Source of the DNA: Ischnura elegans
Lineage: Eukaryota > Arthropoda > Insecta > Odonata > Coenagrionidae
Direction of reading: 5' to 3'
Assembly (NCBI RefSeq): GCF_921293095.1
Contig: NC_060246.1
Span: forward strand, 133,734,198 to 133,798,197
Length of the DNA stretch: 64,000 nt
The notes under the pieces were generated by a model, which ran no database searches, was not told the DNA's origin, and was given only the letters and a program-made list of their open reading frames with translations. A program made the position numbers and the translations under genes. The stretch's first letter is position 1, and each line of letters begins with the position of its first letter. Below, piece after piece: positions 1 through 64,000 of this stretch.

Positions 1-1187
1 GATTGGGAGATAAGGGAGAAAGATATGAGATGGAAATGAAAGTAAAAGAGAACGGGGTCGCGATCTATTTAAGCTTTCATCTACCGTGGGGGTCGAGTAG
101 GATGGGTGGAGAATGGACATAGTGGACGTGAATGAAGTGGGGTGGGTGGAACGGGGGAGAATTCACAACAAACCTATTGCCTCGGATACGATCAGCTTCA
201 CTCCCACGTACTCCACAATATTCCATCCTCAATAATCTATTTCCAGAGATGCTTCAATTTTTATATCGATGTGTGTGCTTAAGGATTAACTGATATTCAT
301 CTACATATTCTTCCGCATATTCTTCTACATATTACCCCGCAAGCCGCCTAAAAAGGCTTATGGCAGGGGGTATTAGGACACCAGCCGTCTACATATAAAA
401 AGCAAATACCTAAAAAAATTAGTAACGGCATTTATTATAGTTCTTTATGGTTCGGTAGAAAAATGAATTCGCATATCTACCCGTTCGGCAAAATATCTCT
501 CTAAATATATTCTGTCGGAACTGGAAATATAGTGGGGCTCTAAGATGATGTTCTTCGTATCGCTCTTAAAGATACTTACTCTCAATAGCTCAGGGAATCT
601 AAGCCTAGCGCGAAGCCTACTAGTCTCTAGCGGCTCCCAGCCTTCTTCGCTTAACATCTGGGTAACGATTGTTGTACGCCCGTGGCAGATATCTTTTCGG
701 AAGCCGTGAAGACAGCCGTGGAGGAAGTTGGTGCATGTAGGAGCCAACCAACAGCTTAGGTTCTTTGCACCATAGGACGGATTAATGATTTTTTTAATGG
801 CATCGATACTAGATGGACGCTTCCATAATAACTCTAATCTCTGCATCCATTCAAAACTGCTGGTAAAACATAGGTATTAAGTAAGTACCTAAATTTTTCA
901 TTTTTAGTCTACGTACATTCGGTGTTAAAAATGTTCCCCATTATTTTATTTTGTGCTATTGCTTTTACATATTGTATTTTTAATGTTACGCTTTATAAAT
1001 TTGATTTCTGACAAATGGAGCCTATGCAAAATACCAGTAAAGGATGCTCTGTTTTACCTACTTAATGAGCAATGTCCAAGTACAAGGAAATCTTAAATCT
1101 ATCTATCCATCCTGTCTACAACACGGTATCGTTAATCATAAGATGCCATTGTTGTTGGTCATTGAAATCTCCCCCGTTCTTCCGCAG
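1..1187. other. Noncoding, upstream of the first recognised exon
   Basis: The 5' exon of the pseudo-chitinase gene should be here or left of the window. A short frame starting MFPIILFCAIAFTYC at 931 resembles a signal peptide, but no suitable donor follows it, so it is not called. Confidence 0.4.
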
Positions 1188-1337
1188 ATAAGTGTCCGGA
1201 TGCCACGCCTTCGACGCACCTCTTGTGCTACCACTGGGGGGAGCTGACCTCATCGGCGCTGGACCCCTGCGTCTGCACCCACCTCGTGCTTCCGTCCAAG
1301 GAGACCAAGGATGGATACCAGCTGGATACGGACAAAA
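1188..1337 (+). CDS. Pseudo-chitinase exon: GH18 beta-1 strand
   Basis: The exon lies between a good acceptor (pyrimidine tract ending TTCCGCAG at 1187) and a GTAAGC donor at 1338. It opens by completing a split codon with AT, then encodes KCPDATPSTHLLCYHWGELT, and ends SKETKDGYQLDTDK plus one base. The CYHW and CVCTHLV segments match the two cysteines at the start of family GH18. Its phase (one base carried over) matches the acceptor of the 20563 exon, giving a 19.2-kb intron. Placement with the downstream exons rests on this phase match and on domain order: without it the GH18 domain lacks its first strand. The upstream exon must end with one unpaired base. Confidence 0.7.
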
Positions 1338-4300
1338 GTAAGCCATTACCTCTATTAAATCCGGGAGAACCTTTGAAAAAAAATGTGGAACAGCCGAACG
1401 AAATGGGACGCGACCAAGGGCGTACCCAGAATGAAAACTAGAGGGGGGCAAGTCGTGGTCGTTCAAGTTATAATACAGAAAAGGTTAAGAAACCAAAATT
1501 TAAAGAAAATTATAACAGCGCTATAAATTACATATTTTATAATAATGTCAATTTGCATGAATTTAAAGAACATTTTTTCAAAACTTTCATTTTGAACTAA
1601 ATTTACTTTTGCTTCTGGGGGGTGGGGGCAGCTGTCTCCCCCCTTCGCTGGGTACGCCCATGGACGCAACACTCTTTCTCGATGGTTCGTTTTTCATGAT
1701 TTACAGCCAGTTTAAAACTAACTCTATCCTCTCTGAAAGTACAGCAGGATATTAAGAGTGGATCCTTTTAAAACTTAGCCTTCATCTGAATTACATTAAA
1801 ACGTTACTTTTTTTTGAGTCAGTTAAACTCATATTCCAAATTTTTTATTATTGTAATTCAGATAAATTTTGATAAGGTCATACTCTATATCTCCAGAAAA
1901 TTTCAAGATTATAGCACAAGTTTTGAGTATGAAATATGTCAAAAAAAAGATAAAATACGGCCAAGCGAGAGTCATATGTACTCGGCGGCAACCGTATCGC
2001 ACGTGGTCATATTAGAGACTTTTGTACTTTAAAACAAGTGATAATCGCTTCATAACTTCAAAAACGCAGTAATACTCCAAAACATATTTATGTGAAGCCA
2101 CCCGGTACCACCGATACAGCAGCATCATCAAGGAAAACTTCCTCGATAACAATACTTGCGGGAAACTATGTCACCTTCACTCAGATAATCCCCATTTATG
2201 AGTACATTCCTCTTATTTCAATTCCTGACGCCTTATTATGACGTCAAAATCAGGCTATCATTGCTTTTCGGTACGAAAAGAAAGCTAGCCTATTACATTC
2301 CAGGGTAATTTTAAAGTTTCTCGCCGAATTATTGATAGCCCTTGCGTAAAATGCGTCAAAGGACCAGAATTTAAAGAAAAATACAGGGTGAATAATTAAT
2401 TATAATCGATAATAGATAAGTTGCTCCTCAGAGATACTTACTTAAAAGCTCTAAACCCTCATACCAGCGATTAAGTTGGGAATTCGCCCTATCATATCAT
2501 AGCCACATAACTCCACCTCTTTGATAGATAAAATATTGATACTTTTGACAAGGTACTCCAGAACGTGACCCTACACGGCTGCTCGTGACAGCCTCAAGAG
2601 TACGGATAACGACCTTCATTGTTGAGAGTGCGATTTTTGATTCATTTATTTTCTCCTACCCATTTTGACGGGGATACTTCGGGAACGAATATAAATTGAT
2701 GATCCTTCGGAAAGTCGAGACGATGTTCTGTTGATCTTTTTTCCTCTTAAGTCGTGCAATGGCTGACGGCGAGCGATTATTACCCACGAAGTTGCGTAAT
2801 GAGAGGCCGAAATCGGTTCTCGACGAGATCTACTTCGAATGAGTGTGGGATGGCAAGGCGTAATTTAGGATACTCGATTTCTTTAGCGGTTGAGATTTGA
2901 TGGATTAAGTTTGGATGCGAGCTCAAAATTAAATTGGGTTTAATACGATTCAGTCTCAAAAAAAATATTTCACTTTTCATCATTTGCCATTACAAGACAA
3001 CAATCCTTGGACTGGTTTGACGCAGCTCTCCATTCCGCTCTCCTATCTGCTATCTCTTTCATAGTGACATATTTATTCTATTTTACTCCCTTAGTAATCT
3101 GTCCTATATAACTGATTTGGGGCCGTGCCTAACCCTATTTCACGTCTAACTAACTTCTACGATTGTTTTCACCAGGTTATCATGCCTCATAATATGGTCA
3201 ACCAAATTGGCTTCTCTTCAGTATTTTTGGAGGACTTCTCTTTTCTTCCACTTTTCTTAGTATTTCCTTTTTACTGTTGTGTTTTACCATTTTTTAATCA
3301 GACGATTCTGTTCCTGGCCTCATATATCCTTAGAATCTTACAATTATAGAGTAGCCTATGATTAGGTTTCCCACAGACCGGGACAGCAGTATTTTATAAA
3401 CACCATGCAATGCGTGGTGAAAAAACTCACTCAAGGGGGGCTCGAACCCGCGACCTCATGATTAGCGGGAGAGGTTTTCACCCTTCCGACTTCATTCCTC
3501 TCAATGTTTCAAAATTGAGCCATTCCTCATTTGGGAAAGGTAGATTGCTCTCCGATGCGATAGAATATGGAATGATGCAAACTACGTTAGCAATCTGGGG
3601 ATAGCGAAAACGCACTTCTACTCTCCGTGCGATGCGGAGCAAATTTCACAACCAGAACAATGCCTCCCCTCAAGAGGACATAAACGATAGTGCACCGACA
3701 AATGCCTCGCGAAAGAATTTCGCATTCAAATCGCAATGAGGGGGTGTCCACAGCCGATGGATGAACGTCAATCAAGACGCATGTATGTAGGTATGTATGT
3801 GCCGCAAAATAAGCGACACAGGCGCGAGTGGACCACACCCTCCATCTGTGCGCTCTCCGATAGTATTTAGAACGGCTTTCGAAGCCAACAACACTGCATC
3901 AGGGCACTAACCACACCGTGACACTGAATGTGAATAATACAATCCCCAGCGTTGCATCACTCTTGGCCTACATTTTGAGATCCTCATTTGAGGAAACAAA
4001 ACTATTCAGGAGATGAGAAGGTGGAAAATACAGGTGGAAATGGGTGAAATGATTCTTAGAATGGAGGACAGAAACGCGAGCATCTTATGACAGGGTGTGC
4101 GCTATGTTTGTAACGTAGACACTATGGCTTTTCAAGGTTTTTCTAAAAATTTTGACTCGAAGTTACCACAGTAAAAAGTTATGGTACCTTTTCACACGAT
4201 TTATTCAATACGGCCGGTTTATAACTTTTTATTGTTCAGAATGGATTTTCACAAGGCAAAGCCAGAAACAATCGAGTTTATCGAAGTTACCACATTTATT

Positions 4301-7300
4301 GATGTTTTTACGTATCTACCGATTTGATCGATAGATTTTTCTTCCTCATAGGAAAATCTACTAAAATTGGTAGCATATTAATTGCGTAAGCTTGGTTTCG
4401 CTGATGGTAGGACCTGCCCGCCTTGTGACGGTGCAGGATTCCTCGTCCTCTCCCTTCCTTCCCGTCCTTCCCCTGGAGGCGTCGTCGGGCTCTCATCGCG
4501 GCGGCGCCTCCTTTCCTTGCTCCTTCCCCTTCTGGTGGTAGAGGAGAAAAGCTAACGCTTACAGTCCCTGCCCCAGGAGTGTATCCCGCGAGCCCGTTCT
4601 AAGGGTTTCGTTCCACCTGATGTTTTTACGTATATGTTGGGTCTTGTTGAGCTATAATTATTTTTCAGGCATGAAATTTATCATTTTGACTTTTTTTAAT
4701 GAAATAAAATCATCCAATCTCGTCTGATATTTTGTCTTATACTCGTTGAAACTAATATGCTAGGTGAGTGACTTTGTAAGCAGTCACGCGCACGGGTGCA
4801 AAATCAAATACACCAAGGACGAATTCCGCCATAAAAAAATATGTTAACTTCTCAAAAATAGCAAATTACAAAGCAGCTTTAATCAGCGTGAAAATTTTAT
4901 TCACTGTCCTCCTCGTCATCATCTTTCCCTTCCTCCGTATTCTGTGTCGCTATCATTTTCACCTATACCTGCAAACGACTCAAAATAACTGCTGCGTAAC
5001 TTAGTTCCTCTCCCCTCTAGTTCACGTTGGTGTATTTACTATGCTAGACTAGATATTTATATATAGAAATATTTTTCATTTATAACTTTCGCAAATTATT
5101 TGTAAACTTTCAATAAATTAAAAATTAGAGCACTGCATGACATTTTGAATGAAATTATAGGGTAGGATCTGGATGAAAAGTTTTCGTTAGCATGAGGAAA
5201 ACCCGCAGAAATGGTAAATTATCCAGCAATTTAAAAAAAATGTTTTAGCCGTGATCTGAGGTTATCAAAAAGTTACCTCAATAAAACTACGCAGCCTCAA
5301 GTTTGTAATAAGAATTTTCCAACCAAGTCAATGAAAAATTATTAAAATTTTCGATAAAATCAACTTACTGGTCTGAGGAGCGGGCATAGAAACCAACACG
5401 CCCAAGCATTTCAAGAGAGACGTAAAAGACGTGTTTCAGTTAGGGTGGATGAACTCAGTTATGGCAGCAGTCACTTGAAGACGCCTGCAAGTCTAGATGA
5501 AAATGATAGCGACGCGGCTACGGAAGAAGGAAAAGATGATGACGATGAGGATCTCCAAATACCCTACCGTAGAAGTACCTACAGAGAGTTACTTTCTATT
5601 GAAAGTTACTTTCGATTAAAAATGAGCATGTTCTGCACGAGCGTAAAACGGCCAAAAGAAAAAAATTATCTTATATTTAATTATAGAGTGGAAAATACCT
5701 AGAGTTTAATTTCAAATTATCAATAATACCGTTAACACACCTATTTTATGCCACTACTCCGTTACTTCCGACATATTTTCGTGGCAAAAAAGCTAATAAC
5801 GGAGAAGCGATTAATTGACTAGCAAGTCAATGTCGTTTTCAAATATGGTATTTAAGGAGAAAGCTGGCTTCTCGGAGCGATACCACAACTAGCATTGCAC
5901 AGCCACTTTATGAAGGTAATGAGAAAAGGCATGCATAATAAAAGTATATATTTTTAAAATTATATTATTGTAAAAAAACTTTCGTAACATATATTTATGT
6001 AAAAATATTGTATATCATTGTATTTTATATTGTTCTCATGTTTACATTCATAGCCATAACGATGGTTTTAAATAAACTGAAACGTTGGCTAACAACTTTT
6101 TTGCATCATGTACATTTGACCTATACTCCAAGAATTATTTTACCATTAATTAAATGAGGTCAAGATAAGAAGAAAAAAAATTAAAAGGCAAAACACAATT
6201 TTGTGGCCCTGTTTCTTCCGACCCACGGCTCCTTTCTTTAAGAGAAGGCTAATACCGACGCCGGGTTTTTCTCTACCTTTCCCTCCATATCCTTCTCTAA
6301 ATGCGCAAATGACCTCATCCGTCAGTGGCCTCTTCCAAATATCTTACCCACGATTCGTTTCGAGAGGCTCGCACGGGAGTCTGTTCCTTAGCACTGTCGG
6401 AATCCGGTCCGGGCGCCCGGTGAAATAACTGGTGACGACGGAGGAATGGAAGATAAAAGACGAGAGACGAATGAAGCGAATCCAATCGGGAGGAAAAGGA
6501 ATCTTTCGGAGGAAGAAGACAGCAAGACTTTTGACGGGGAATGTGCGAGGGAGTGGGGGTGGGTCGTGTTGCAGGGAGGGGGAGAGGAGGGCAGCGACCA
6601 CCTCGAAAGACGTGACCACTCTAGTGGAAATGTAAAAATAAACACCCACCAGGAACCGGACCTAAGCATGCTCACTTATCATTCTATCACTTCGGCCGCT
6701 CCACCACCTCGGCCACCACAGGACAGGCTCGTGGAGATCCACCGGCTCCATCCACTAATAGCAACATCAGTTTCCTTTCACAAGAACCTCTCACAAGGGA
6801 AGTATCTGAGGAATCACCACCGGATCTCGTTTAAATTTTGCTAGGTGATAGAAAATGGATACCCAATAGGCATGGATTTTGTTTCAGCCGCCAACTTTCA
6901 ATACTTTTCGAGATATTAGCGATGGAAAGTACAAAAAAAACGCTAGAGTTTATGCAATTCGTAGCACAACAGTAGCCCCTTAAGGCCGATATATTGGAAA
7001 AATTGTTTTACTGGAGTTTTTTTTTGTTTCAATAGAACGGATTTATTTGGCTAGTATTGATAGTTGATATTTTTCGGTCTTTTTTTCTAATCCTTTCTTT
7101 TCCCTTCTTTTAGACTTTCTTCAGCCTCGAAGTATCATAATATTCTGAAGAAGACTTGTACAGGTACATTATTAATGCTGGCATGTCTGTATTTTAGAGA
7201 AATTTTAAACGTAGTATACTATTATTTTATTTTTCCTTATCTAGCTAAAAACAATTGTCTTTTGACGATTGAAATACTTTGAAGTGAAGAGAAAATTTTG

Positions 7301-10300
7301 GATGCAGATCTAATCTCCACTCCACCACACACCACTGGTGTTAATCTTGACGTACTTATTGCTTACTTGCAACTTGCATACTAATGTTAAAAATTTTAAA
7401 TTTTTTTGACATAAGATATAGTTGCCTATATAACACGTATATGAATATTTCGTCTCCGGCTTTTTTATAGAATTTAAATTTTATTGCTTGAACCACAGCT
7501 ATATGTTTAACACGGTACTACTTCATGAACACCGAAATTTTCAAGATGACAATGGGTCGCATTCAGGATGAGTGAGTGGTCAGGTAAAACTATACCAGTT
7601 GAATGAACTTAGAGCGTCTCTAGCGGTTGAAAAATTTTAAATTTAGTTATAACATATGTGATTCCTCTAGATTCTCTGTATCCAAAACTTTCCCTCTACT
7701 TCAAATTATTTCAAGCGTCAAAGCCAACTATTTTGGCAATATAAGGAAAAGTAAAATAATAGATAGTATTATACGTTTAAAATTTTCTTTAAGACAAGCA
7801 TGCCAGCCTTAATAATAAAAACCGTTAAGGATTCTTAGGATAATTATGATTCCTTGAGGCTGAAGATAGTCCAAAGGAAGGAAAAAGAACATACTAGAGA
7901 GAAAGACTAAAATATAAAAAAATATCAGGTATCAATACTAGTCAAATAAATAAATCCGTTCTATTGAGACAAAAAAAACTCCAGTAAAACAATTTTTCCT
8001 TTTCCAAATTTCCTCAAATGAGGGTCTTGAAGTAAATTAACACATTAGAAAACACAGCGCGAAAATTCTCAGGAATCATAAAATTTCATTTGTTTCTCAT
8101 TGCTACTCCTTAAGTTGGCTTCTATATTGTTGAGTCGTTCACGAGAACACGGGTTGAAATGGTTGAAACAAAGTGGTCCAGTTTGCAAGGCATGCTATAC
8201 TAGAGTAATGGAGCCGTTTCATATGTACGTTTTATAATAATGGTGCCGGTAACATCAAGATATCGCCAGCGCTGTTTAAGAGTTCTCCCCAACATAAAAA
8301 TGGCATTATCATGATACCGAGATTTAAATTTATGCTTGGAAAACTGAGTTTTATAGGTTATAATCATAGAGCATCTGGAGAGGGCGTTAGCTACCCCTCC
8401 TACGGTAGGAAAGTGAAGCCAGGGGGGCGTGGCACTTTAGCCGGTCCGCCATATCCCTTTACCCCGGGTGGAGCAGAAATACATGGTTCCTTATGGGGAA
8501 TTCGTCAAAGGAAACTCAATATTTTACCTATGACAGCCGGAAAAAGCCGTTCCCACCGATGAGGGAAGGTTATCTGTTGAATATAAAACCGGAAAAAATG
8601 CATCTTTTGGATGAAATAAACGATTCAACCACGGTGTAGCAAATTAAAAATATGAAGCACGACAAGTCATTTGCGACATTAGCAACTAATTTTCAGCTGT
8701 AAGGTGAAAAATAACTGATGAATTCATGTGAAACCACTAAGTTATAACTTGAGATGATCACAGTAGAACTTTTTAAACCAAATTCAGTTATGAAAGTAAA
8801 TAAAAAAGGATAAATGGACGAGAGAGGAATGGGAGGACACTGAATGCTACGATAATAACGACGTTTAATTGCTATTGCGTGCACTACAAGATTTTATTTG
8901 GCTTATAATCCGTCAAAAATATACATAAATCGTGATTCAAGGAAAGAAATGATATAGTAAGACTTAGGAACTTTGACGTGGGAAGTAGACGCGTTCATGA
9001 TGCTGTTGGCCTGGGAAGGATACGAGTGTCAATCGATGATCTTTCTCAACAAGTGCATCGAAAAGGTAGTCGGTAAAAAATTTCTGCATTGAGGGCTTGG
9101 CTCTATCTGATTTTCATCAAACAATAATCACAACGGAAATCATGCCTACCATTACTTATCAATTCTGTACTAAAGTATTGATGGAAAAACTTTGTACACA
9201 CAGAGGTCAACCTTCCATTCTTATCACCGGACTTTTTTTCGGATATGTAACTTCAATATCCAAGTGTTTCACGGTGTAAATCATTTCCGAAACTCCTGTT
9301 AAAAACCTCATGGCCATTAAATGGAAAGGGCTTCCTCATCAAAGGACAAATTTGCGCATTAGGTAAGTAAAATATCAGCTAAGAGACAATATCGAAAGAG
9401 ATTTTGCTTACAATTCCGAGTAAACTGCTATCAAAACAGTAGTATTTGAAGAAATTGAGGATGGGTCAGGTGCATTTCAAGTGCTGACAAATCAGAAATT
9501 ATTTTCCTTCCCCAAAATCAGACGAACATGCACCGTGGATGCCAGCTGTATTAAATGATATCTTTGAAGGAGGTATTAAAAAAAGAAAACTATTGACATT
9601 TTCCAACTGATATAATGTACACACCCATTAAATGTTACATTTTCAGATTTCCAGAATGACTTAACAATGTTATTCAAACCGATTACTTATACAATTCATA
9701 CAAAGTAACCAAATTAACAATAAATCTTAGGCAGACATGTTAGGCACAATTATGAATACACAATGAAGGCTGCCACACACCCAGGATTATTTCCAATTTC
9801 TGTATGTTCATACACCCTCAATTACATTGGCTACTGGATTAGCTGAACCTGCAATGAAAAATATGTACAAACAATTCAGCTGTATTACACCTAAATAGGA
9901 TATATTTGGCAATTTCTATGGACAGAGCCTGTGTGATATATCAAATTCTTAGTATCACCAATCAAGGTAAACCTCTGGATGTTTATGAAAAATGCTATCA
10001 CTTAAGTTAACCACAAGAGAATTTATGTCACAATACAGACAAGGGAAGAAGGAAATGAAATAGTAACAAGTAGGAAGTGATGGGGCCAACTGAAAAATGA
10101 CTAAATGCATGCTGTAAGCTATAATTTTACTACTCCAGGTAATATCCCCAAACATGCACCATTAAATCCATTAGGAAGGCACGCAAAGTTACACAACCAA
10201 ACATAAGCTAAAAGAAAACTATGATCTCCTAGTACTACAGAAAGCATCCCTTGGTAATACTGGAGTTTGATAAAACAACTGTTAAGGTTACCTACCCGCC

Positions 10301-13300
10301 AAAAGACCTGATTCTAAATCACACTTAAATCTGTTTACTCTCATACTAAATGGGAAAATTTGATTTCTGGACCCCTCAGTTTTATTTCCCTAATATTTTT
10401 CTGCACGTCGAACCCGCCAAAGTTCATTTACCTGAATATGCCATTGATGTAATCTGGGAATAGAGACATCACCCTGCAACTTATTTACAAGATTAATCCT
10501 AATGCTTGCAGTTCGTCACTAATTAAGCATGGGATTGAATGTAAGATATTGAGAATAGGAGGGCTGATTACTTTCTTGGACCACCACAAAATGCACAAAT
10601 TTCTGTTGGATGTGTCAAAAGGTGTCAAGCTTCAAGCAGTAGCCCAATGGTCGATCCACTAGGCCACCACATCGGTGCTAAACAGAGATGGTCCTCATCA
10701 AATGTGGGAACAATTTACTACACATATACAAAACAATCCTACTCCATTTAATGTTGTCTAAAAATGGCATTACTTTTGTCCCCCTTTAATACCAAAACAA
10801 TGAAAGTAATGAAATTGAATTTTTGCAAGCTAGTATTTGAGTAACTTGACATTATGGTGAACATGTATGGTACAAAATAGGTGCATACTTTTGTTTGCTA
10901 TGTATTGTAGTGGTGCGAGATATGCGTGCACCAAGTGTACAGATAGCCTAAAAGTAGATTGTTTATTGTATCATAAGCAATAACCTTAGTGAGTGTTATT
11001 CACACTGATAAAAATTGAAGTGACAATTGTAACGAAAGACACATACGTTGAGTCACAGGGGGAAATTCATTGACAGACTATGAGTTCTGGGCGAGTAGTT
11101 AGAAGAAAACCACCATATGTGCCACAAACTTTCATCATCCTTATACAGGGTAATCACTTATTTATTTTTTTAATTGCAAAACAGACGTAAACATGATTAA
11201 TCATCATGAACACATTCACAAAGAAGCAATGAAAGGGACACTAACGTGAAAAAAAATTGAAGAGGCACTAACTTGATCCTAGCATAGATAAAGGAGCTGT
11301 TGCTTCAGCAAAGTTGTTATCACAAAAACAAATATAAACAACACCTACGAGCAAAAAAAGATGAACAAGAGCTAAATGAAAAATGATATTAACCAAACAT
11401 TGCAGTAACTCAGCAAAAACTAATTACAACATGTGGCCTCCACTTTCTAAGAGATATGGGGACATGAATGGGCTATGGAACAAGACAAAACACATTCAGG
11501 GCATGTGAAGTGGTCAAGATTCAATAATACTGTCAAATTATGCTTTCACAAGGATGTTTTTAAGACTGAGCATTTTATTTCTCAATGAGATCAATTAAGG
11601 TGTATATAAACCTATCAACAGAGGAAGAATTTCATGCTCTTTTGTTGCTGAGTAAGTGATGTTACTGGTCATCGCTAATGATCATAATAAGTTTTCGGTC
11701 GATAATTGTAATATTGCCTGTCACTCCTATCAAAACATGAGACGCAATTATAAGGCCAGTATAATAACTTATTAATTTTGCATTTTAGATCTTATTTCCA
11801 CAATTTCTGGAAACCAAAATAAATTTGCCAATGCTTCGTTGAGAACCACTTGATCATGTGTTATGTTTTTAACTAACGTCGAATTTTGGTGCCTTAAGAG
11901 TGCCATGCGTATCTCCGCTCTAAATAGACCTAATATCTGAACACTAAGTGTTCAATGATGCACAGTATTCACTCACATGTCACAACTTGCACAGCGAATT
12001 GGTACCTTTTTTATGATTATGTCAATACACCAAAATGTTCACCAGCGAAGGTAGGCAGAGATGAAAAGAGTTCCAAAAACGAACTGATATTTTTTTAAAT
12101 TTCTTACTTCATTATGATAAGCATTATCGCTCATGACAAAATCCAACATAGAATAATATAATTTTAGCACTGATAAGGATTAAGTAACAATTAACCTGTA
12201 CATTGCCGCACAGGAGTCCACCTGCTGCACGTGGCACATACATAGACAATTAACAAGGTTCACCATGCACTTCAAGCAAATGCTACAGATATTACTAATA
12301 ATTGACTATTTTGCAACTTACTGGTGGAATGTAATTCCTGGTATCCTTTTATCGGGGCAATTACTGCACCCGTAAGCCGCGCAGCAAACCATCTGCGAAG
12401 GTTGAATAAAAATGTCGTTTTCAAGGTTAAATACTCACTTTTTAACGGATAAAATAATATATCAGTATAAAGATGAATTCTAAACTATCAGCATACGTTC
12501 AGAATGCTTCAGCAGCATCGGATTACTGAAAATTAGGTGATTTTCTTAACACGTACCTTTATGAGAAAACGAGCGAGCGGGGTAAATGAATATGGCGGAC
12601 GAACAAAAGCGCATCGGGTAAACAGGTTTCTGCTGGCTTCACTTTTTTCACCTAACGCCCTCTCCAGATGCTCTATGGTTATAATTTACAGTAATACAAA
12701 TGCTTGTAGTTACAAAGGACGCCTATGCTTAGTTGACGGAGGCAAAGAGAAGGATACAATAATAAACCAAAGGCCCCTACTCTTTTATAATATTTGGGTA
12801 TAATCTTTGTAGCTGGTTTGAGGTCTGTAATGAGCCAAAACATGAAAAGTAGCAGATGTATTATTTTAAGCATACATAGGTACCTTTAAATTTAAAATTT
12901 TCCACGCCTGAGAATATTATAGTTACAAGATGATAAACAAACTAGCGTATAACATCTCGCAAATTTTAGAATGTTCATTTCACGAATATTACAAAATAGG
13001 ATCCTCAAGTCGGCCTCTAAATGTGTTGTCGCCCACCGCATATTTAAATGGGTTTACAAAAGTCGCCACTCGCGTCGCTGACGGACACATTGATCTGAGT
13101 TTCACGGGAAAATAAGGTATTATTAGGGGTTTCAACCGAGATTTATGCTCAAGATGATGTGATTTATCAACTTCATAACTCTCCAATGCTATTCCTCGCA
13201 ATTTAAAACATTGATCTGCAAAATATTGAAAAAAAGTGGATCGTATTGCACTCATTACCGCGCTTCGAACATTTTTGACAACCGATTAACGACAGAAGTC

Positions 13301-16300
13301 AGCCTTCAATGGGATGGGATTGGACCTCCTCTTTGCAGCCCCCTCGGCTCAATTCTTTCTACATTTAAAAAGCCGTTCGACTGCAATACTCCTCCAAGTT
13401 GGCTTCCATTTCGCTTTACTGCTCTCGTGAACCGGGTTGAAACATGGCGGTCCATTTTACAAGGCCTGAGAAACTGAGTGAGGCAGGTTACTGGGTACGT
13501 TTTACGATAATGGTGCCGCAAGCATCAAGATAACGCCGGCGCCTGAGGGTTCTCACCAACATACAACTGGCCATTTCGCGAGCATGATGAGGAGATGCAT
13601 TTAAACATATACCTAAATGGGCAAATGCGCAGAATAGTGCGCAGGTGTTTATGATATCTTTAGGGCCGCGCATGCTCTCATTAAGGAGGTAGTTAAAAAA
13701 AAAGCAGTGATTTATCATACGCGTGGGTGGGCGGCGGTTCGCACTTGTTTCTTTTTTTCTCGATTTGACCGCGATGTTCGGATGTCTGGTATGGTCTAAT
13801 CTCGTCCGTGCTCGTGTGCGATGCTGTGAAATGGCGCAGCGACGATATTTTACGCATGTAATGTGTGTCAAATCTGTTCATTGCGAGACGAGTTTACTCT
13901 TGATTACGAAAGTAGATTAAGGAGTTTGAAATAGGGGGAGGAGGAAGGGATCCTAAGAACCTGCTCTCACGTAAAGACTCCACCGTAATGAGTCGAAAGG
14001 CGAAAGCGAATGAGTGCGGTAAATTATGGGAACCATGTAGCTAGCCTAGCTCGGAAATAATTCACGAAGTTATGCTCGGTGAACTGAATGGTGTAGAATC
14101 CCACATTAAATTTCAAACCCGTGACATTTAATAACAGATTTAATGGGTCAAGCAGACAATCTTCTTTTCTTTTAATATTCCTACCAATCCCGTAAAAAAA
14201 CTAAGCCAAAAATTTATTTGCCCTGGGCCGCTTAAAATTTCAGCCAAATTGCGAAGTTAACGCTTTCAAATCATGTCTATCTGTACGAAATTTCACAATA
14301 GTTTTTATACGAATTGAGAAAAAATAATAAACTATAATTTTAAAAGTCATCTCCATAATAACTGAGTCACAGGTTCAGCACGAAAGTTTCAACTTGTTCA
14401 AAGTTTTCTTATCCGAAGTATTCGCTAACAATGTTGAATGCATGAGCTTAACGTAGTAAGATTTAAATTTACAAATAATTGGTTTGTATACATGGACTAA
14501 GCCCAACTTTCCAATCACGTTACAGGGAAAGTGAGTCAAATTATAACAATTTTTTTCTTTAAATATTTATATAAAATTAAAAACCGATGATAGAGAAATT
14601 GATTGCTTTAATCATTTTCCTACAAATAATTAAATGATCTCACAGGCAATTTCGTAAATTTATGAAAAGGCATGGAGAAATTTTAGCCTTCGAATGCTAG
14701 TGAAGGCGCTAATGAGATGTTGGTATAAATAAGAAAACTGATTTTCTTGCCCCCTTATACATTTCGCTCCTATTTTAAATTATTCCCTCCCAGGTATCCC
14801 ATTTTCTTGATTCCTCGTAGTAGAGGACAACCATCATTAATTACTGACCGTCTGACCGTGCGTGTTCAAACTTGCGCGAAGTCAGCTTGTACCGATTTGT
14901 CTTCAACGGCAAAGCAAGCATTAAATTCCTATTGAGCGGCGTTTGCGATCAATGTAAACCTATGCGCGGAGGTTATTTAGAATGCATTTAAGTAGGACTC
15001 TCACCAACAAATGAGCATTATTGTTGCGATTGAACGGAGTTTACATGTTATCTGACCCCCAGGTTACCGACGAGAAGCATGCACTTGCGCCGGGTTCCGA
15101 AACCTAGACCTTGATGAAAGTTTAAATTCAAATTCAATCTCTTCATTTGAAACATCCCTAGAATACAGATGAGAAAGTTCGTTCGGAAATAAGTGAAAAC
15201 CATCAAAAACGGAAAACTTTCGATGCTCTATAAATTAGGTGGAATTTCTTTATTGCAACCCTTGTCATCATGATATCAAACAATATGTAGGAATATAATA
15301 CGAGGGATTGCATAACACCAGAAAAATAAAATAATTTTCCAATTTATTTTAAGTATATCATAGGTATATTTTTGGCGTCATTCCAATACGAATTTTTTTT
15401 CAATTCTTGCTTGCTAAATCAATAATTATAGTGAAGAGCACTCAGGGATGATAGAAAATATATCCATCCACGCCTGCCTGAAGACAACAAAGCATAACAT
15501 ATGAAAATTTTTACCTCTAATGCATATGATCACAACAAAACCATTGCAAATTGTTAAGTTCTTTTAGCCTACAGTAAGAAAATAAATGAATCATAGCCAG
15601 TGACCTAAAAGATAAGGATACTCGCGAAAGTAATAAAACTATATGATAATGTATGGGAAATTGATAGGTTATACAATACTACCCATACGACTGAATGGTC
15701 TCCAAAATACTTAGCAGTATAACCAACGAGATAATTGAAAATAATACCAACTTAGGTCAATTTCCCGATGTGGCGAGTGATATTTTCTATTCGTTGCTTG
15801 AATGCGATTAAATATAAACGGCCTGCAGAGTAAGCTTTGTTTTCAGCATTAAGAGAAATAGCACTATTCTAGATACACAATAAATCAACGAATGAGAGAA
15901 GTAGCATGACAGAGGTATGGTTCATTTAAAACAAACACAGATGGTACACTCATCTGAATGGCCTGTTTTCTTATCGCCTTCGGCGTATCTCGTGATGCAG
16001 CAACGCCCCAGATGCGAATCAAGCCATTCATGACCGTATTATTTGCGTTTAGACCCCATTGAAAATTTATATTTTCTTTTGTTAATAATTGGTCACTTAA
16101 GTATTTTACGACAGTATTCCATACCACCGAGAATGAATTAAAACAGAGAATGATTCCATAGTTTCGTTTTGCTTTGCCTCATTCTCCTAGCAATACTCGA
16201 AATTAAGTCTGAATACCGTGCTTTGCTGTGACCGAAAAAGAACCATCAAGAATATATTCCAAAGAGACATTCATGTACACGATAAAAATAAACGTGATAA

Positions 16301-19300
16301 AAATATTCCTTTGGAAGGAAAAGCGATTGAACAGCATACGTTATAGAGTAGGCATGAATCGTAGGAATTTAACATAAATAGCAACAGCCATAAGTCTCCG
16401 ACTTGACCTTTAATGATGCGGGGTCAATTTATCTGTGATAACTTCAATCCAAACAAGAAAAACTTTCAATGTCGAGTCGGAAACGTACCGACCCAAACAG
16501 CATAGATGAATCAAAACAACTCTAATGAAATTTTAATATTATAGGTCAGAGAAATGGCAAAACTGATTAACAACACACTTATTTCTACAAACATCATCCC
16601 GAGTCATTTTAGCATTGAAATTCGAACTCGGGTGGGAGATGATCTACTAAGATATCGCGTTGCCCAAACAATTTTACTTTAATAGCTTACTATACGTGTT
16701 TCGATTGTTACTCAATCATCATCAGGTACTAACAAAAATCCCATTTCATTTCATCTCATACATCTCTCCGCATAAAGTTGACCTCATTGGGTGGAAGAGG
16801 ATCATTGGTGGACTTTAGGAGGGGCACGGCGACACGTGCCCCCCCAGACACTGAGAAAATTCAGACAAGATTTTAAATACGGTTATCATTACGTTCGTTT
16901 TTTTAATATAATATGGAGCCTTAATTATTTAATATCATATTAATAACTTTTATGTTAAAATAAAGAGAATATTTTGCATAGTAATTGTTGCATGTTGATT
17001 TAATCCCAAATATAAGAAGACCATTTGCATGCCAGGTCCTTGTGCCTCCTCCCACAGGAAAAATTCTGGGTCCGGCCCTAGGAGAGATCCCACTCATGAA
17101 CGAGTGAAAAAAAGGGCGGGCAACTTTCTATCAGGGTGTTACTTTAGGGGACGGGGGAGACACGAGGGGAAGATTTTTTCCAAGGGATATTCTTCATAAA
17201 TATGGCTACTCTCCAGTGCTAACAGTGGTGGTAGGTTGTCTTAATCCTTTTTCAAAATGTGTCGATGATAAATGCATGCCATTCTTTTACGAAAAATGAG
17301 GTTCGAAATATTTCAACCGGAGAGTTTACGGTTTCATTAGAAGTATTTGGCTTTGTTGCGTACTAAAATTCAGTAATTACGACTATTTCTACTTCCATCT
17401 CACGTAAGTCTGCTACCAAAAATATATCGACTGTTATTCTTTGCAAAATAATGACAAGGGCGAAATATGCCTCCCTTTAATTCTTTAATTATTATAGCAT
17501 TAAAAGATAACCCCCAATCTTTATGAATAAATTTAGATGGTTTTTACACGACCTGCGAATGAAATCCGTACGATTTCCTTTAGATTGCTAATTTGACAAC
17601 AATAGCATTGGAAACCCTAGTTACTGATTTTCAAAGAATCGCCATTCGTTTCCGCATTTCCGGTAGGAAAACATGGGAAATACTTTTACAAAGTGCCTTA
17701 AGTGTGGCGATGATGGTGACGGTGTGAAAAAAAAGAAAAGAAGATCTCATAAAAACGTCCCGGAGCCGAAAAATAAAGAAAAATCTTCGGGTGAGTGTTA
17801 AAATACGTTTTTATGACCATTAAAGTTCATAATTCTATGGCGATTGGGATTGATGTAGCAGCGTCTGAAATGCATCTGAGATCTTCCGCTACACGTTTAT
17901 AAAGAAGCTTATATGGCTTAAAGTCCTGTCAAACGATTGTATAATGTGGAAATAGACGATAAATTGATAATTCCATCGTCAAATTACCGTAAATACGGTT
18001 AATTAGGAAATATTTTTGTTGACAACAATGGCAAAGGGGTCGTAAGTTGCTAGTAGCAACGGCAGTCTTTTCTAAATTCGGATTTATGCCAGACTTTTAA
18101 TGAATTAGTTATATATTTTGAAAATTAAAATACAATTAATGCTATCGAATGAATTAGAAAACGCTTTTACGGCTCAAGGTCTTTGGGAAAGCATGGTTCC
18201 TGACGCTTATTAAAAGGGAATTTGTAGCCGCTTAAATGAGTGATTTAATGACCGCCCATATCGGTGCATCTGTGATACAATGAGTCCCACTGCCTATGCT
18301 CAAAATTGCCTCAGAGTAAAAGTTATTTAACCATTTCTAGCCACGTTAATTTTATTTTTAACTTGTTCATGATCTATGCCCATTACCGTGGTACTACTAT
18401 CAATTATTAAACCTCAAGTTTTGGAAAATTTTGTTACCATGAGGGAATTACGAGCAAGCATGGGAGGATAACGGTAAATATGGGTTTTTATCCGAAACAA
18501 AATCTAATTTAATGCCATCCTTGCTTGTTGAGAGTGAGGAATAGAAATGCTACTGTGCAAGGAAAGAGTTATCTTAAGCGCAATGGAAAAATTAATTCTC
18601 CTTTCCAAATCGTAGTTTGCTAATTTCTCCGATTGCCATATGTCTCCATGAAAGAGCCAAATCTCAAAATATCCTACGCCTCCATAGGAAGTGTGAGATT
18701 GGAGTAATTGGTTGGAGAGGTTACTCCTGGAAAATAGAATTTTGAAGAGTCAAGGGCCTTTTACACGAGTTACTTCAGGGAACATTTCGGTGCACGGTCT
18801 GAGGCGTGATACTTTAAAAACTAATCTTCTTTTATATATTTCATTCATCGATATAGTGAATCAAAATTAGGATTGGGGTAACTTAATTTTCGATTCCCAC
18901 TGTATTGCGAAGATTAAATCAGTTTTCATCGAAAATGGCATACTGGCAGTAGAAGATAATTTTCCATGGATTAAGCAAATACTGCCATGAAAAAATTACG
19001 TAGAACTGCGGATTTTCTAATGAAATTTTCAGGAAATTCAACATGGAAAGCCTATTATTTTAGCTTAGAGTTTATTATGTACATTTGGAATGGAATAGTT
19101 TAAAAATTTCGTATAACAGATAAACATTTATTCTCTCGCGCCGACGTCCTTAAATTAAGTGCTGCAAAACTCTTCAACTTCGATCTAGACCATTTCGTTT
19201 GATCTCACCAGCGTCACTATCAGCCTATGATAACGTCGTCTGTCCCATGTGAAAGACTCCAAGGCCGTTAAAATTGGAAAGGAACACCCTCAATCATCAA

Positions 19301-22300
19301 GAAAACATCGCAACCAATTGATCTTTCTTGAAAATTTTAGTGAAGTTGTATTGTCCCAAGCGGTGATCCAAAAACATTAATGTGCGCGCATTTTTAAATA
19401 GTTACTACTTATCATTCAAGCATGTATTCTGTATTTAAGTAAAATTTCGTAAAGCACTGAAATGCGTATTTTTAGTATTTTCAGAATGAATAAACTTATT
19501 TTCGTAATAACTGCGATTTTTAAAAAGAACTGTCGATGTTTTCGATAAATCGATCTTTAGGTTCAAATTTCGATGTTTGTAGTAAAATAGAGCTTTCCAT
19601 TTCGTTTAAAAATCGATTTAGACCATTGTTTTTTCCGTCACTATGCACAATATTTTTATACGAATTTCATTTTTTATTTTAAACTAACCTGCCACCCGGC
19701 GTTGCCGTGGAAGGATAGCACCCAGAGAAGGGGAAACTTAGAACTTGGAATTCGTGGTCATATTGGCCTCTCAACGGAATATATGAAAGAACGTAAAGAG
19801 ACACGCGATTTGTAGGAATGCATGGTTAAAATGACAGCAAGGTTATTCGTGGCCCATTTACGTGTGTACGGTTAAGTTGCGAGAAAAGACAGTTTTGTAA
19901 CTGGAAGTCCCCAAATTGGCCTTCACCTCGTACACAGCACGCACAAAGGTATACAAGCATGGCAGAGTGGATGGGGATGTTATCAGAAGGTGGGAGAGTA
20001 AGCCGAGGGGGAGGAATGGGTGCTAGGTGGCGCTGAGTGCACTTGCAGCGTTCGGTAATGAGAAAAGGACGCAAAGGATGAGTCGGACACAGCCGAAAGT
20101 AGCGCTACGGGGTTTGCGATCATGAGATTCACCTACGTATAGGGATGGCGACTTGCAAAAAATATTGGGGGGCCTAAACCGGGGATCTTGCCCAGGGAAA
20201 TTTTATAAGTAGTGAGTTTTAAGTTTTTTTAAGCATTTTAGAAGAGTCATATGATCGACATTAGAACTCTGATAACTCGAATCTCTACATATGGACACTC
20301 CGGGGAAAATCGTCCAGCATGACACATTTTTTCCTCACACCCATAAAGAACTTTTGAGGGGGCTCCGGCCCCCTCAGGCCCCATGGAGTCGGCGCCACTG
20401 CCCATGTACTGACTTTGGTCGCAATCCATGCGGCCATATGAAAATGCATAGCGGACAGACAAACAGATGTCCTCTTTCATATATTTGAAAATGAATAAAT
20501 TAAATGAATGACCAATGAGGTTGATTCATTCCTATAACGATCATGTGTTTTCTCACCCGCAGTCGGTTCCTCCGCCTTGTCCGACCTCCGCAATGGCAAC
20601 CCGTCGCTGCGTCTGCTGCTCGGCGTGGACGCCGCCCCGTCCCTCAGGGGCGCTCCTAGCCACGCGCTGACCGAGTTCGCCCGCTCCACCGCCAAGCACC
20701 TCAAAGAAGCCCGCCTCGACGGACTCGAGGTGAACCTCGGAGAAGACGCCGATGACGCCGACGAGCCCGCGCTCCCCAAGAGGAAGGAGGGCGTCCTCAC
20801 CATATTCAAGGTAAGCCACCGAAACGGGGGTGCATGACATCCCACGGAGAGGATTCTTGTTAAGGGTGGGCGGTGTGCACAAATATACATATATCGACAG
20901 AGAGATCAGGACTCCTAGGTGGGTCCTCCCAAGGATACAACACACCGGGGCCGGGAACCAAGTCAGAGACTTATACGCCCGCGCTCCCGGGGAGGGGTTT
21001 GGATGGGAAGGAACAAAATTTACGAAAGAGGCGCCGCCGCAATAACATATACCGACAATTCGAAATTTCAAATACCTATTGAAGATATACAGACTAGCAG
21101 CGTCAGACCCTGCTTAAACCTTAATAGAAATGCAACTTAGCGCTGCTTTCCTGTTATGGTATAAAAAATCACGATCGGATGATAAAATAAACTGTCGGAC
21201 AAGGTATAAATTAACCCTGGCGGTAAGTGCGATTTCCGCTTCACTCCATTCACAATATAACTTCGGGACGATTATTTTTTCCGGTTGTAGGTATCACCCG
21301 TGAACTCTCGTCTTGCATTGGCAACCTGCACTCACTGTCAGAGGTAAAACTACGCGATGTATTTTTAGAAAGCATGCATCGTGTCATGCGAGCACAAATT
21401 TACTCGTATCACGAGGCGCGTCTACAGGCGATATTTTTTTGTTTCTCGCTTCAATGCTCCCCTGCCTCGCATCCGCGATGACGAATGTCGAGAGCGGGGG
21501 AAGTGAATTAGTGGATTGGAGTCGAAGTGGTCCGCTCGCATTGAATGCGAAAATAAAATGCAATCCGCCGACGGAAGATAGAATGACGCTTGGAAGACGA
21601 AGGTTCACCACATCGCTGCGGTAGGAAGCAAGGACATACGCAGGATCAAAACTAGGGGGCAAGCCATGGTTGTTGAAGTTGTAGGTAAGATTTAAGCATG
21701 GAAAAGGTGAATGAAATCAACATTTTAAGGAAACTTTATCAGCTCTTTATTAGTTTTTGATATTATTTGCTTGAAAAAATATTACTTTTCTTAAAGACAT
21801 TTGCGATTTTTGCTTCTAGGGGGGGGAGGGGCAGCTGCATCCTCCTGCCCCTCGCTGGGTACGCCCATGGCAGAAAGATAATTCGTGGCTAGAGTCTAAG
21901 TGGTCCGGGAGCATTGAATGCGACAATGAAATGCAGTCCGTCGACGTAAGTTCCAGCGACGCTTGCCCCGCTTTTGCACCTCGGGAGTGGGGTGGCTAAC
22001 TGATCTTTGCCCTCCTTACAAAACTACTAAGTATTTCCGGCCCTGGATGTGATTATAACCTAACGTGCTCTCAGGACGACTATGCGCACTGGTATAGAAG
22101 TACAGGGGTTTTAGGCTCGAGTGGTGGGTGGAGTGTATCGGCCTCCTACCCAGTGGGCTCGGGTTCAAATCCCGGTGGTGGCAGAGATTTTCCAGAGACT
22201 TGCCCTTTATATTATATATAGATATTGCCCGTTTCCTGCATGGGTGCTTTGTGGTATGCATTTCAAGTACAGTACTCCGTCCGACGGATGGGACGTTAAG

Positions 22301-25300
22301 CCGTGATCCCCTTGGCCCCTTTAGTGAAGAACAGGCTAATGCCGACGCCGGGTTTCTCTCCACCCTTCCTTCTCTTACCCCCCCCCCCCAATAGCGCAAA
22401 TGACCTAAGCTGTCGGTCGCCTCCTCCAAATACCACACCATGCCATATAAGTATAGAGAAATTAATGGATACTTTCGATAAACAACGAGCAGATTCTGTG
22501 TGAGCGTAAAACGACTAAAAGAAAAAAATTACCTTAAATTTAATTAAAGAGTGGAAAATACCCATAATATAATTTCAAATTATCAATGATACCGGTAACT
22601 CTGCTATTTTATGCCGCAACTCGGTTACTCTCGATATCTGTTTGTGGCGCACAAAAAAGATATTAATGGAGAAACGAAATGTATTGATTAGCAAGTAAAT
22701 CACGTTTCACATACCGTTTTGAAGCAGAAAGCTGGCTTCTCGAAGCGATACCACGACTAGCATTTCAAGGCCATAAGAATAATGGGAATGAGGAAAGACA
22801 TAACGCAATTCTGTGTTCCTGTTTCTCCCGACTAGGCCCTCCGAGAGGAAATGAATGGAGCCCAGGGAACAGAGAGTGACAAGGACCGTTCTCTACTCCT
22901 GCGACTGCCTGTCTGCCCAGAAACCTTGGCCAAGACGTACGACCTCAAGCCACTCTCCAAGTGAGTACACTAGCCACTTGAAATCCCCGGGCGCAAGTGT
23001 TCAAAGATTTGGTAATGATGGATGAATTAAGATCACTATCCATATTTACAGCTATTTTTAGGAGGATTGGTTGTATGAAAATTCTTTTTCCGATTTATGC
23101 CCACATCCTCTATGTTCTTAGTGCCCTCAGGGCAAATAAATACCGACAACAGAAAAAATTAAAGATATAAAATAATAATTACACCCATTTAAAAAGTTAT
23201 GATTATCATATTTATACACATTTAATCGATCTTTTTTTATTCATCTTAAAGTAAAATAAAACGAAATTTTCTACTTCCCTCTATCCTGTGGTATCCACAT
23301 CTTTCATGTTAAAAAAAAACCTAGTAGCTGACACATAAATGATTTTAATATCGACCAGTTTCGTCGCTGTGCGAAATCATCAAGTGTAAATAAAGGAAAG
23401 CAAAGGTAATTATGATTTCCTCTATTCCCACATGAAGCAATGTTACGGAGTCAATTCACGGAACTATGCATCCACATCTCATGAAAAATTATTAAAAATA
23501 TACTGAAGCTGCTGAGCGGCCGAAGAAGAGAATCTAAGTTTTATTATAGTCTATAAATACCGCCTTTGCTGAAAGACCTGTACAAAATATTCAAGCACCC
23601 AGAGGCGGATCCAGTAAAATTCCCGGATAACTTTCTTAGGAAGTAAATATGAAACACATTATAAGGTGCTAAATTAAGTTTTTGATCCACCCGAGAGAGA
23701 TATTTCGTATTTTTTAAGTAAGTACAAATTTGATTCATATTACCAACTGAAAAGCTTGCATACCTACTTATCCTACGGACGCTAACGCTAAAACCCATTC
23801 ACACAAAAGCATTGGTCCTGCATAATAGTCAACATTTGAAGTCAAGTGTATAGTCACCTATAAACTACAACACCAAAACCAGTAGTTTAGCAAGAAAAAA
23901 TCTCGAGGAGTAGGGAGGGTTTAGAAATAATATTTACATCTCTTCATGCAATTTGAAGAGTGGTAAGCAGATATACATGAAAGCTATACGAGTCTTCCCT
24001 GCGGATCATAGCCTCCTACAGGAAGACTCGGTTTACGACTCAATTCACTACTCTTAATGTACATTATGATCGATTCTGTGTATAAACAGAAAAAATTACC
24101 ACTTTCCACACAGGTACGTGGACTACTTCACGGTGTCAACTCACAACATCACCGATGACTCCGAGAGGGACGTGACTTACCATCACAGTCGCCTCATGGG
24201 ATTGGCTGATATTCTGAATACAGTAAGTATTGATTCGCAAAACCGGACAGGGAATTATGAACGGTGTAAAAAATTATCAGCGCCCATCACCGCCATCAAT
24301 ATATTGTTCCTCTCCCAAACGTTTAAAGCGTAACGAATTTATGATTAATTTGGCTAGAAAAGAAAACAAAGGAACCAAATTTTCAGTCCTTTACCAATGC
24401 TTTCATTGACATCTCCAAGAAACAACAGAAATTATGAATTCCAAGACGTCGCAAGTACCCTTGGCAGGGATTTGGGATGAAGTCTATTTTGCAAACGGCT
24501 ACCATAGCGTCTGCTCAATCTCTATCTTTATCACATTCAGCAATAAATCTTTTGACAGGGAAAAAGTCGAAGCATAAACTTCGTCGATAGCTCAAAGGAT
24601 ATACAGAAAAAGTGGAGATGCAACATTCTTAAATTGGAATTCACGGCCTAAATTAAAAATCCGCTCAACAATTTTACATTAACGAGGTGATAGGGACATT
24701 AAATATATTATCAATAAAATTCGGAGGTTAATCTACATTTCATCAATTAAATAAATCCCTGTAGTAGATTACACTGGATTGCAGGAACTTCGTTACGGTT
24801 TTTTCTCCACAGAGATATCGCATACTACGTCGCAATCTCATCTGATCGTGCTATTGTTTCCTCGACTTCAAATGTCGAGTCAACAACCAGCACACGAGCC
24901 GATAAGTCACTCAGAAACGCATCCCGCTGTCGCAATCGCACTGGATGCTGCTCGCTGGATGAGGATATTTTTAAGATCGCCGCTGTTTACATCCTCTCTT
25001 TCTCTCCCTCTACGCAGGATTCAGTTCTGGATCTGCTCACTGGCATGGGAGCGCCACCGTCCAAGCTCATCATATCCATGCCAACGCAAGCACTCACCTT
25101 CTCGCTCAAGGACGAGAAGAACAACGTGGCCCGGTCGCCAGTGGAGGGAGAACCCCAAATCATTGACTACAATCAGGTAAGAGGAGTGACCTCCCTTGCA
25201 ATGGAGCCTCCGCCAAAATTGTAATGCGGAACTTAAGGGACAGGAGTAAACTTCACAGGATGATAATAAAGGAAAATATTAGTTTTATATTGGTTACCTC

Positions 25301-28300
25301 ACTCACTCAGTGATTCAACCGGAAGGTTTGTATGAATCGGGGGAGATAGAGTTCACCCCAGACTGCCACAGGCGTAGGATTTCACGCATTCAGGGTATAC
25401 AGGGGTAGTGGTACGGCAAAGGGGGGGGGGGTTTGGAGGATAACCCCCCCCCCCCAGAGCTCAGAGAAATTTTAAAGCATAATCCATTTCACTTAATTGG
25501 ATTAATATTAATGATAGAATAGTGTAAATATTTATAAAATATCCAACATAAGGCCGTAAAACTCACCATTTTGAACCATTCATCTGAAAATGTTACTAGT
25601 GGTGGGCCCCCGCACCTCCCGCTTACCCTGGCGGGTATTCCACACCCTCAGACACTCCAGTGTTTTGCGCCTGAAACCCCCCCTAGCCTTAATTCCTAGC
25701 TGCGCCCCCTGTACATTTCTTTCCCTGAGCCACCTTGCATTTCAAGGATTATGTTCAGGGGTTTCCTAAGGCTAAATCCGAGATTTGAACCAGATCAGCA
25801 ACGTAATCACGCGCTCTACCCACTAAGCTACAACGGTCCCCTAATATTGGTTGTTAATCCCCATTAAATTTAAATTGTTGAATGAGAAAATTTTGAGCAA
25901 AGTAGTAGTCGACGCAATGTGTCTTTTTTCGCCATTATATTTGCTATTTAAGATTTAATCAATTTTATAGTTCTTGCTACGAATATGTTGCGGATAAATA
26001 AAATTAACTATCAACAGTTTGCCAAATCTTCGAAGAAAACAAGTGCCGCAGAATTTAAACGAACATTGTATCTTGCAGAGAAATGTTTGCCAAGGCTTTT
26101 TAATTTTACCGATGAGGATACTCCACCAAAAAGCATGAAATTCCATTTTGACAAGCAATCTCACTTCGTTACCAAAGTAATTTGAAAATTTTTAAGGCAG
26201 AAAAGGCATTTCTAAATGTTGAAGAAAAAAGAATCGTGAATTATAATCGAACAAAAGAATTCACTATTACTAACCTTATGGTTTCCATAAATATTGATTT
26301 TTAATCTCATATTTGAATTGAAACGGATATACAAGACAAATATTACAAACACCTTCACGGAATCCAATAATTTCCTAATTAAATAAAAAAATCAAAATGT
26401 AGAAGAAGCCAAAAAATTGCTTGCTACAAAAAACCTCTCTCAAAGCTTCTACACCCCAAGCTGAAGACTCATCCTCAATATCATGCAACGCAACATGCAG
26501 GGGCGGTCTGGCCAGGTCGGCTATTGCCGAGGGCCCCGAGCTTGGGGGGGGGGGGGGGGGGGGGGGCACAACGCTGGCGTCTATCGTAAAGCGTATATGA
26601 AAATTGTAATAAAAAATAAGACTCAGATGACTTGAACCAAAGTCTTTTTTGCGATTAAAAAATTCTACGTTTTCGTTAGTGGCTCTACACTGTTTGCATA
26701 ATCGGTGAAAAAAGATCATATTAAAAATAAATAACATAAAGGTGTCAGAAGATAAAAGAGAACCTGATGCTTTTTTGAAAGGGTTTTTCGAAAAGGTTAG
26801 TTTAGGGGTTTCTTTGGATTAAAGCACAGTTTCAAGGAACAAATTCACAAAGAAATGAAAAAAGAATACATTTTTATATTTTATAATCTGTGAATTTTTT
26901 GCATGTTATTTTTTCTTACAAAATTGCTTTATTTTATTAACTTTTATCTGGTTTTTACTAGCCGGAATAGCATTAAAATCTATTTCCGGGAATGCAATTT
27001 CCTAAAATTTTTCGGGGGAAGATCTCCGGCGAGGGTGGGGGCATTAAGAGCCCCAGGCTAGGGCACCCCAGACCGCCCTTGGCAACATATACACTATACT
27101 CTGTTAACATATGTTTTGTGTGTGTGCGCTGCAGTAGCGGGTACAGAAAAAACTCAAGGGGGGCGCAAAAGATATCTTGAGCTACCTTTAATTTTGTCGT
27201 AATGACAAATAATTAAGTCACATTGAAAGCTTGAGAAAGTTTTCATTTAAACTGATAATACGCATGTACAAGATAGTGCCATCTAATGATATAAAAAAGT
27301 TACTGCTACGGTTCTGCTATGTTCGGCAATGCGGGCTGCCTCGCAAGGGTGGGGCGCGCGCCCCCTGCGCCCTCCATATGTATCCGCCACTGGTGCGCTG
27401 ACAAATTGGTCAGCCAGTAACGATGGACATCTAGCTTTACAGGTACAAACCTTGGTATAGCATCACGGTTTTTCTGCGCGCCTTCGTTCACTTTCAATTT
27501 CCAAAAGTGGTTGTTGCGCCCAAAGAAATTTTAACCACAAGCTTTTTTAATACATGAAGTCGTACAGCGACGGGATAGTTAGAATATAAATTAATTTTAC
27601 CCTAGAGAATTTTAACAGTTAGGATGGTCTCCTAAAATGAAAATTTTCTTGATTAGAGATAATTCCGAGGTAATCGGGTCGTTCACACAGACCCGAAGAC
27701 ACAAATTAATAAACAATTTCGGTAGATGAATGGGGAAAAGAAGCTATGACGAAAAAGAACTCGTCTTCATTCAGCCATTTTCTCATCACTTGAAAATTCT
27801 CCATTTTTCATGAGTTAGTGACGTCATTTAAGTTCTGGTTCACTAAATCCGTCAGAGAGACCCTATCTTCAACGGGAAGAATCACTCATTAGAGAGCTAA
27901 TGACAACGAACCACGTGTAACGTATGCGCGAGGCCAAGAGGTAGCGGGGCAGCGATGATCCGCTCGGCGAGATTCATTGACGTCATTGAACTTTTCAGCG
28001 GAAAGGAAGCTTTTCGATATTTCGCCCCCAATAGTACTAGAAGTAGGCAACGGATCGGAACACGGAAAATACCAGTCCCTTTATTTTTCAAACTCTATCG
28101 CAATCTTAAATAATTAAAAAAAAGTGAACGAGCCCAATCGATGTGAAGGATAGCATCGGCCACGATCCGCTTTAGTTAGGTGCTGCTGTGCATACCATTT
28201 ATTGGCCCCTGGAGGGTATGCAATGCCTATCAACAAAGCAAAGAAAAACTCATCAGTGAAAAAAATTAATAGAAACATTGAATTGAACATATATTTAAAC

Positions 28301-31300
28301 TCGAGTAGAAAAACCAAGCTCCTGATTACTCTCCATTTTCCCAAGAATCACTCCCTTAAAATGCGCCAAACGAATCACAATGCTAAAGGTGATAATATTA
28401 TAATACGAAAATGCATGAGTGAACGAATATTATTGACATTAATTATACATAGCTCTCGTCAGCTACCCAGTAGTGAACAGCCTTCGGGACACGAGAATGG
28501 TTATAAGAATATAATTCAAATACCTTCCAGTGATTTTCATGACGGTACGCGACGCGACGTACAGCACAGTAAAAGTGATAAATATGCACGTAAAGATTTT
28601 TATGACTGCATTTATAACCTCAAAGGACAAGATTTTGGAAAATGATGCATACGAAAAAATGGTCTTAGTGACTAAGTGACGGTGCATCAGGGGAAGGGGG
28701 CCAGACGAATAAACATGCGCACTGACCATAAGACAAATTCACGGATTTAACTAATGAAAGTAATGCTTCGAAGCGCAGGCGGGATGAGGAAGAATTTTTC
28801 CTAGTAACCTATCTTTCTCTTCTATCCATTGAATTATTTTACTGAATCGCGAATTTCAGGTGTGAGTGAACGATTCTATGTGCGGAGATTACCCTGAATC
28901 TGTCAATTTCTCTCATTAAGGTTTGATTGCTTTCCACCCAGGTGTGCGCCATGATGAAAGAGGGAGGGTGGACTGTGGAGCGAGACGAGGACCTGACTGC
29001 CCCGTACGCCTTCCGGAACAAGACGTGGGTCGCGTTTGAAGACGAAACCAGCGTCACCATCAAGGTACGTACATAAACTGAAAGAATCTCAAGGCGAACA
29101 AGAAATGATGCCATGATACTTCTCCAGTATCCTTGCGATTGGCCCAGTCGTGCAACCTCGGAATTTTTCGAACGGCGTACAGTGGGCTGAAATCGAAACT
29201 AGCAAGATAAAACCTCAAAAATGTTTTTTTTTAAGAGCAGAATTCAAAACTTTTCACAGTTGTTGTCAATATATTATTGCACGTTTCAACGCAAACCGTT
29301 TTTCATAGATTATTTTTTTAGACAAATGACATGGTCTCAAAGTTTAACAAAATTCTCGAAAATTGCCCGCATTGAATTTATTTCGAAATTCAGCATGTTA
29401 AAACTAACGCCACACCTTTTTTAATGATTCAATAACAACCAAAATTTATAATATTATTAAACGGTTTGTTATTGTTAATTATCATTAACTTTAACGACTT
29501 GTTTGTAGTATTTGTGGGCGATATAATACAAAATGGGGGACCTTGTTTTTTATCGAAATTTTGTGTTTGTACTATGCTATTCAGTTTTCTCCAATGACGA
29601 TGGAAAAGGACACCGGAACTCCAAAGTACATCAACTAGTTTTAAAAAGAGCGTTTTTAATACGAAATGTGTTTTAATTTTACTATTTCACCATCCTTCCA
29701 TTAAACTATATAGTATAAAGTAGTTTCCAATGTATCAACGTTCCCTGTATTTCGTCTTCTTGTAGGGTAAATACGCCCTCCTTAGGGGTCTAGCTGGAGT
29801 CGCTGTTTCTTCCATCGACGCCGACGACAGCGAAGGCATCTGCGGCAAGGGGCCCTTCCCGCTGACCAATGCCCTTCGAAAGACGCTGTCGACCCTGTCC
29901 CGCAAGCCAAGGGGCCTCGTCCTGCAGTCGTTGGAGGAGGAGCTACGCGGTGGTGAAACGGTTGCCCTGCCGGAGGCGTCCCTGGGCGCCGAGGTGCGCC
30001 TCTCTCCCTTCCGCATCGTGCGTGTGGTGGACAGGGAGGGCGCCGTGCACGTCATCCGAAGGAACTCCGAGACGAGCTTCCAGTGCTCACGCCAGGGATA
30101 CTTCAGACATCCGCTCGGATGCAACCAGTGAGTCACGCAACAACTGAAGCCGAAATCACACGACGCCTGACAAATTGACCTGGCACAAGTCCGAGTATAC
30201 TACCGAGTATCTTCGGAACTAGAGTAGACTTATTCATATTTTATCGATTCATTCATAGCGAGCTTGATGAAAATCCCTCATAGTTCGTTTGCTAAATGGT
30301 ATACTTTTTCCCGTTATTGATAGAGTCTTAGTATCATTCTTGCTCCAAGTAAATCGATAAAGTTAGCTCTTTCTGACGTTTTCGCTACAATCTTTAATTT
30401 TTGTGAGAATATTGCCCTGATTCTCAACGAAAAAATAAACTTTCCCATGGTTACGTAAAAAAAACCTTAGGCGACCCTGTGATTGAAGCAAGGTCGGTTT
30501 CAAACACTATAGAAGTTTGGTCCTGGGAATAATACACTCGCTAGTATCCTCAGACGTTTACAAGGTCAAGTATGGTGTCATTCAAGCTTAGCACCTTCCT
30601 TCATCCAATTCACGAATCATTAGTTATCCCACGGACGTGGCGTGGATGGAAGAATACCCCTACATATCCTGCTTTCCAGGCATACTAAGATTAAATCGTA
30701 TAAGTAAATTTCATTGCACTTTGCCATAATAAAATATGAAAAAGAAGTGTCATGATGTTAACCTTACTTCCAAGACTTGCAGACCTGCATCCTTTCTCAT
30801 TATTACACAACAAAACATTATTTGCACTGACAGAAATGAACACAGCCGGGAACAAAACCAGAATTATAATGACCGTAAATCATTCACATTACACCTATAC
30901 CGCAGCTTTAAATAAAATCGACTAATATGCTTTCCGATGGATAAGGCGATTATTATGACCAAAAGATAATTTTGTTCCCAGAGAAACATCACACATTTTT
31001 ATGAAAACGTAAAAAAACGGTTCTCCGCCTTTACACGATATACTCTTCGCGGCCGAAATTATAGAAATGAATGGATAGGCGGAGAGAAATTAATTAACTA
31101 CGACAATGCTAGAGCTACCATAGAATATTTTAATACATATGACTTATTTATCAAAATATAGAATACAATGTTAAACTATTCTCATGGTAAAAATGTTTAT
31201 TTTATTAAAAATATGATATTAATATTTTTCTATACCAAAACTAAAATTATTTACCATTTCCTCATCCCTTCATATAGGTTTTATCGATGCGTGAAATTCG

Positions 31301-34300
31301 ATCAGCTTGTCGACGATTTCTCGGTCTTCGAGTACGACTGCCCTCCCGGACTGGCCTTCGACGAGAAGTGGGAGGTTTGCGTCTGGCCGGGACAGATGTC
31401 CAGACCCTGCGACGGATCCAGCGAGATCGCTCCTGTGCCAAGGGCTCGATTCACCTGTCCCGCGGAGGGATACTACGCCGACCCCGAGAACTGCCGCTGG
31501 TTCTTCGCCTGCCTCGACCACCACGGAGACCCGAGCGTCGCCGGCCGAGACGCCACTGACCCACACTCTGGACTCACCGCCTACGAGTTCCGCTGCCCCT
31601 TTGGTCTGGCATTCGACGGTAGCCGTCTGGCTTGCGAGTGGCCCTGGTTCGTTCCAGGGTGCGGAAAGGTAGAAATCGGATCCGGTGTCCTGGCCGCAGT
31701 CCAGCCCGCGAGGATAGACTACAGCCTTCAAGGAGGTTTCGGCGCTATAGCCGCCAGCAACGCGGTGCATCGCCTTTCTCACTCGGACTCCGGTACGGTA
31801 GCCTCAGTCCTGGGTGGAGCAGGCAACGGCGGAGCTAGAGTACTCAGCGGAGCTTCCCACATTGGAGGAATATCTCACGACTTGCATTCCCTGGGAGGAG
31901 GCGCGGCCATCGGTTACAGCGGAGCCGCCGGAGTTCCTTCGGGAGGCTCTCTGATCGGTCTGGGAGGCGCCACATTGGACTACGCGCAGCCAGCCGCTGG
32001 AGTCGTTTCCCACGGTTCCAACGTCTTCACTGGCAATGGGTTCGACCTGCGACACGAAATCCCGCCGAGGGTGGCTCCTCTTGGAGGTGTAGGCCTGGGC
32101 AATGTCTACACTAACCAAGCTCAAGTGGTAGGATACGATACGGGCGCGCCGGCTTCTGGGTTCTCCTACGCTTCAAGGCCTGCGATCGTAACTGGATACC
32201 AGGGCAACCTGAAGGCTGTCCCCCAGGCTCAGGGCTCGCTCGGGCTGTTTGGCGCGAATGGTGCCAGGGGCGTTAGCGTGAGTAACGTCGGGCTCAGCGG
32301 AATCGGAAGTGGAGGCACCTTGGGGTACCAAGCGGTGACGACTGCGGCGCCTCTGGAGGCTGCCGTCGTGACAGACAAGTCCCACGTGTACACTTCTCTC
32401 GACGACGCGTCTAAGTACACTGCATCAGTTTCAACCGCTGCTCCTACCTCAAGACCGCTGTCTCTAGTCAGGACGAACGTCTTCGCTTCCACCCCGATTT
32501 CGGTGACTCCAACTCCCATCACGTACCAGTCACCCAGGCCGACATTCCTACCTCAAGCAAATTTCTACCTGAGCTCGGCACCAGCGGTCGGGTCAGGATC
32601 GAGCTCATTTTCGTACTCGAGAGATAGCCAACCCGACGACGGAAGTCTGAACACAGGCACTGCCTTCGGCTTGGGTTCCGCTACGGGATCGGAAGGCTCC
32701 GAACCCAGGTCTGGAGACGTGAAATATTATCCACGTCCACTGACCACATACAGGTCTGAATCGTACTCTTCTCCGACCTACAGTTCCGCCGCAACTCCTG
32801 CCATTATTTCCTCATATTCGATCGACGCAAGCCCCCCTCGCACAGGAGGCCTGGTCCCCGTAAGACCGATTGAGACATCCTCCGTCTACACATCATCTGA
32901 ACGTCCATTAGCTCAGGTTGGATCCTACCCCGCTTACGAGGCCGCTCGCTCCGCGCCCTCATCAGAAGGAGGATCTGTTGGCAACGTTGTCCACCAAGGC
33001 TCACAATCTTTGTTTAGCGACGACGGCGGGTCAAATAGGGCATACGACAGCGCAGGTCTTGGACAAATTCGAGATGACGCCCACGCCGTGACCGGAGACG
33101 GTTCATCGAGGCCGAGCTTGGTCAGCGTGTCTTCGAATTCTCAGGCCTCCATAACCCCCGTTTTGACGGAACCTGAAAACAGATTTTCATACAAAAATCT
33201 CCCTCTATCCATTTTGGACGCCGCAGCACCAGTGTTCGGCTCCACAGGAGGAACTAGCAGCACATTTTTCCATCAGTCTCCTCCCCAACGTGTCTATACT
33301 TCAGCTAACGTTTCTCCAGCTCCTTCTCTGGTGCAAAGCATCAACGATGGAAATCATCTGAACATAATTTCCACGACGCCCAACTACGACCAAGTGCACC
33401 TCAACTTCGATAACCAAAGAAGAGGAGGAGAAGGATTTTCCTACAAACGTATTCTACCTGTTGTTGAATACTCTACCCCATTGCCAGTTGTGCCTAGGAT
33501 TTCCCTAGAAGATTCATCTGCCAGAAATAGAGAGAACTTGAATGTGAAAACGGTACGCCCAGTATTCACAACAACAGAAGCACCTCACTCTTCTGTCAGT
33601 GTTGAGGACAATGGTTATGGTAGTCGCACATCCTATGATGGCAACAATCAACAACCGGTGGCCTACACGAGCAGCCATGGAACCAGCGGAATCATTCAAC
33701 AAGTGCAACTGGAGCATCAGACTCCTGCTCCCTATAATCCATCCTACCAAGAGCTAGGCATTGTCCAGGAAGATTACACTCCACAGTTCAGATCTACTCC
33801 AACAGTTTTTGTCTCCACTACTCCTCAACCTCCTTCCACAGCATCAACTGTGTCCTACTCAACAGAGGCACCTGTTCCAATATCCAAGGAACCAACAGTT
33901 TTCTTCGTGCCTTCCAGAGGATCAACCCGTCATAGACTCTACTCCAGCACAACACCTGCACCAGTACTGGTTAGCAATTATCCAGCAGAGCAGCACATAG
34001 TGGATGATGTCTCTTCTTTCCCCATCAATAGGGTGCCACAAAACTCATTTGTCTCTACTACCTTTGCACCTCCAGTTGCTGCTCCATCTGTACAACCAAT
34101 TGTACAAATCTACAACCAAAGTGCTGATGGTTACAGAGGAATAGGAACTGTCACCACATTCAGGCCTGCAATTCAACTTGGTCGCGGTTCTTTCTCTTCA
34201 GATGACAAGGATGGTCCAGTGAGTGTCACAGCTGATGTGAAGGCCTCGTATGGAAACAGGCCCTCAAAACGAGTGAAGGTGGATGTCCTCCTCAAAGAAG

Positions 34301-35430
34301 ACGATGATGAGCCACATATTTCCATAGAAACTGACTCAGGAAAGGTGGGTAGGGGTCGTTACAGGTATAGAGCAAGAGGTGGAGAAGTTAGTGTGAATGG
34401 AAAAAAGAAATGCGATGATGAGAATGAACAGAGTGGAGGACAGGACTATTCCAATGTAGATGCCCTTCTCGACACCTACTCAGGAAACTTTGGCAGTGTC
34501 CTCAATAATGGAGAAAGAGGTCTATTCTCAACTGGTACCTATTCTGGAGTTGATAGTAACAGCAATCAAGCAGTGGAAATTGGAAACTTAGGTAGACAGG
34601 GTTATAACCAAGCAATTCTGAGAGGAGACCAAGGAATTGAAGATGACAATAACGGAGCATATGGTGAGAGGAGTACAGAATCACAACCTCAACTGGCACT
34701 AGGGGTGACAGTGAACTCAGCTGCAAGAAATGGACGACCTAGAATTAGGGGTAGATTCAAGCCTAGCAATGTAATCACAGAAACCAGTTACTCATCTACT
34801 ACCCCACAATACTATGACAGAAGTGAGACAGAGAGAAATGTGTATATTAGCTCTTCTCTTCCAACTGTTGCCCCTATTTACTCATCTACAGTTGCTATTC
34901 CATCTGGAAATATTCAAAGAAATGGTAATGGTGACGTTACCACCATTTACACTGGAAATGTCGGACAAGGCAATGGTGCTAGCACAAGTGCAGGTTCTCC
35001 CATAGATCTATCTCATGCTGCTGTAATCATACTTCCATGCGGTAAACTGCCTGCGCTCCTTGCAAAACTTGGTGCTGTGACTCAAAGCTTGAAAGCCATT
35101 GAGCAAGAAGAGAGCAGCAGCGGCTATCTGAGGGTAGCTAGAAAGCAATCAGCAGCTCCTCTCAGCTTGCCACCGCTCAATAAATTTGGGCCCAATGGCT
35201 GGGATTCAGTGGAGAAAACACTGGGTAATGAAGCTTGTAAGCGTGCAGGTCTCTTCCGGCATCCAAGTGACTGCAATCGGTTCTACGAGTGTTTCTGGGA
35301 TGAAAAGAAACGAAGATATACTCTACATGAATTCAAGTGCCCAATTCGTTTGGCGTACGATGACAGCTTAGGTGCCTGTAACTGGCCAACTTCTGGTCCA
35401 GCTTGTTCCGGAAATAAGCTGCTTGTTTGA
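1188..35430 (+). CDS. Chitin-binding GH18 pseudo-chitinase with mucin-like linker (8 exons, 5' end missing)
   Basis: The eight exons join without a frame break to give at least 1,809 residues. Residues about 8-350 follow the GH18 chitinase fold in order: a CYHW...CVCTH beta-1 block, NPSLRLLLGV, LDGLEVNLGE, YVDYFTVST, GAPPSKLIISMPT, GGWTVERDEDLTAPYAF and GVAVSSIDADD. The catalytic DxxDxDxE, GGW, MTYDxxG and VWSxDxDD motifs are all degenerate, so enzyme activity is unlikely. Three six-cysteine CBM14 domains follow, at about 400-447, 465-540 and 1746-1805, with a low-complexity linker between the second and third. The inferred role is a secreted structural or chitin-organising matrix protein of cuticle, trachea or gut lining. 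The first exon and signal peptide are not identified. Exact orthology is not recognised. The nearest family architecture is chitinase-like proteins with CBM14 domains and a long Ser/Thr-rich tail. Confidence 0.85.
1438..1663 (+). mobile_element. CTAGGGGG...CCCATGG element, copy 1
   Basis: Starts CTAGAGGGGGGCAAG and ends CTGGGTACGCCCATGG, with a G/C hairpin (GGGGGCAGCTGTCTCCCCCC) near the right end. It shares both ends and the middle with copies at 21652 and 51922. A non-autonomous element of about 220-290 bp with no coding capacity. Confidence 0.65.
1667..4901. other. Intronic, no gene seen
   Basis: AT-rich sequence with one tRNA-like fragment (3425-3500), a short GTAT-type run near 3780 and a pyrimidine-rich block near 4440-4530. 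Confidence 0.5.
3425..3500 (-). repeat. tRNA-like fragment (B box)
   Basis: The - strand reads GAGGTCGCGGGTTCGAGCCC, a good Pol III B box, but no convincing A box or cloverleaf precedes it. A SINE head or tRNA pseudogene fragment. Confidence 0.4.
5360..5702 (+). pseudogene. Acidic, repeat-associated open stretch of unknown origin
   Basis: A frame is open from about 5360 to TAG at 5700. It reads ...QERRKRRVSVRVDELSYG, then SSHLKTPASLDENDSD, a DDDDED run and YRRSTYRELLSIES. An acceptor (GTGTTTCAG) at 5438 falls in phase, and AATAAA lies at 6072. A diverged, inverted copy of the acidic part sits at 4902-4972, and the last 80 bases belong to a dispersed repeat. A basic-then-acidic start recalls the N termini of some DNA-transposon proteins, but nothing further supports that. 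It could be a terminal exon of a host gene. No function is assigned. Confidence 0.25.
5603..5904 (+). repeat. Dispersed repeat D, copy 1
   Basis: Shares GAGCGTAAAACG, AAAAAAATTA, GAGTGGAAAATACC and GAAAGCTGGCTTCTCG in order with 22470-22770. A further shared tract CCTGTTTCTTCCGAC lies at 6208-6222. Confidence 0.6.
6222..6343 (+). mobile_element. SINE fragment (3' half), same family
   Basis: Matches the 22.1-kb SINE from GGCTAATACCGACGCCGGGT to CCTCTTCCAAATATC. The tRNA-like head is absent, as expected of a 5'-truncated retrocopy. Confidence 0.65.
6996..7999. repeat. 1-kb long inverted repeat (hairpin)
   Basis: The left arm (6996-about 7335) and right arm (about 7650-7999) are complementary over about 340 bases with scattered mismatches, around a loop of roughly 300 bases. 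Arms begin and end GGAAAAATTGTTTTACTGGA / its complement. Located in the long first recognised intron. A foldback element or palindromic MITE. Confidence 0.7.
8106..8300 (+). repeat. Dispersed repeat A, copy 1
   Basis: Aligns with 13387-13571 through AAGTTGGCTTC, CGGGTTGAAA, GTACGTTTTA, ATAATGGTGCCG and CATCAAGATA blocks. Confidence 0.55.
8360..8430 (+). repeat. Repeat F, inverted partner at 12637-12690
   Basis: CATAGAGCATCTGGAGAGGG followed by CGTTAG recurs reverse-complemented at about 12650-12680, including GAAGTGAAGCCAG-like sequence to its right. Confidence 0.55.
8431..12321. other. AT-rich, no exon recognised
   Basis: Should contain the next exon of the THAP gene if that gene is intact. 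I see a candidate donor GCATTAG/GTAAGT at 9362 (+) and a candidate acceptor TATCCTTCCCAG near 9015 (-), neither linked to a recognisable product. Confidence 0.4.
10622..10672 (-). repeat. tRNA-like SINE head fragment (A box)
   Basis: The - strand reads GTGGTGGCCTAGTGGATCGA, an A-box-like start similar to the head of the window's SINE family; no B box follows. Confidence 0.35.
12322..12392 (-). CDS. First exon of a THAP-domain protein
   Basis: Reading from ATG at 12392 leftwards, 23 codons give MVCCAAYGCSN then CPDKRIPGITFH and a GTAAGT donor immediately after two bases of the next codon. This is the N-terminal half of the THAP C2CH zinc-finger DNA-binding domain: the start M-V-x-C-x-A-x-x-C-x-N and the (I/S)xFHxFP strand are diagnostic. 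THAP proteins are DNA-binding regulators, and several derive from P-element transposases. The rest of the finger (FP, W, the second Cys and the His) must lie in a downstream exon. None was recognised between 8.4 and 12.3 kb on this strand, so this is either a gene with a long intron or a lone remnant. Confidence 0.6.
13387..13571 (+). repeat. Dispersed repeat A, copy 2
   Basis: Same blocks and order as at 8106-8300, same orientation. Confidence 0.55.
13572..17672. other. Intronic, no gene seen
   Basis: AT-rich sequence with a tRNA-like fragment (16615-16671) and a GC-ended repeat trace near 16810-17080 (GTGCCCCCC, CTGGGTCCGGCCC). Confidence 0.45.
16615..16671 (-). repeat. tRNA-like fragment
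   Basis: The - strand has GATATCTTAGTAGATCATCT then CCCGAGTTCGAATTTC, A-box- and B-box-like elements in tRNA spacing. Acceptor-stem pairing fails, so this is a SINE head or pseudogene. Confidence 0.4.
17673..17790 (+). CDS. Candidate coding first exon starting Met-Gly-Asn-Thr
   Basis: ATG at 17673 opens 39 codons (MGNTFTKCLKCGDDGDG, then a basic KKKKRRSHK stretch and KNKEKSS) followed by a textbook GTGAGT donor at 17791, leaving one base. Gly at position 2 with a small residue at 5-6 is the usual N-myristoylation context, and nearby Cys residues could be palmitoylated. The phase matches the 20563 acceptor of the pseudo-chitinase gene, so it could be an alternative first exon. The product would then be cytoplasmic or membrane-anchored and would lack GH18 strand 1. 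It could equally be the first exon of an unrelated gene. No acceptor-phase reading through from upstream was found. Confidence 0.4.
17791..20143. other. Intronic, no gene seen
   Basis: AT-rich sequence between the Met-Gly-Asn exon and the GC-ended repeat; no open frame or repeat recognised. Confidence 0.5.
20144..20405. repeat. GC-ended repeat just upstream of the 20563 exon
   Basis: Bounded by GGGATGGCGACTTGC on the left and GGAGTCGGCGCCACTGCCC on the right, with a hairpin GAGGGGGCTCCGGCCCCCTC near 20356. It looks like one of the many MITE-like elements here, but no second copy is in the window. Confidence 0.35.
20563..20810 (+). CDS. Pseudo-chitinase exon: GH18 beta-3 and degenerate catalytic strand
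   Basis: The acceptor is CTCACCCGCAG and the donor AAG/GTAAGC. The exon completes a split codon with TC and ends in phase 0. It carries NPSLRLLLGVDAAPS, where active chitinases have a GGW motif, and RLDGLEVNLGE at 20712-20744, where active enzymes have DGxDxDxE. The catalytic glutamate position is not conserved. It is much more GC-rich than the flanking introns, as are all exons of this gene up to about 33.3 kb. Confidence 0.85.
21652..21870 (+). mobile_element. CTAGGGGG...CCCATGG element, copy 2
   Basis: Starts CTAGGGGGCAAGCCATGG and ends CGCTGGGTACGCCCATGG. It lies between two imperfect copies of an 80-bp local duplication (21510-21595 and 21891-21972). Confidence 0.65.
22112..22440 (+). 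mobile_element. tRNA-derived SINE, fullest copy
   Basis: A tRNA-like head has a diverged A box followed by a B box (GGGTTCAAATCCCGG at about 22162), then a body with GATGGGACGTTAAGCCGTGATC and GGCTAATGCCGACGCCGGGT, a C-run, and a tail ending CCTCCTCCAAATACC. Three other copies lie in the window. The copy sits in the intron between the 20563 and 22836 exons. Confidence 0.75.
22470..22832 (+). repeat. Dispersed repeat D, copy 2, abutting an exon
   Basis: The second copy of the 5.6-kb repeat. Its right end, CCTGTTTCTCCCGAC, supplies the polypyrimidine tract of the 22836 acceptor. Confidence 0.6.
22836..22960 (+). CDS. Pseudo-chitinase exon: GH18 alpha-4 to beta-5
   Basis: The exon runs from ACTAG at 22835 to a GTGAGT donor and leaves two bases. 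It encodes ALREEMNGAQG...DRSLLLRLPVCPETLAKTYDLKPLS, which matches the GH18 stretch with the loading helix (LREAF-like), the LLLTAAVPA-like strand and the (Y)D(V)xxLSKY segment. The pyrimidine tract of the acceptor lies in sequence shared with a dispersed repeat copy at 6208-6222. Confidence 0.82.
24114..24222 (+). CDS. Pseudo-chitinase exon: GH18 beta-6
   Basis: The exon lies between CCACACAG and GTAAGT. It completes the split Lys codon and encodes YVDYFTVSTHNITDD...HHSRLMGLADILNT. The family motif here is D(F/Y)xxVMTYDxHG; this protein reads STHNITD, so the tyrosine and aspartate that contact substrate are replaced. HHSRL keeps the GHxSPL-like position that follows. Confidence 0.85.
25018..25176 (+). 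CDS. Pseudo-chitinase exon: GH18 GAPPSKLIISMPT strand
   Basis: The exon lies between CTACGCAG and CAG/GTAAGA and is 53 codons, phase 0 on both sides. DSVLDLLTGMGAPPSKLIIS followed by MPTQALTFSLKD aligns with the GH18 consensus GAPxxKLxLGxPxYGRxFxL. The YGR of active enzymes is QAL here. It ends with EPQIIDYNQ, the usual yYEIC region, which continues as VCAMMK in the next exon. Confidence 0.87.
25421..25455. repeat. G11 / C12 hairpin
   Basis: Eleven G's (25421-25431), a 12-base loop and twelve C's (25444-25455). Part of a GC-ended repeat spanning about 25360-25720 in an intron. Confidence 0.6.
25768..25841 (-). repeat. tRNA-like pseudogene or SINE head
   Basis: The - strand begins GGGACCGTTGTAGCTTAGTG, with A box TAGCTTAGTGGGTAGAGC and B box GGTTCAAATCT in tRNA spacing. 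The 5' and 3' acceptor strands do not pair well. A tRNA-derived element rather than a working tRNA gene. Confidence 0.5.
26498..27082. mobile_element. Element with AGGGGCGGTCTGG inverted ends
   Basis: The left end is CAGGGGCGGTCTGGCC and the right end GGGCACCCCAGACCGCCCTT. About 585 bp, containing a 23-base G run (26544-26566). Inserted in the intron between the 25018 and 28942 exons. Confidence 0.55.
27083..28941. other. Intronic, no gene seen
   Basis: Contains GC-ended repeat traces near 27310-27400 (GGGGCGCGCGCCCCC) and two TGACGTCA palindromes (27819, 27978). A 147-codon open frame at 28202-28645 has no homology signs. Confidence 0.45.
28942..29064 (+). CDS. Pseudo-chitinase exon: GH18 GGW...W strand
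   Basis: The exon lies between TTCCACCCAG and AAG/GTACGT and is 41 codons, phase 0 on both sides. It encodes VCAMMKEGGWTVERDEDLTA then PYAFRNKTWVAFEDETSVTIK. The GGW, PYA and W(V)xFEDxxS residues are the usual structural landmarks of this part of GH18, so the fold appears kept even though the active site is lost. Confidence 0.87.
29766..30127 (+). CDS. Pseudo-chitinase exon: end of GH18, linker, start of CBM14-1
   Basis: The exon lies between TCTTGTAG and ACCA/GTGAGT and leaves two bases. GLAGVAVSSIDADDSEGICG is the last GH18 strand. Active enzymes have Trp in VWSxDxDDF, but here it is VSSIDADDS. After the TNALRKTLSTL helix a charged linker of about 60 residues follows, then FQCSRQGYFRHPLGCN, the first two cysteines of CBM14-1. 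The exon is strongly GC-rich. Confidence 0.87.
31278..35430 (+). CDS. Pseudo-chitinase terminal exon: CBM14-1 end, CBM14-2, mucin-like linker, CBM14-3
   Basis: The exon starts after CATATAG and completes CAG (Gln) of the split codon. The in-frame sequence upstream of 31278 is intronic and AT-rich. FYRCVKF...YDCPPGLAFDEKWEVCVW completes CBM14-1. A second CBM14 follows immediately (CPAEGYYADPENCRWFFAC ... CEWPWFVPGC). About 1,200 residues rich in Ser, Thr, Pro, Tyr and Gly follow, many in STTP/STAP-type runs suited to O-glycosylation, so mucin-like. Two non-repetitive islands interrupt it: about 34219-34410 (charged, ending GRGRYRYRARGG) and 35005-35110 (a hydrophobic helix around AAVIILPCGKLPALLAKLGA). 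A third CBM14 (CKRAGLFRHPSDCNRFYEC ... CNWPTSGPAC) precedes TGA at 35428. GC content falls in the 3' third. Confidence 0.92.
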
Positions 35431-35830
35431 TGCAGATACATTGCAAGTACTCATAAATTTTTAGAATAATTTAAGCAATCCAGGTATACCACAAAAATCT
35501 TGGCAAATAAGTATTCACTTGCACGTGAATATTTCTTGATATTCATGTCGAAAATTATCTACCATTCCCAATAGTTTAGTCTCCTTTTCAACAGTAGCTT
35601 TTATAAAATTGTACATCATTCATATTTATACTTTAAACACATTATGGAATGCCATAAATATGAATTTCCCAGATCATAAAATATTTATAATCATATTTAT
35701 TTCAAAATATTTATTTTGGATATGAATCCTCTTCAATAAAATTCATGGTTCAAAAAAGAGAAAGAAGAAATTCTTTGTGTACATAATTTTTCCATAAATT
35801 TATAAGATGTGTGAAGAAAAATAAAATATT
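35431..35830 (+). other. 3' UTR with poly(A) signals of the pseudo-chitinase gene
   Basis: AT-rich sequence after the stop codon has AATAAA at 35735-35740 and again at 35820-35825. Either could set the 3' end; which is used cannot be told from sequence alone. Confidence 0.5.
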
Positions 35831-37589
35831 TTTCGAAAAAGTGTAGTAAAATTATTATGTACCTCAATCTCCTGTTTTCATTTGGACAAGGTAGTTATTC
35901 TAGGCTAACTAAAGAGAAAAATTGGGCTCACATATAAATATGGCCAAGTAGAAATTACCCAAAACCAATCAGATAGTTGTTACTTCAGAAAAAGTAGATC
36001 AACATAGTAATTTACTTGTGTATTTCTACATGCTCATACCCCACAATCAACCTGCCATGAGTTTCTGATTAAGTTATGAAATTTATAAAAATGAATCTTA
36101 AAACTGAAATATGATTTTCATTTGAACTATACGTATATGTATATTGAAAATTAGATAGGTTTTGGTCTGGATTCAGGGACACTTTCTACGTCTCCTGAAA
36201 ATCTAATGGATACCCATGTATAAGATACATATGAAAACTATAACGTGAGATTAATAATAAATGCAAGACATTAGAACCATAGCATCTATTTCAAGGATTA
36301 GTCCAACAGATGAATGAGCTCACATTATGATTTGGTTCTACCTGAATGAAATATTGGGAATGATAAAATATAAAAAAATGCTGTGCAAAGGAGGAAAAAT
36401 CACCTACGGCCTTTTTCAGAGAAGGTATTATTTTTTGATATTTTGCCATTTTACCTGATTAACCATGGTTTTGAGGACACAACAAAATTCCATCACTATC
36501 AACATTTACCCAAAGAGCCACCCTGATATAGCTCCTTATTTTAAATTCCACTCCTACTGCAGGCATAACAATGATCAAAAGATAGACAAGATTTTTAATG
36601 CAAATATTAATAGATTATACATTTTAATATAAAAGTTATAAATACATTCATATTAGTAACCTTTCTACTAAATTTAAAGGCATATTTCGTAGAGTGATTG
36701 TTATATGATAAAACTGCCTATCAGACCCTGCAGGGTCCATGGTGCCTCCTCCAGAAAAAATCCTGGATCCGCCCATGACTAGGTCCTACAAACAGCTAGT
36801 TTTAGTTAAAAAAACAGTCAAAAGTTATTTACTAATCGAATTTCTGGGGAATATTTGAAAATAGTAGCAAATTGAAACATAACATTTCTGACAAATAACT
36901 GAGTTGAGTAAAAATCAGATAAAAAGTAAATACACACTCCAATTAGATTGAAAAATGTTTACATTAAATGCCATTGGAATAATTAAATTGCATGGGGCCA
37001 TGAATGCAGTCTTGGGCCTCTCACCCTTCAAGGGTCACTATATATAAGCAGGCAACTATGCTATTCAGAATGCTTGAAGAACAAATATGTATATACTTTA
37101 ACACACAAAATCCTTTTTCTGAAAAACTCAAGTCATTTACCTCACTATAGCTATCCTTCCTTTTAAAAATCCATCTCTCTTTGCCCGAAGATTGTCTTGC
37201 AAGATTAAATACTCTCATAGTGTGTTCAGAAATCAGAATGCCAAAATGACATTGAGCAAAAATATTTATCATGGTTTTGGCTGGCTTTCTTTATGTTCTC
37301 ATCTTTTATCAAAATATTTCAATACCTACTTCACAGCAGATAAAAAAAAACCTATCTCATAACCTACAGCCATCAGATTGAGCAAAAAAAGTGAAAAATT
37401 ACTACAAGCTACCTACCTAGAATAGGACAGTAAGGAGTCACTTGTATGAGCAGAGTGCAAAATGCAATGGCATTCAGAGCAAAATGGAGATATGTATGGT
37501 GATTGAAAATGAATACAAATTGAAGATATAAAAGGAGTACTTGGAAGTGTTACACAACTGAAATAGTATTGCACCACAAATACATGGAG
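35831..37589. other. Intergenic, no gene seen
   Basis: AT-rich sequence with a repeat trace near 36725-36780 (CTGGATCCGCCCATGACTAG). Confidence 0.5.
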
Positions 37590-38330
37590 AGGAAGGTAGA
37601 GCTGAAAAGGATGATATGGTATAGCTTCAAGCGTAAGATCATAACTTCATGCTGCAATAAAGGACATATAGATGAATAAAGCATCTGGAATTCAAAATAT
37701 TCCTGCAGAGCTTTTTAAAAATGCAGGGGAACAGACATTAAATTAGCTCTACAAAACCATCTGCGACATGTATACAACAGGGACATATCAAGAGACTTAG
37801 AGAAGAAGATCATCATTCCAATGTGAAGGTTTTAGGACCATTAGCTTCACCGCTCATGAGTCGAAGGTATTAACAAGAATCACCTACAGAAGAATGTAAT
37901 GAAAGCAGAGGAGTTCCTCGATGAAGACCAATTTGGATTGAAGAAAAACTAATGGCACAAGGGAAGCCATAGGCTGCTCAAAGGGAAGAGAAGGGAAAAG
38001 AAAAAACATACATTCATCACATTTGTGAACTTAGAAAAGTCCTTTGATAACATTGATGGGAATGGGTCACTGACAAACAATAAAAGAATTTAAATTGTAG
38101 CATTCCATAATGATGAGACAATTATCCACAAGTTATGCAAAAACAAAGTGATTGAATCTACCCACAGCAGTGAAGACGCAAGAATAAGGAAAGGAGTGAT
38201 AGGGGTGTCCTCAGTCCCACGTAATTTTCATTGTGATCATTGATAAAGCCATCAATGAAAAAAAAGTGCAGGTAGTGAAATCCACACTGAGAAATTAGCT
38301 AATTAAAGTTAAACGGAACAATAATCTCCT
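37590..38330 (+). mobile_element. LINE reverse-transcriptase remnant, copy 1
   Basis: Translating with frame changes gives the motifs of a non-LTR retrotransposon reverse transcriptase: NKASGIQNIPAELFKNAG, LEKKIIIPM, ISFTAHESKVLTRITYRRM, EEFLDEDQFGLKK with GTREAIG, and TYITFVNLEKSFDNID. Many stops and small indels show it is dead. The closest family type is the RTE/jockey-like ORF2 with an 'FLDEDQFGFRKGKGTREA' signature. Confidence 0.7.
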
Positions 38331-38473
38331 CATTCATCTACAGTAACCAAAATATGTATCCATTTAAATGGTAACATGCCAGCCTTAACATGATATTATG
38401 AAAACTGTATAAGTTTAATAACTTCCACCAACACTTCCCCATAAACATAAAACAGTTTTCAATTTTATTAATT

Positions 38474-39167
38474 CAGTAAAACCTATTTACATCGTAATGG
38501 AGGGGACCAAAATTTGGGCAATTTTATGCATGGAGGTTCACTATAGAGAGGTTTTAGTGATAAGCACCATTTTTTCATATCCTTTGGAAATGAAAGTCAC
38601 TACTCTCTTTTAAACCATTAAATTCATACGTTTAAATAAACATGCATGCATAAGTGAACATATATTTATTATTTAATGATAACACAAAGCCAGAGCTATC
38701 ACGTAATTTTTACCATGACTCAAGAGAAAACGATGTGATCTCTCTTAATTCAACAGTCATCTAAAATGATTAAGATAGTTGGACATCTTTTTTCTTATTT
38801 ACTGTTAGGTATGCTCTCATATGGAACAAAATGGCCATAACTAATGGTTTACATGAAAATTACAGCATATTACAGGTGTAAAAGAAAAAAAATAAGTGTG
38901 AAACATTTATTGCTGAAAATGTCATTCCATGAACATAATCGCGGCTGCATTAATGGTGTCTAGTTGTATCAGTACAATTTACGGAGGTAGTTAGGCAGTC
39001 TCGGGGGTGTCTCCTTGATATGACAAGTGGAGGTTTTATGAGATAAAGAGGTTCACTACAAAGAGGTTTGCCTATAAATTTAAATGTAAATCTGACGGGA
39101 CCGTAGGGGTGGTATGAAGTATGGGGGTTTATGATGTAAAGAGGTTCACTACATAGAGGTTTTACTA
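38474..39167. mobile_element. MITE with CAGTAAAACCTCT-type ends
   Basis: The left end CAGTAAAACCTATTTACATC and the right end (reverse complement TAGTAAAACCTCTATGTAGT) carry GAGGTTCACTA motifs repeated internally. A 694-bp element of pogo/mariner type, no coding capacity. Confidence 0.55.
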
Positions 39168-40424
39168 TACAATGATATTTACATTGGAAAATTCATTCAC
39201 AAAATAACAGTTCTTTTGAACATTTTTCAAAGTTAATGGAAAGCAATGGTTTGATTAAAATACCACTGACATTATACTTGGTCGGTACATATTGATGCTA
39301 AACAAACTTTTATAAAATTCATCTTTGACAAAAAATATTTTATTTCAATATGACAACTTGATTCCTGATTTAATTAATTTTATTGTACTTTGATTGTCAA
39401 TCTATATTGTTCTCCTGACTTTTTTTCCCTGTAAGTTCCTTCAACAACTCAATGTACTTCAATTCTTTAGAGCATTCATACACAGCGATAAGTTCAGCCT
39501 CTGTTGTGGACCATGCTACAACAGCTTGTCACCATTAACACTAAGCGATTGGACTACTATTACCCATTGTTACGAAATCCAATTTACTCCTCCGTCACAT
39601 ATCTTTTCTTGCATCTGTTTCCCAGATTCTTGTCTCACCACCATAGTTACAATCACAATATGAATGCAAAAAACTCAAGTAAAAATTTTTCCCTTGAAAC
39701 AGAGCTGGTTCTGGACTAAACTCCACTGAATGTGTGAAAATTGCCTTGAAACAACCTTGTAACTGCACTTCACTGCCAGGCTGACTTAATGACTCCACTG
39801 CATCTCTCTTGCCAAATGTCTTCACTGCCCTGTCACAGAGCTGCTGCTGCATTTGGGTATCCCCTCTCCCTCATGAATTTGAACTGCTTTTCCTTTGCTG
39901 CACGTGTGCTACCCATCATGCAGCATTTTTTTAAATTTAGCTTTTGGCAACAGGGATATGTTTTCCCGTGCATCAAGCAGTCGGTTGCCATTATTTCTCT
40001 CAAGTTGCTAGGAGCCAAAGACGAGTGGTGAGCGTGGGTGTAGGCGTGAAAAGATTGATGATATTAATATCTTCCTGATACTTTGACAGTTGTTAACAGC
40101 AAGTATAAATCGATATTAAGGTGAAGGGGAGAACGAGGTCAGTGGGTGACTGCAGTCAAAATTGGAGCATTTTAACTTCTCTGATGGCATGTTTATTCCT
40201 TCCATGTTTAGCCATGAGATGGTTGACATTGAATTCGTGTTTTAATCCAGGCAAGGTTGAGGATTTCGTGGACATTTTTCAATGGTCATGCAGCTACTAC
40301 CGAATTCTTCTTTCAATCCTTTGGCGACTGCTGTCCACTTTTCCTGCCTAATGGATAGCCCAGACGAGGAGGAGAATACACGGTCATTAATGCCGCTCCA
40401 TCCATTAGTCATCCTGCAGAGGAC

Positions 40425-40470
40425 ATGAAGAGTGAGCTCGAGCCGGCTTTTGAAGAAATAAGGAATGCAG
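40425..40470 (+). CDS. Tentative first coding exon joined to an ethanolamine-kinase-like exon
   Basis: ATG at 40425 opens MKSELEPAFEEIRNA plus one base, ending at a GTGGGT donor. The frame is open back to TAG at 40356, and a second, out-of-frame ATG lies at 40351. It is proposed only because its phase fits the 40679 exon. On its own the evidence is weak. Confidence 0.25.
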
Positions 40471-40678
40471 GTGGGTATCGCTAGTGCAATGTATATTTAA
40501 ATGTATGCACCTTTTACGTAACTATTGACTTGAATAACTTCCTTCTTCGATTGTGCATGTTCGCAAAGCCATACATAAAAGATAGAACACTGAGATAAGT
40601 TCTTCTACGTTGCGTAGCATCAGGAATGTTTCACATAAGTGTCATATTTACTTGGCGTTTAAGTGGTGTGGATTTCAG

Positions 40679-40749
40679 GAAAGCAAAACACTACGGCCGA
40701 TGCCATGTATCGCCTGTTCCGGCACCTGCAACCAGGTTGGGACGAACAG
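40679..40749 (+). CDS. Exon resembling the N terminus of ethanolamine kinase
   Basis: The exon lies between GATTTCAG and CAG/GTAAAT and is 71 bases. After completing a split codon it reads KQNTTADAMYRL then FRHLQPGWDEQ. The A-(Y)-R-L-x-x-x-(L/I)-x-P-x-W-D pattern just before an exon end is what ethanolamine kinases (CDP-ethanolamine pathway) show before their conserved FTDGITNKL block. That next block was not found in this window, so the rest would lie beyond 64 kb or the call is wrong. The alternative is that GKQNTTADAM resembles the GKxNxxADA end of a gypsy-type RNase H, making it a retroelement scrap. The stop codon just upstream (40660) allows either reading. Confidence 0.35.
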
Positions 40750-41650
40750 GTAAATCACCCATTGCATATTCAGTTGCTGTTTGGTTTATTAGGTTCCGTA
40801 AATTTCCTTTGCTTAGGATCATGGTGCACTTTACTAAACCGTGGGAGATTGCTATGAAAAAGTGAGCTCTACGGAGAACTACAAATAAATAATTACAATT
40901 GCCAGTAGCAGGTGTTACTGCTGATAGTTTTGGAAGCTTGCATGATTTTTGTTCGGAGTTTACACACAGCCAAAGTAATGAGTCATTGCTTCGTTTTTGA
41001 TTGATGTTGAAAAGCACATGCTTCTTTAGTGATAATTTAAGTTCTGCTTTCTATAATTTGAATGCTTTACATTAGTGCAACCATAAAACTAATATGCCAC
41101 GTAAAGGAAAGTTTTTTATAAAGATGTGCAGCGTCTTTCTTATTTCAAGGAATTGATGCTACGTTGCCCTATGGTTGATGGTGGTATGAATCCAGTGTAC
41201 TTAATGAGGGATATAACTGTTTTATTTTTTAACTTAATTTTATTTTCTAGTAATCAATTGTGTGCTGATTATTTTTTCATGGGTTACTTTATCTTACTTT
41301 CCCATCTCTTTAAATTCTCTAATTATAATTTGATTTTGAGTCAAGTCGTTTGTGACTCTCATCAGTTCTTCTCTATTGCAGGAGCACCTAACTTCCATGA
41401 CTTCTTTCATTTAAAATATTTTGTATGTGCATTTAACAATTATCAATTTATTGATGTATTTTCATGTTCTAATAAATTGTGTCTTGAAAAATGTTGTGGT
41501 CATTGCAGTTATAACTATTGTACCTCGCAATCATCTGTCCACCCTCTATCTTTTATCATGCATGCAAAATTGAGGGAGAAACCTATTATGTGATCATCCA
41601 CTGTAGGCTAGGTTGCGCAAGTTGTTAATTTAGGGTGTTTCATATGATTT

Positions 41651-41860
41651 GACAAGGGAATTTCAATGGATTGGGAAGAGGAATTATATTCAGCCAAACA
41701 AGGGAGTTTCAGCCTGGCAGATAAGGGAGTTAAAGTTTAGCTAGCCAAGGGAATTTCAGTCTAGCTAGGCAAGGAAGTTACAGTCTAGCTAATAGCCAAG
41801 GGAGTTTCAGTGTAGCTAGCCAAGGGAGTTTGTTTAGTAGGCCAAGGGAGTTTCATTGGA
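41651..41860. repeat. Tandem array of about 30-bp CAAGGGAGTTTCAGTCTAGCT units
   Basis: Roughly eight imperfect copies of GCCAAGGGAGTTTCAGTCTA followed by GCTA. A minisatellite, no coding meaning seen. Confidence 0.7.
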
Positions 41861-41999
41861 GTTCTTGGAGTACTAATTGCACTACTACTGCCATCCCTCT
41901 TCCAAAATCCACTGGTTTTATTTCAATTTCAATGCAGTTTCAGCATAGAAGCAAGGCAGTGAGTTTCACGGTTGTTTCAGCCCAGTTTCAGGGGAGAAG

Positions 42000-44260
42000 G
42001 TTTTACTACAGTAACTCCAAATTTTCATCATAGTTCTTTTCCCTACCATAAAAGTACCAGCATTAGCTGTTCCCTTCAAATACTTAAAGAGTTTTCTTAA
42101 TATTAACGGAGTCCTACTTCTGTGGGTTTTCCATTGATCTGATGCCGAAGTTTACTGAAAAGCTGAGATCCCGATGTGTCTTACAGGATGATTATAAAAG
42201 ACTTTCAGCAGCTTCTCGGTAGTTGAATTTTTCTTTTTCAGGATTTTCAGTATATTCATCCAGTTTGTTATCAGGTGTGATAGGTGTCGTTGTTGGCTTT
42301 GAGTTTTCCATGCCATATCTCTTCAATACTAGCAGTGCATAGTTTTTATGTAATATACTGATTCCTTCTTCAGTTTTTTCTATGTTCACGCCAATGTATG
42401 ATTTTGGTTCTGACTCAATTGTTATTTCAAAAAATTTTCTCAGTTTATCTAACAATTTATAAATCTTTTCTTTCTCTTTACCAATAATTATTCCATCGCC
42501 GATAAGTATCATGATAAAAATATCTCCAGCTTGTACTTGGATATGCACTGGTCTGGCTTAAGCTGAACCACGTTAAGTTCTTTGAGAGTTGTCGCTAACT
42601 TCTTGTTCCATTGACTAAGGTGCTTCTCGCCGCCCGTACAGTGACTTGCTCAGGAGAAATATTTTTCCTGGCTGATCAAAACCTTCCGGTACTCATTATA
42701 TAGATTGGTTCTTCTAATTCACCATTGAGAAATGCTGTTTTCACATCTAGAGTTTGAATTTCCCAGTTTCTCTTGGCTACTATGGCAAACAACAATCTCA
42801 AAAAGGTTGTGTCAATCACTGGACTAAAAATATGTTTGTAATCTATATTTTTCTTGTCTTGAGAACATCCTCTTGCAACTAATCTGGCTTTAAATTTTCC
42901 ATTATCTTTGACTTTAAAAACCCATCGTCTAGTGAGGATCTCTTTTCCTAGTGCTTCAACTACATACGTCCAAGTGTTATTCTTCATCAATGAGTGTACT
43001 TTATCTTTCATGGCTTTCATCCATTCCTGTTTCTCTTCACAACTAACAGCCTCATTATAGGCCAGTAGTGCTTCATCTTCACAAGTATCAAAATCCATTA
43101 CGAAATTTTTATGTTTTGCAGGTAGTCTTTCCTCTCTAATTTTTCTCCAATTTCTTCTTCTATTCTGTGGTCTTGATTTGTATGGATTTGGATTTCTTCG
43201 ATCTTGATTCTTTTTCTTGATTTTCATGTATTTCATCTTTTATCAATTTCTTAGTCTTGATTTTCTTGTCCTTCATTTTCATTTATTTCATCATTTTCTT
43301 GATTTCCATTTTCTTTTTACAACTCTATATTGACTTCTCCTTCTAGTTTGTTTGCAGAGAGAGGGAATATGTTTGAAAAAATTACATCTCTACTAACTAA
43401 AACTTTTCTTTCGTATTCTTTCCACAATTGGTATCCATTTGAAGCATAACCTACAAGAATAGCTTCCTCACTCCCACTATCAAATTTCTTCAGTGATTTT
43501 ACTATTTTTGAAAAAACTTTCTGGCCAAATATTTGTAAATTTCGCAATTCCAGTTTCTTTTTATGCCAATTTTCAGCAGGAGTTTGAGGCATTCATTTGG
43601 TTCATCAGATAGGCTGCTGTTTGCACTACGTCACCCCACAGGTATTTTTTGCATTTAGCATCAAAATTAAGTGCTCTGGCTTTATTCATCAACGTAAGAT
43701 TTACTCATTCACTTTTTCATTCGATTGAGGAGTATGCAGAATGGTGAAGTCCAATATGATTCCTTTTTCTTGACACCATGTTGTCAGAAGCTCGTTTTTA
43801 AATTCACCACCAATGCTGCACCTAATCTTACTGGTTTTTAGATTGAAATGGGCCTCTTCCACATTTATAAATCTTTAAATGCACTGAAAACTTCTGAAGC
43901 TGATTTTGTTTCTATGCCTTGCAAAAATGTGAATAATCATCCAGCAATGTGATGAAGTAGTTCCTGTTGCCATAGGTTGGAGGGTCTATTGCCCCACACA
44001 GTTCTGAGTGTATAAGTTCCAGGGGACAACTAGCTATCTCTCTCTTACTGTTCTAAAAGTCAGTCTCACATGTTTGGCTCTTGCACAAATAGGTACTGCA
44101 ATCAACAGTATTAAATATATCAGCCTTGCATGATACTCCATTGTACAACTTGGGAATCTTCATCATCTGGCTGTGACTGAGGTGGCCTAATGTCCAGTAA
44201 CATTCCTCTATTCCTGTTGCCTTCTCTTCAGCACTTAACATATTGCGTACGGATGGCGAG
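42000..44260 (-). mobile_element. Degenerate Ty1/copia retrotransposon pol
   Basis: On the - strand, in order: a GAG-pre-integrase-like segment (ECYWTLGHLSHSQMMKIPKL) near 44.2 kb; integrase core pieces (NYFITLLDDYSHF near 43.95 kb and ILHTPQSN near 43.75 kb); the integrase C-terminal region (43317-43592); the copia-type reverse transcriptase (RRWVFKVKDNGKFKARLVAR and LDVKTAFLNGELEEPIY at 42676-43236, continuing at 42192-42548); and a start of RNase H (KLFKYLKGTA) near 42.1 kb. Several frameshifts and stops break it, and no flanking LTR pair was recognised, so it is a dead, truncated copy. Confidence 0.85.
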
Positions 44261-45001
44261 AATTCTCATCATTTTTTCCTGAACGTTCCAGACGGATGAC
44301 GAAGTTTCTCGTCATTTAGGCGCGTCAACCTAAACAATTTATAGTGTACAATAGGTATTCGTTAGTACGTTTTCAGTTGTTGTTCGTTATTCATAATGAA
44401 TTGATGCATCATAACATTTGATTGGGTAAATTTATAATCTAAACATTAGCTTACCCCGGTACGCAACGTGTTAAAGCATTTTTACCAGATTTCTTCATGT
44501 TTACAACATAAAGTCTATTTTCCATTTAATTTCCTTCTATGATAACCTTGTTTTTTGGTATTTATAATTTAGCGTTCAAGATGTATACCTTTTTAATCAT
44601 AAACATACACTGTTCTGTCACTTTTTGTTGCCCAGTTTAATGGCATGAGATTTTGTGTCGAATCAGGCACAAAATATACTTCATAGTTGACCAGTCCAGT
44701 TGACTGATCCCAAACCTTGTATTGACATAAAATGTCCTTTCTTTCCTATATTTACACACTCTCACTTTAGATCAACACAAGTAGACTCAAGGGCCATGAA
44801 AGAGCTAGCTCATTTGCACCCAAAATTGAAAAATTTAATATATTTCAAATAAATACCATTCTTCTGATCATATTAGTACTCTATCATATTAAGTAATTAT
44901 GACCTGAAAGGGAAGAAAAGTTTCACATATTGTAAGAAGATATTTTAGGGATATTTCACACTTATTTCATTTTTTAATTTACTCGGTAACTTTGGATGGT
45001 C

Positions 45002-45764
45002 GAAAGTCAGACGGTCGTAAGTCGCACTCAGGAATAGGGTAGTTTCCTTCATCAAAGAAAACAAAAGGCAATAATTGCGATTCGTTACCCACCATTAGTG
45101 TATTCATAATATACAAATTATTTCGTTTTATAAATGCCGGTGTAGACGAATGGCAATGGTCCATTTTTATCCTCATTTGAAAAGGGCCAGATTGGCGCCC
45201 ATGCGATGCCACTCCACGTGACGTCACAGGGACCTAGTTTCTATAGGAGAAGATAGGAGTTATACGTCGTCTGAGGTTACCAATGCATGCATGAGGCGCA
45301 GAGCTCAGGGAAACATGTCTTAATAATCACTTATTAAAACTGGCTAAGGTCGGAAAGTTTTCCTCGTTTGATAAGGTATTAATAATCATTATTTAAGCCA
45401 AGCGCTACCAGGCGGCAGGGCACTAGGCTACCCGATGGCAGCCTGCGACGTATCAGCGCTAAGCCTCGCCTCAAGGTCACCTCACCGGGCGGAGGGGGAA
45501 CCAGAAATACGACGTACGGAGAGATTTCCCATCATTCCTACTAACGCGTCGCGTTTTCGCGCGCTTGAAAATTTTCACTTTTCATTTAATCGCGAAAAAT
45601 AGATATTATCATTTAAAAATCTAAAAGCGTGAAATACGTACTCCAGGAGTAATAATCTTTCGATTAAGGCAATAAAAAAATAATAGGAAACCACCCTATT
45701 GAAAGTCAGACGGTCGTAAGTCGCACTCAGGAATTGAAAGTCAGACGGTCGTGAGTCGCATCAG
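45002..45764. repeat. Tandem 35-bp units split by a MITE
   Basis: The unit GAAAGTCAGACGGTCGTAAG continues TCGCACTCAGG and a linker AATT. One unit precedes the MITE and two follow it. The last is diverged (GTGAGTCGCA). Confidence 0.75.
45033..45700. mobile_element. MITE with AATAGGGTAGTTTCC ends, copy 1
   Basis: Terminal inverted repeats are AATAGGGTAGTTTCC on the left and the complement of AATAGGGTGGTTTCC on the right. The 668-bp body matches the 57.3-kb copy in reverse orientation. It interrupts a tandem repeat of a 35-bp unit (45002-45032, 45701-45735, 45736 onward). Confidence 0.75.
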
Positions 45765-45779
45765 TACAATAGATGCTAC

Positions 45780-47270
45780 ATCAATGAGAAGATAATTTAA
45801 GAGGAAAGTGGAGTAGAGAAGGATGACATGGGAGCCATCGTCTCAAGGTTTGATTTTTACACAGCAATATGAAACTTGCAGATAAATAAGGCATCGGAAA
45901 TAAACCATGTGCCAGCAGAGATAATTTATAGCAAGAGAGAAGACTTTGACCAAGCACTGCAAAACAATAAGCAAATTGTACTCAAGAGAGAATTTGTTGA
46001 ATCGAAGAGGAACACCATCATTCATACTCCAAAAAAAAGAACAGAGAAGTGTGAAAATTGTTGAAACATAATCCTGATGATACATGCCTTGAAAATAATG
46101 GTAAGAATAATGACTAGGAGAATAGAATGAGGAGTAAAAGAATTCTTGGATGAGGAACAATTTGGATTCAGGAAAAGCAAGGGCACAAAAGAAGCATAGC
46201 CGTCAGTGTTGGAAGCTCATACCGAAGATAATGGAAAAGAACGCACAGAGGTTCAAAGCCTTTGATGATGAGGAGACAGCCTTTGACATCAGAATGGAGT
46301 TCAATGCTTGGAATTCAAATAGAATTGAAATACTCTGAAATGACCTAATAATTGTAAAAGGCTTATACATGTAAAACCACGATGCTGTGGTAAAATCTGG
46401 ACCCAAATGTGACGATGCATCAATAAGGGAAGTATTGAGATAGGGGTATGCACTGTACTCCTTAGTTTTCACTTACATCATAAAATCCACCAAGGAAATC
46501 AAAGAGCATCAGGAATGAATATCCACAGGAAAAGGAGACTGGCATGCTGCAATTTGCTCATGACATTGCCACCATATTATTATTATGACGATTATTATAT
46601 GAAATTTTTTAAGTATTAAATATTGAGATTGAGAGTATCAAATATTGAGATTGAGAAACACCCCCAGAATTTCCACAGAGTTGATGGCGTTAGACTCAGC
46701 CAGACCAGGAAAACAATCTTCCGAAAGAGAAAACGGTGAATATGTTACCAACAAGGTTATTCGCTAGATATGAAGAAGAGTCCGCTCGCCACTCAAGGGC
46801 AGGGCTGAGAGTTCTGCTGACGTCAGCGCCGCCCTCCTCCCTCACTACTCCGGTGGATGGGGGAGGTTGGACGAGAATATTAATTGACAACCAATTCCGT
46901 ATTTTCATTCATCGCCTGATGATGTGCCCTGTAACGGACGCGAAAGCTTGCACGACAAAGCGAAACATGCAGTTGCACCCGGAAGCCGTTAGCAAGGATA
47001 AAATTTATCATATGCTACCTATGGAGCATGTTTCTATATGGCACAGAGGCATGGATGTTGATGGCAGCAAAAAGTCAAGAGTGAAAGCATTAAAAATGCG
47101 GTGCAACAGAAGAATGATGAAGATACAATGGATACACCAAGTGAGTAGTGAGGAAATCCCTAGATCAGCTGGAGAGAAGACATCTTCTAAAAAGTCTAAG
47201 AAGAAGGTAAGACGGTCGGCTAAAACGTAAGAAAAGATGATGGAGGACCTGCAAAAGGCAAAAGAAGGCC
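45780..47270 (+). mobile_element. LINE reverse-transcriptase remnant, copy 2
   Basis: The same LINE family as the 37.6-kb copy: KASEINHVPAEII near 45.9 kb, MTRRIE...EFLDEEQFGFRKSKGTKEA at 46.1-46.2 kb, and a C-terminal KALKMRCNRRMMKIQWIHQV segment near 47.1 kb typical of the end of LINE ORF2 (RRMLxIxW). A stretch at about 46.79-46.99 kb interrupts it and has the look of a separate insertion. It is pseudogenised throughout. Confidence 0.65.
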
Positions 47271-48984
47271 CCAAATGAGTTACACAGAAAAAGTTATAAA
47301 GGATATAGAAAAGAAGAAAAATATTAAAATGAAATGTTAGCCGAGAGAAGAGAGGAGTGAAGAGCTGTGACAAATTAATCTTCATATGTTTGACTTAAGG
47401 TAATGATGGTTAAGTACAAAATAAATTGACTTTTATGCCAAAAAGCAACATGATAACATCTTATTCTAAGGCAGTATTTCCTACTACCCACTGATAATGT
47501 CAATTCACTGCTAATAATGGGGCCACATTGGCAAACAACAGATTAATGATAAAAACTCTAAAGCCTGATAGAAAAAACATGTTCTCAGGCTGAGTTTAAT
47601 TCTGTATTGAGTCCAAAAGACGAGACTGAGTGATGTGGCATGATGATCCATGTTCACAGTGAAGTTTCAGTGGTAAATGCTAAAAGTAATTTGACAGTGG
47701 TTCAAGCTGTATACCTTCTCCTCACAGAAAGGATATGATGTATGAAATAATACCCACAAAGTATGAATGAATCAATGGCAGCAGGCGATGATCACCAATC
47801 CATAGTCAAAGAGACACCAATTTCTCTAGCGAATGGAATATCTATTCTGCAACACAAAAGTATAGGCAACATTCTCTCAGAGTTCAGATTTAGCCATCAG
47901 GTTTAAATAGAAATAGAGATTGAAAATTGAGATTGAACCTGAAATACTATGTCTCTTGAAAGTGTCGGCCCTAGAAAATGTGTTCTAAAGACTAAAGCCA
48001 GTTCTAAATTTGTGACCTAATGGATTAATGCCAAATTTGAATGCATATGGCGCGTCTTGGTAATGTTGCCATTTCAGAACAGTCTACTACATAGGTGTTT
48101 CCCAGGAGTAAGAGAAGCCTTGATATCAAGTCAGCACTTATAAAAGAGGATTTCCTCCAGGTGCCTTTCTGCAACACAGCTGTCTAAGGGCAATGTTATA
48201 TGATTTATGTAATACATATGCTTCAAGACAAAAATATTTGCAATGGCAGGATTATTTACTCTCCTACGAAGGTTATCGAAATTAATTTATGACAATAAAT
48301 CCACCACACTTAAATTACCATTACATGACGGGTTTCTCTAGAAGATGGTTACATCACCTTGACCTTCTGAGAGCAAACATTTAAAATAAATAAGACATAA
48401 TAACTTTCTATCCAAATTTTTATAGAACAATGGATCCACAAATGAGGGAGAGCAGTATTTGAAGGTATAATAAAAATAATAACAGATATGGCTGACTACA
48501 TGAATTACTGAAAAGTTGGCAACATGACAGCAAAGAAAACATAATTAGACACAGACAAGTACAAAACAGTGGGTCATCACATCATAATTCTGATGTTAAC
48601 AAATAAAGTGTTATTCCCCACTCAAATTAAGTCCAAATGAAAGAAGGCTCTTTTCCACTGAGTCAAAATACTCGAGGGAATTAGTTACTCCATGAAGACA
48701 AACAAAAAAAAACAAATGCAATAAAATTAATTACTTTGTGCTGTTACCAAATGTAGCATGCATTATAAGTCAAAAAACTACATAAACCCATAGATATTAA
48801 AAGAACATTGAATGGTTACAGCAGTCAAATTTAACTCCCCACCATTTTTTTGGGTGGAAAACAAGCTCCTAAGGTGTGAGCTGAAAATTGTATTCGGATT
48901 GGAAAAGTGGCAAGATGCCACTTAGCTGCTCATACCTCAGTCCTTTACCTTCCTGCTCCCATACAAGTACGGGCTTGTGTGGCA
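47271..48984. other. Intergenic, no gene seen
   Basis: AT-rich sequence without recognisable frames, repeats or signals. Confidence 0.45.
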
Positions 48985-49290
48985 AGGCTTTTGGAGAAGG
49001 CAACTGACAGCCAAGGTGTCCCATGGGAGAAAAGGGTGGGATAGGAAGGGTGGAAAGAAACCCAATGTTGGCATTAGCCTGCTCTTACATAGACGCACCA
49101 AGAAGACCAAAGCTCAACATTCCATCCAACGCATTAAGGGTGGTGATTGAAGAGCCCTCCATGAAGCATTAACGCAAGAATTGCCCACATTCTATGACAT
49201 ATCTCTTCCACTGCCAGAATTTAAACCCAATTACAAAAGGATAGAAGCCAACACTCTAGCCATAATAACCACCTGATCCCTGCATGGACT
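48985..49290 (-). mobile_element. SINE copy, diverged, same family
   Basis: On the - strand it carries the body (GTTGAGC near the GGGACGTTAAG position, GGCTAATGCCAACATTGGGT) and the end GCTGTCAGTTGCCTTCTCC. The B-box region is recognisable near 49.22 kb but mutated. It is the oldest-looking of the four copies. Confidence 0.6.
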
Positions 49291-49914
49291 AGTTCAGCAC
49301 TTTTATTTTAATGCCAAAATTAATTAGTTTGAAAAATAAAGAATACCATATTTTTCCATTATTTGATCCATCACCTACTTCTTAGGCTATTCGTTATAAA
49401 AATTTGACTGCTTCAATACTTTTGCAGAATAGCTGATGTCACAGATCCTGCCTAGATTGTCAGTCTTAACTACTCTCAAGGACTCGTGTGGTTGATTGTT
49501 GTTCACACTACTGCGAGCAATTCATTTCTCAATGAGAGGCTCTCTCTGAACTAATTAACAAGCTGAAAATCAAATGATGTCAGCCAATTTTATAAGTGAG
49601 CAACAACTTTCAAATTTTCTTAAATTGATAGTTTGAGGGAATGGCTGAATAAGAAAGATTTTTTTTGGTAACTCATATCACCCTTAGATCAACCATATTC
49701 TTTTAATCGATTGTAATTTCAGTTAAAAGTGAATAACTCTTTGAATTTTCTCCTTGGATATCAGTAACCACTTTTCCTGTGCCTAACCTTAAGAAAATCT
49801 TTTAGAAATTAGGGTCTTCAAGTGTTAGCCTATCTCCATTGCAGAGATCTTCCATGTTAGCAACATACAATAATTTACAGCTAAAATCCAAGGCTGGATT
49901 TTAGTAAATTCCAT

Positions 49915-50329
49915 TTTAAAAACTTAAAATATGGATACTTTATTTAAAAATACAATACATGAATGTAAGCTCTATTGCTGGCTCGAATTAAATTTGTACA
50001 TGGAGCTTTAATGATGACAAGCATGTTATTTACAGAAAATGAGGTCATTATTTTGGTAAAGAATCTTTCCAAACCCTATTCTCAACGTACTTAAGCAAAT
50101 GGGAGAGACTGGGGCAGAAATTGATTTAATTTCACAATTAACGTTGCCTAGCTCAAAAAATGATACCATGACGAATACACTTCATAAAGATAATTCTTTC
50201 AAATTTTGCTGACTGAATGGTGTTATTAACTGTCAAAACAAAACACCATGCTTCTGTACCCCATGGTTCCTGTCTCCCTTGTAAACATTCAGATAGATCG
50301 AAGGGAAGAGATTTGGAAGATAAGATCTC
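49915..50329 (-). other. Probable 3' UTR of the APLF-like gene
   Basis: AT-rich noncoding sequence lies below the stop codon. An AATAAA signal on the - strand (TTTATT at about 49939-49944 on the + strand) is a plausible cleavage signal about 390 bases after the stop. Confidence 0.3.
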
Positions 50330-51070
50330 TCATTTACGAACAAACTTCTTCCCATCTCTTAAGGTCCTTTTCATGTCCTCCTCCATGTCCTCGACATCAG
50401 AGGGTGATGAATCCGAGTCGGAACTAGTGGGTTGATAATCATCAGAACTATCGTCGTTGAGAAAGGGATCATCATAATCATAGTCGTCGCTTGACTCTTG
50501 ATCAGATTCCACCGCTAGATACAAGATATTATGAAATAATAAAAATTATCCATTCTCAAGATGAGACTTTGAACATAAGGTAAAACTAACGAGAAATTAC
50601 ATATACCTTTCTCCACTTTTTTCTTCCTCTTTCTTTTCACAGGAACCGAAGGAGTGGATGTATGTTTGAAATCCTTCTTATGCTGAGGGTTTTTGCGGTA
50701 GCAATTAGTGCCATATTTGCATTCAGGCCTGTTGTCAGACGTATCAGGTGTTACGGTCAAGGTAACAACTTTGTTGTAGTCTGGATCTCCAGGATGGCTG
50801 AACAGTTTTTTGTGGTCATCGTTGCGCCTACACCACGAGAACATAATGAGTGACATTTCTCACAGTTTAAAATTTCAATCTCAGCATAAGTTGTATCAAC
50901 CACTACCTATAACAGTCAGCTCCGTATTTACACCTCTGCCTAGGAGCTGAATCGGGACCAGAAGCTCCTGAAAGATTATCTTCTAAGTTTATAGAATCAC
51001 CCACGTCAAGACTAGAAGGACTGACAGTGTTTTCCGCAGTGGCGTCTCCTTCTGAGCTGTGAGATTCCAT
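50330..51070 (-). CDS. aplf: APLF-like protein: two PBZ zinc fingers and acidic histone-chaperone tail
   Basis: Three exons join in frame: 51070-50907, 50827-50607 and 50514-50330 (GT-AG throughout, 189 residues plus stop). PBZ finger 1 spans the first junction (CKYGADCYR joined to RNDDHKKLFSH); finger 2 is ECKYGTNCYRKNPQHKKDFKH. Both keep the C-x5-C-x6-H-x5-H arrangement that binds poly(ADP-ribose). A basic KRKRKKK run follows, then an acidic region DPFLNDDSSDDYQP...EDMEEDM ending KKFVRK, matching the C-terminal acidic domain of aprataxin-and-PNK-like factor, which binds core histones. APLF acts in DNA strand-break repair in the nucleus. Vertebrate APLF has an N-terminal FHA domain; none is seen here. 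The frame stays open upstream of this ATG to a stop at 51140-51142, so an upstream exon spliced in near 51101 is possible. Confidence 0.85.
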
Positions 51071-51921
51071 CACAAATAGCTGATAGGCTTCAAGAAACAC
51101 ACTAAGTAATTTCGATAAACCTCCACCTCATAAGCAGTTTAGAGATCGTTTCAAACCATCACTATACTCAAACCTCGGTGTTCACAGCTCAAAGACAATC
51201 GTTACTTAACAATGTGGCCATTAATACTTTCATCTTTTCAAAAATCGAGGGAATTACCACGCAATGGAAGTGTCATGTCTTGTTTATCACTTGGATCACT
51301 TGGAATTGAAATGAGTCATATTTACTTTTTAGGGAACGACTCTCTCAATTGAACTGTTCTCTCGAGAAAGAAGTCTTTTAATTAATCAATAATGCCGAAA
51401 TCATTTAACATAAGCGTATATTGCTCCTTCACGGGAGTAATAATTCGCTGAATAATCTTGAAGAGAATATGGTTAATTGCTGCTGGCTGCTGCGCCCAGC
51501 TTAGCAACATCTACGCATCAGCTTCCGTTTCCATTCATTGAACGAATCATCGCTTTCTGGACTCAATTGTTTTCTTGTTAGCGCTTAGACCATTTAAGTA
51601 AGTAGACGTGCCATTCGGACGGAACGCTGTGGCCAACATCGCACGGCGGGGAAGTGAGTGGGATGAGGGAGCGTGACGTCACGGTTGGGACTGCAGACGA
51701 TATTCCGTATGCGCGCTTGAGATATTTTAACGCTCATTCGCTGCAAAGTCGCCGAAAAGTGACGATATTGGGCACGCAAAATGATTATACACTTAATAAA
51801 TATATTTTTACGATGAACTAAGGCATTTTATAGCCTTGACTGTGCGCAAAAAGCTAAATAAATCAAGATAAAGCTAGAAGCGATCGTATTAAATAAATTG
51901 ATTAAGAATGTCATATGTAAA

Positions 51922-52213
51922 CATGGGCGTACCCAGCGAAGGCCAGGGGGAGCAGCTGTCCCCCTAGAAGCAAAAATCGCAAAATTCTTTAAGCAAAATC
52001 AGTACTGAATTGGAACGAAAGTATTCAACAAATTTTCTTCAAACCAACGAAAAATAATATGTATTAGTATAAGTTAAGTAACTGAAATAAAACTATTTTT
52101 TCAAGGAAATGATCTCATAAACTAATAAAGCGCTGTTATAATGTTCTTCATTCATCTTTTCCATGCTAAAATGTCTCAACTTGGCTTGCCCCCCCCCCCC
52201 TCCTAGACCATGG
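51922..52213 (-). mobile_element. CTAGGGGG...CCCATGG element, copy 3, nested
   Basis: An inverted copy: the + strand begins CATGGGCGTACCCAGCG and ends in a C-run followed by CTAGACCATGG. It lies inside the 3.6-kb inverted-repeat element at 51579-55178, so it inserted after that element. Confidence 0.65.
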
Positions 52214-52894
52214 CTTTCCTCCCCCTAGACCATACCTTTTCACCCCCTCTAGGTAAAAAGAAGGGGTCCTGGCAAGTATCTCGTAATTTTTTCCGCAAAA
52301 ACCAGTTTATTGCGATCTCGGTAATCTTCAATAAAAATAATTAAACAAATCGTTTTATTTATAAGCCCAGTACAATGAAGCCTAGATTAACGTATTTACA
52401 CTGAAAATACGCATTTTGAAAAGTCCTACGTGAGATTAAAAAGAAGGCGTGGAGCAAAATCCCACGATATTTCACAAAGGGTGAAGGGAGGGGTCCATAA
52501 AAAGGCAAAATTATTTTTGAAATATTCCTTATTACTAGTAAATTAACCTATTAACGGTGACATTCCTAGAAAATGAATATTAAGACTGTCCCAACGGTCG
52601 TGTGTCATTTTTGACCCGTAATTTTAGTAAAATTGCATCGAGCAATATTCATAAAAATTGGCACACTTGTGGGGAAAGGTCCTAAGTTTTGTTGAGTTTA
52701 AGGAAAATTTTTACAATTTTGACCTTTTGATCTCGCAATGTGAGTCCAAACCAAAAATTTTAATTTGCCTTATGTGGTTTTAATGTAAAAAATCGAGATT
52801 GAAAAATGTCTAAATTTCATTGACCAAAAATGTCAATTCTTGAGTTTTCGGACACAAGAAACCCGAAAAAAACACTTAAATTTACGAAAATTCA

Positions 52895-53385
52895 ACCGTT
52901 GACCCAGTAAGGTCACCGTCAAGGTCATAAGGGTGGCAAAAAGAATAGCATACCAACAAAGGTGTCGATCCATGGATTTTATAGGGCACCCAAGTCATTG
53001 ACATTGTCCAAATACCCGTATTATTCACTAATTGACCTCCAAGGTTAATACGGAGGTCAAAGGCCGTAGAGGTAAACGTCCGGCCATCGTGACACCCAGG
53101 TTTCGAACCATATGTTTTCAAGGGTGCCAAAGTCGATTTTTCAGTTAATAGATCCGTATTGTTGATTTGTTGACCACCGAGGTCTCAATGGGGGTCAAAG
53201 GTCATAGAGTTAAATCTCTGGCCATCATGACAACCAACGTGTCAAACCATAGGTTTTGAAGGGTCCCAAAGTCGGTTACGCAGTTCATTCATCCGTGCAA
53301 CAATTTATTTTGACCTCCGAAAGTCATAATGGGGGTCAAAGGTGATAGAGATTTTAGTCGACCGCTTTGACTTTCTGACCGCTTT
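52895..53385. repeat. Tandem array of a 140-bp unit
   Basis: GGTCAAAGG followed by (C/T)xxTAGAG recurs at 53054, 53193 and 53334, and a weaker copy at about 52919; the period is 135-141 bases. Between them CC...CATxGTGACA and GGGTxCCAAAGTCG recur. Three and a half diverged copies. Confidence 0.65.
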
Positions 53386-55178
53386 TGATTCAGATATTTT
53401 AAACTTCATTCGCTACTTCGATTACCAAATTTTATCTCCCTCAATAACTTCAATGGCATTTAAAAAAAGGTGATTGTTTGTTTTTAAACTCTAGCTAAAT
53501 TTGAGGATTCTTTTTCAAAACTCTCTTCTACAATTCTAGGACATTAAGCCTGATATAGAAAGTAGGAATTCATGGTGTGGTATAATTTAAAAATTCTATC
53601 TACAGCTGACGAAAGAGGTAACTAGCGCGTTTTACTGTAACCAAGTATTTTCTTATACATGCGACTTCCGCATTTTCACAAAATTCGTTCAGCATTTGAA
53701 GACGCACAGTGTAATGCAGAAATAGAAATATATTTTAATGACAATATTTTCCACATCTGCGGGCAACAAAACAGCAGCTGTTTGAACGGCCTTATGTATC
53801 AATTGCGCTGCAAAACCGATTTGATAACTTGTGATGCACAGACCTTAGATCTGAAGGAATGACTATAAAAAATAGAATGGAAATACATCCTTCTGCTAAT
53901 GCTAGTTTCTTTTCTTCGTTTTCATAAATTGTTTTTACTTAAAATTTCTGTATTTTGGAGGAAGATAGAGCAGTATTTAAATATCTTTTATGGTCTTGCG
54001 TCTCCAAGTGCTTCGAAATATCATACTGCCGTGAAAAATAGAAATTTATCCGTTACATTTCACACATTTGACAGAGTAATCGCGTCTGGATTTTTTTAAT
54101 AAAATGAGATTCACTTCTTAGATGATCTTTGAATCCACATCCTCTTTTCTTACGTATTGTGACAAGAATATAAAAAAATTAATTTATGTCGTAAATTGTT
54201 TAAAGAATTTAATTGAAAACTCTGTAAGTACATACGTACAAAATTACATAAAAATATTTAATAAGTTATTCAATATATTAAATATAATTGATTGTTATAA
54301 AGCAAATTTATTTTTAAAATTATTTTAATCCAATCCTCTCTTTCTTTCTAATTATAAATATGTTAATAGGTATTATTTATTCCCAGAATTTTCCGTAGCG
54401 TGCGTAAATCGTAGGTGTCACTTGCAAAGCCGGCGCTAGACCTTTTTCCACCATCGCAAAATATATATAACACGAGAGCTGTCTGCTAAGTAAAAAAATT
54501 ATGCATTTATGAAATAACTAAATTACTTACCTAAATAATATGAATGCTGATTTGTTGACATCCCTTTTTAGTAGCGCTAGCACGCAGCTCAATTTGCATC
54601 GCATAATTGACCGTTTAAAAATTACTATATGCGAAGGCGTTGCCGCGTTACTTCGTGGACGACCGGCAAATTCTTTACACCATGACCCTTTTCCTCTCTA
54701 AAATTCCCCCGTTTACAACTTTTGTGCAAGATTTCATGTTTTTATAACGATGTTCCGAATGATGCTAGATCGCTAACGAGATAAGAAAAAAATCTGCGGA
54801 AGTTTACAAAGGGCTTTGTCTTCATTTTACTGCCACAATATATTTTCGTCGCTGCCAATGACGAAAAATGCCACTGTTCATTAATTGTAAATTCACCAAT
54901 CCAACCATGGCTGAGAGGATACTTCTCGTACATAACGCAATATATATTAGTACTTTTAATTGAAAAATCGCGAAGAAAATGGTCAAAATACCGCAGTGAT
55001 ACAGTGAATCCCCATTCGTTGCCATGCGCTACGACGATGAGCGTCCCAACCGTTACGTCACGCCCCTTTAAAAGTGGGTGGGGAAGGAAGGGAGCGGAGG
55101 GGAGATGTTGGCCACACGGCGAGACATGGGTAGGGGTGGGGAATGGCGGGTCTAGTTCTTATATGGTCTAAGTGTTAG

Positions 55179-57331
55179 CGCGTTGGCGCCAAACACTGCG
55201 CATGCGCGGTAGAGGGAAGATTAAATAAGGTTCCGTGATGAAAAGGTCTATTCAAATCGAATGTCTTTAAAATATTCACTACCTGTAGTCATGTGTGACG
55301 ATACTGACAGAGTAGTTTCTGCCAGCTTCACACTTGTCAGGCGCTCCATCTCATATTTGGCCATCTGAATGGCAATCCACGCCAATAGAAACTTTATACA
55401 TGACTAAATAATGGGAAAATATTTGATGCCCGGAACAAAATGGCACTGGAAGAGGGATGAATGAATCTATCGGAAGAATTGGAAAAGCCCAATGTTATTA
55501 CAAGTAAGTCTCACACCGAAAAAAAATAAAACACTTCATCAGGATATTATCAGTGCCTTTCCACTTGGGTGTTGAGTGATAAGTTGTGAAATTGTGATCA
55601 TTCATACCCCACAAAAGGTAGGAACTAGTAATTTGAGGTGTAACCTAAACTAAATCATCAGTAATGTCACGAACTTAATGAAATTGATTGAATAACAACA
55701 AATTGAATATGTTAATAAGTTGATTTACAACCTAAAGCAATAACGTTATACAAGGAGGGCACTTACCTACATCCCTAAATTAATTAATTGAATATGCTAA
55801 CCTAACAAAACCTCAAAACAAGATCCAATGGAATGGAATCAAGGCCATAGCTATAAAAAATAGGGAGAGGGTTTCATAGATACAGGGAGTAGATTTCAAA
55901 AGGAGTTCAGTTAGACTTGGAACTATTAACTCTGCATCTTTCAAACATTTGAAGATGTGTACCCCACCTCACAACAGCTCTGAATGGAATCATCAGAGTA
56001 AGTACTCCATAGAATATATAAGCACAACTTAAGAAGTTCATAAGGAAAGTTCAAATGGAAAATACAAATTTTGATTAAGTGGTGCATCGACTACCTGCAT
56101 CTGATGTAGGCATAGACCACACAGTCAGATCCTGAGGTCAGGGTAACCATGCCTCATCCTTTTGACCCTGAGGTGGATTCAAGGAAAGGTGGTCACCAAT
56201 ACAAGCCAGTAACTCAAAGTCGATCATGCCATTAATATTTTTACCACACATTTAAACAAAAAAATGAGAGTGCGATAATTTACATGTAAAAATCCATACC
56301 TACATAGTTCTATCATGAAGAACAAATATGTCAACTACACACACAGAGAAGACCTTTTGACTATGCCTATCAAGGGAGAAGGGAACCCAAATGGAAAAGC
56401 ATTTTTTTATCTTTTTCGTTCTCTGGCTTGTATATCAAGATTTCTCTGAATATTTACCATGAATTTCATTGAAAAATTAGTGATTTTGAAGTAAGGCATG
56501 GAGAACAGTGAGAATAGAGGAGAGTGGGAAAGGATAGAATAGAGATAGAATGAGGATTGCTCGGGGAATTGGCTAAGGAAGTTGCAGCCAGAAAATACAA
56601 CCAAAGGTTGATCAAATGAAAAATAATGGAAGCTCTAGAGCATAATGTTGTCTTAATAGAGAGGTGAGCGAAATGGTATAAGACTCAGCAGCCATCAAAG
56701 GCCAGCAAGCAAATGCAAAATCCAAACTCTTCGCTCAGGCTCCTTTGCTATCTTATTTTGTGTTCGGAAGCAAATGGATTAAAGAGGTGGCTAACCATGG
56801 AAGAAAAGCAATGGTGTTCAAATTTCTACCTATTGTTTGGCAAAAAACCCCTTCGGTAGGAAGCATGGAGGTGATAGCACGTATGAGGGCCTGCAAAGGG
56901 ATTTTCCCTTGAGCAAATGCTCTTCTGCCAATAGACTGCTTGATGGTCACAATGCTGGCCACCTCAGTTCACCTTTATTCGGTCCCTGAGGCAGCCAGAG
57001 ACCTTTGTGAAATATTGATGACATACAGTAGGGAACATTCAGGATATGCTCTCTCTCTTGCACACTCGCACAGAGACAGCCACAGAGAGTTCACTTTCAT
57101 AAGTTTGCAGCTCTCCAGTAACCGCTACAATTCCCCACACCTACCTTAATTTCTACCACTTCTCCAAAGAGACAATAGTAATCAGAAATTAAAAATACTG
57201 CGGATAAAATTTTATGAGCCGATGCAATTCAAACATTTTTTATCACACCAGTACATAATTTCTTCGTTAGAGTCCCTATCATGCCACACATTTTAACTCA
57301 GATTTTTGGATGCTACCATCTTCAACATCAC
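55179..57331. other. Intergenic, no gene seen
   Basis: AT-rich sequence between two transposon-like elements. No frame with family motifs. Confidence 0.45.
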
Positions 57332-58008
57332 AATAGGGTTGTTTCCTATTATTTTTTATAGCCTAAATCGAAATAATATATTATACTTGGAGTACGTATT
57401 TTACGCTTTTAGATTTTTCAATGACGATATCTATTTTTCGCGATTAAATGAAAAGTGAAAAATTTCAAGCGTGCGAAAATGCGATGGCTAAGTATTAATG
57501 CTGGGAAAACCCCCTGTGACGTCATTGTGGTTCCCGCTGTCGCCGTGTCAGGTGACCTTGGGGCGAGGCTTTGAGTGCAGATACGATGCAGGCTGGTAGC
57601 AGGTAGCAGAGTTCCCTGCTAGCAGGTAGAGCTCTGCTTAAATGAGGATTACTAATACCCTATAAAACGAAGTAAACTTTCCGACCTTAGGCATTTCTAA
57701 AAGTTGATTATTAAGAGATATTTACCTGAGCTTTGTGCCTTATGCATGTCTTGGTAATATCAGACGATGTAAAACTCCTATCTACTCGTATAGAAACTAA
57801 GTCTCTGTGACGTCACGTGGAGTGGCATCGCATGGGTGCCACCCCATGGGATGGGACTTTTTCCAATACAGTTAAAATTGACCATTGCCATTCGTCTAAA
57901 CTGGAATTTCTAAAACCAAATCATTTGCTTACTATGAATACACTAATGGTGGGTAACGAATCGCAATCAATGCCTTTCGTTTTCTTTGATGAAGGAAACT
58001 ACCCTATT
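57332..58008. mobile_element. MITE with AATAGGGTTGTTTCC ends, copy 2
   Basis: Ends are AATAGGGTTGTTTCC and GGAAACTACCCTATT; about 677 bp. Opposite in orientation to the 45.0-kb copy and alignable along most of its length. It contains two TGACGTCA palindromes. Confidence 0.75.
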
Positions 58009-58732
58009 GCTCCTTTCCATTTTATGTCATGTTCTTTTCCTTTCTATCTATTACAACTGATTTTCTCACTTAGCATTAAAAACTTGAGTGTTCATGATCA
58101 TTGCAGGGGGATTTCCCCCATTACCCTCAGATCTCCAAGGATCTCGGTCATCTAGATATTAACATTTTGCTTTGATGCTATATTTTGATGGCAGAAATAT
58201 AATTCTAACTACAAATAATAATTCATTGATACAATAATGTTACATTTTTCTCTTTCCATGCTTGAATACCACTTTTCCACCTAGTTTTTTGTGGAAAAGA
58301 GGAGAAGGAAAAACATTTGTGGTTCCTCCATCGTAAGGGAATTCTCCAGCTGGGTATAGATTTTATCAACCACTGCTGCCCATCATTCCTCCCAAAGAAA
58401 GGTAAGTGTAATATTGATCAAAATAACAGAGATTAAATAAGCTGAATTGCCAATATTTCACATTAGTTTCCTTCATCAGTCATAAATCAGGTTGTCCAAA
58501 GAAGTAAACTTCATCAAGCTTAAGTTTTAAACATTTTCAGGCTGCATGTGTCAGCATGATTTTTAAAATACCCAATAATATCATTCACAAATTTTCAAAG
58601 CTAAAACTATAAAATATCTTTTAATTTAATAATAATCATATTGGAATGTACTTGTAGTATACTTGCCAGAAAGTTTTAAACGGAAGTTATCTGAAGACTG
58701 AATCAAAAGTAGCGTAAATCAAAGTACGGTAA

Positions 58733-58987
58733 GGAAGGGTGGAGAGAAACCCAGCGTCGGCATTAGCCTGCTCTTAACGAAAGGCGCCAAGGGGATCACG
58801 GCTTAACGTCCCATCTGATGGACAGAGTAATGTACTTGAAAATGTCATCCACATAGCATTCAAGCAGGGATTGTGCAGTCTCTGAAAATTCTCTGCCACT
58901 GCTGGGATTTGAACGCAAGCCCACTGGGTGGAAAGCCAACACACTAGCCACCACATCAACCCATTCCCCAAAAGTAGGCCGAGTCAT
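58733..58987 (-). mobile_element. SINE copy, same family
   Basis: On the - strand: head GGTTGATGTGGTGGCTAGTG, B box GCGTTCAAATCCCAGC, body GATGGGACGTTAAGCCGTGA and GGCTAATGCCGACGCTGGGT. The 3' end stops at CACCCTTCC, shorter than the 22.1-kb copy. Confidence 0.7.
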
Positions 58988-60027
58988 TGCATTGTTACCT
59001 ACTGAGATACTTGATATATTTAATTCAAGGTCTTAGAGAAGAAACAGGTACGCCAAATAATGATAATGAACACCAACTTTAGCATTTAATTAGAATAAGA
59101 ATTTAGGGTTGGCATTTCTTAGGTTCCTTTCAGCAAAAGAGCATGTTCAGCCATCAAATTAACAACTAAAAATATTAATTAACTTACATAAAGGAAATCC
59201 TCCAGAGCAGTGGTGTCATGGTGCCAGAATGCCATTCCAGTAATTGTTAACAAAAGACATGATAGTCAAGTTTTATCAATTTTGTTGCTTAAAAATTTCT
59301 AATACATACATTCACAACCAAAACAAAATTTTTTTTTATGAAATGTAAATAATAACTTGCGATAAAAAAACACACAAGGTAATAAGTATTTCACTTCAAA
59401 AAAAAGTTTAGGAAAGTGCGTTACAGCACTGCTAATTTTGCCATGACGTCACTTCTCCAGAGTTAATGACACCGTTTCATGCATCATTGCATTTGCAGTT
59501 GATTCCAATTATAAAATGACGATGCCTTTGGATTAAAAGGGAAAAATTCTTGGCGTTAAGCATTAATTCATGACTACTTAATTATTGAAAATGTAGCACT
59601 TCTGAATTCATCAGGATTTCCCTAATTTCATGAGTATATAAACATCCTGAATTATTTAATGCCCCACTACAATGGAAATACATGGGACATTTTAAACCAA
59701 TATACCTAAAGTAGCCAAAAACTATTACACCAATACATCTTGATTAGCCAGAAACTATTCTGAAACATTTTGAATAAACAAATTGGTGACCACCTACATA
59801 TGTATGCAGCAATGGACCAGGACGTAGAGAAGTGATTAATCTCTTGGGCCTGCAGAAAAAGGAACCCAACTTTGTCGTGACGCAAGGGCCCATACGAGCA
59901 ATGCCTACCCAAGAATCCTCATTTAAAGTGAAAAAATTTTTACAGACACTTGGTGAGCACAGATAGATGTTCTACTTAATCTTGCTGCAGTAAAAGGGTT
60001 AAATGAAAATGTCTTACATTTAAAAAA
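58988..60027. other. Intergenic, no gene seen
   Basis: AT-rich sequence. Contains one TGACGTCA (59444). The right edge is the downstream flank of the 60074 terminal exon. Confidence 0.45.
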
Positions 60028-60073
60028 TTTATTACAACAATAGGAATGATGAAATTTTATGTTGACATTTCAT

Positions 60074-60278
60074 TCAGTAAAAGCCCTCATCATCATCATT
60101 CAAATCGTCTCCAACAGCCTTTCTGGTAATAGTCTCCGCTAGCAAGTGCGAGGGAACCTCTGTGCCACGAACGGTGAGTTCGTAGCACGAAGATTCCATT
60201 TTTGCAAGACTTGCCCTCAGCGTACTGAGTTTGGAGCCCAAATACCCACATCCACTGTACTCAACACCTAGGAACCCC
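60074..60278 (-). CDS. Terminal exon of an unrecognised gene
   Basis: On the - strand a strong acceptor (CATCTTCTTTTTCAG) at 60279 opens an exon that completes one split codon (one base), then reads GFLGVEYSGCGYLGSKLSTL, RASLAKMESSCYELTVRGTE, VPSHLLAETITRKAVG and ends DDLNDDDEGFY before TGA. AATAAA follows about 41-46 bases later (TTTATT at 60028-60033 on the + strand). The amphipathic helix around SKLSTLRASLAKMES, the acidic tail and the near-ideal acceptor make it look like a real C terminus. I do not recognise the family. Upstream exons must lie rightwards, across the transposable elements at 60.6-63.5 kb, and probably outside the window. Confidence 0.55.
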
Positions 60279-60558
60279 CTGAAAAAGAAGATGTACGACT
60301 CAATGGCAACATTGTGCATAACCAACACATGCAAAAAAAATTTTAACCCGGTTTTATTGCATGCAAATCTATCAGTGCAGGTCATTCCATGATACCTTCC
60401 AACCTGCAACAGGTAATCGAGTTTTTTGAGTTTAAATTTGGCACCTTCACAACACCATTACACAAAAAAATCAATATTGCTAATAACAACTCTGAAAAAT
60501 GATGGCCTAAAGCTGGTTTCTTTAGAGAGGGTATTAAAAAAATCATTAAAATGTATGT

Positions 60559-62556
60559 ACCGTATAAGCGCGTGTAAGAGGCGCACCTTTTTTCCCAGGC
60601 ATTGCAGCCGAAAATGGGGGTGCGCCTCTTACACAAACTTCTTATCTTCCCCCTCCCCTTCACTGGTCACAAGTCCAAGGGGAACTGAGTGGCCTTGGTT
60701 TTCAGCGTGAGTCAGTCATCTGAAACCCTGGGTCAAAATCAAGCTGCAGGCAGAGGAGTCTCTCCCTTAGTGACGCATTTTTAAAATGCTCCTGTTTGCT
60801 TTTCTTACTCGTAAGCATCGCGCCGTCACGTCGGTACCCCAGAAGTAAACATGGAAAAGATCGCATGGGGTCATTCGCTCCAGAGCTCGCGCTAAATCTA
60901 ATGCCACGAGTGTGCTTCCTGCCGTATTTATACTGCATAGAGTAATCGCTTATCACACGTAGAGAAACATGTAGTTTTGAAGGAAATACCTAGTTAATAG
61001 TCAACATCTGTCTTGCCGAGCAATTTCCATTACAATGAGCACCTGATTTTTCAAAAATCATCTTCAGACACTAATATGAGGATTTTTGCAACTGAAAATT
61101 ATATTGGTGTCAAAACCTGCGGTTCAAAAAATTTCCAACGAGTGTGTTCATTGTTGGACTAAATGGTGGATAGAAGAAATCGGAAATGCTTATAAGTGAA
61201 GAGCGCTGAAGGAGAGGTCGAGGGGAAGGAGCGCGCTTCCTCCCCTCCGTATTTCAAGCTACGAGGCTATGAGCGAAGGAGCAAGGGAAGAACAAGTCCG
61301 ATCTTGCATGTAACGTCGTTGCCTTTAAAGCGAAGGGGCGAAGGCGCAGCAATGTGATATACGCAGTTTGCGTTGCCTGAAGTTTCCAGTCCGTCTCGTC
61401 TTGTTTGAATGCGCTTATGCTACGCTTGTTTCTTCTGAAATTGTGCTGTTTGGACTATGTTGAATATTAGTAGACTTGTTTAGCTATAAATCTTTGTGTT
61501 AATCAATTAAAGCTCAAAAAACTTAAATGCTCTAAGATGTACGTCGCGTTAGGTATAGTTCTTTTTAGAACCTCGTGCGTGTCATACAATTGCTGAAAGA
61601 TATCGAGATATCTTCAAGTTCAGTAGGTGACTCACTTAGCATTTGACCTCCAGAAACTCGGAGAATTGAACCTGGTAGACCGAAAAAGGTCAGTTGGTGA
61701 GATGAGGTAGGGATGAAACACGTTTCCATTGTTCCCCTGTAACTTGATATTTTCCTGTGGAGTCTCGGAAAGGAAAAAAAATGGCAGAGGCATTGGTTGA
61801 TGGAGGGCCGAGTGTAGTTCCGTAAGGCCCCTTGCACACACACCGATTTTGGACGGCCGGTAAAATATCGGCCGATATTTTACCGGTGAAGCGATGCTTG
61901 CACACACGCCGGATTTTTACCGGTCAAACGATAAGTTGCTATGTTTTTGAGCCGACGCCGGTGACCCACAGTGGCAATGACCGGCAGCTAACCGGCATTT
62001 TGCCAGTGCCGGCACATGGTCGGTACATGTGCAAGCTCCAATGCTCTCCCATTATTCACTATTGGAATGTGGACAGCCGATATTTTCCCGGCCGTCCAAA
62101 ATCGGTGTGTGTGCAAGGGGCCTTAAATCTACGACGTGGTTATTATCCTACGGATCTGAGATTGCCCCGATTGTTGTCCAATCTCTTGAGAAGGTTCATG
62201 CTATGTGCCTGTCGTGTTTTGCCTAAAATTTTCCACGGCTGCAATTCTATTGCAATACTCCTGCGAGAGCTTTTAAACAAAATTGTTCGTGAGTAGGACA
62301 AGCAACGTAGAGCAACAGCGTATGCGAAGAGAGGATCGGAACTCTTTCTACTCCCTCTTAAGCCGCTATTACTGCCGCAGTTATCAAAATTTCATTTTTC
62401 AAATAGTACTGAAAGATGAAATTTCGATAACTGTCGAAATTCTAGGCATACATCTGCAACAGCGCACGATAGGATAAAAAAATGCCGCAAAATTTTTTTT
62501 CTTAATAGCTTCAATGCTCAAAATAATGGTGCGCCTCTTACACACGCTTATACGGT
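60559..62556. mobile_element. 2.0-kb DNA-transposon-like element with 29-bp terminal inverted repeats
   Basis: The left end ACCGTATAAGCGCGTGTAAG continues AGGCGCACC. The right end is its reverse complement with one mismatch in 29 bases. An extra inverted GGTGCGCCTCTTACAC lies at about 60618. No long transposase frame is visible, so it is non-autonomous or decayed. A 299-bp MITE is nested in it. Confidence 0.7.
61825..62123. mobile_element. 299-bp MITE nested in the 2.0-kb element
   Basis: Near-perfect terminal inverted repeats of about 35 bases start AGGCCCCTTGCACACACACC and are flanked on both sides by TA. The left arm contains a 30-bp perfect palindrome centred at 61871/61872. No coding capacity. 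Confidence 0.8.
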
Positions 62557-62779
62557 ATATAAAAGAAAGCAGAAAATCGTGTTTGTTACACCATTAATAA
62601 CTCGAGAATTGTTGTACCAATGTTAATGATATTTAGTTTTCTGGATTTTTCTCAGCCCTGGATAACAGAATAAACATTAATAATTAGCAAAAGTTCACAA
62701 AAATATTGATTTTGATCCAAGGGTTATTTTTTATGAGTTGGTAACACTGCAACAGCTGTTAAGTCCATCAAAACTACAA

Positions 62780-63490
62780 CAGTACACTCCCGACTATCCG
62801 GGCTAATGATGGGGAGAGACAGCACAAATAATCAGAAAACATGGATAACCCAAACTTTCACTTTAATGTCAAGTAATGTTCATAATTTACGTAAAAAAAC
62901 AATATATTATTATTTATGCAGTTATTCTGTTATTTTAGAGTGCTTCCCAGACTCATTGAGAGCTTTCTTCGCCAGTTCACGATCTTTTCAGCGGCAATAA
63001 CATGATTGTACTCGTATTATTAATGTGCCTGTGAGGCCTGGTTTAAAAAATCACACATCTGTGGCTTTGTGATCACTGATACAGAAAAGTGGTTTGCATG
63101 AATGCTTCAAAACCACTGCTCGATGTTGGAAACTTCACTGTCAGGTACCACGCCACGTAGTCGCCTCTCACACAAGTTGCCCAGGTTGCAAATGCTGCGG
63201 GATGTGAATCCGTGATCACGGAGCGTGGTCGCGCGCTGCGAGGCTTGGAAAACAGGAAGATGGTGCTCCCTTGAATGCAGCTAGTGCACAATCGCTTTGG
63301 TTTTACGAAGAGGATTCTAACGGAAATAATAAGCGTGGTGTATCTTAGCATCAATGCAGTAATTCCGGTGATTTTGTGTCCGATTTTATTTTTCTATAAA
63401 GATCGCGGAAAATATTGATCGAGAGTGAAAATCATGTATGGTTAATATGCAACACAGATATACCGCAGCCGGATAATCGGGAGTCTGCTG
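62780..63490. mobile_element. pogo/Tigger-like non-autonomous element
   Basis: The left end CAGTACACTCCCGACTATCC and the right end (reverse complement CAGCAGACTCCCGATTATCC) are inverted repeats of the CAG...ATCCGG type seen in Tc1/mariner-pogo elements. TA lies at the right flank, and the left flank is AA. A decayed frame on the - strand at 63073-63354 may be a transposase scrap. Confidence 0.6.
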
Positions 63491-63903
63491 TACGTAGTAA
63501 AATTCTTTTCAAATGATTATTTAGCTCAATGTTACAAATCTTCATGCCATCAACAAACTGTAACAAGTGACTTTGTATGATATCATTTCGTGCAGTGCTT
63601 TCAAATTCGTCATCACCAAATAGAGTGACAATGTAGGGTTTTTCACTCTTGACAGTGGCTTATAAAGTGGGTTAAGGGTGGACATGCAAATGTTATACAA
63701 AATGCCTCTGGACTTGTAATGGAAGCCCTTTTTCAAAATCTAGCCTAGACTAAAATCTTACACAGTTCCCACTTCAATTTTCCACTTTCGCTTAGGCTAT
63801 CCACAATGCCAAAGTACTGCATCTAATTTGTGACTTTACACGCAATCATGAGCATGGGTGCAAAGTTATGGTCACCACGATTATGTGCCATGAAAAAAAC
63901 CAT

Positions 63904-63985
63904 TGGGGTAACTGGGATTCGAACCTGGAACTCCTGAATCCCTGTCAGGTATGCTACCAATTACACCACCAAGCCATCTTCCAAG
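63904..63985 (-). repeat. tRNA-like pseudogene or SINE head at the window edge
   Basis: The - strand has TTGGTGGTGTAATTGGTAGC (A box), a 5-bp anticodon-like stem CCTGA/TCAGG with a 7-base loop CAGGGAT, and B box GGTTCGAATCC. The loop lacks U33, and the acceptor and T stems pair poorly. The element may continue past the window. Confidence 0.5.
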
Positions 63986-64000
63986 GTAAATCTCTCGCTG

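Follow-up and report, generated by a model that had tools for sequence, protein, structure and literature searches.

The window analysed here, a stretch of 64,000 nucleotides from Ischnura elegans, carries on its forward strand a gene that can be followed through eight joined exons from position 1188 to 35430, the first coding exon not being among them. All seven introns between these exons (7/7) have GT-AG borders and consistent phases, and the joined frame runs over 1808 residues with its only stop at the last codon. The span 20712-29860 given by the initial annotation lies inside this gene but covers only its middle. The features are as follows:

1188..1337, forward strand: first exon seen, the gene start missing; CYHW, CVCTHL and the start of the GH18 domain; AG/GT borders, phase 1 out
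20563..20810, forward strand: exon with beta-2 (LRLLLGVDAA) and motif II (DGLEVNLGE)
22836..22960, forward strand: exon, GH18 part, LLLRLPVCPETLAKTYDLKPLSK
24114..24222, forward strand: exon, GH18 part with motif III (STHNITD)
25018..25176, forward strand: exon, GH18 part, GAPPSKLIISMPTQAL in place of the usual GxPxYGR
28942..29064, forward strand: exon, GH18 part, VCAMMKEGGWTVERDEDLTAPYAFRNKTW
29766..30127, forward strand: exon with motif IV (VSSIDADD), the GH18 end and the start of CBM14-1 (from about 30078)
31278..35430, forward strand: last exon, an open frame with the remainder of CBM14-1 (to about 31410), CBM14-2, linker, CBM14-3 and stop
about 30078 to about 31410, forward strand, across two exons: CBM14-1, residues 411-469 (Pfam), six cysteines
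31456..31662, forward strand: CBM14-2, residues 485-553, six cysteines, a long insert between Cys3 and Cys4
31690..35208, forward strand: linker of 1173 residues, 21% S+T, 29% S+T+P, 11% G, two N-glycosylation sequons
35236..35406, forward strand: CBM14-3, C-terminal, residues 1745-1801 of 1808, six cysteines

The order is thus a GH18 domain, two adjacent CBM14 domains, a stretch rich in S, T, P and G and a third CBM14 at the C-terminus, and the earlier proposal of a GH18 domain joined to three CBM14 and a linker is borne out by Pfam and by composition, the linker being long and of low complexity. The joined protein matches the Pfam GH18 profile at E = 4e-31 and its best PDB match is 5wus at 4.2e-31; taken together with the three CBM14 stretches, these matches mean that the GH18 likeness is not due to chance. 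The GH18 and CBM14 scores are valid for the joined protein, since scanning the whole genome with the Pfam profile one exon at a time returned 86 matches, none of them in the window; NCBIfam gave one match, far below its cut-off. The structural landmarks CYHW (1226), CTH (1274), GAPPSKL (25048), GGWT (28963) and PYA (29002) all fall in this one gene, as had been claimed, and the altered peptides quoted beside them are likewise present, namely NPSLRLLLGVDAA, DGLEVNLGE (20718-20744), STHNITD (24136-24156) and VSSIDADD (29805-29828).

Intron 1 (phase 1) lies nine residues ahead of a conserved K/R, and this place and phase are common to five of the seven other GH18 genes or domains read in the DNA of the same genome. 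In the 130 kb upstream, our home-made start-exon filters, which are crude and strict, returned 49 frames that begin with ATG and encode a hydrophobic core, one of them with a fitting donor and not credible; a second filter found no start exon in the nearest 30 kb, and the same crude filters found no signal peptide in the 130 kb. Nor did tblastn, queried with the joined protein and with three domains from Ostrinia, give any match at E<=1 to further GH18 or CBM14 exons in these 130 kb. Within the window and beyond the gene's own exons, it returned one weak match at 28199-28567 (E 0.074, 21%) and the gene's own CBM14 likeness, the window matches of the joined protein being listed only at 40 bits or more.

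All four GH18 signature regions, defined after PMC8002649, are degraded. In exon 20563-20810, NPSLRLLLGVDAA stands where GGW is expected, GGW being lost at about 20622-20636; motif II is DGLEVNLGE instead of DGxDxDxE, in the place of the DxxDxDxE of active GH18 chitinases; STHNITD replaces MTYDxxG; and region IV is VSSIDADD. The claim that every catalytic and sugar-contact motif had been lost therefore stands for the degradation of the four regions, but "every" is slightly too strong, as the DG of region II and the DxDD of region IV are kept. Eighty positions are at least 80% conserved in 12 other GH18 domains that have motif II intact (three Ostrinia stretches from the PDB matches and nine Ischnura rows assembled by hand, several of them partial). 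The window domain keeps 33 of the 62 that lie outside regions I-III as against 4 of the 18 inside, or 3 or 5 of 18 by two other alignments, region IV being left out of the count because too few rows reach it. The excess loss inside regions I-III corresponds to Fisher P values of 0.031, 0.007 and 0.066 for the counts of 4, 3 and 5, respectively, one of the three alignments being not significant.

The initial annotation set DGLEVNLGE against DGxDxDxE, which needs one correction: the new motif is one residue longer and its final E possibly falls on the catalytic E. Aligned to a profile of the 12 intact-motif domains, this E coincides with the catalytic one after an insertion of one residue, and the two best PDB alignments agree; MAFFT gives a seven-residue insertion instead and, read ungapped, the acid position is a G. 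Both aspartates are replaced in the profile reading (by E and N) and in the ungapped one, while the second is kept in the MAFFT reading. Judging from these alignments, the catalytic acid may still be there in a shifted position, and with an E at or beside the catalytic place and the second Asp kept by MAFFT, residual activity is formally possible. That the gene encodes a working chitinase whose acid has moved by one residue (NLGE), as the glutamate on the catalytic column of the profile alignment would allow, seems to us very improbable, given that the same alignment has both motif aspartates replaced and that the domain lacks the Tyr and Asp of MxYD as well as YGR. The check for an extra exon restoring the motif, suggested in the initial annotation, gave no DxxDxDxE in the three forward frames of window positions 1-36000, and DG.D.DWE and DWE[YF]P had no match there either. 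A missing motif-restoring exon is rejected on these null results, motif II lying within a single exon in which the sequence before and after it aligns. One DxDxE occurs at 5535, where an open frame is acidic and shows no GH18 likeness by eye.

By likeness, the best solved relatives of the window GH18 domain are the Ostrinia chitinase structures 5wus, 5wup and 6jm7 (OfChtIV), at up to 112 bits; unlike the window domain, they have an intact DxDxE. The database listing gives 5wus and 5wup only as "Chitinase", and we take them to be group III (Cht7). A tree of 17 GH18 rows leaves the window domain alone on a branch of 4.7 changes and outside all four supported sets, among them the one that unites 5wus/5wup with their counterparts in Ischnura; assignment to a named group on the basis of the tree is rejected accordingly. 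From domain order and tree, the Ischnura genes at C1:10.44M, C5:97.6M and C8:9.57M are presumably Cht7, Cht10 and IDGF, respectively. The genome yielded 17 matches, of which eight are the gene's own exons and one its own C-terminal CBM14, while four fall in a single frame of the same chromosome that is rich in CBM14 and four in other GH18 genes; the protein search, in which only the best candidates were scored, found no second copy in the genome. A CBM14-pair query matched its pattern in one stretch of the viral contigs, and a GH18 plus CBM14-pair query gave 204 matches in the prokaryote contigs, with no relative confirmed in either. A very long branch, together with a start exon not found in 130 kb by crude filters, would suit a pseudogene in decay or an erroneous gene model that lacks exons. 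We find this reading scarcely credible in the face of 1808 codons without a stop, seven of seven canonical introns in phase, an intron site common to sister genes, 18 CBM14 cysteines kept over the three domains and no intact-motif match in the three forward frames of window positions 1-36000.

By description, the closest known systems are the members of group X, reportedly founded by Tetreau et al. 2015, namely BtCht3, NlCht3, ApCht8, D. citri Cht3, Bombyx CHT3 and TaCht3. The published architecture of group X (Cht3), as given in PMC9933517, is the same as that of the window protein: GH18, paired CBM14, linker and C-terminal CBM14. The window protein has a single GH18 domain (Pfam; tblastn of the window and 130 kb upstream), two closely spaced CBM14 directly after it and a third near the C-terminus; the "many potential glycosylation sites" are present to a moderate extent, with two N-sequons in the linker and 21% S+T. 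Whitefly BtCht3, for which a signal peptide is reported, has all four signature regions poorly conserved (PMC8002649), a trait that the window protein shares as far as published text can be compared. Bombyx CHT3 has three CBDs (PMC7379184), while TaCht3 of Tuta is described with two, against three in the window protein. Because the architecture is the same and the four regions are poorly conserved in BtCht3, the gene is probably the Ischnura elegans group X chitinase (Cht3), predicted from its sequence to encode a secreted, chitin-anchored cross-linker or organiser with a non-cutting GH18 barrel; membership is judged here by architecture and published descriptions, the named Cht3 being set beside it by description only. 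It fits a new member of an already described chitinase-like family and not a new kind of protein, and the view of this locus as the best candidate for an under-described system finds no support. It differs from known Cht3 in its odonate host and its few N-glycosylation sequons; a literature search on Odonata, Ischnura and chitinase showed no published odonate Cht3 among the matches listed.

Cht6 (group VI) has an intact catalytic motif. A Cht6 having lost its active site would share the long S/T-rich spacer and the C-terminal CBM14 of hemipteran Cht6, in which, according to PMC9933517, the GH18 domain is followed by one CBM14, a long S/T-rich region and a second CBM14 near the C-terminus. The window protein has two closely spaced CBM14 after the GH18 domain, not one, which makes this origin quite improbable. 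Mammalian chitinase-like proteins and IDGFs (group V) also combine the GH18 fold with substitutions in motif II, as the window domain does, but the window domain is degraded in all four regions. In the IDGFs of D. citri a D of motif II has become A (PMC9933517), and in two from whitefly its E is replaced by Q or K (PMC8002649); IDGFs have no CBD according to PMC9933517, whereas the window protein has three CBM14.

The sequence points most likely to a secreted, chitin-anchored matrix protein in which the CBM14 domains bind and the barrel is a scaffold. The protein would be secreted into a chitinous matrix (cuticle), where the three CBM14, placed on either side of a long flexible spacer, would anchor it to chitin; the GH18 barrel, with chitin cutting presumably lost, would provide a folded scaffold or a module that binds proteins, and the whole would act as a chitin cross-linker or organiser and not as a hydrolase. 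Published Cht3 expression, in integument and head for TaCht3 and highest in nymphs for D. citri Cht3, suits a cuticle role, and the reported lack of a TaCht3 RNAi phenotype lends no support to an essential one. The idea of a pseudo-chitinase kept for chitin or glycan binding or as a scaffold is upheld by the degenerate GH18 and its three CBM14, but glycan binding by the GH18 itself is less likely because three signature places have lost their tryptophans and the insertion region is shorter. Mammalian chitinase-like proteins bind glycan without cutting, and a chi-lectin whose GH18 cleft binds chitin or another glycan in this way would agree with the Chitinase-3-like protein 1 chains among the PDB matches (best 5z05 at 5.3e-26). 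We regard it as unlikely here: the tryptophans at GGW, HGxW and region IV (VWxxDxDD) are replaced or absent, neither the YD of MxYD nor YGR is preserved, and the insertion region has about nine residues fewer. PMC5827449 links substrate binding to conserved tryptophans and to the insertion domain; the assignment of the OfChtII tryptophans to motifs is our own.

The available literature on group X places it among chitinases and leaves its function open. An Odonata member with whitefly-like architecture and degradation fits an ancient pseudoenzyme lineage, and it is tempting to propose, with slightly less than even confidence, that the GH18 domain of group X lost both catalysis and binding in the cleft before dragonflies diverged from the other winged insects, and has been retained since then as the structural scaffold of a protein that bridges chitin. 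DWEYP is treated as an essential chitinase signature in at least one gene survey (PMC3097210), and surveys demanding it would overlook genes such as this one. Finally, with an odonate member whose active site is degraded, a non-enzymatic role in the chitin matrix becomes testable for the group as a whole.

The initial annotation had read the motifs of this GH18 domain correctly, and the Cht3-like gene that carries them is real: eight exons of the + strand (window 1188-35430), all with canonical borders, join in frame into a protein of 1808 residues. The model is without a start, its earliest exon opening in phase 1, and crude searches of 130 kb upstream and of window 1-1187 gave no credible candidate for a signal-peptide exon. 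G+C content reaches 0.50-0.68 in the exons versus 0.33-0.46 in the introns, and, going down the coding sequence, G+C at third positions drops from 0.79 to 0.35. In the joined protein, Pfam assigns residues 17-324 to Glyco_hydro_18 (109 bits, cut-off 29.6) and finds CBM14 stretches behind the GH18 domain and at the C-terminus. An exon-by-exon scan of the genome (110 contigs, 1,722,721,009 bases, of which chromosome 1 accounts for 170,575,982) with the GH18 profile returned 86 matches at E<=0.001 and none in the window (bases 133734198-133798197 of contig C1), so that the domain is recognisable in the joined protein only. The closest solved structures are Ostrinia chitinase domains (5wus, 4.2e-31; 6jm7, OfChtIV, 5.6e-31), and the GH18 fold has probably been kept. 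Each CBM14 has six cysteines (spacing 11, 5, 15-27, 12, 8-9), while the linker of 1173 residues, with 21% S+T, 11% G and two N-sequons, is mucin-like, as first proposed, in a loose sense.

We compared the active site with 12 GH18 domains in which the motif is intact, three of Ostrinia and nine of the Ischnura genome. Against these, GGW of region I is lost, DGLEVNLGE stands in region II in place of DGLDxDWEYP and STHNITDDS in region III in place of MTYDxHGxW, QAL replaces YGR behind GxP, and region IV keeps DxDD without its tryptophan. Different methods align region II differently. With the profile of the 12 domains, the final E of NLGE falls on the catalytic E behind a one-residue insertion, and both aspartates are replaced; MAFFT opens a seven-residue insertion, by which the second aspartate is retained and D takes the acid position; the ungapped reading puts G there and replaces both aspartates. 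Judged from these alignments, the intact region II motif is gone in all three readings, and none of them restores region I or III. Among 80 conserved positions, 33/62 are kept outside regions I-III and 4/18 (profile, P = 0.031), 3/18 (ungapped, P = 0.007) or 5/18 (MAFFT, P = 0.066) inside; given these P values, a concentration of losses in the active-site regions is suggestive, not strong. Four conserved tryptophans are named for insect chitinase clefts in PMC5827449; by our own assignment they are the W of the first strand and those of GGW, of HGxW and of region IV. The domain lacks the second, third and fourth; the first may be the W of CYHW, located outside the alignments.

In a tree of 17 GH18 rows the domain sits on a branch of 4.7 changes with no supported partner. 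Intron 1 agrees in position and phase (phase 1) with five of the seven further GH18 genes or domains for which the DNA at this point was read. Both domains at C1:10.44M, judged from exon extents and outside these seven, also differ, because their exons extend across that point. No second copy appeared among the best candidates of a genome protein search, whose 17 matches fell in the gene's own exons (8), its own C-terminal CBM14 (1), one CBM14-rich frame at C1:91.13M (4) and other GH18 genes (4).

Loci of the Ischnura genome (G000) compared or observed

Sharing the intron 1 site and phase: C12:55.80M, C9:27.28M, C9:70.67M and two domains of C5:97.6M
Differing at the intron 1 site: the C8:51.37M gene and the IDGF-like C8:9.57M gene
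G000:C8:51367500-51377089 (L048, L001): a further chitinase-like gene, motif II DGMDLAWPFP, with P for the catalytic E and A for one D; MAFDY and FWDISMDD parts retained
G000:C5:97612170-97623581 (L004, L027, L011, L012): tandem GH18 cluster, by inference Cht10-like; first two domains DGVDLHWEFP and SGLHIDWHYP, three later ones DGLDLDWEYP
L058:834-6104, - strand: visual inspection of this one open frame (1756 residues) shows several CBM14-like domains between stretches rich in S, T and G and a ESTTAGQETTAGSQ-like tandem repeat; product possibly peritrophin- or mucin-like
Window 42192-43239, - strand: two open frames, presumably copia-type retrotransposon reverse transcriptase fragments

Some group II domains are described as inactive in PMC9933517.

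Three CBM14 domains with all cysteines kept, placed at the two ends of a long spacer, and a GH18 domain without a recognisable working site suggest a matrix protein bound to chitin, which it would bridge or organise. Of the roles first suggested for the domain, that of scaffold is favoured; glycan binding by the barrel appears less likely because the stacking tryptophans are gone.

Compared by architecture and published descriptions, the protein matches group X in its single GH18 domain, the two CBM14 domains close behind it and the third CBM14 near the C-terminus, and BtCht3 in its poorly conserved signature regions. Whitefly BtCht3 is described with the same domain structure and with all four conserved regions poorly conserved (PMC8002649); Bombyx CHT3 is listed with three CBDs (PMC7379184), and TaCht3 of Tuta is reported with two, with expression in integument and head, and with no phenotype upon RNAi (PMC12841776). 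PMC12193260 restates the absence of group X from flies, and PMC8002005, where a search for groups IX and X gave no homologues in crustaceans, terms both groups unique to insects. The gene fits within an already published family, so its novelty is low; the question of interest that it raises is whether all of group X might be a non-enzymatic lineage.
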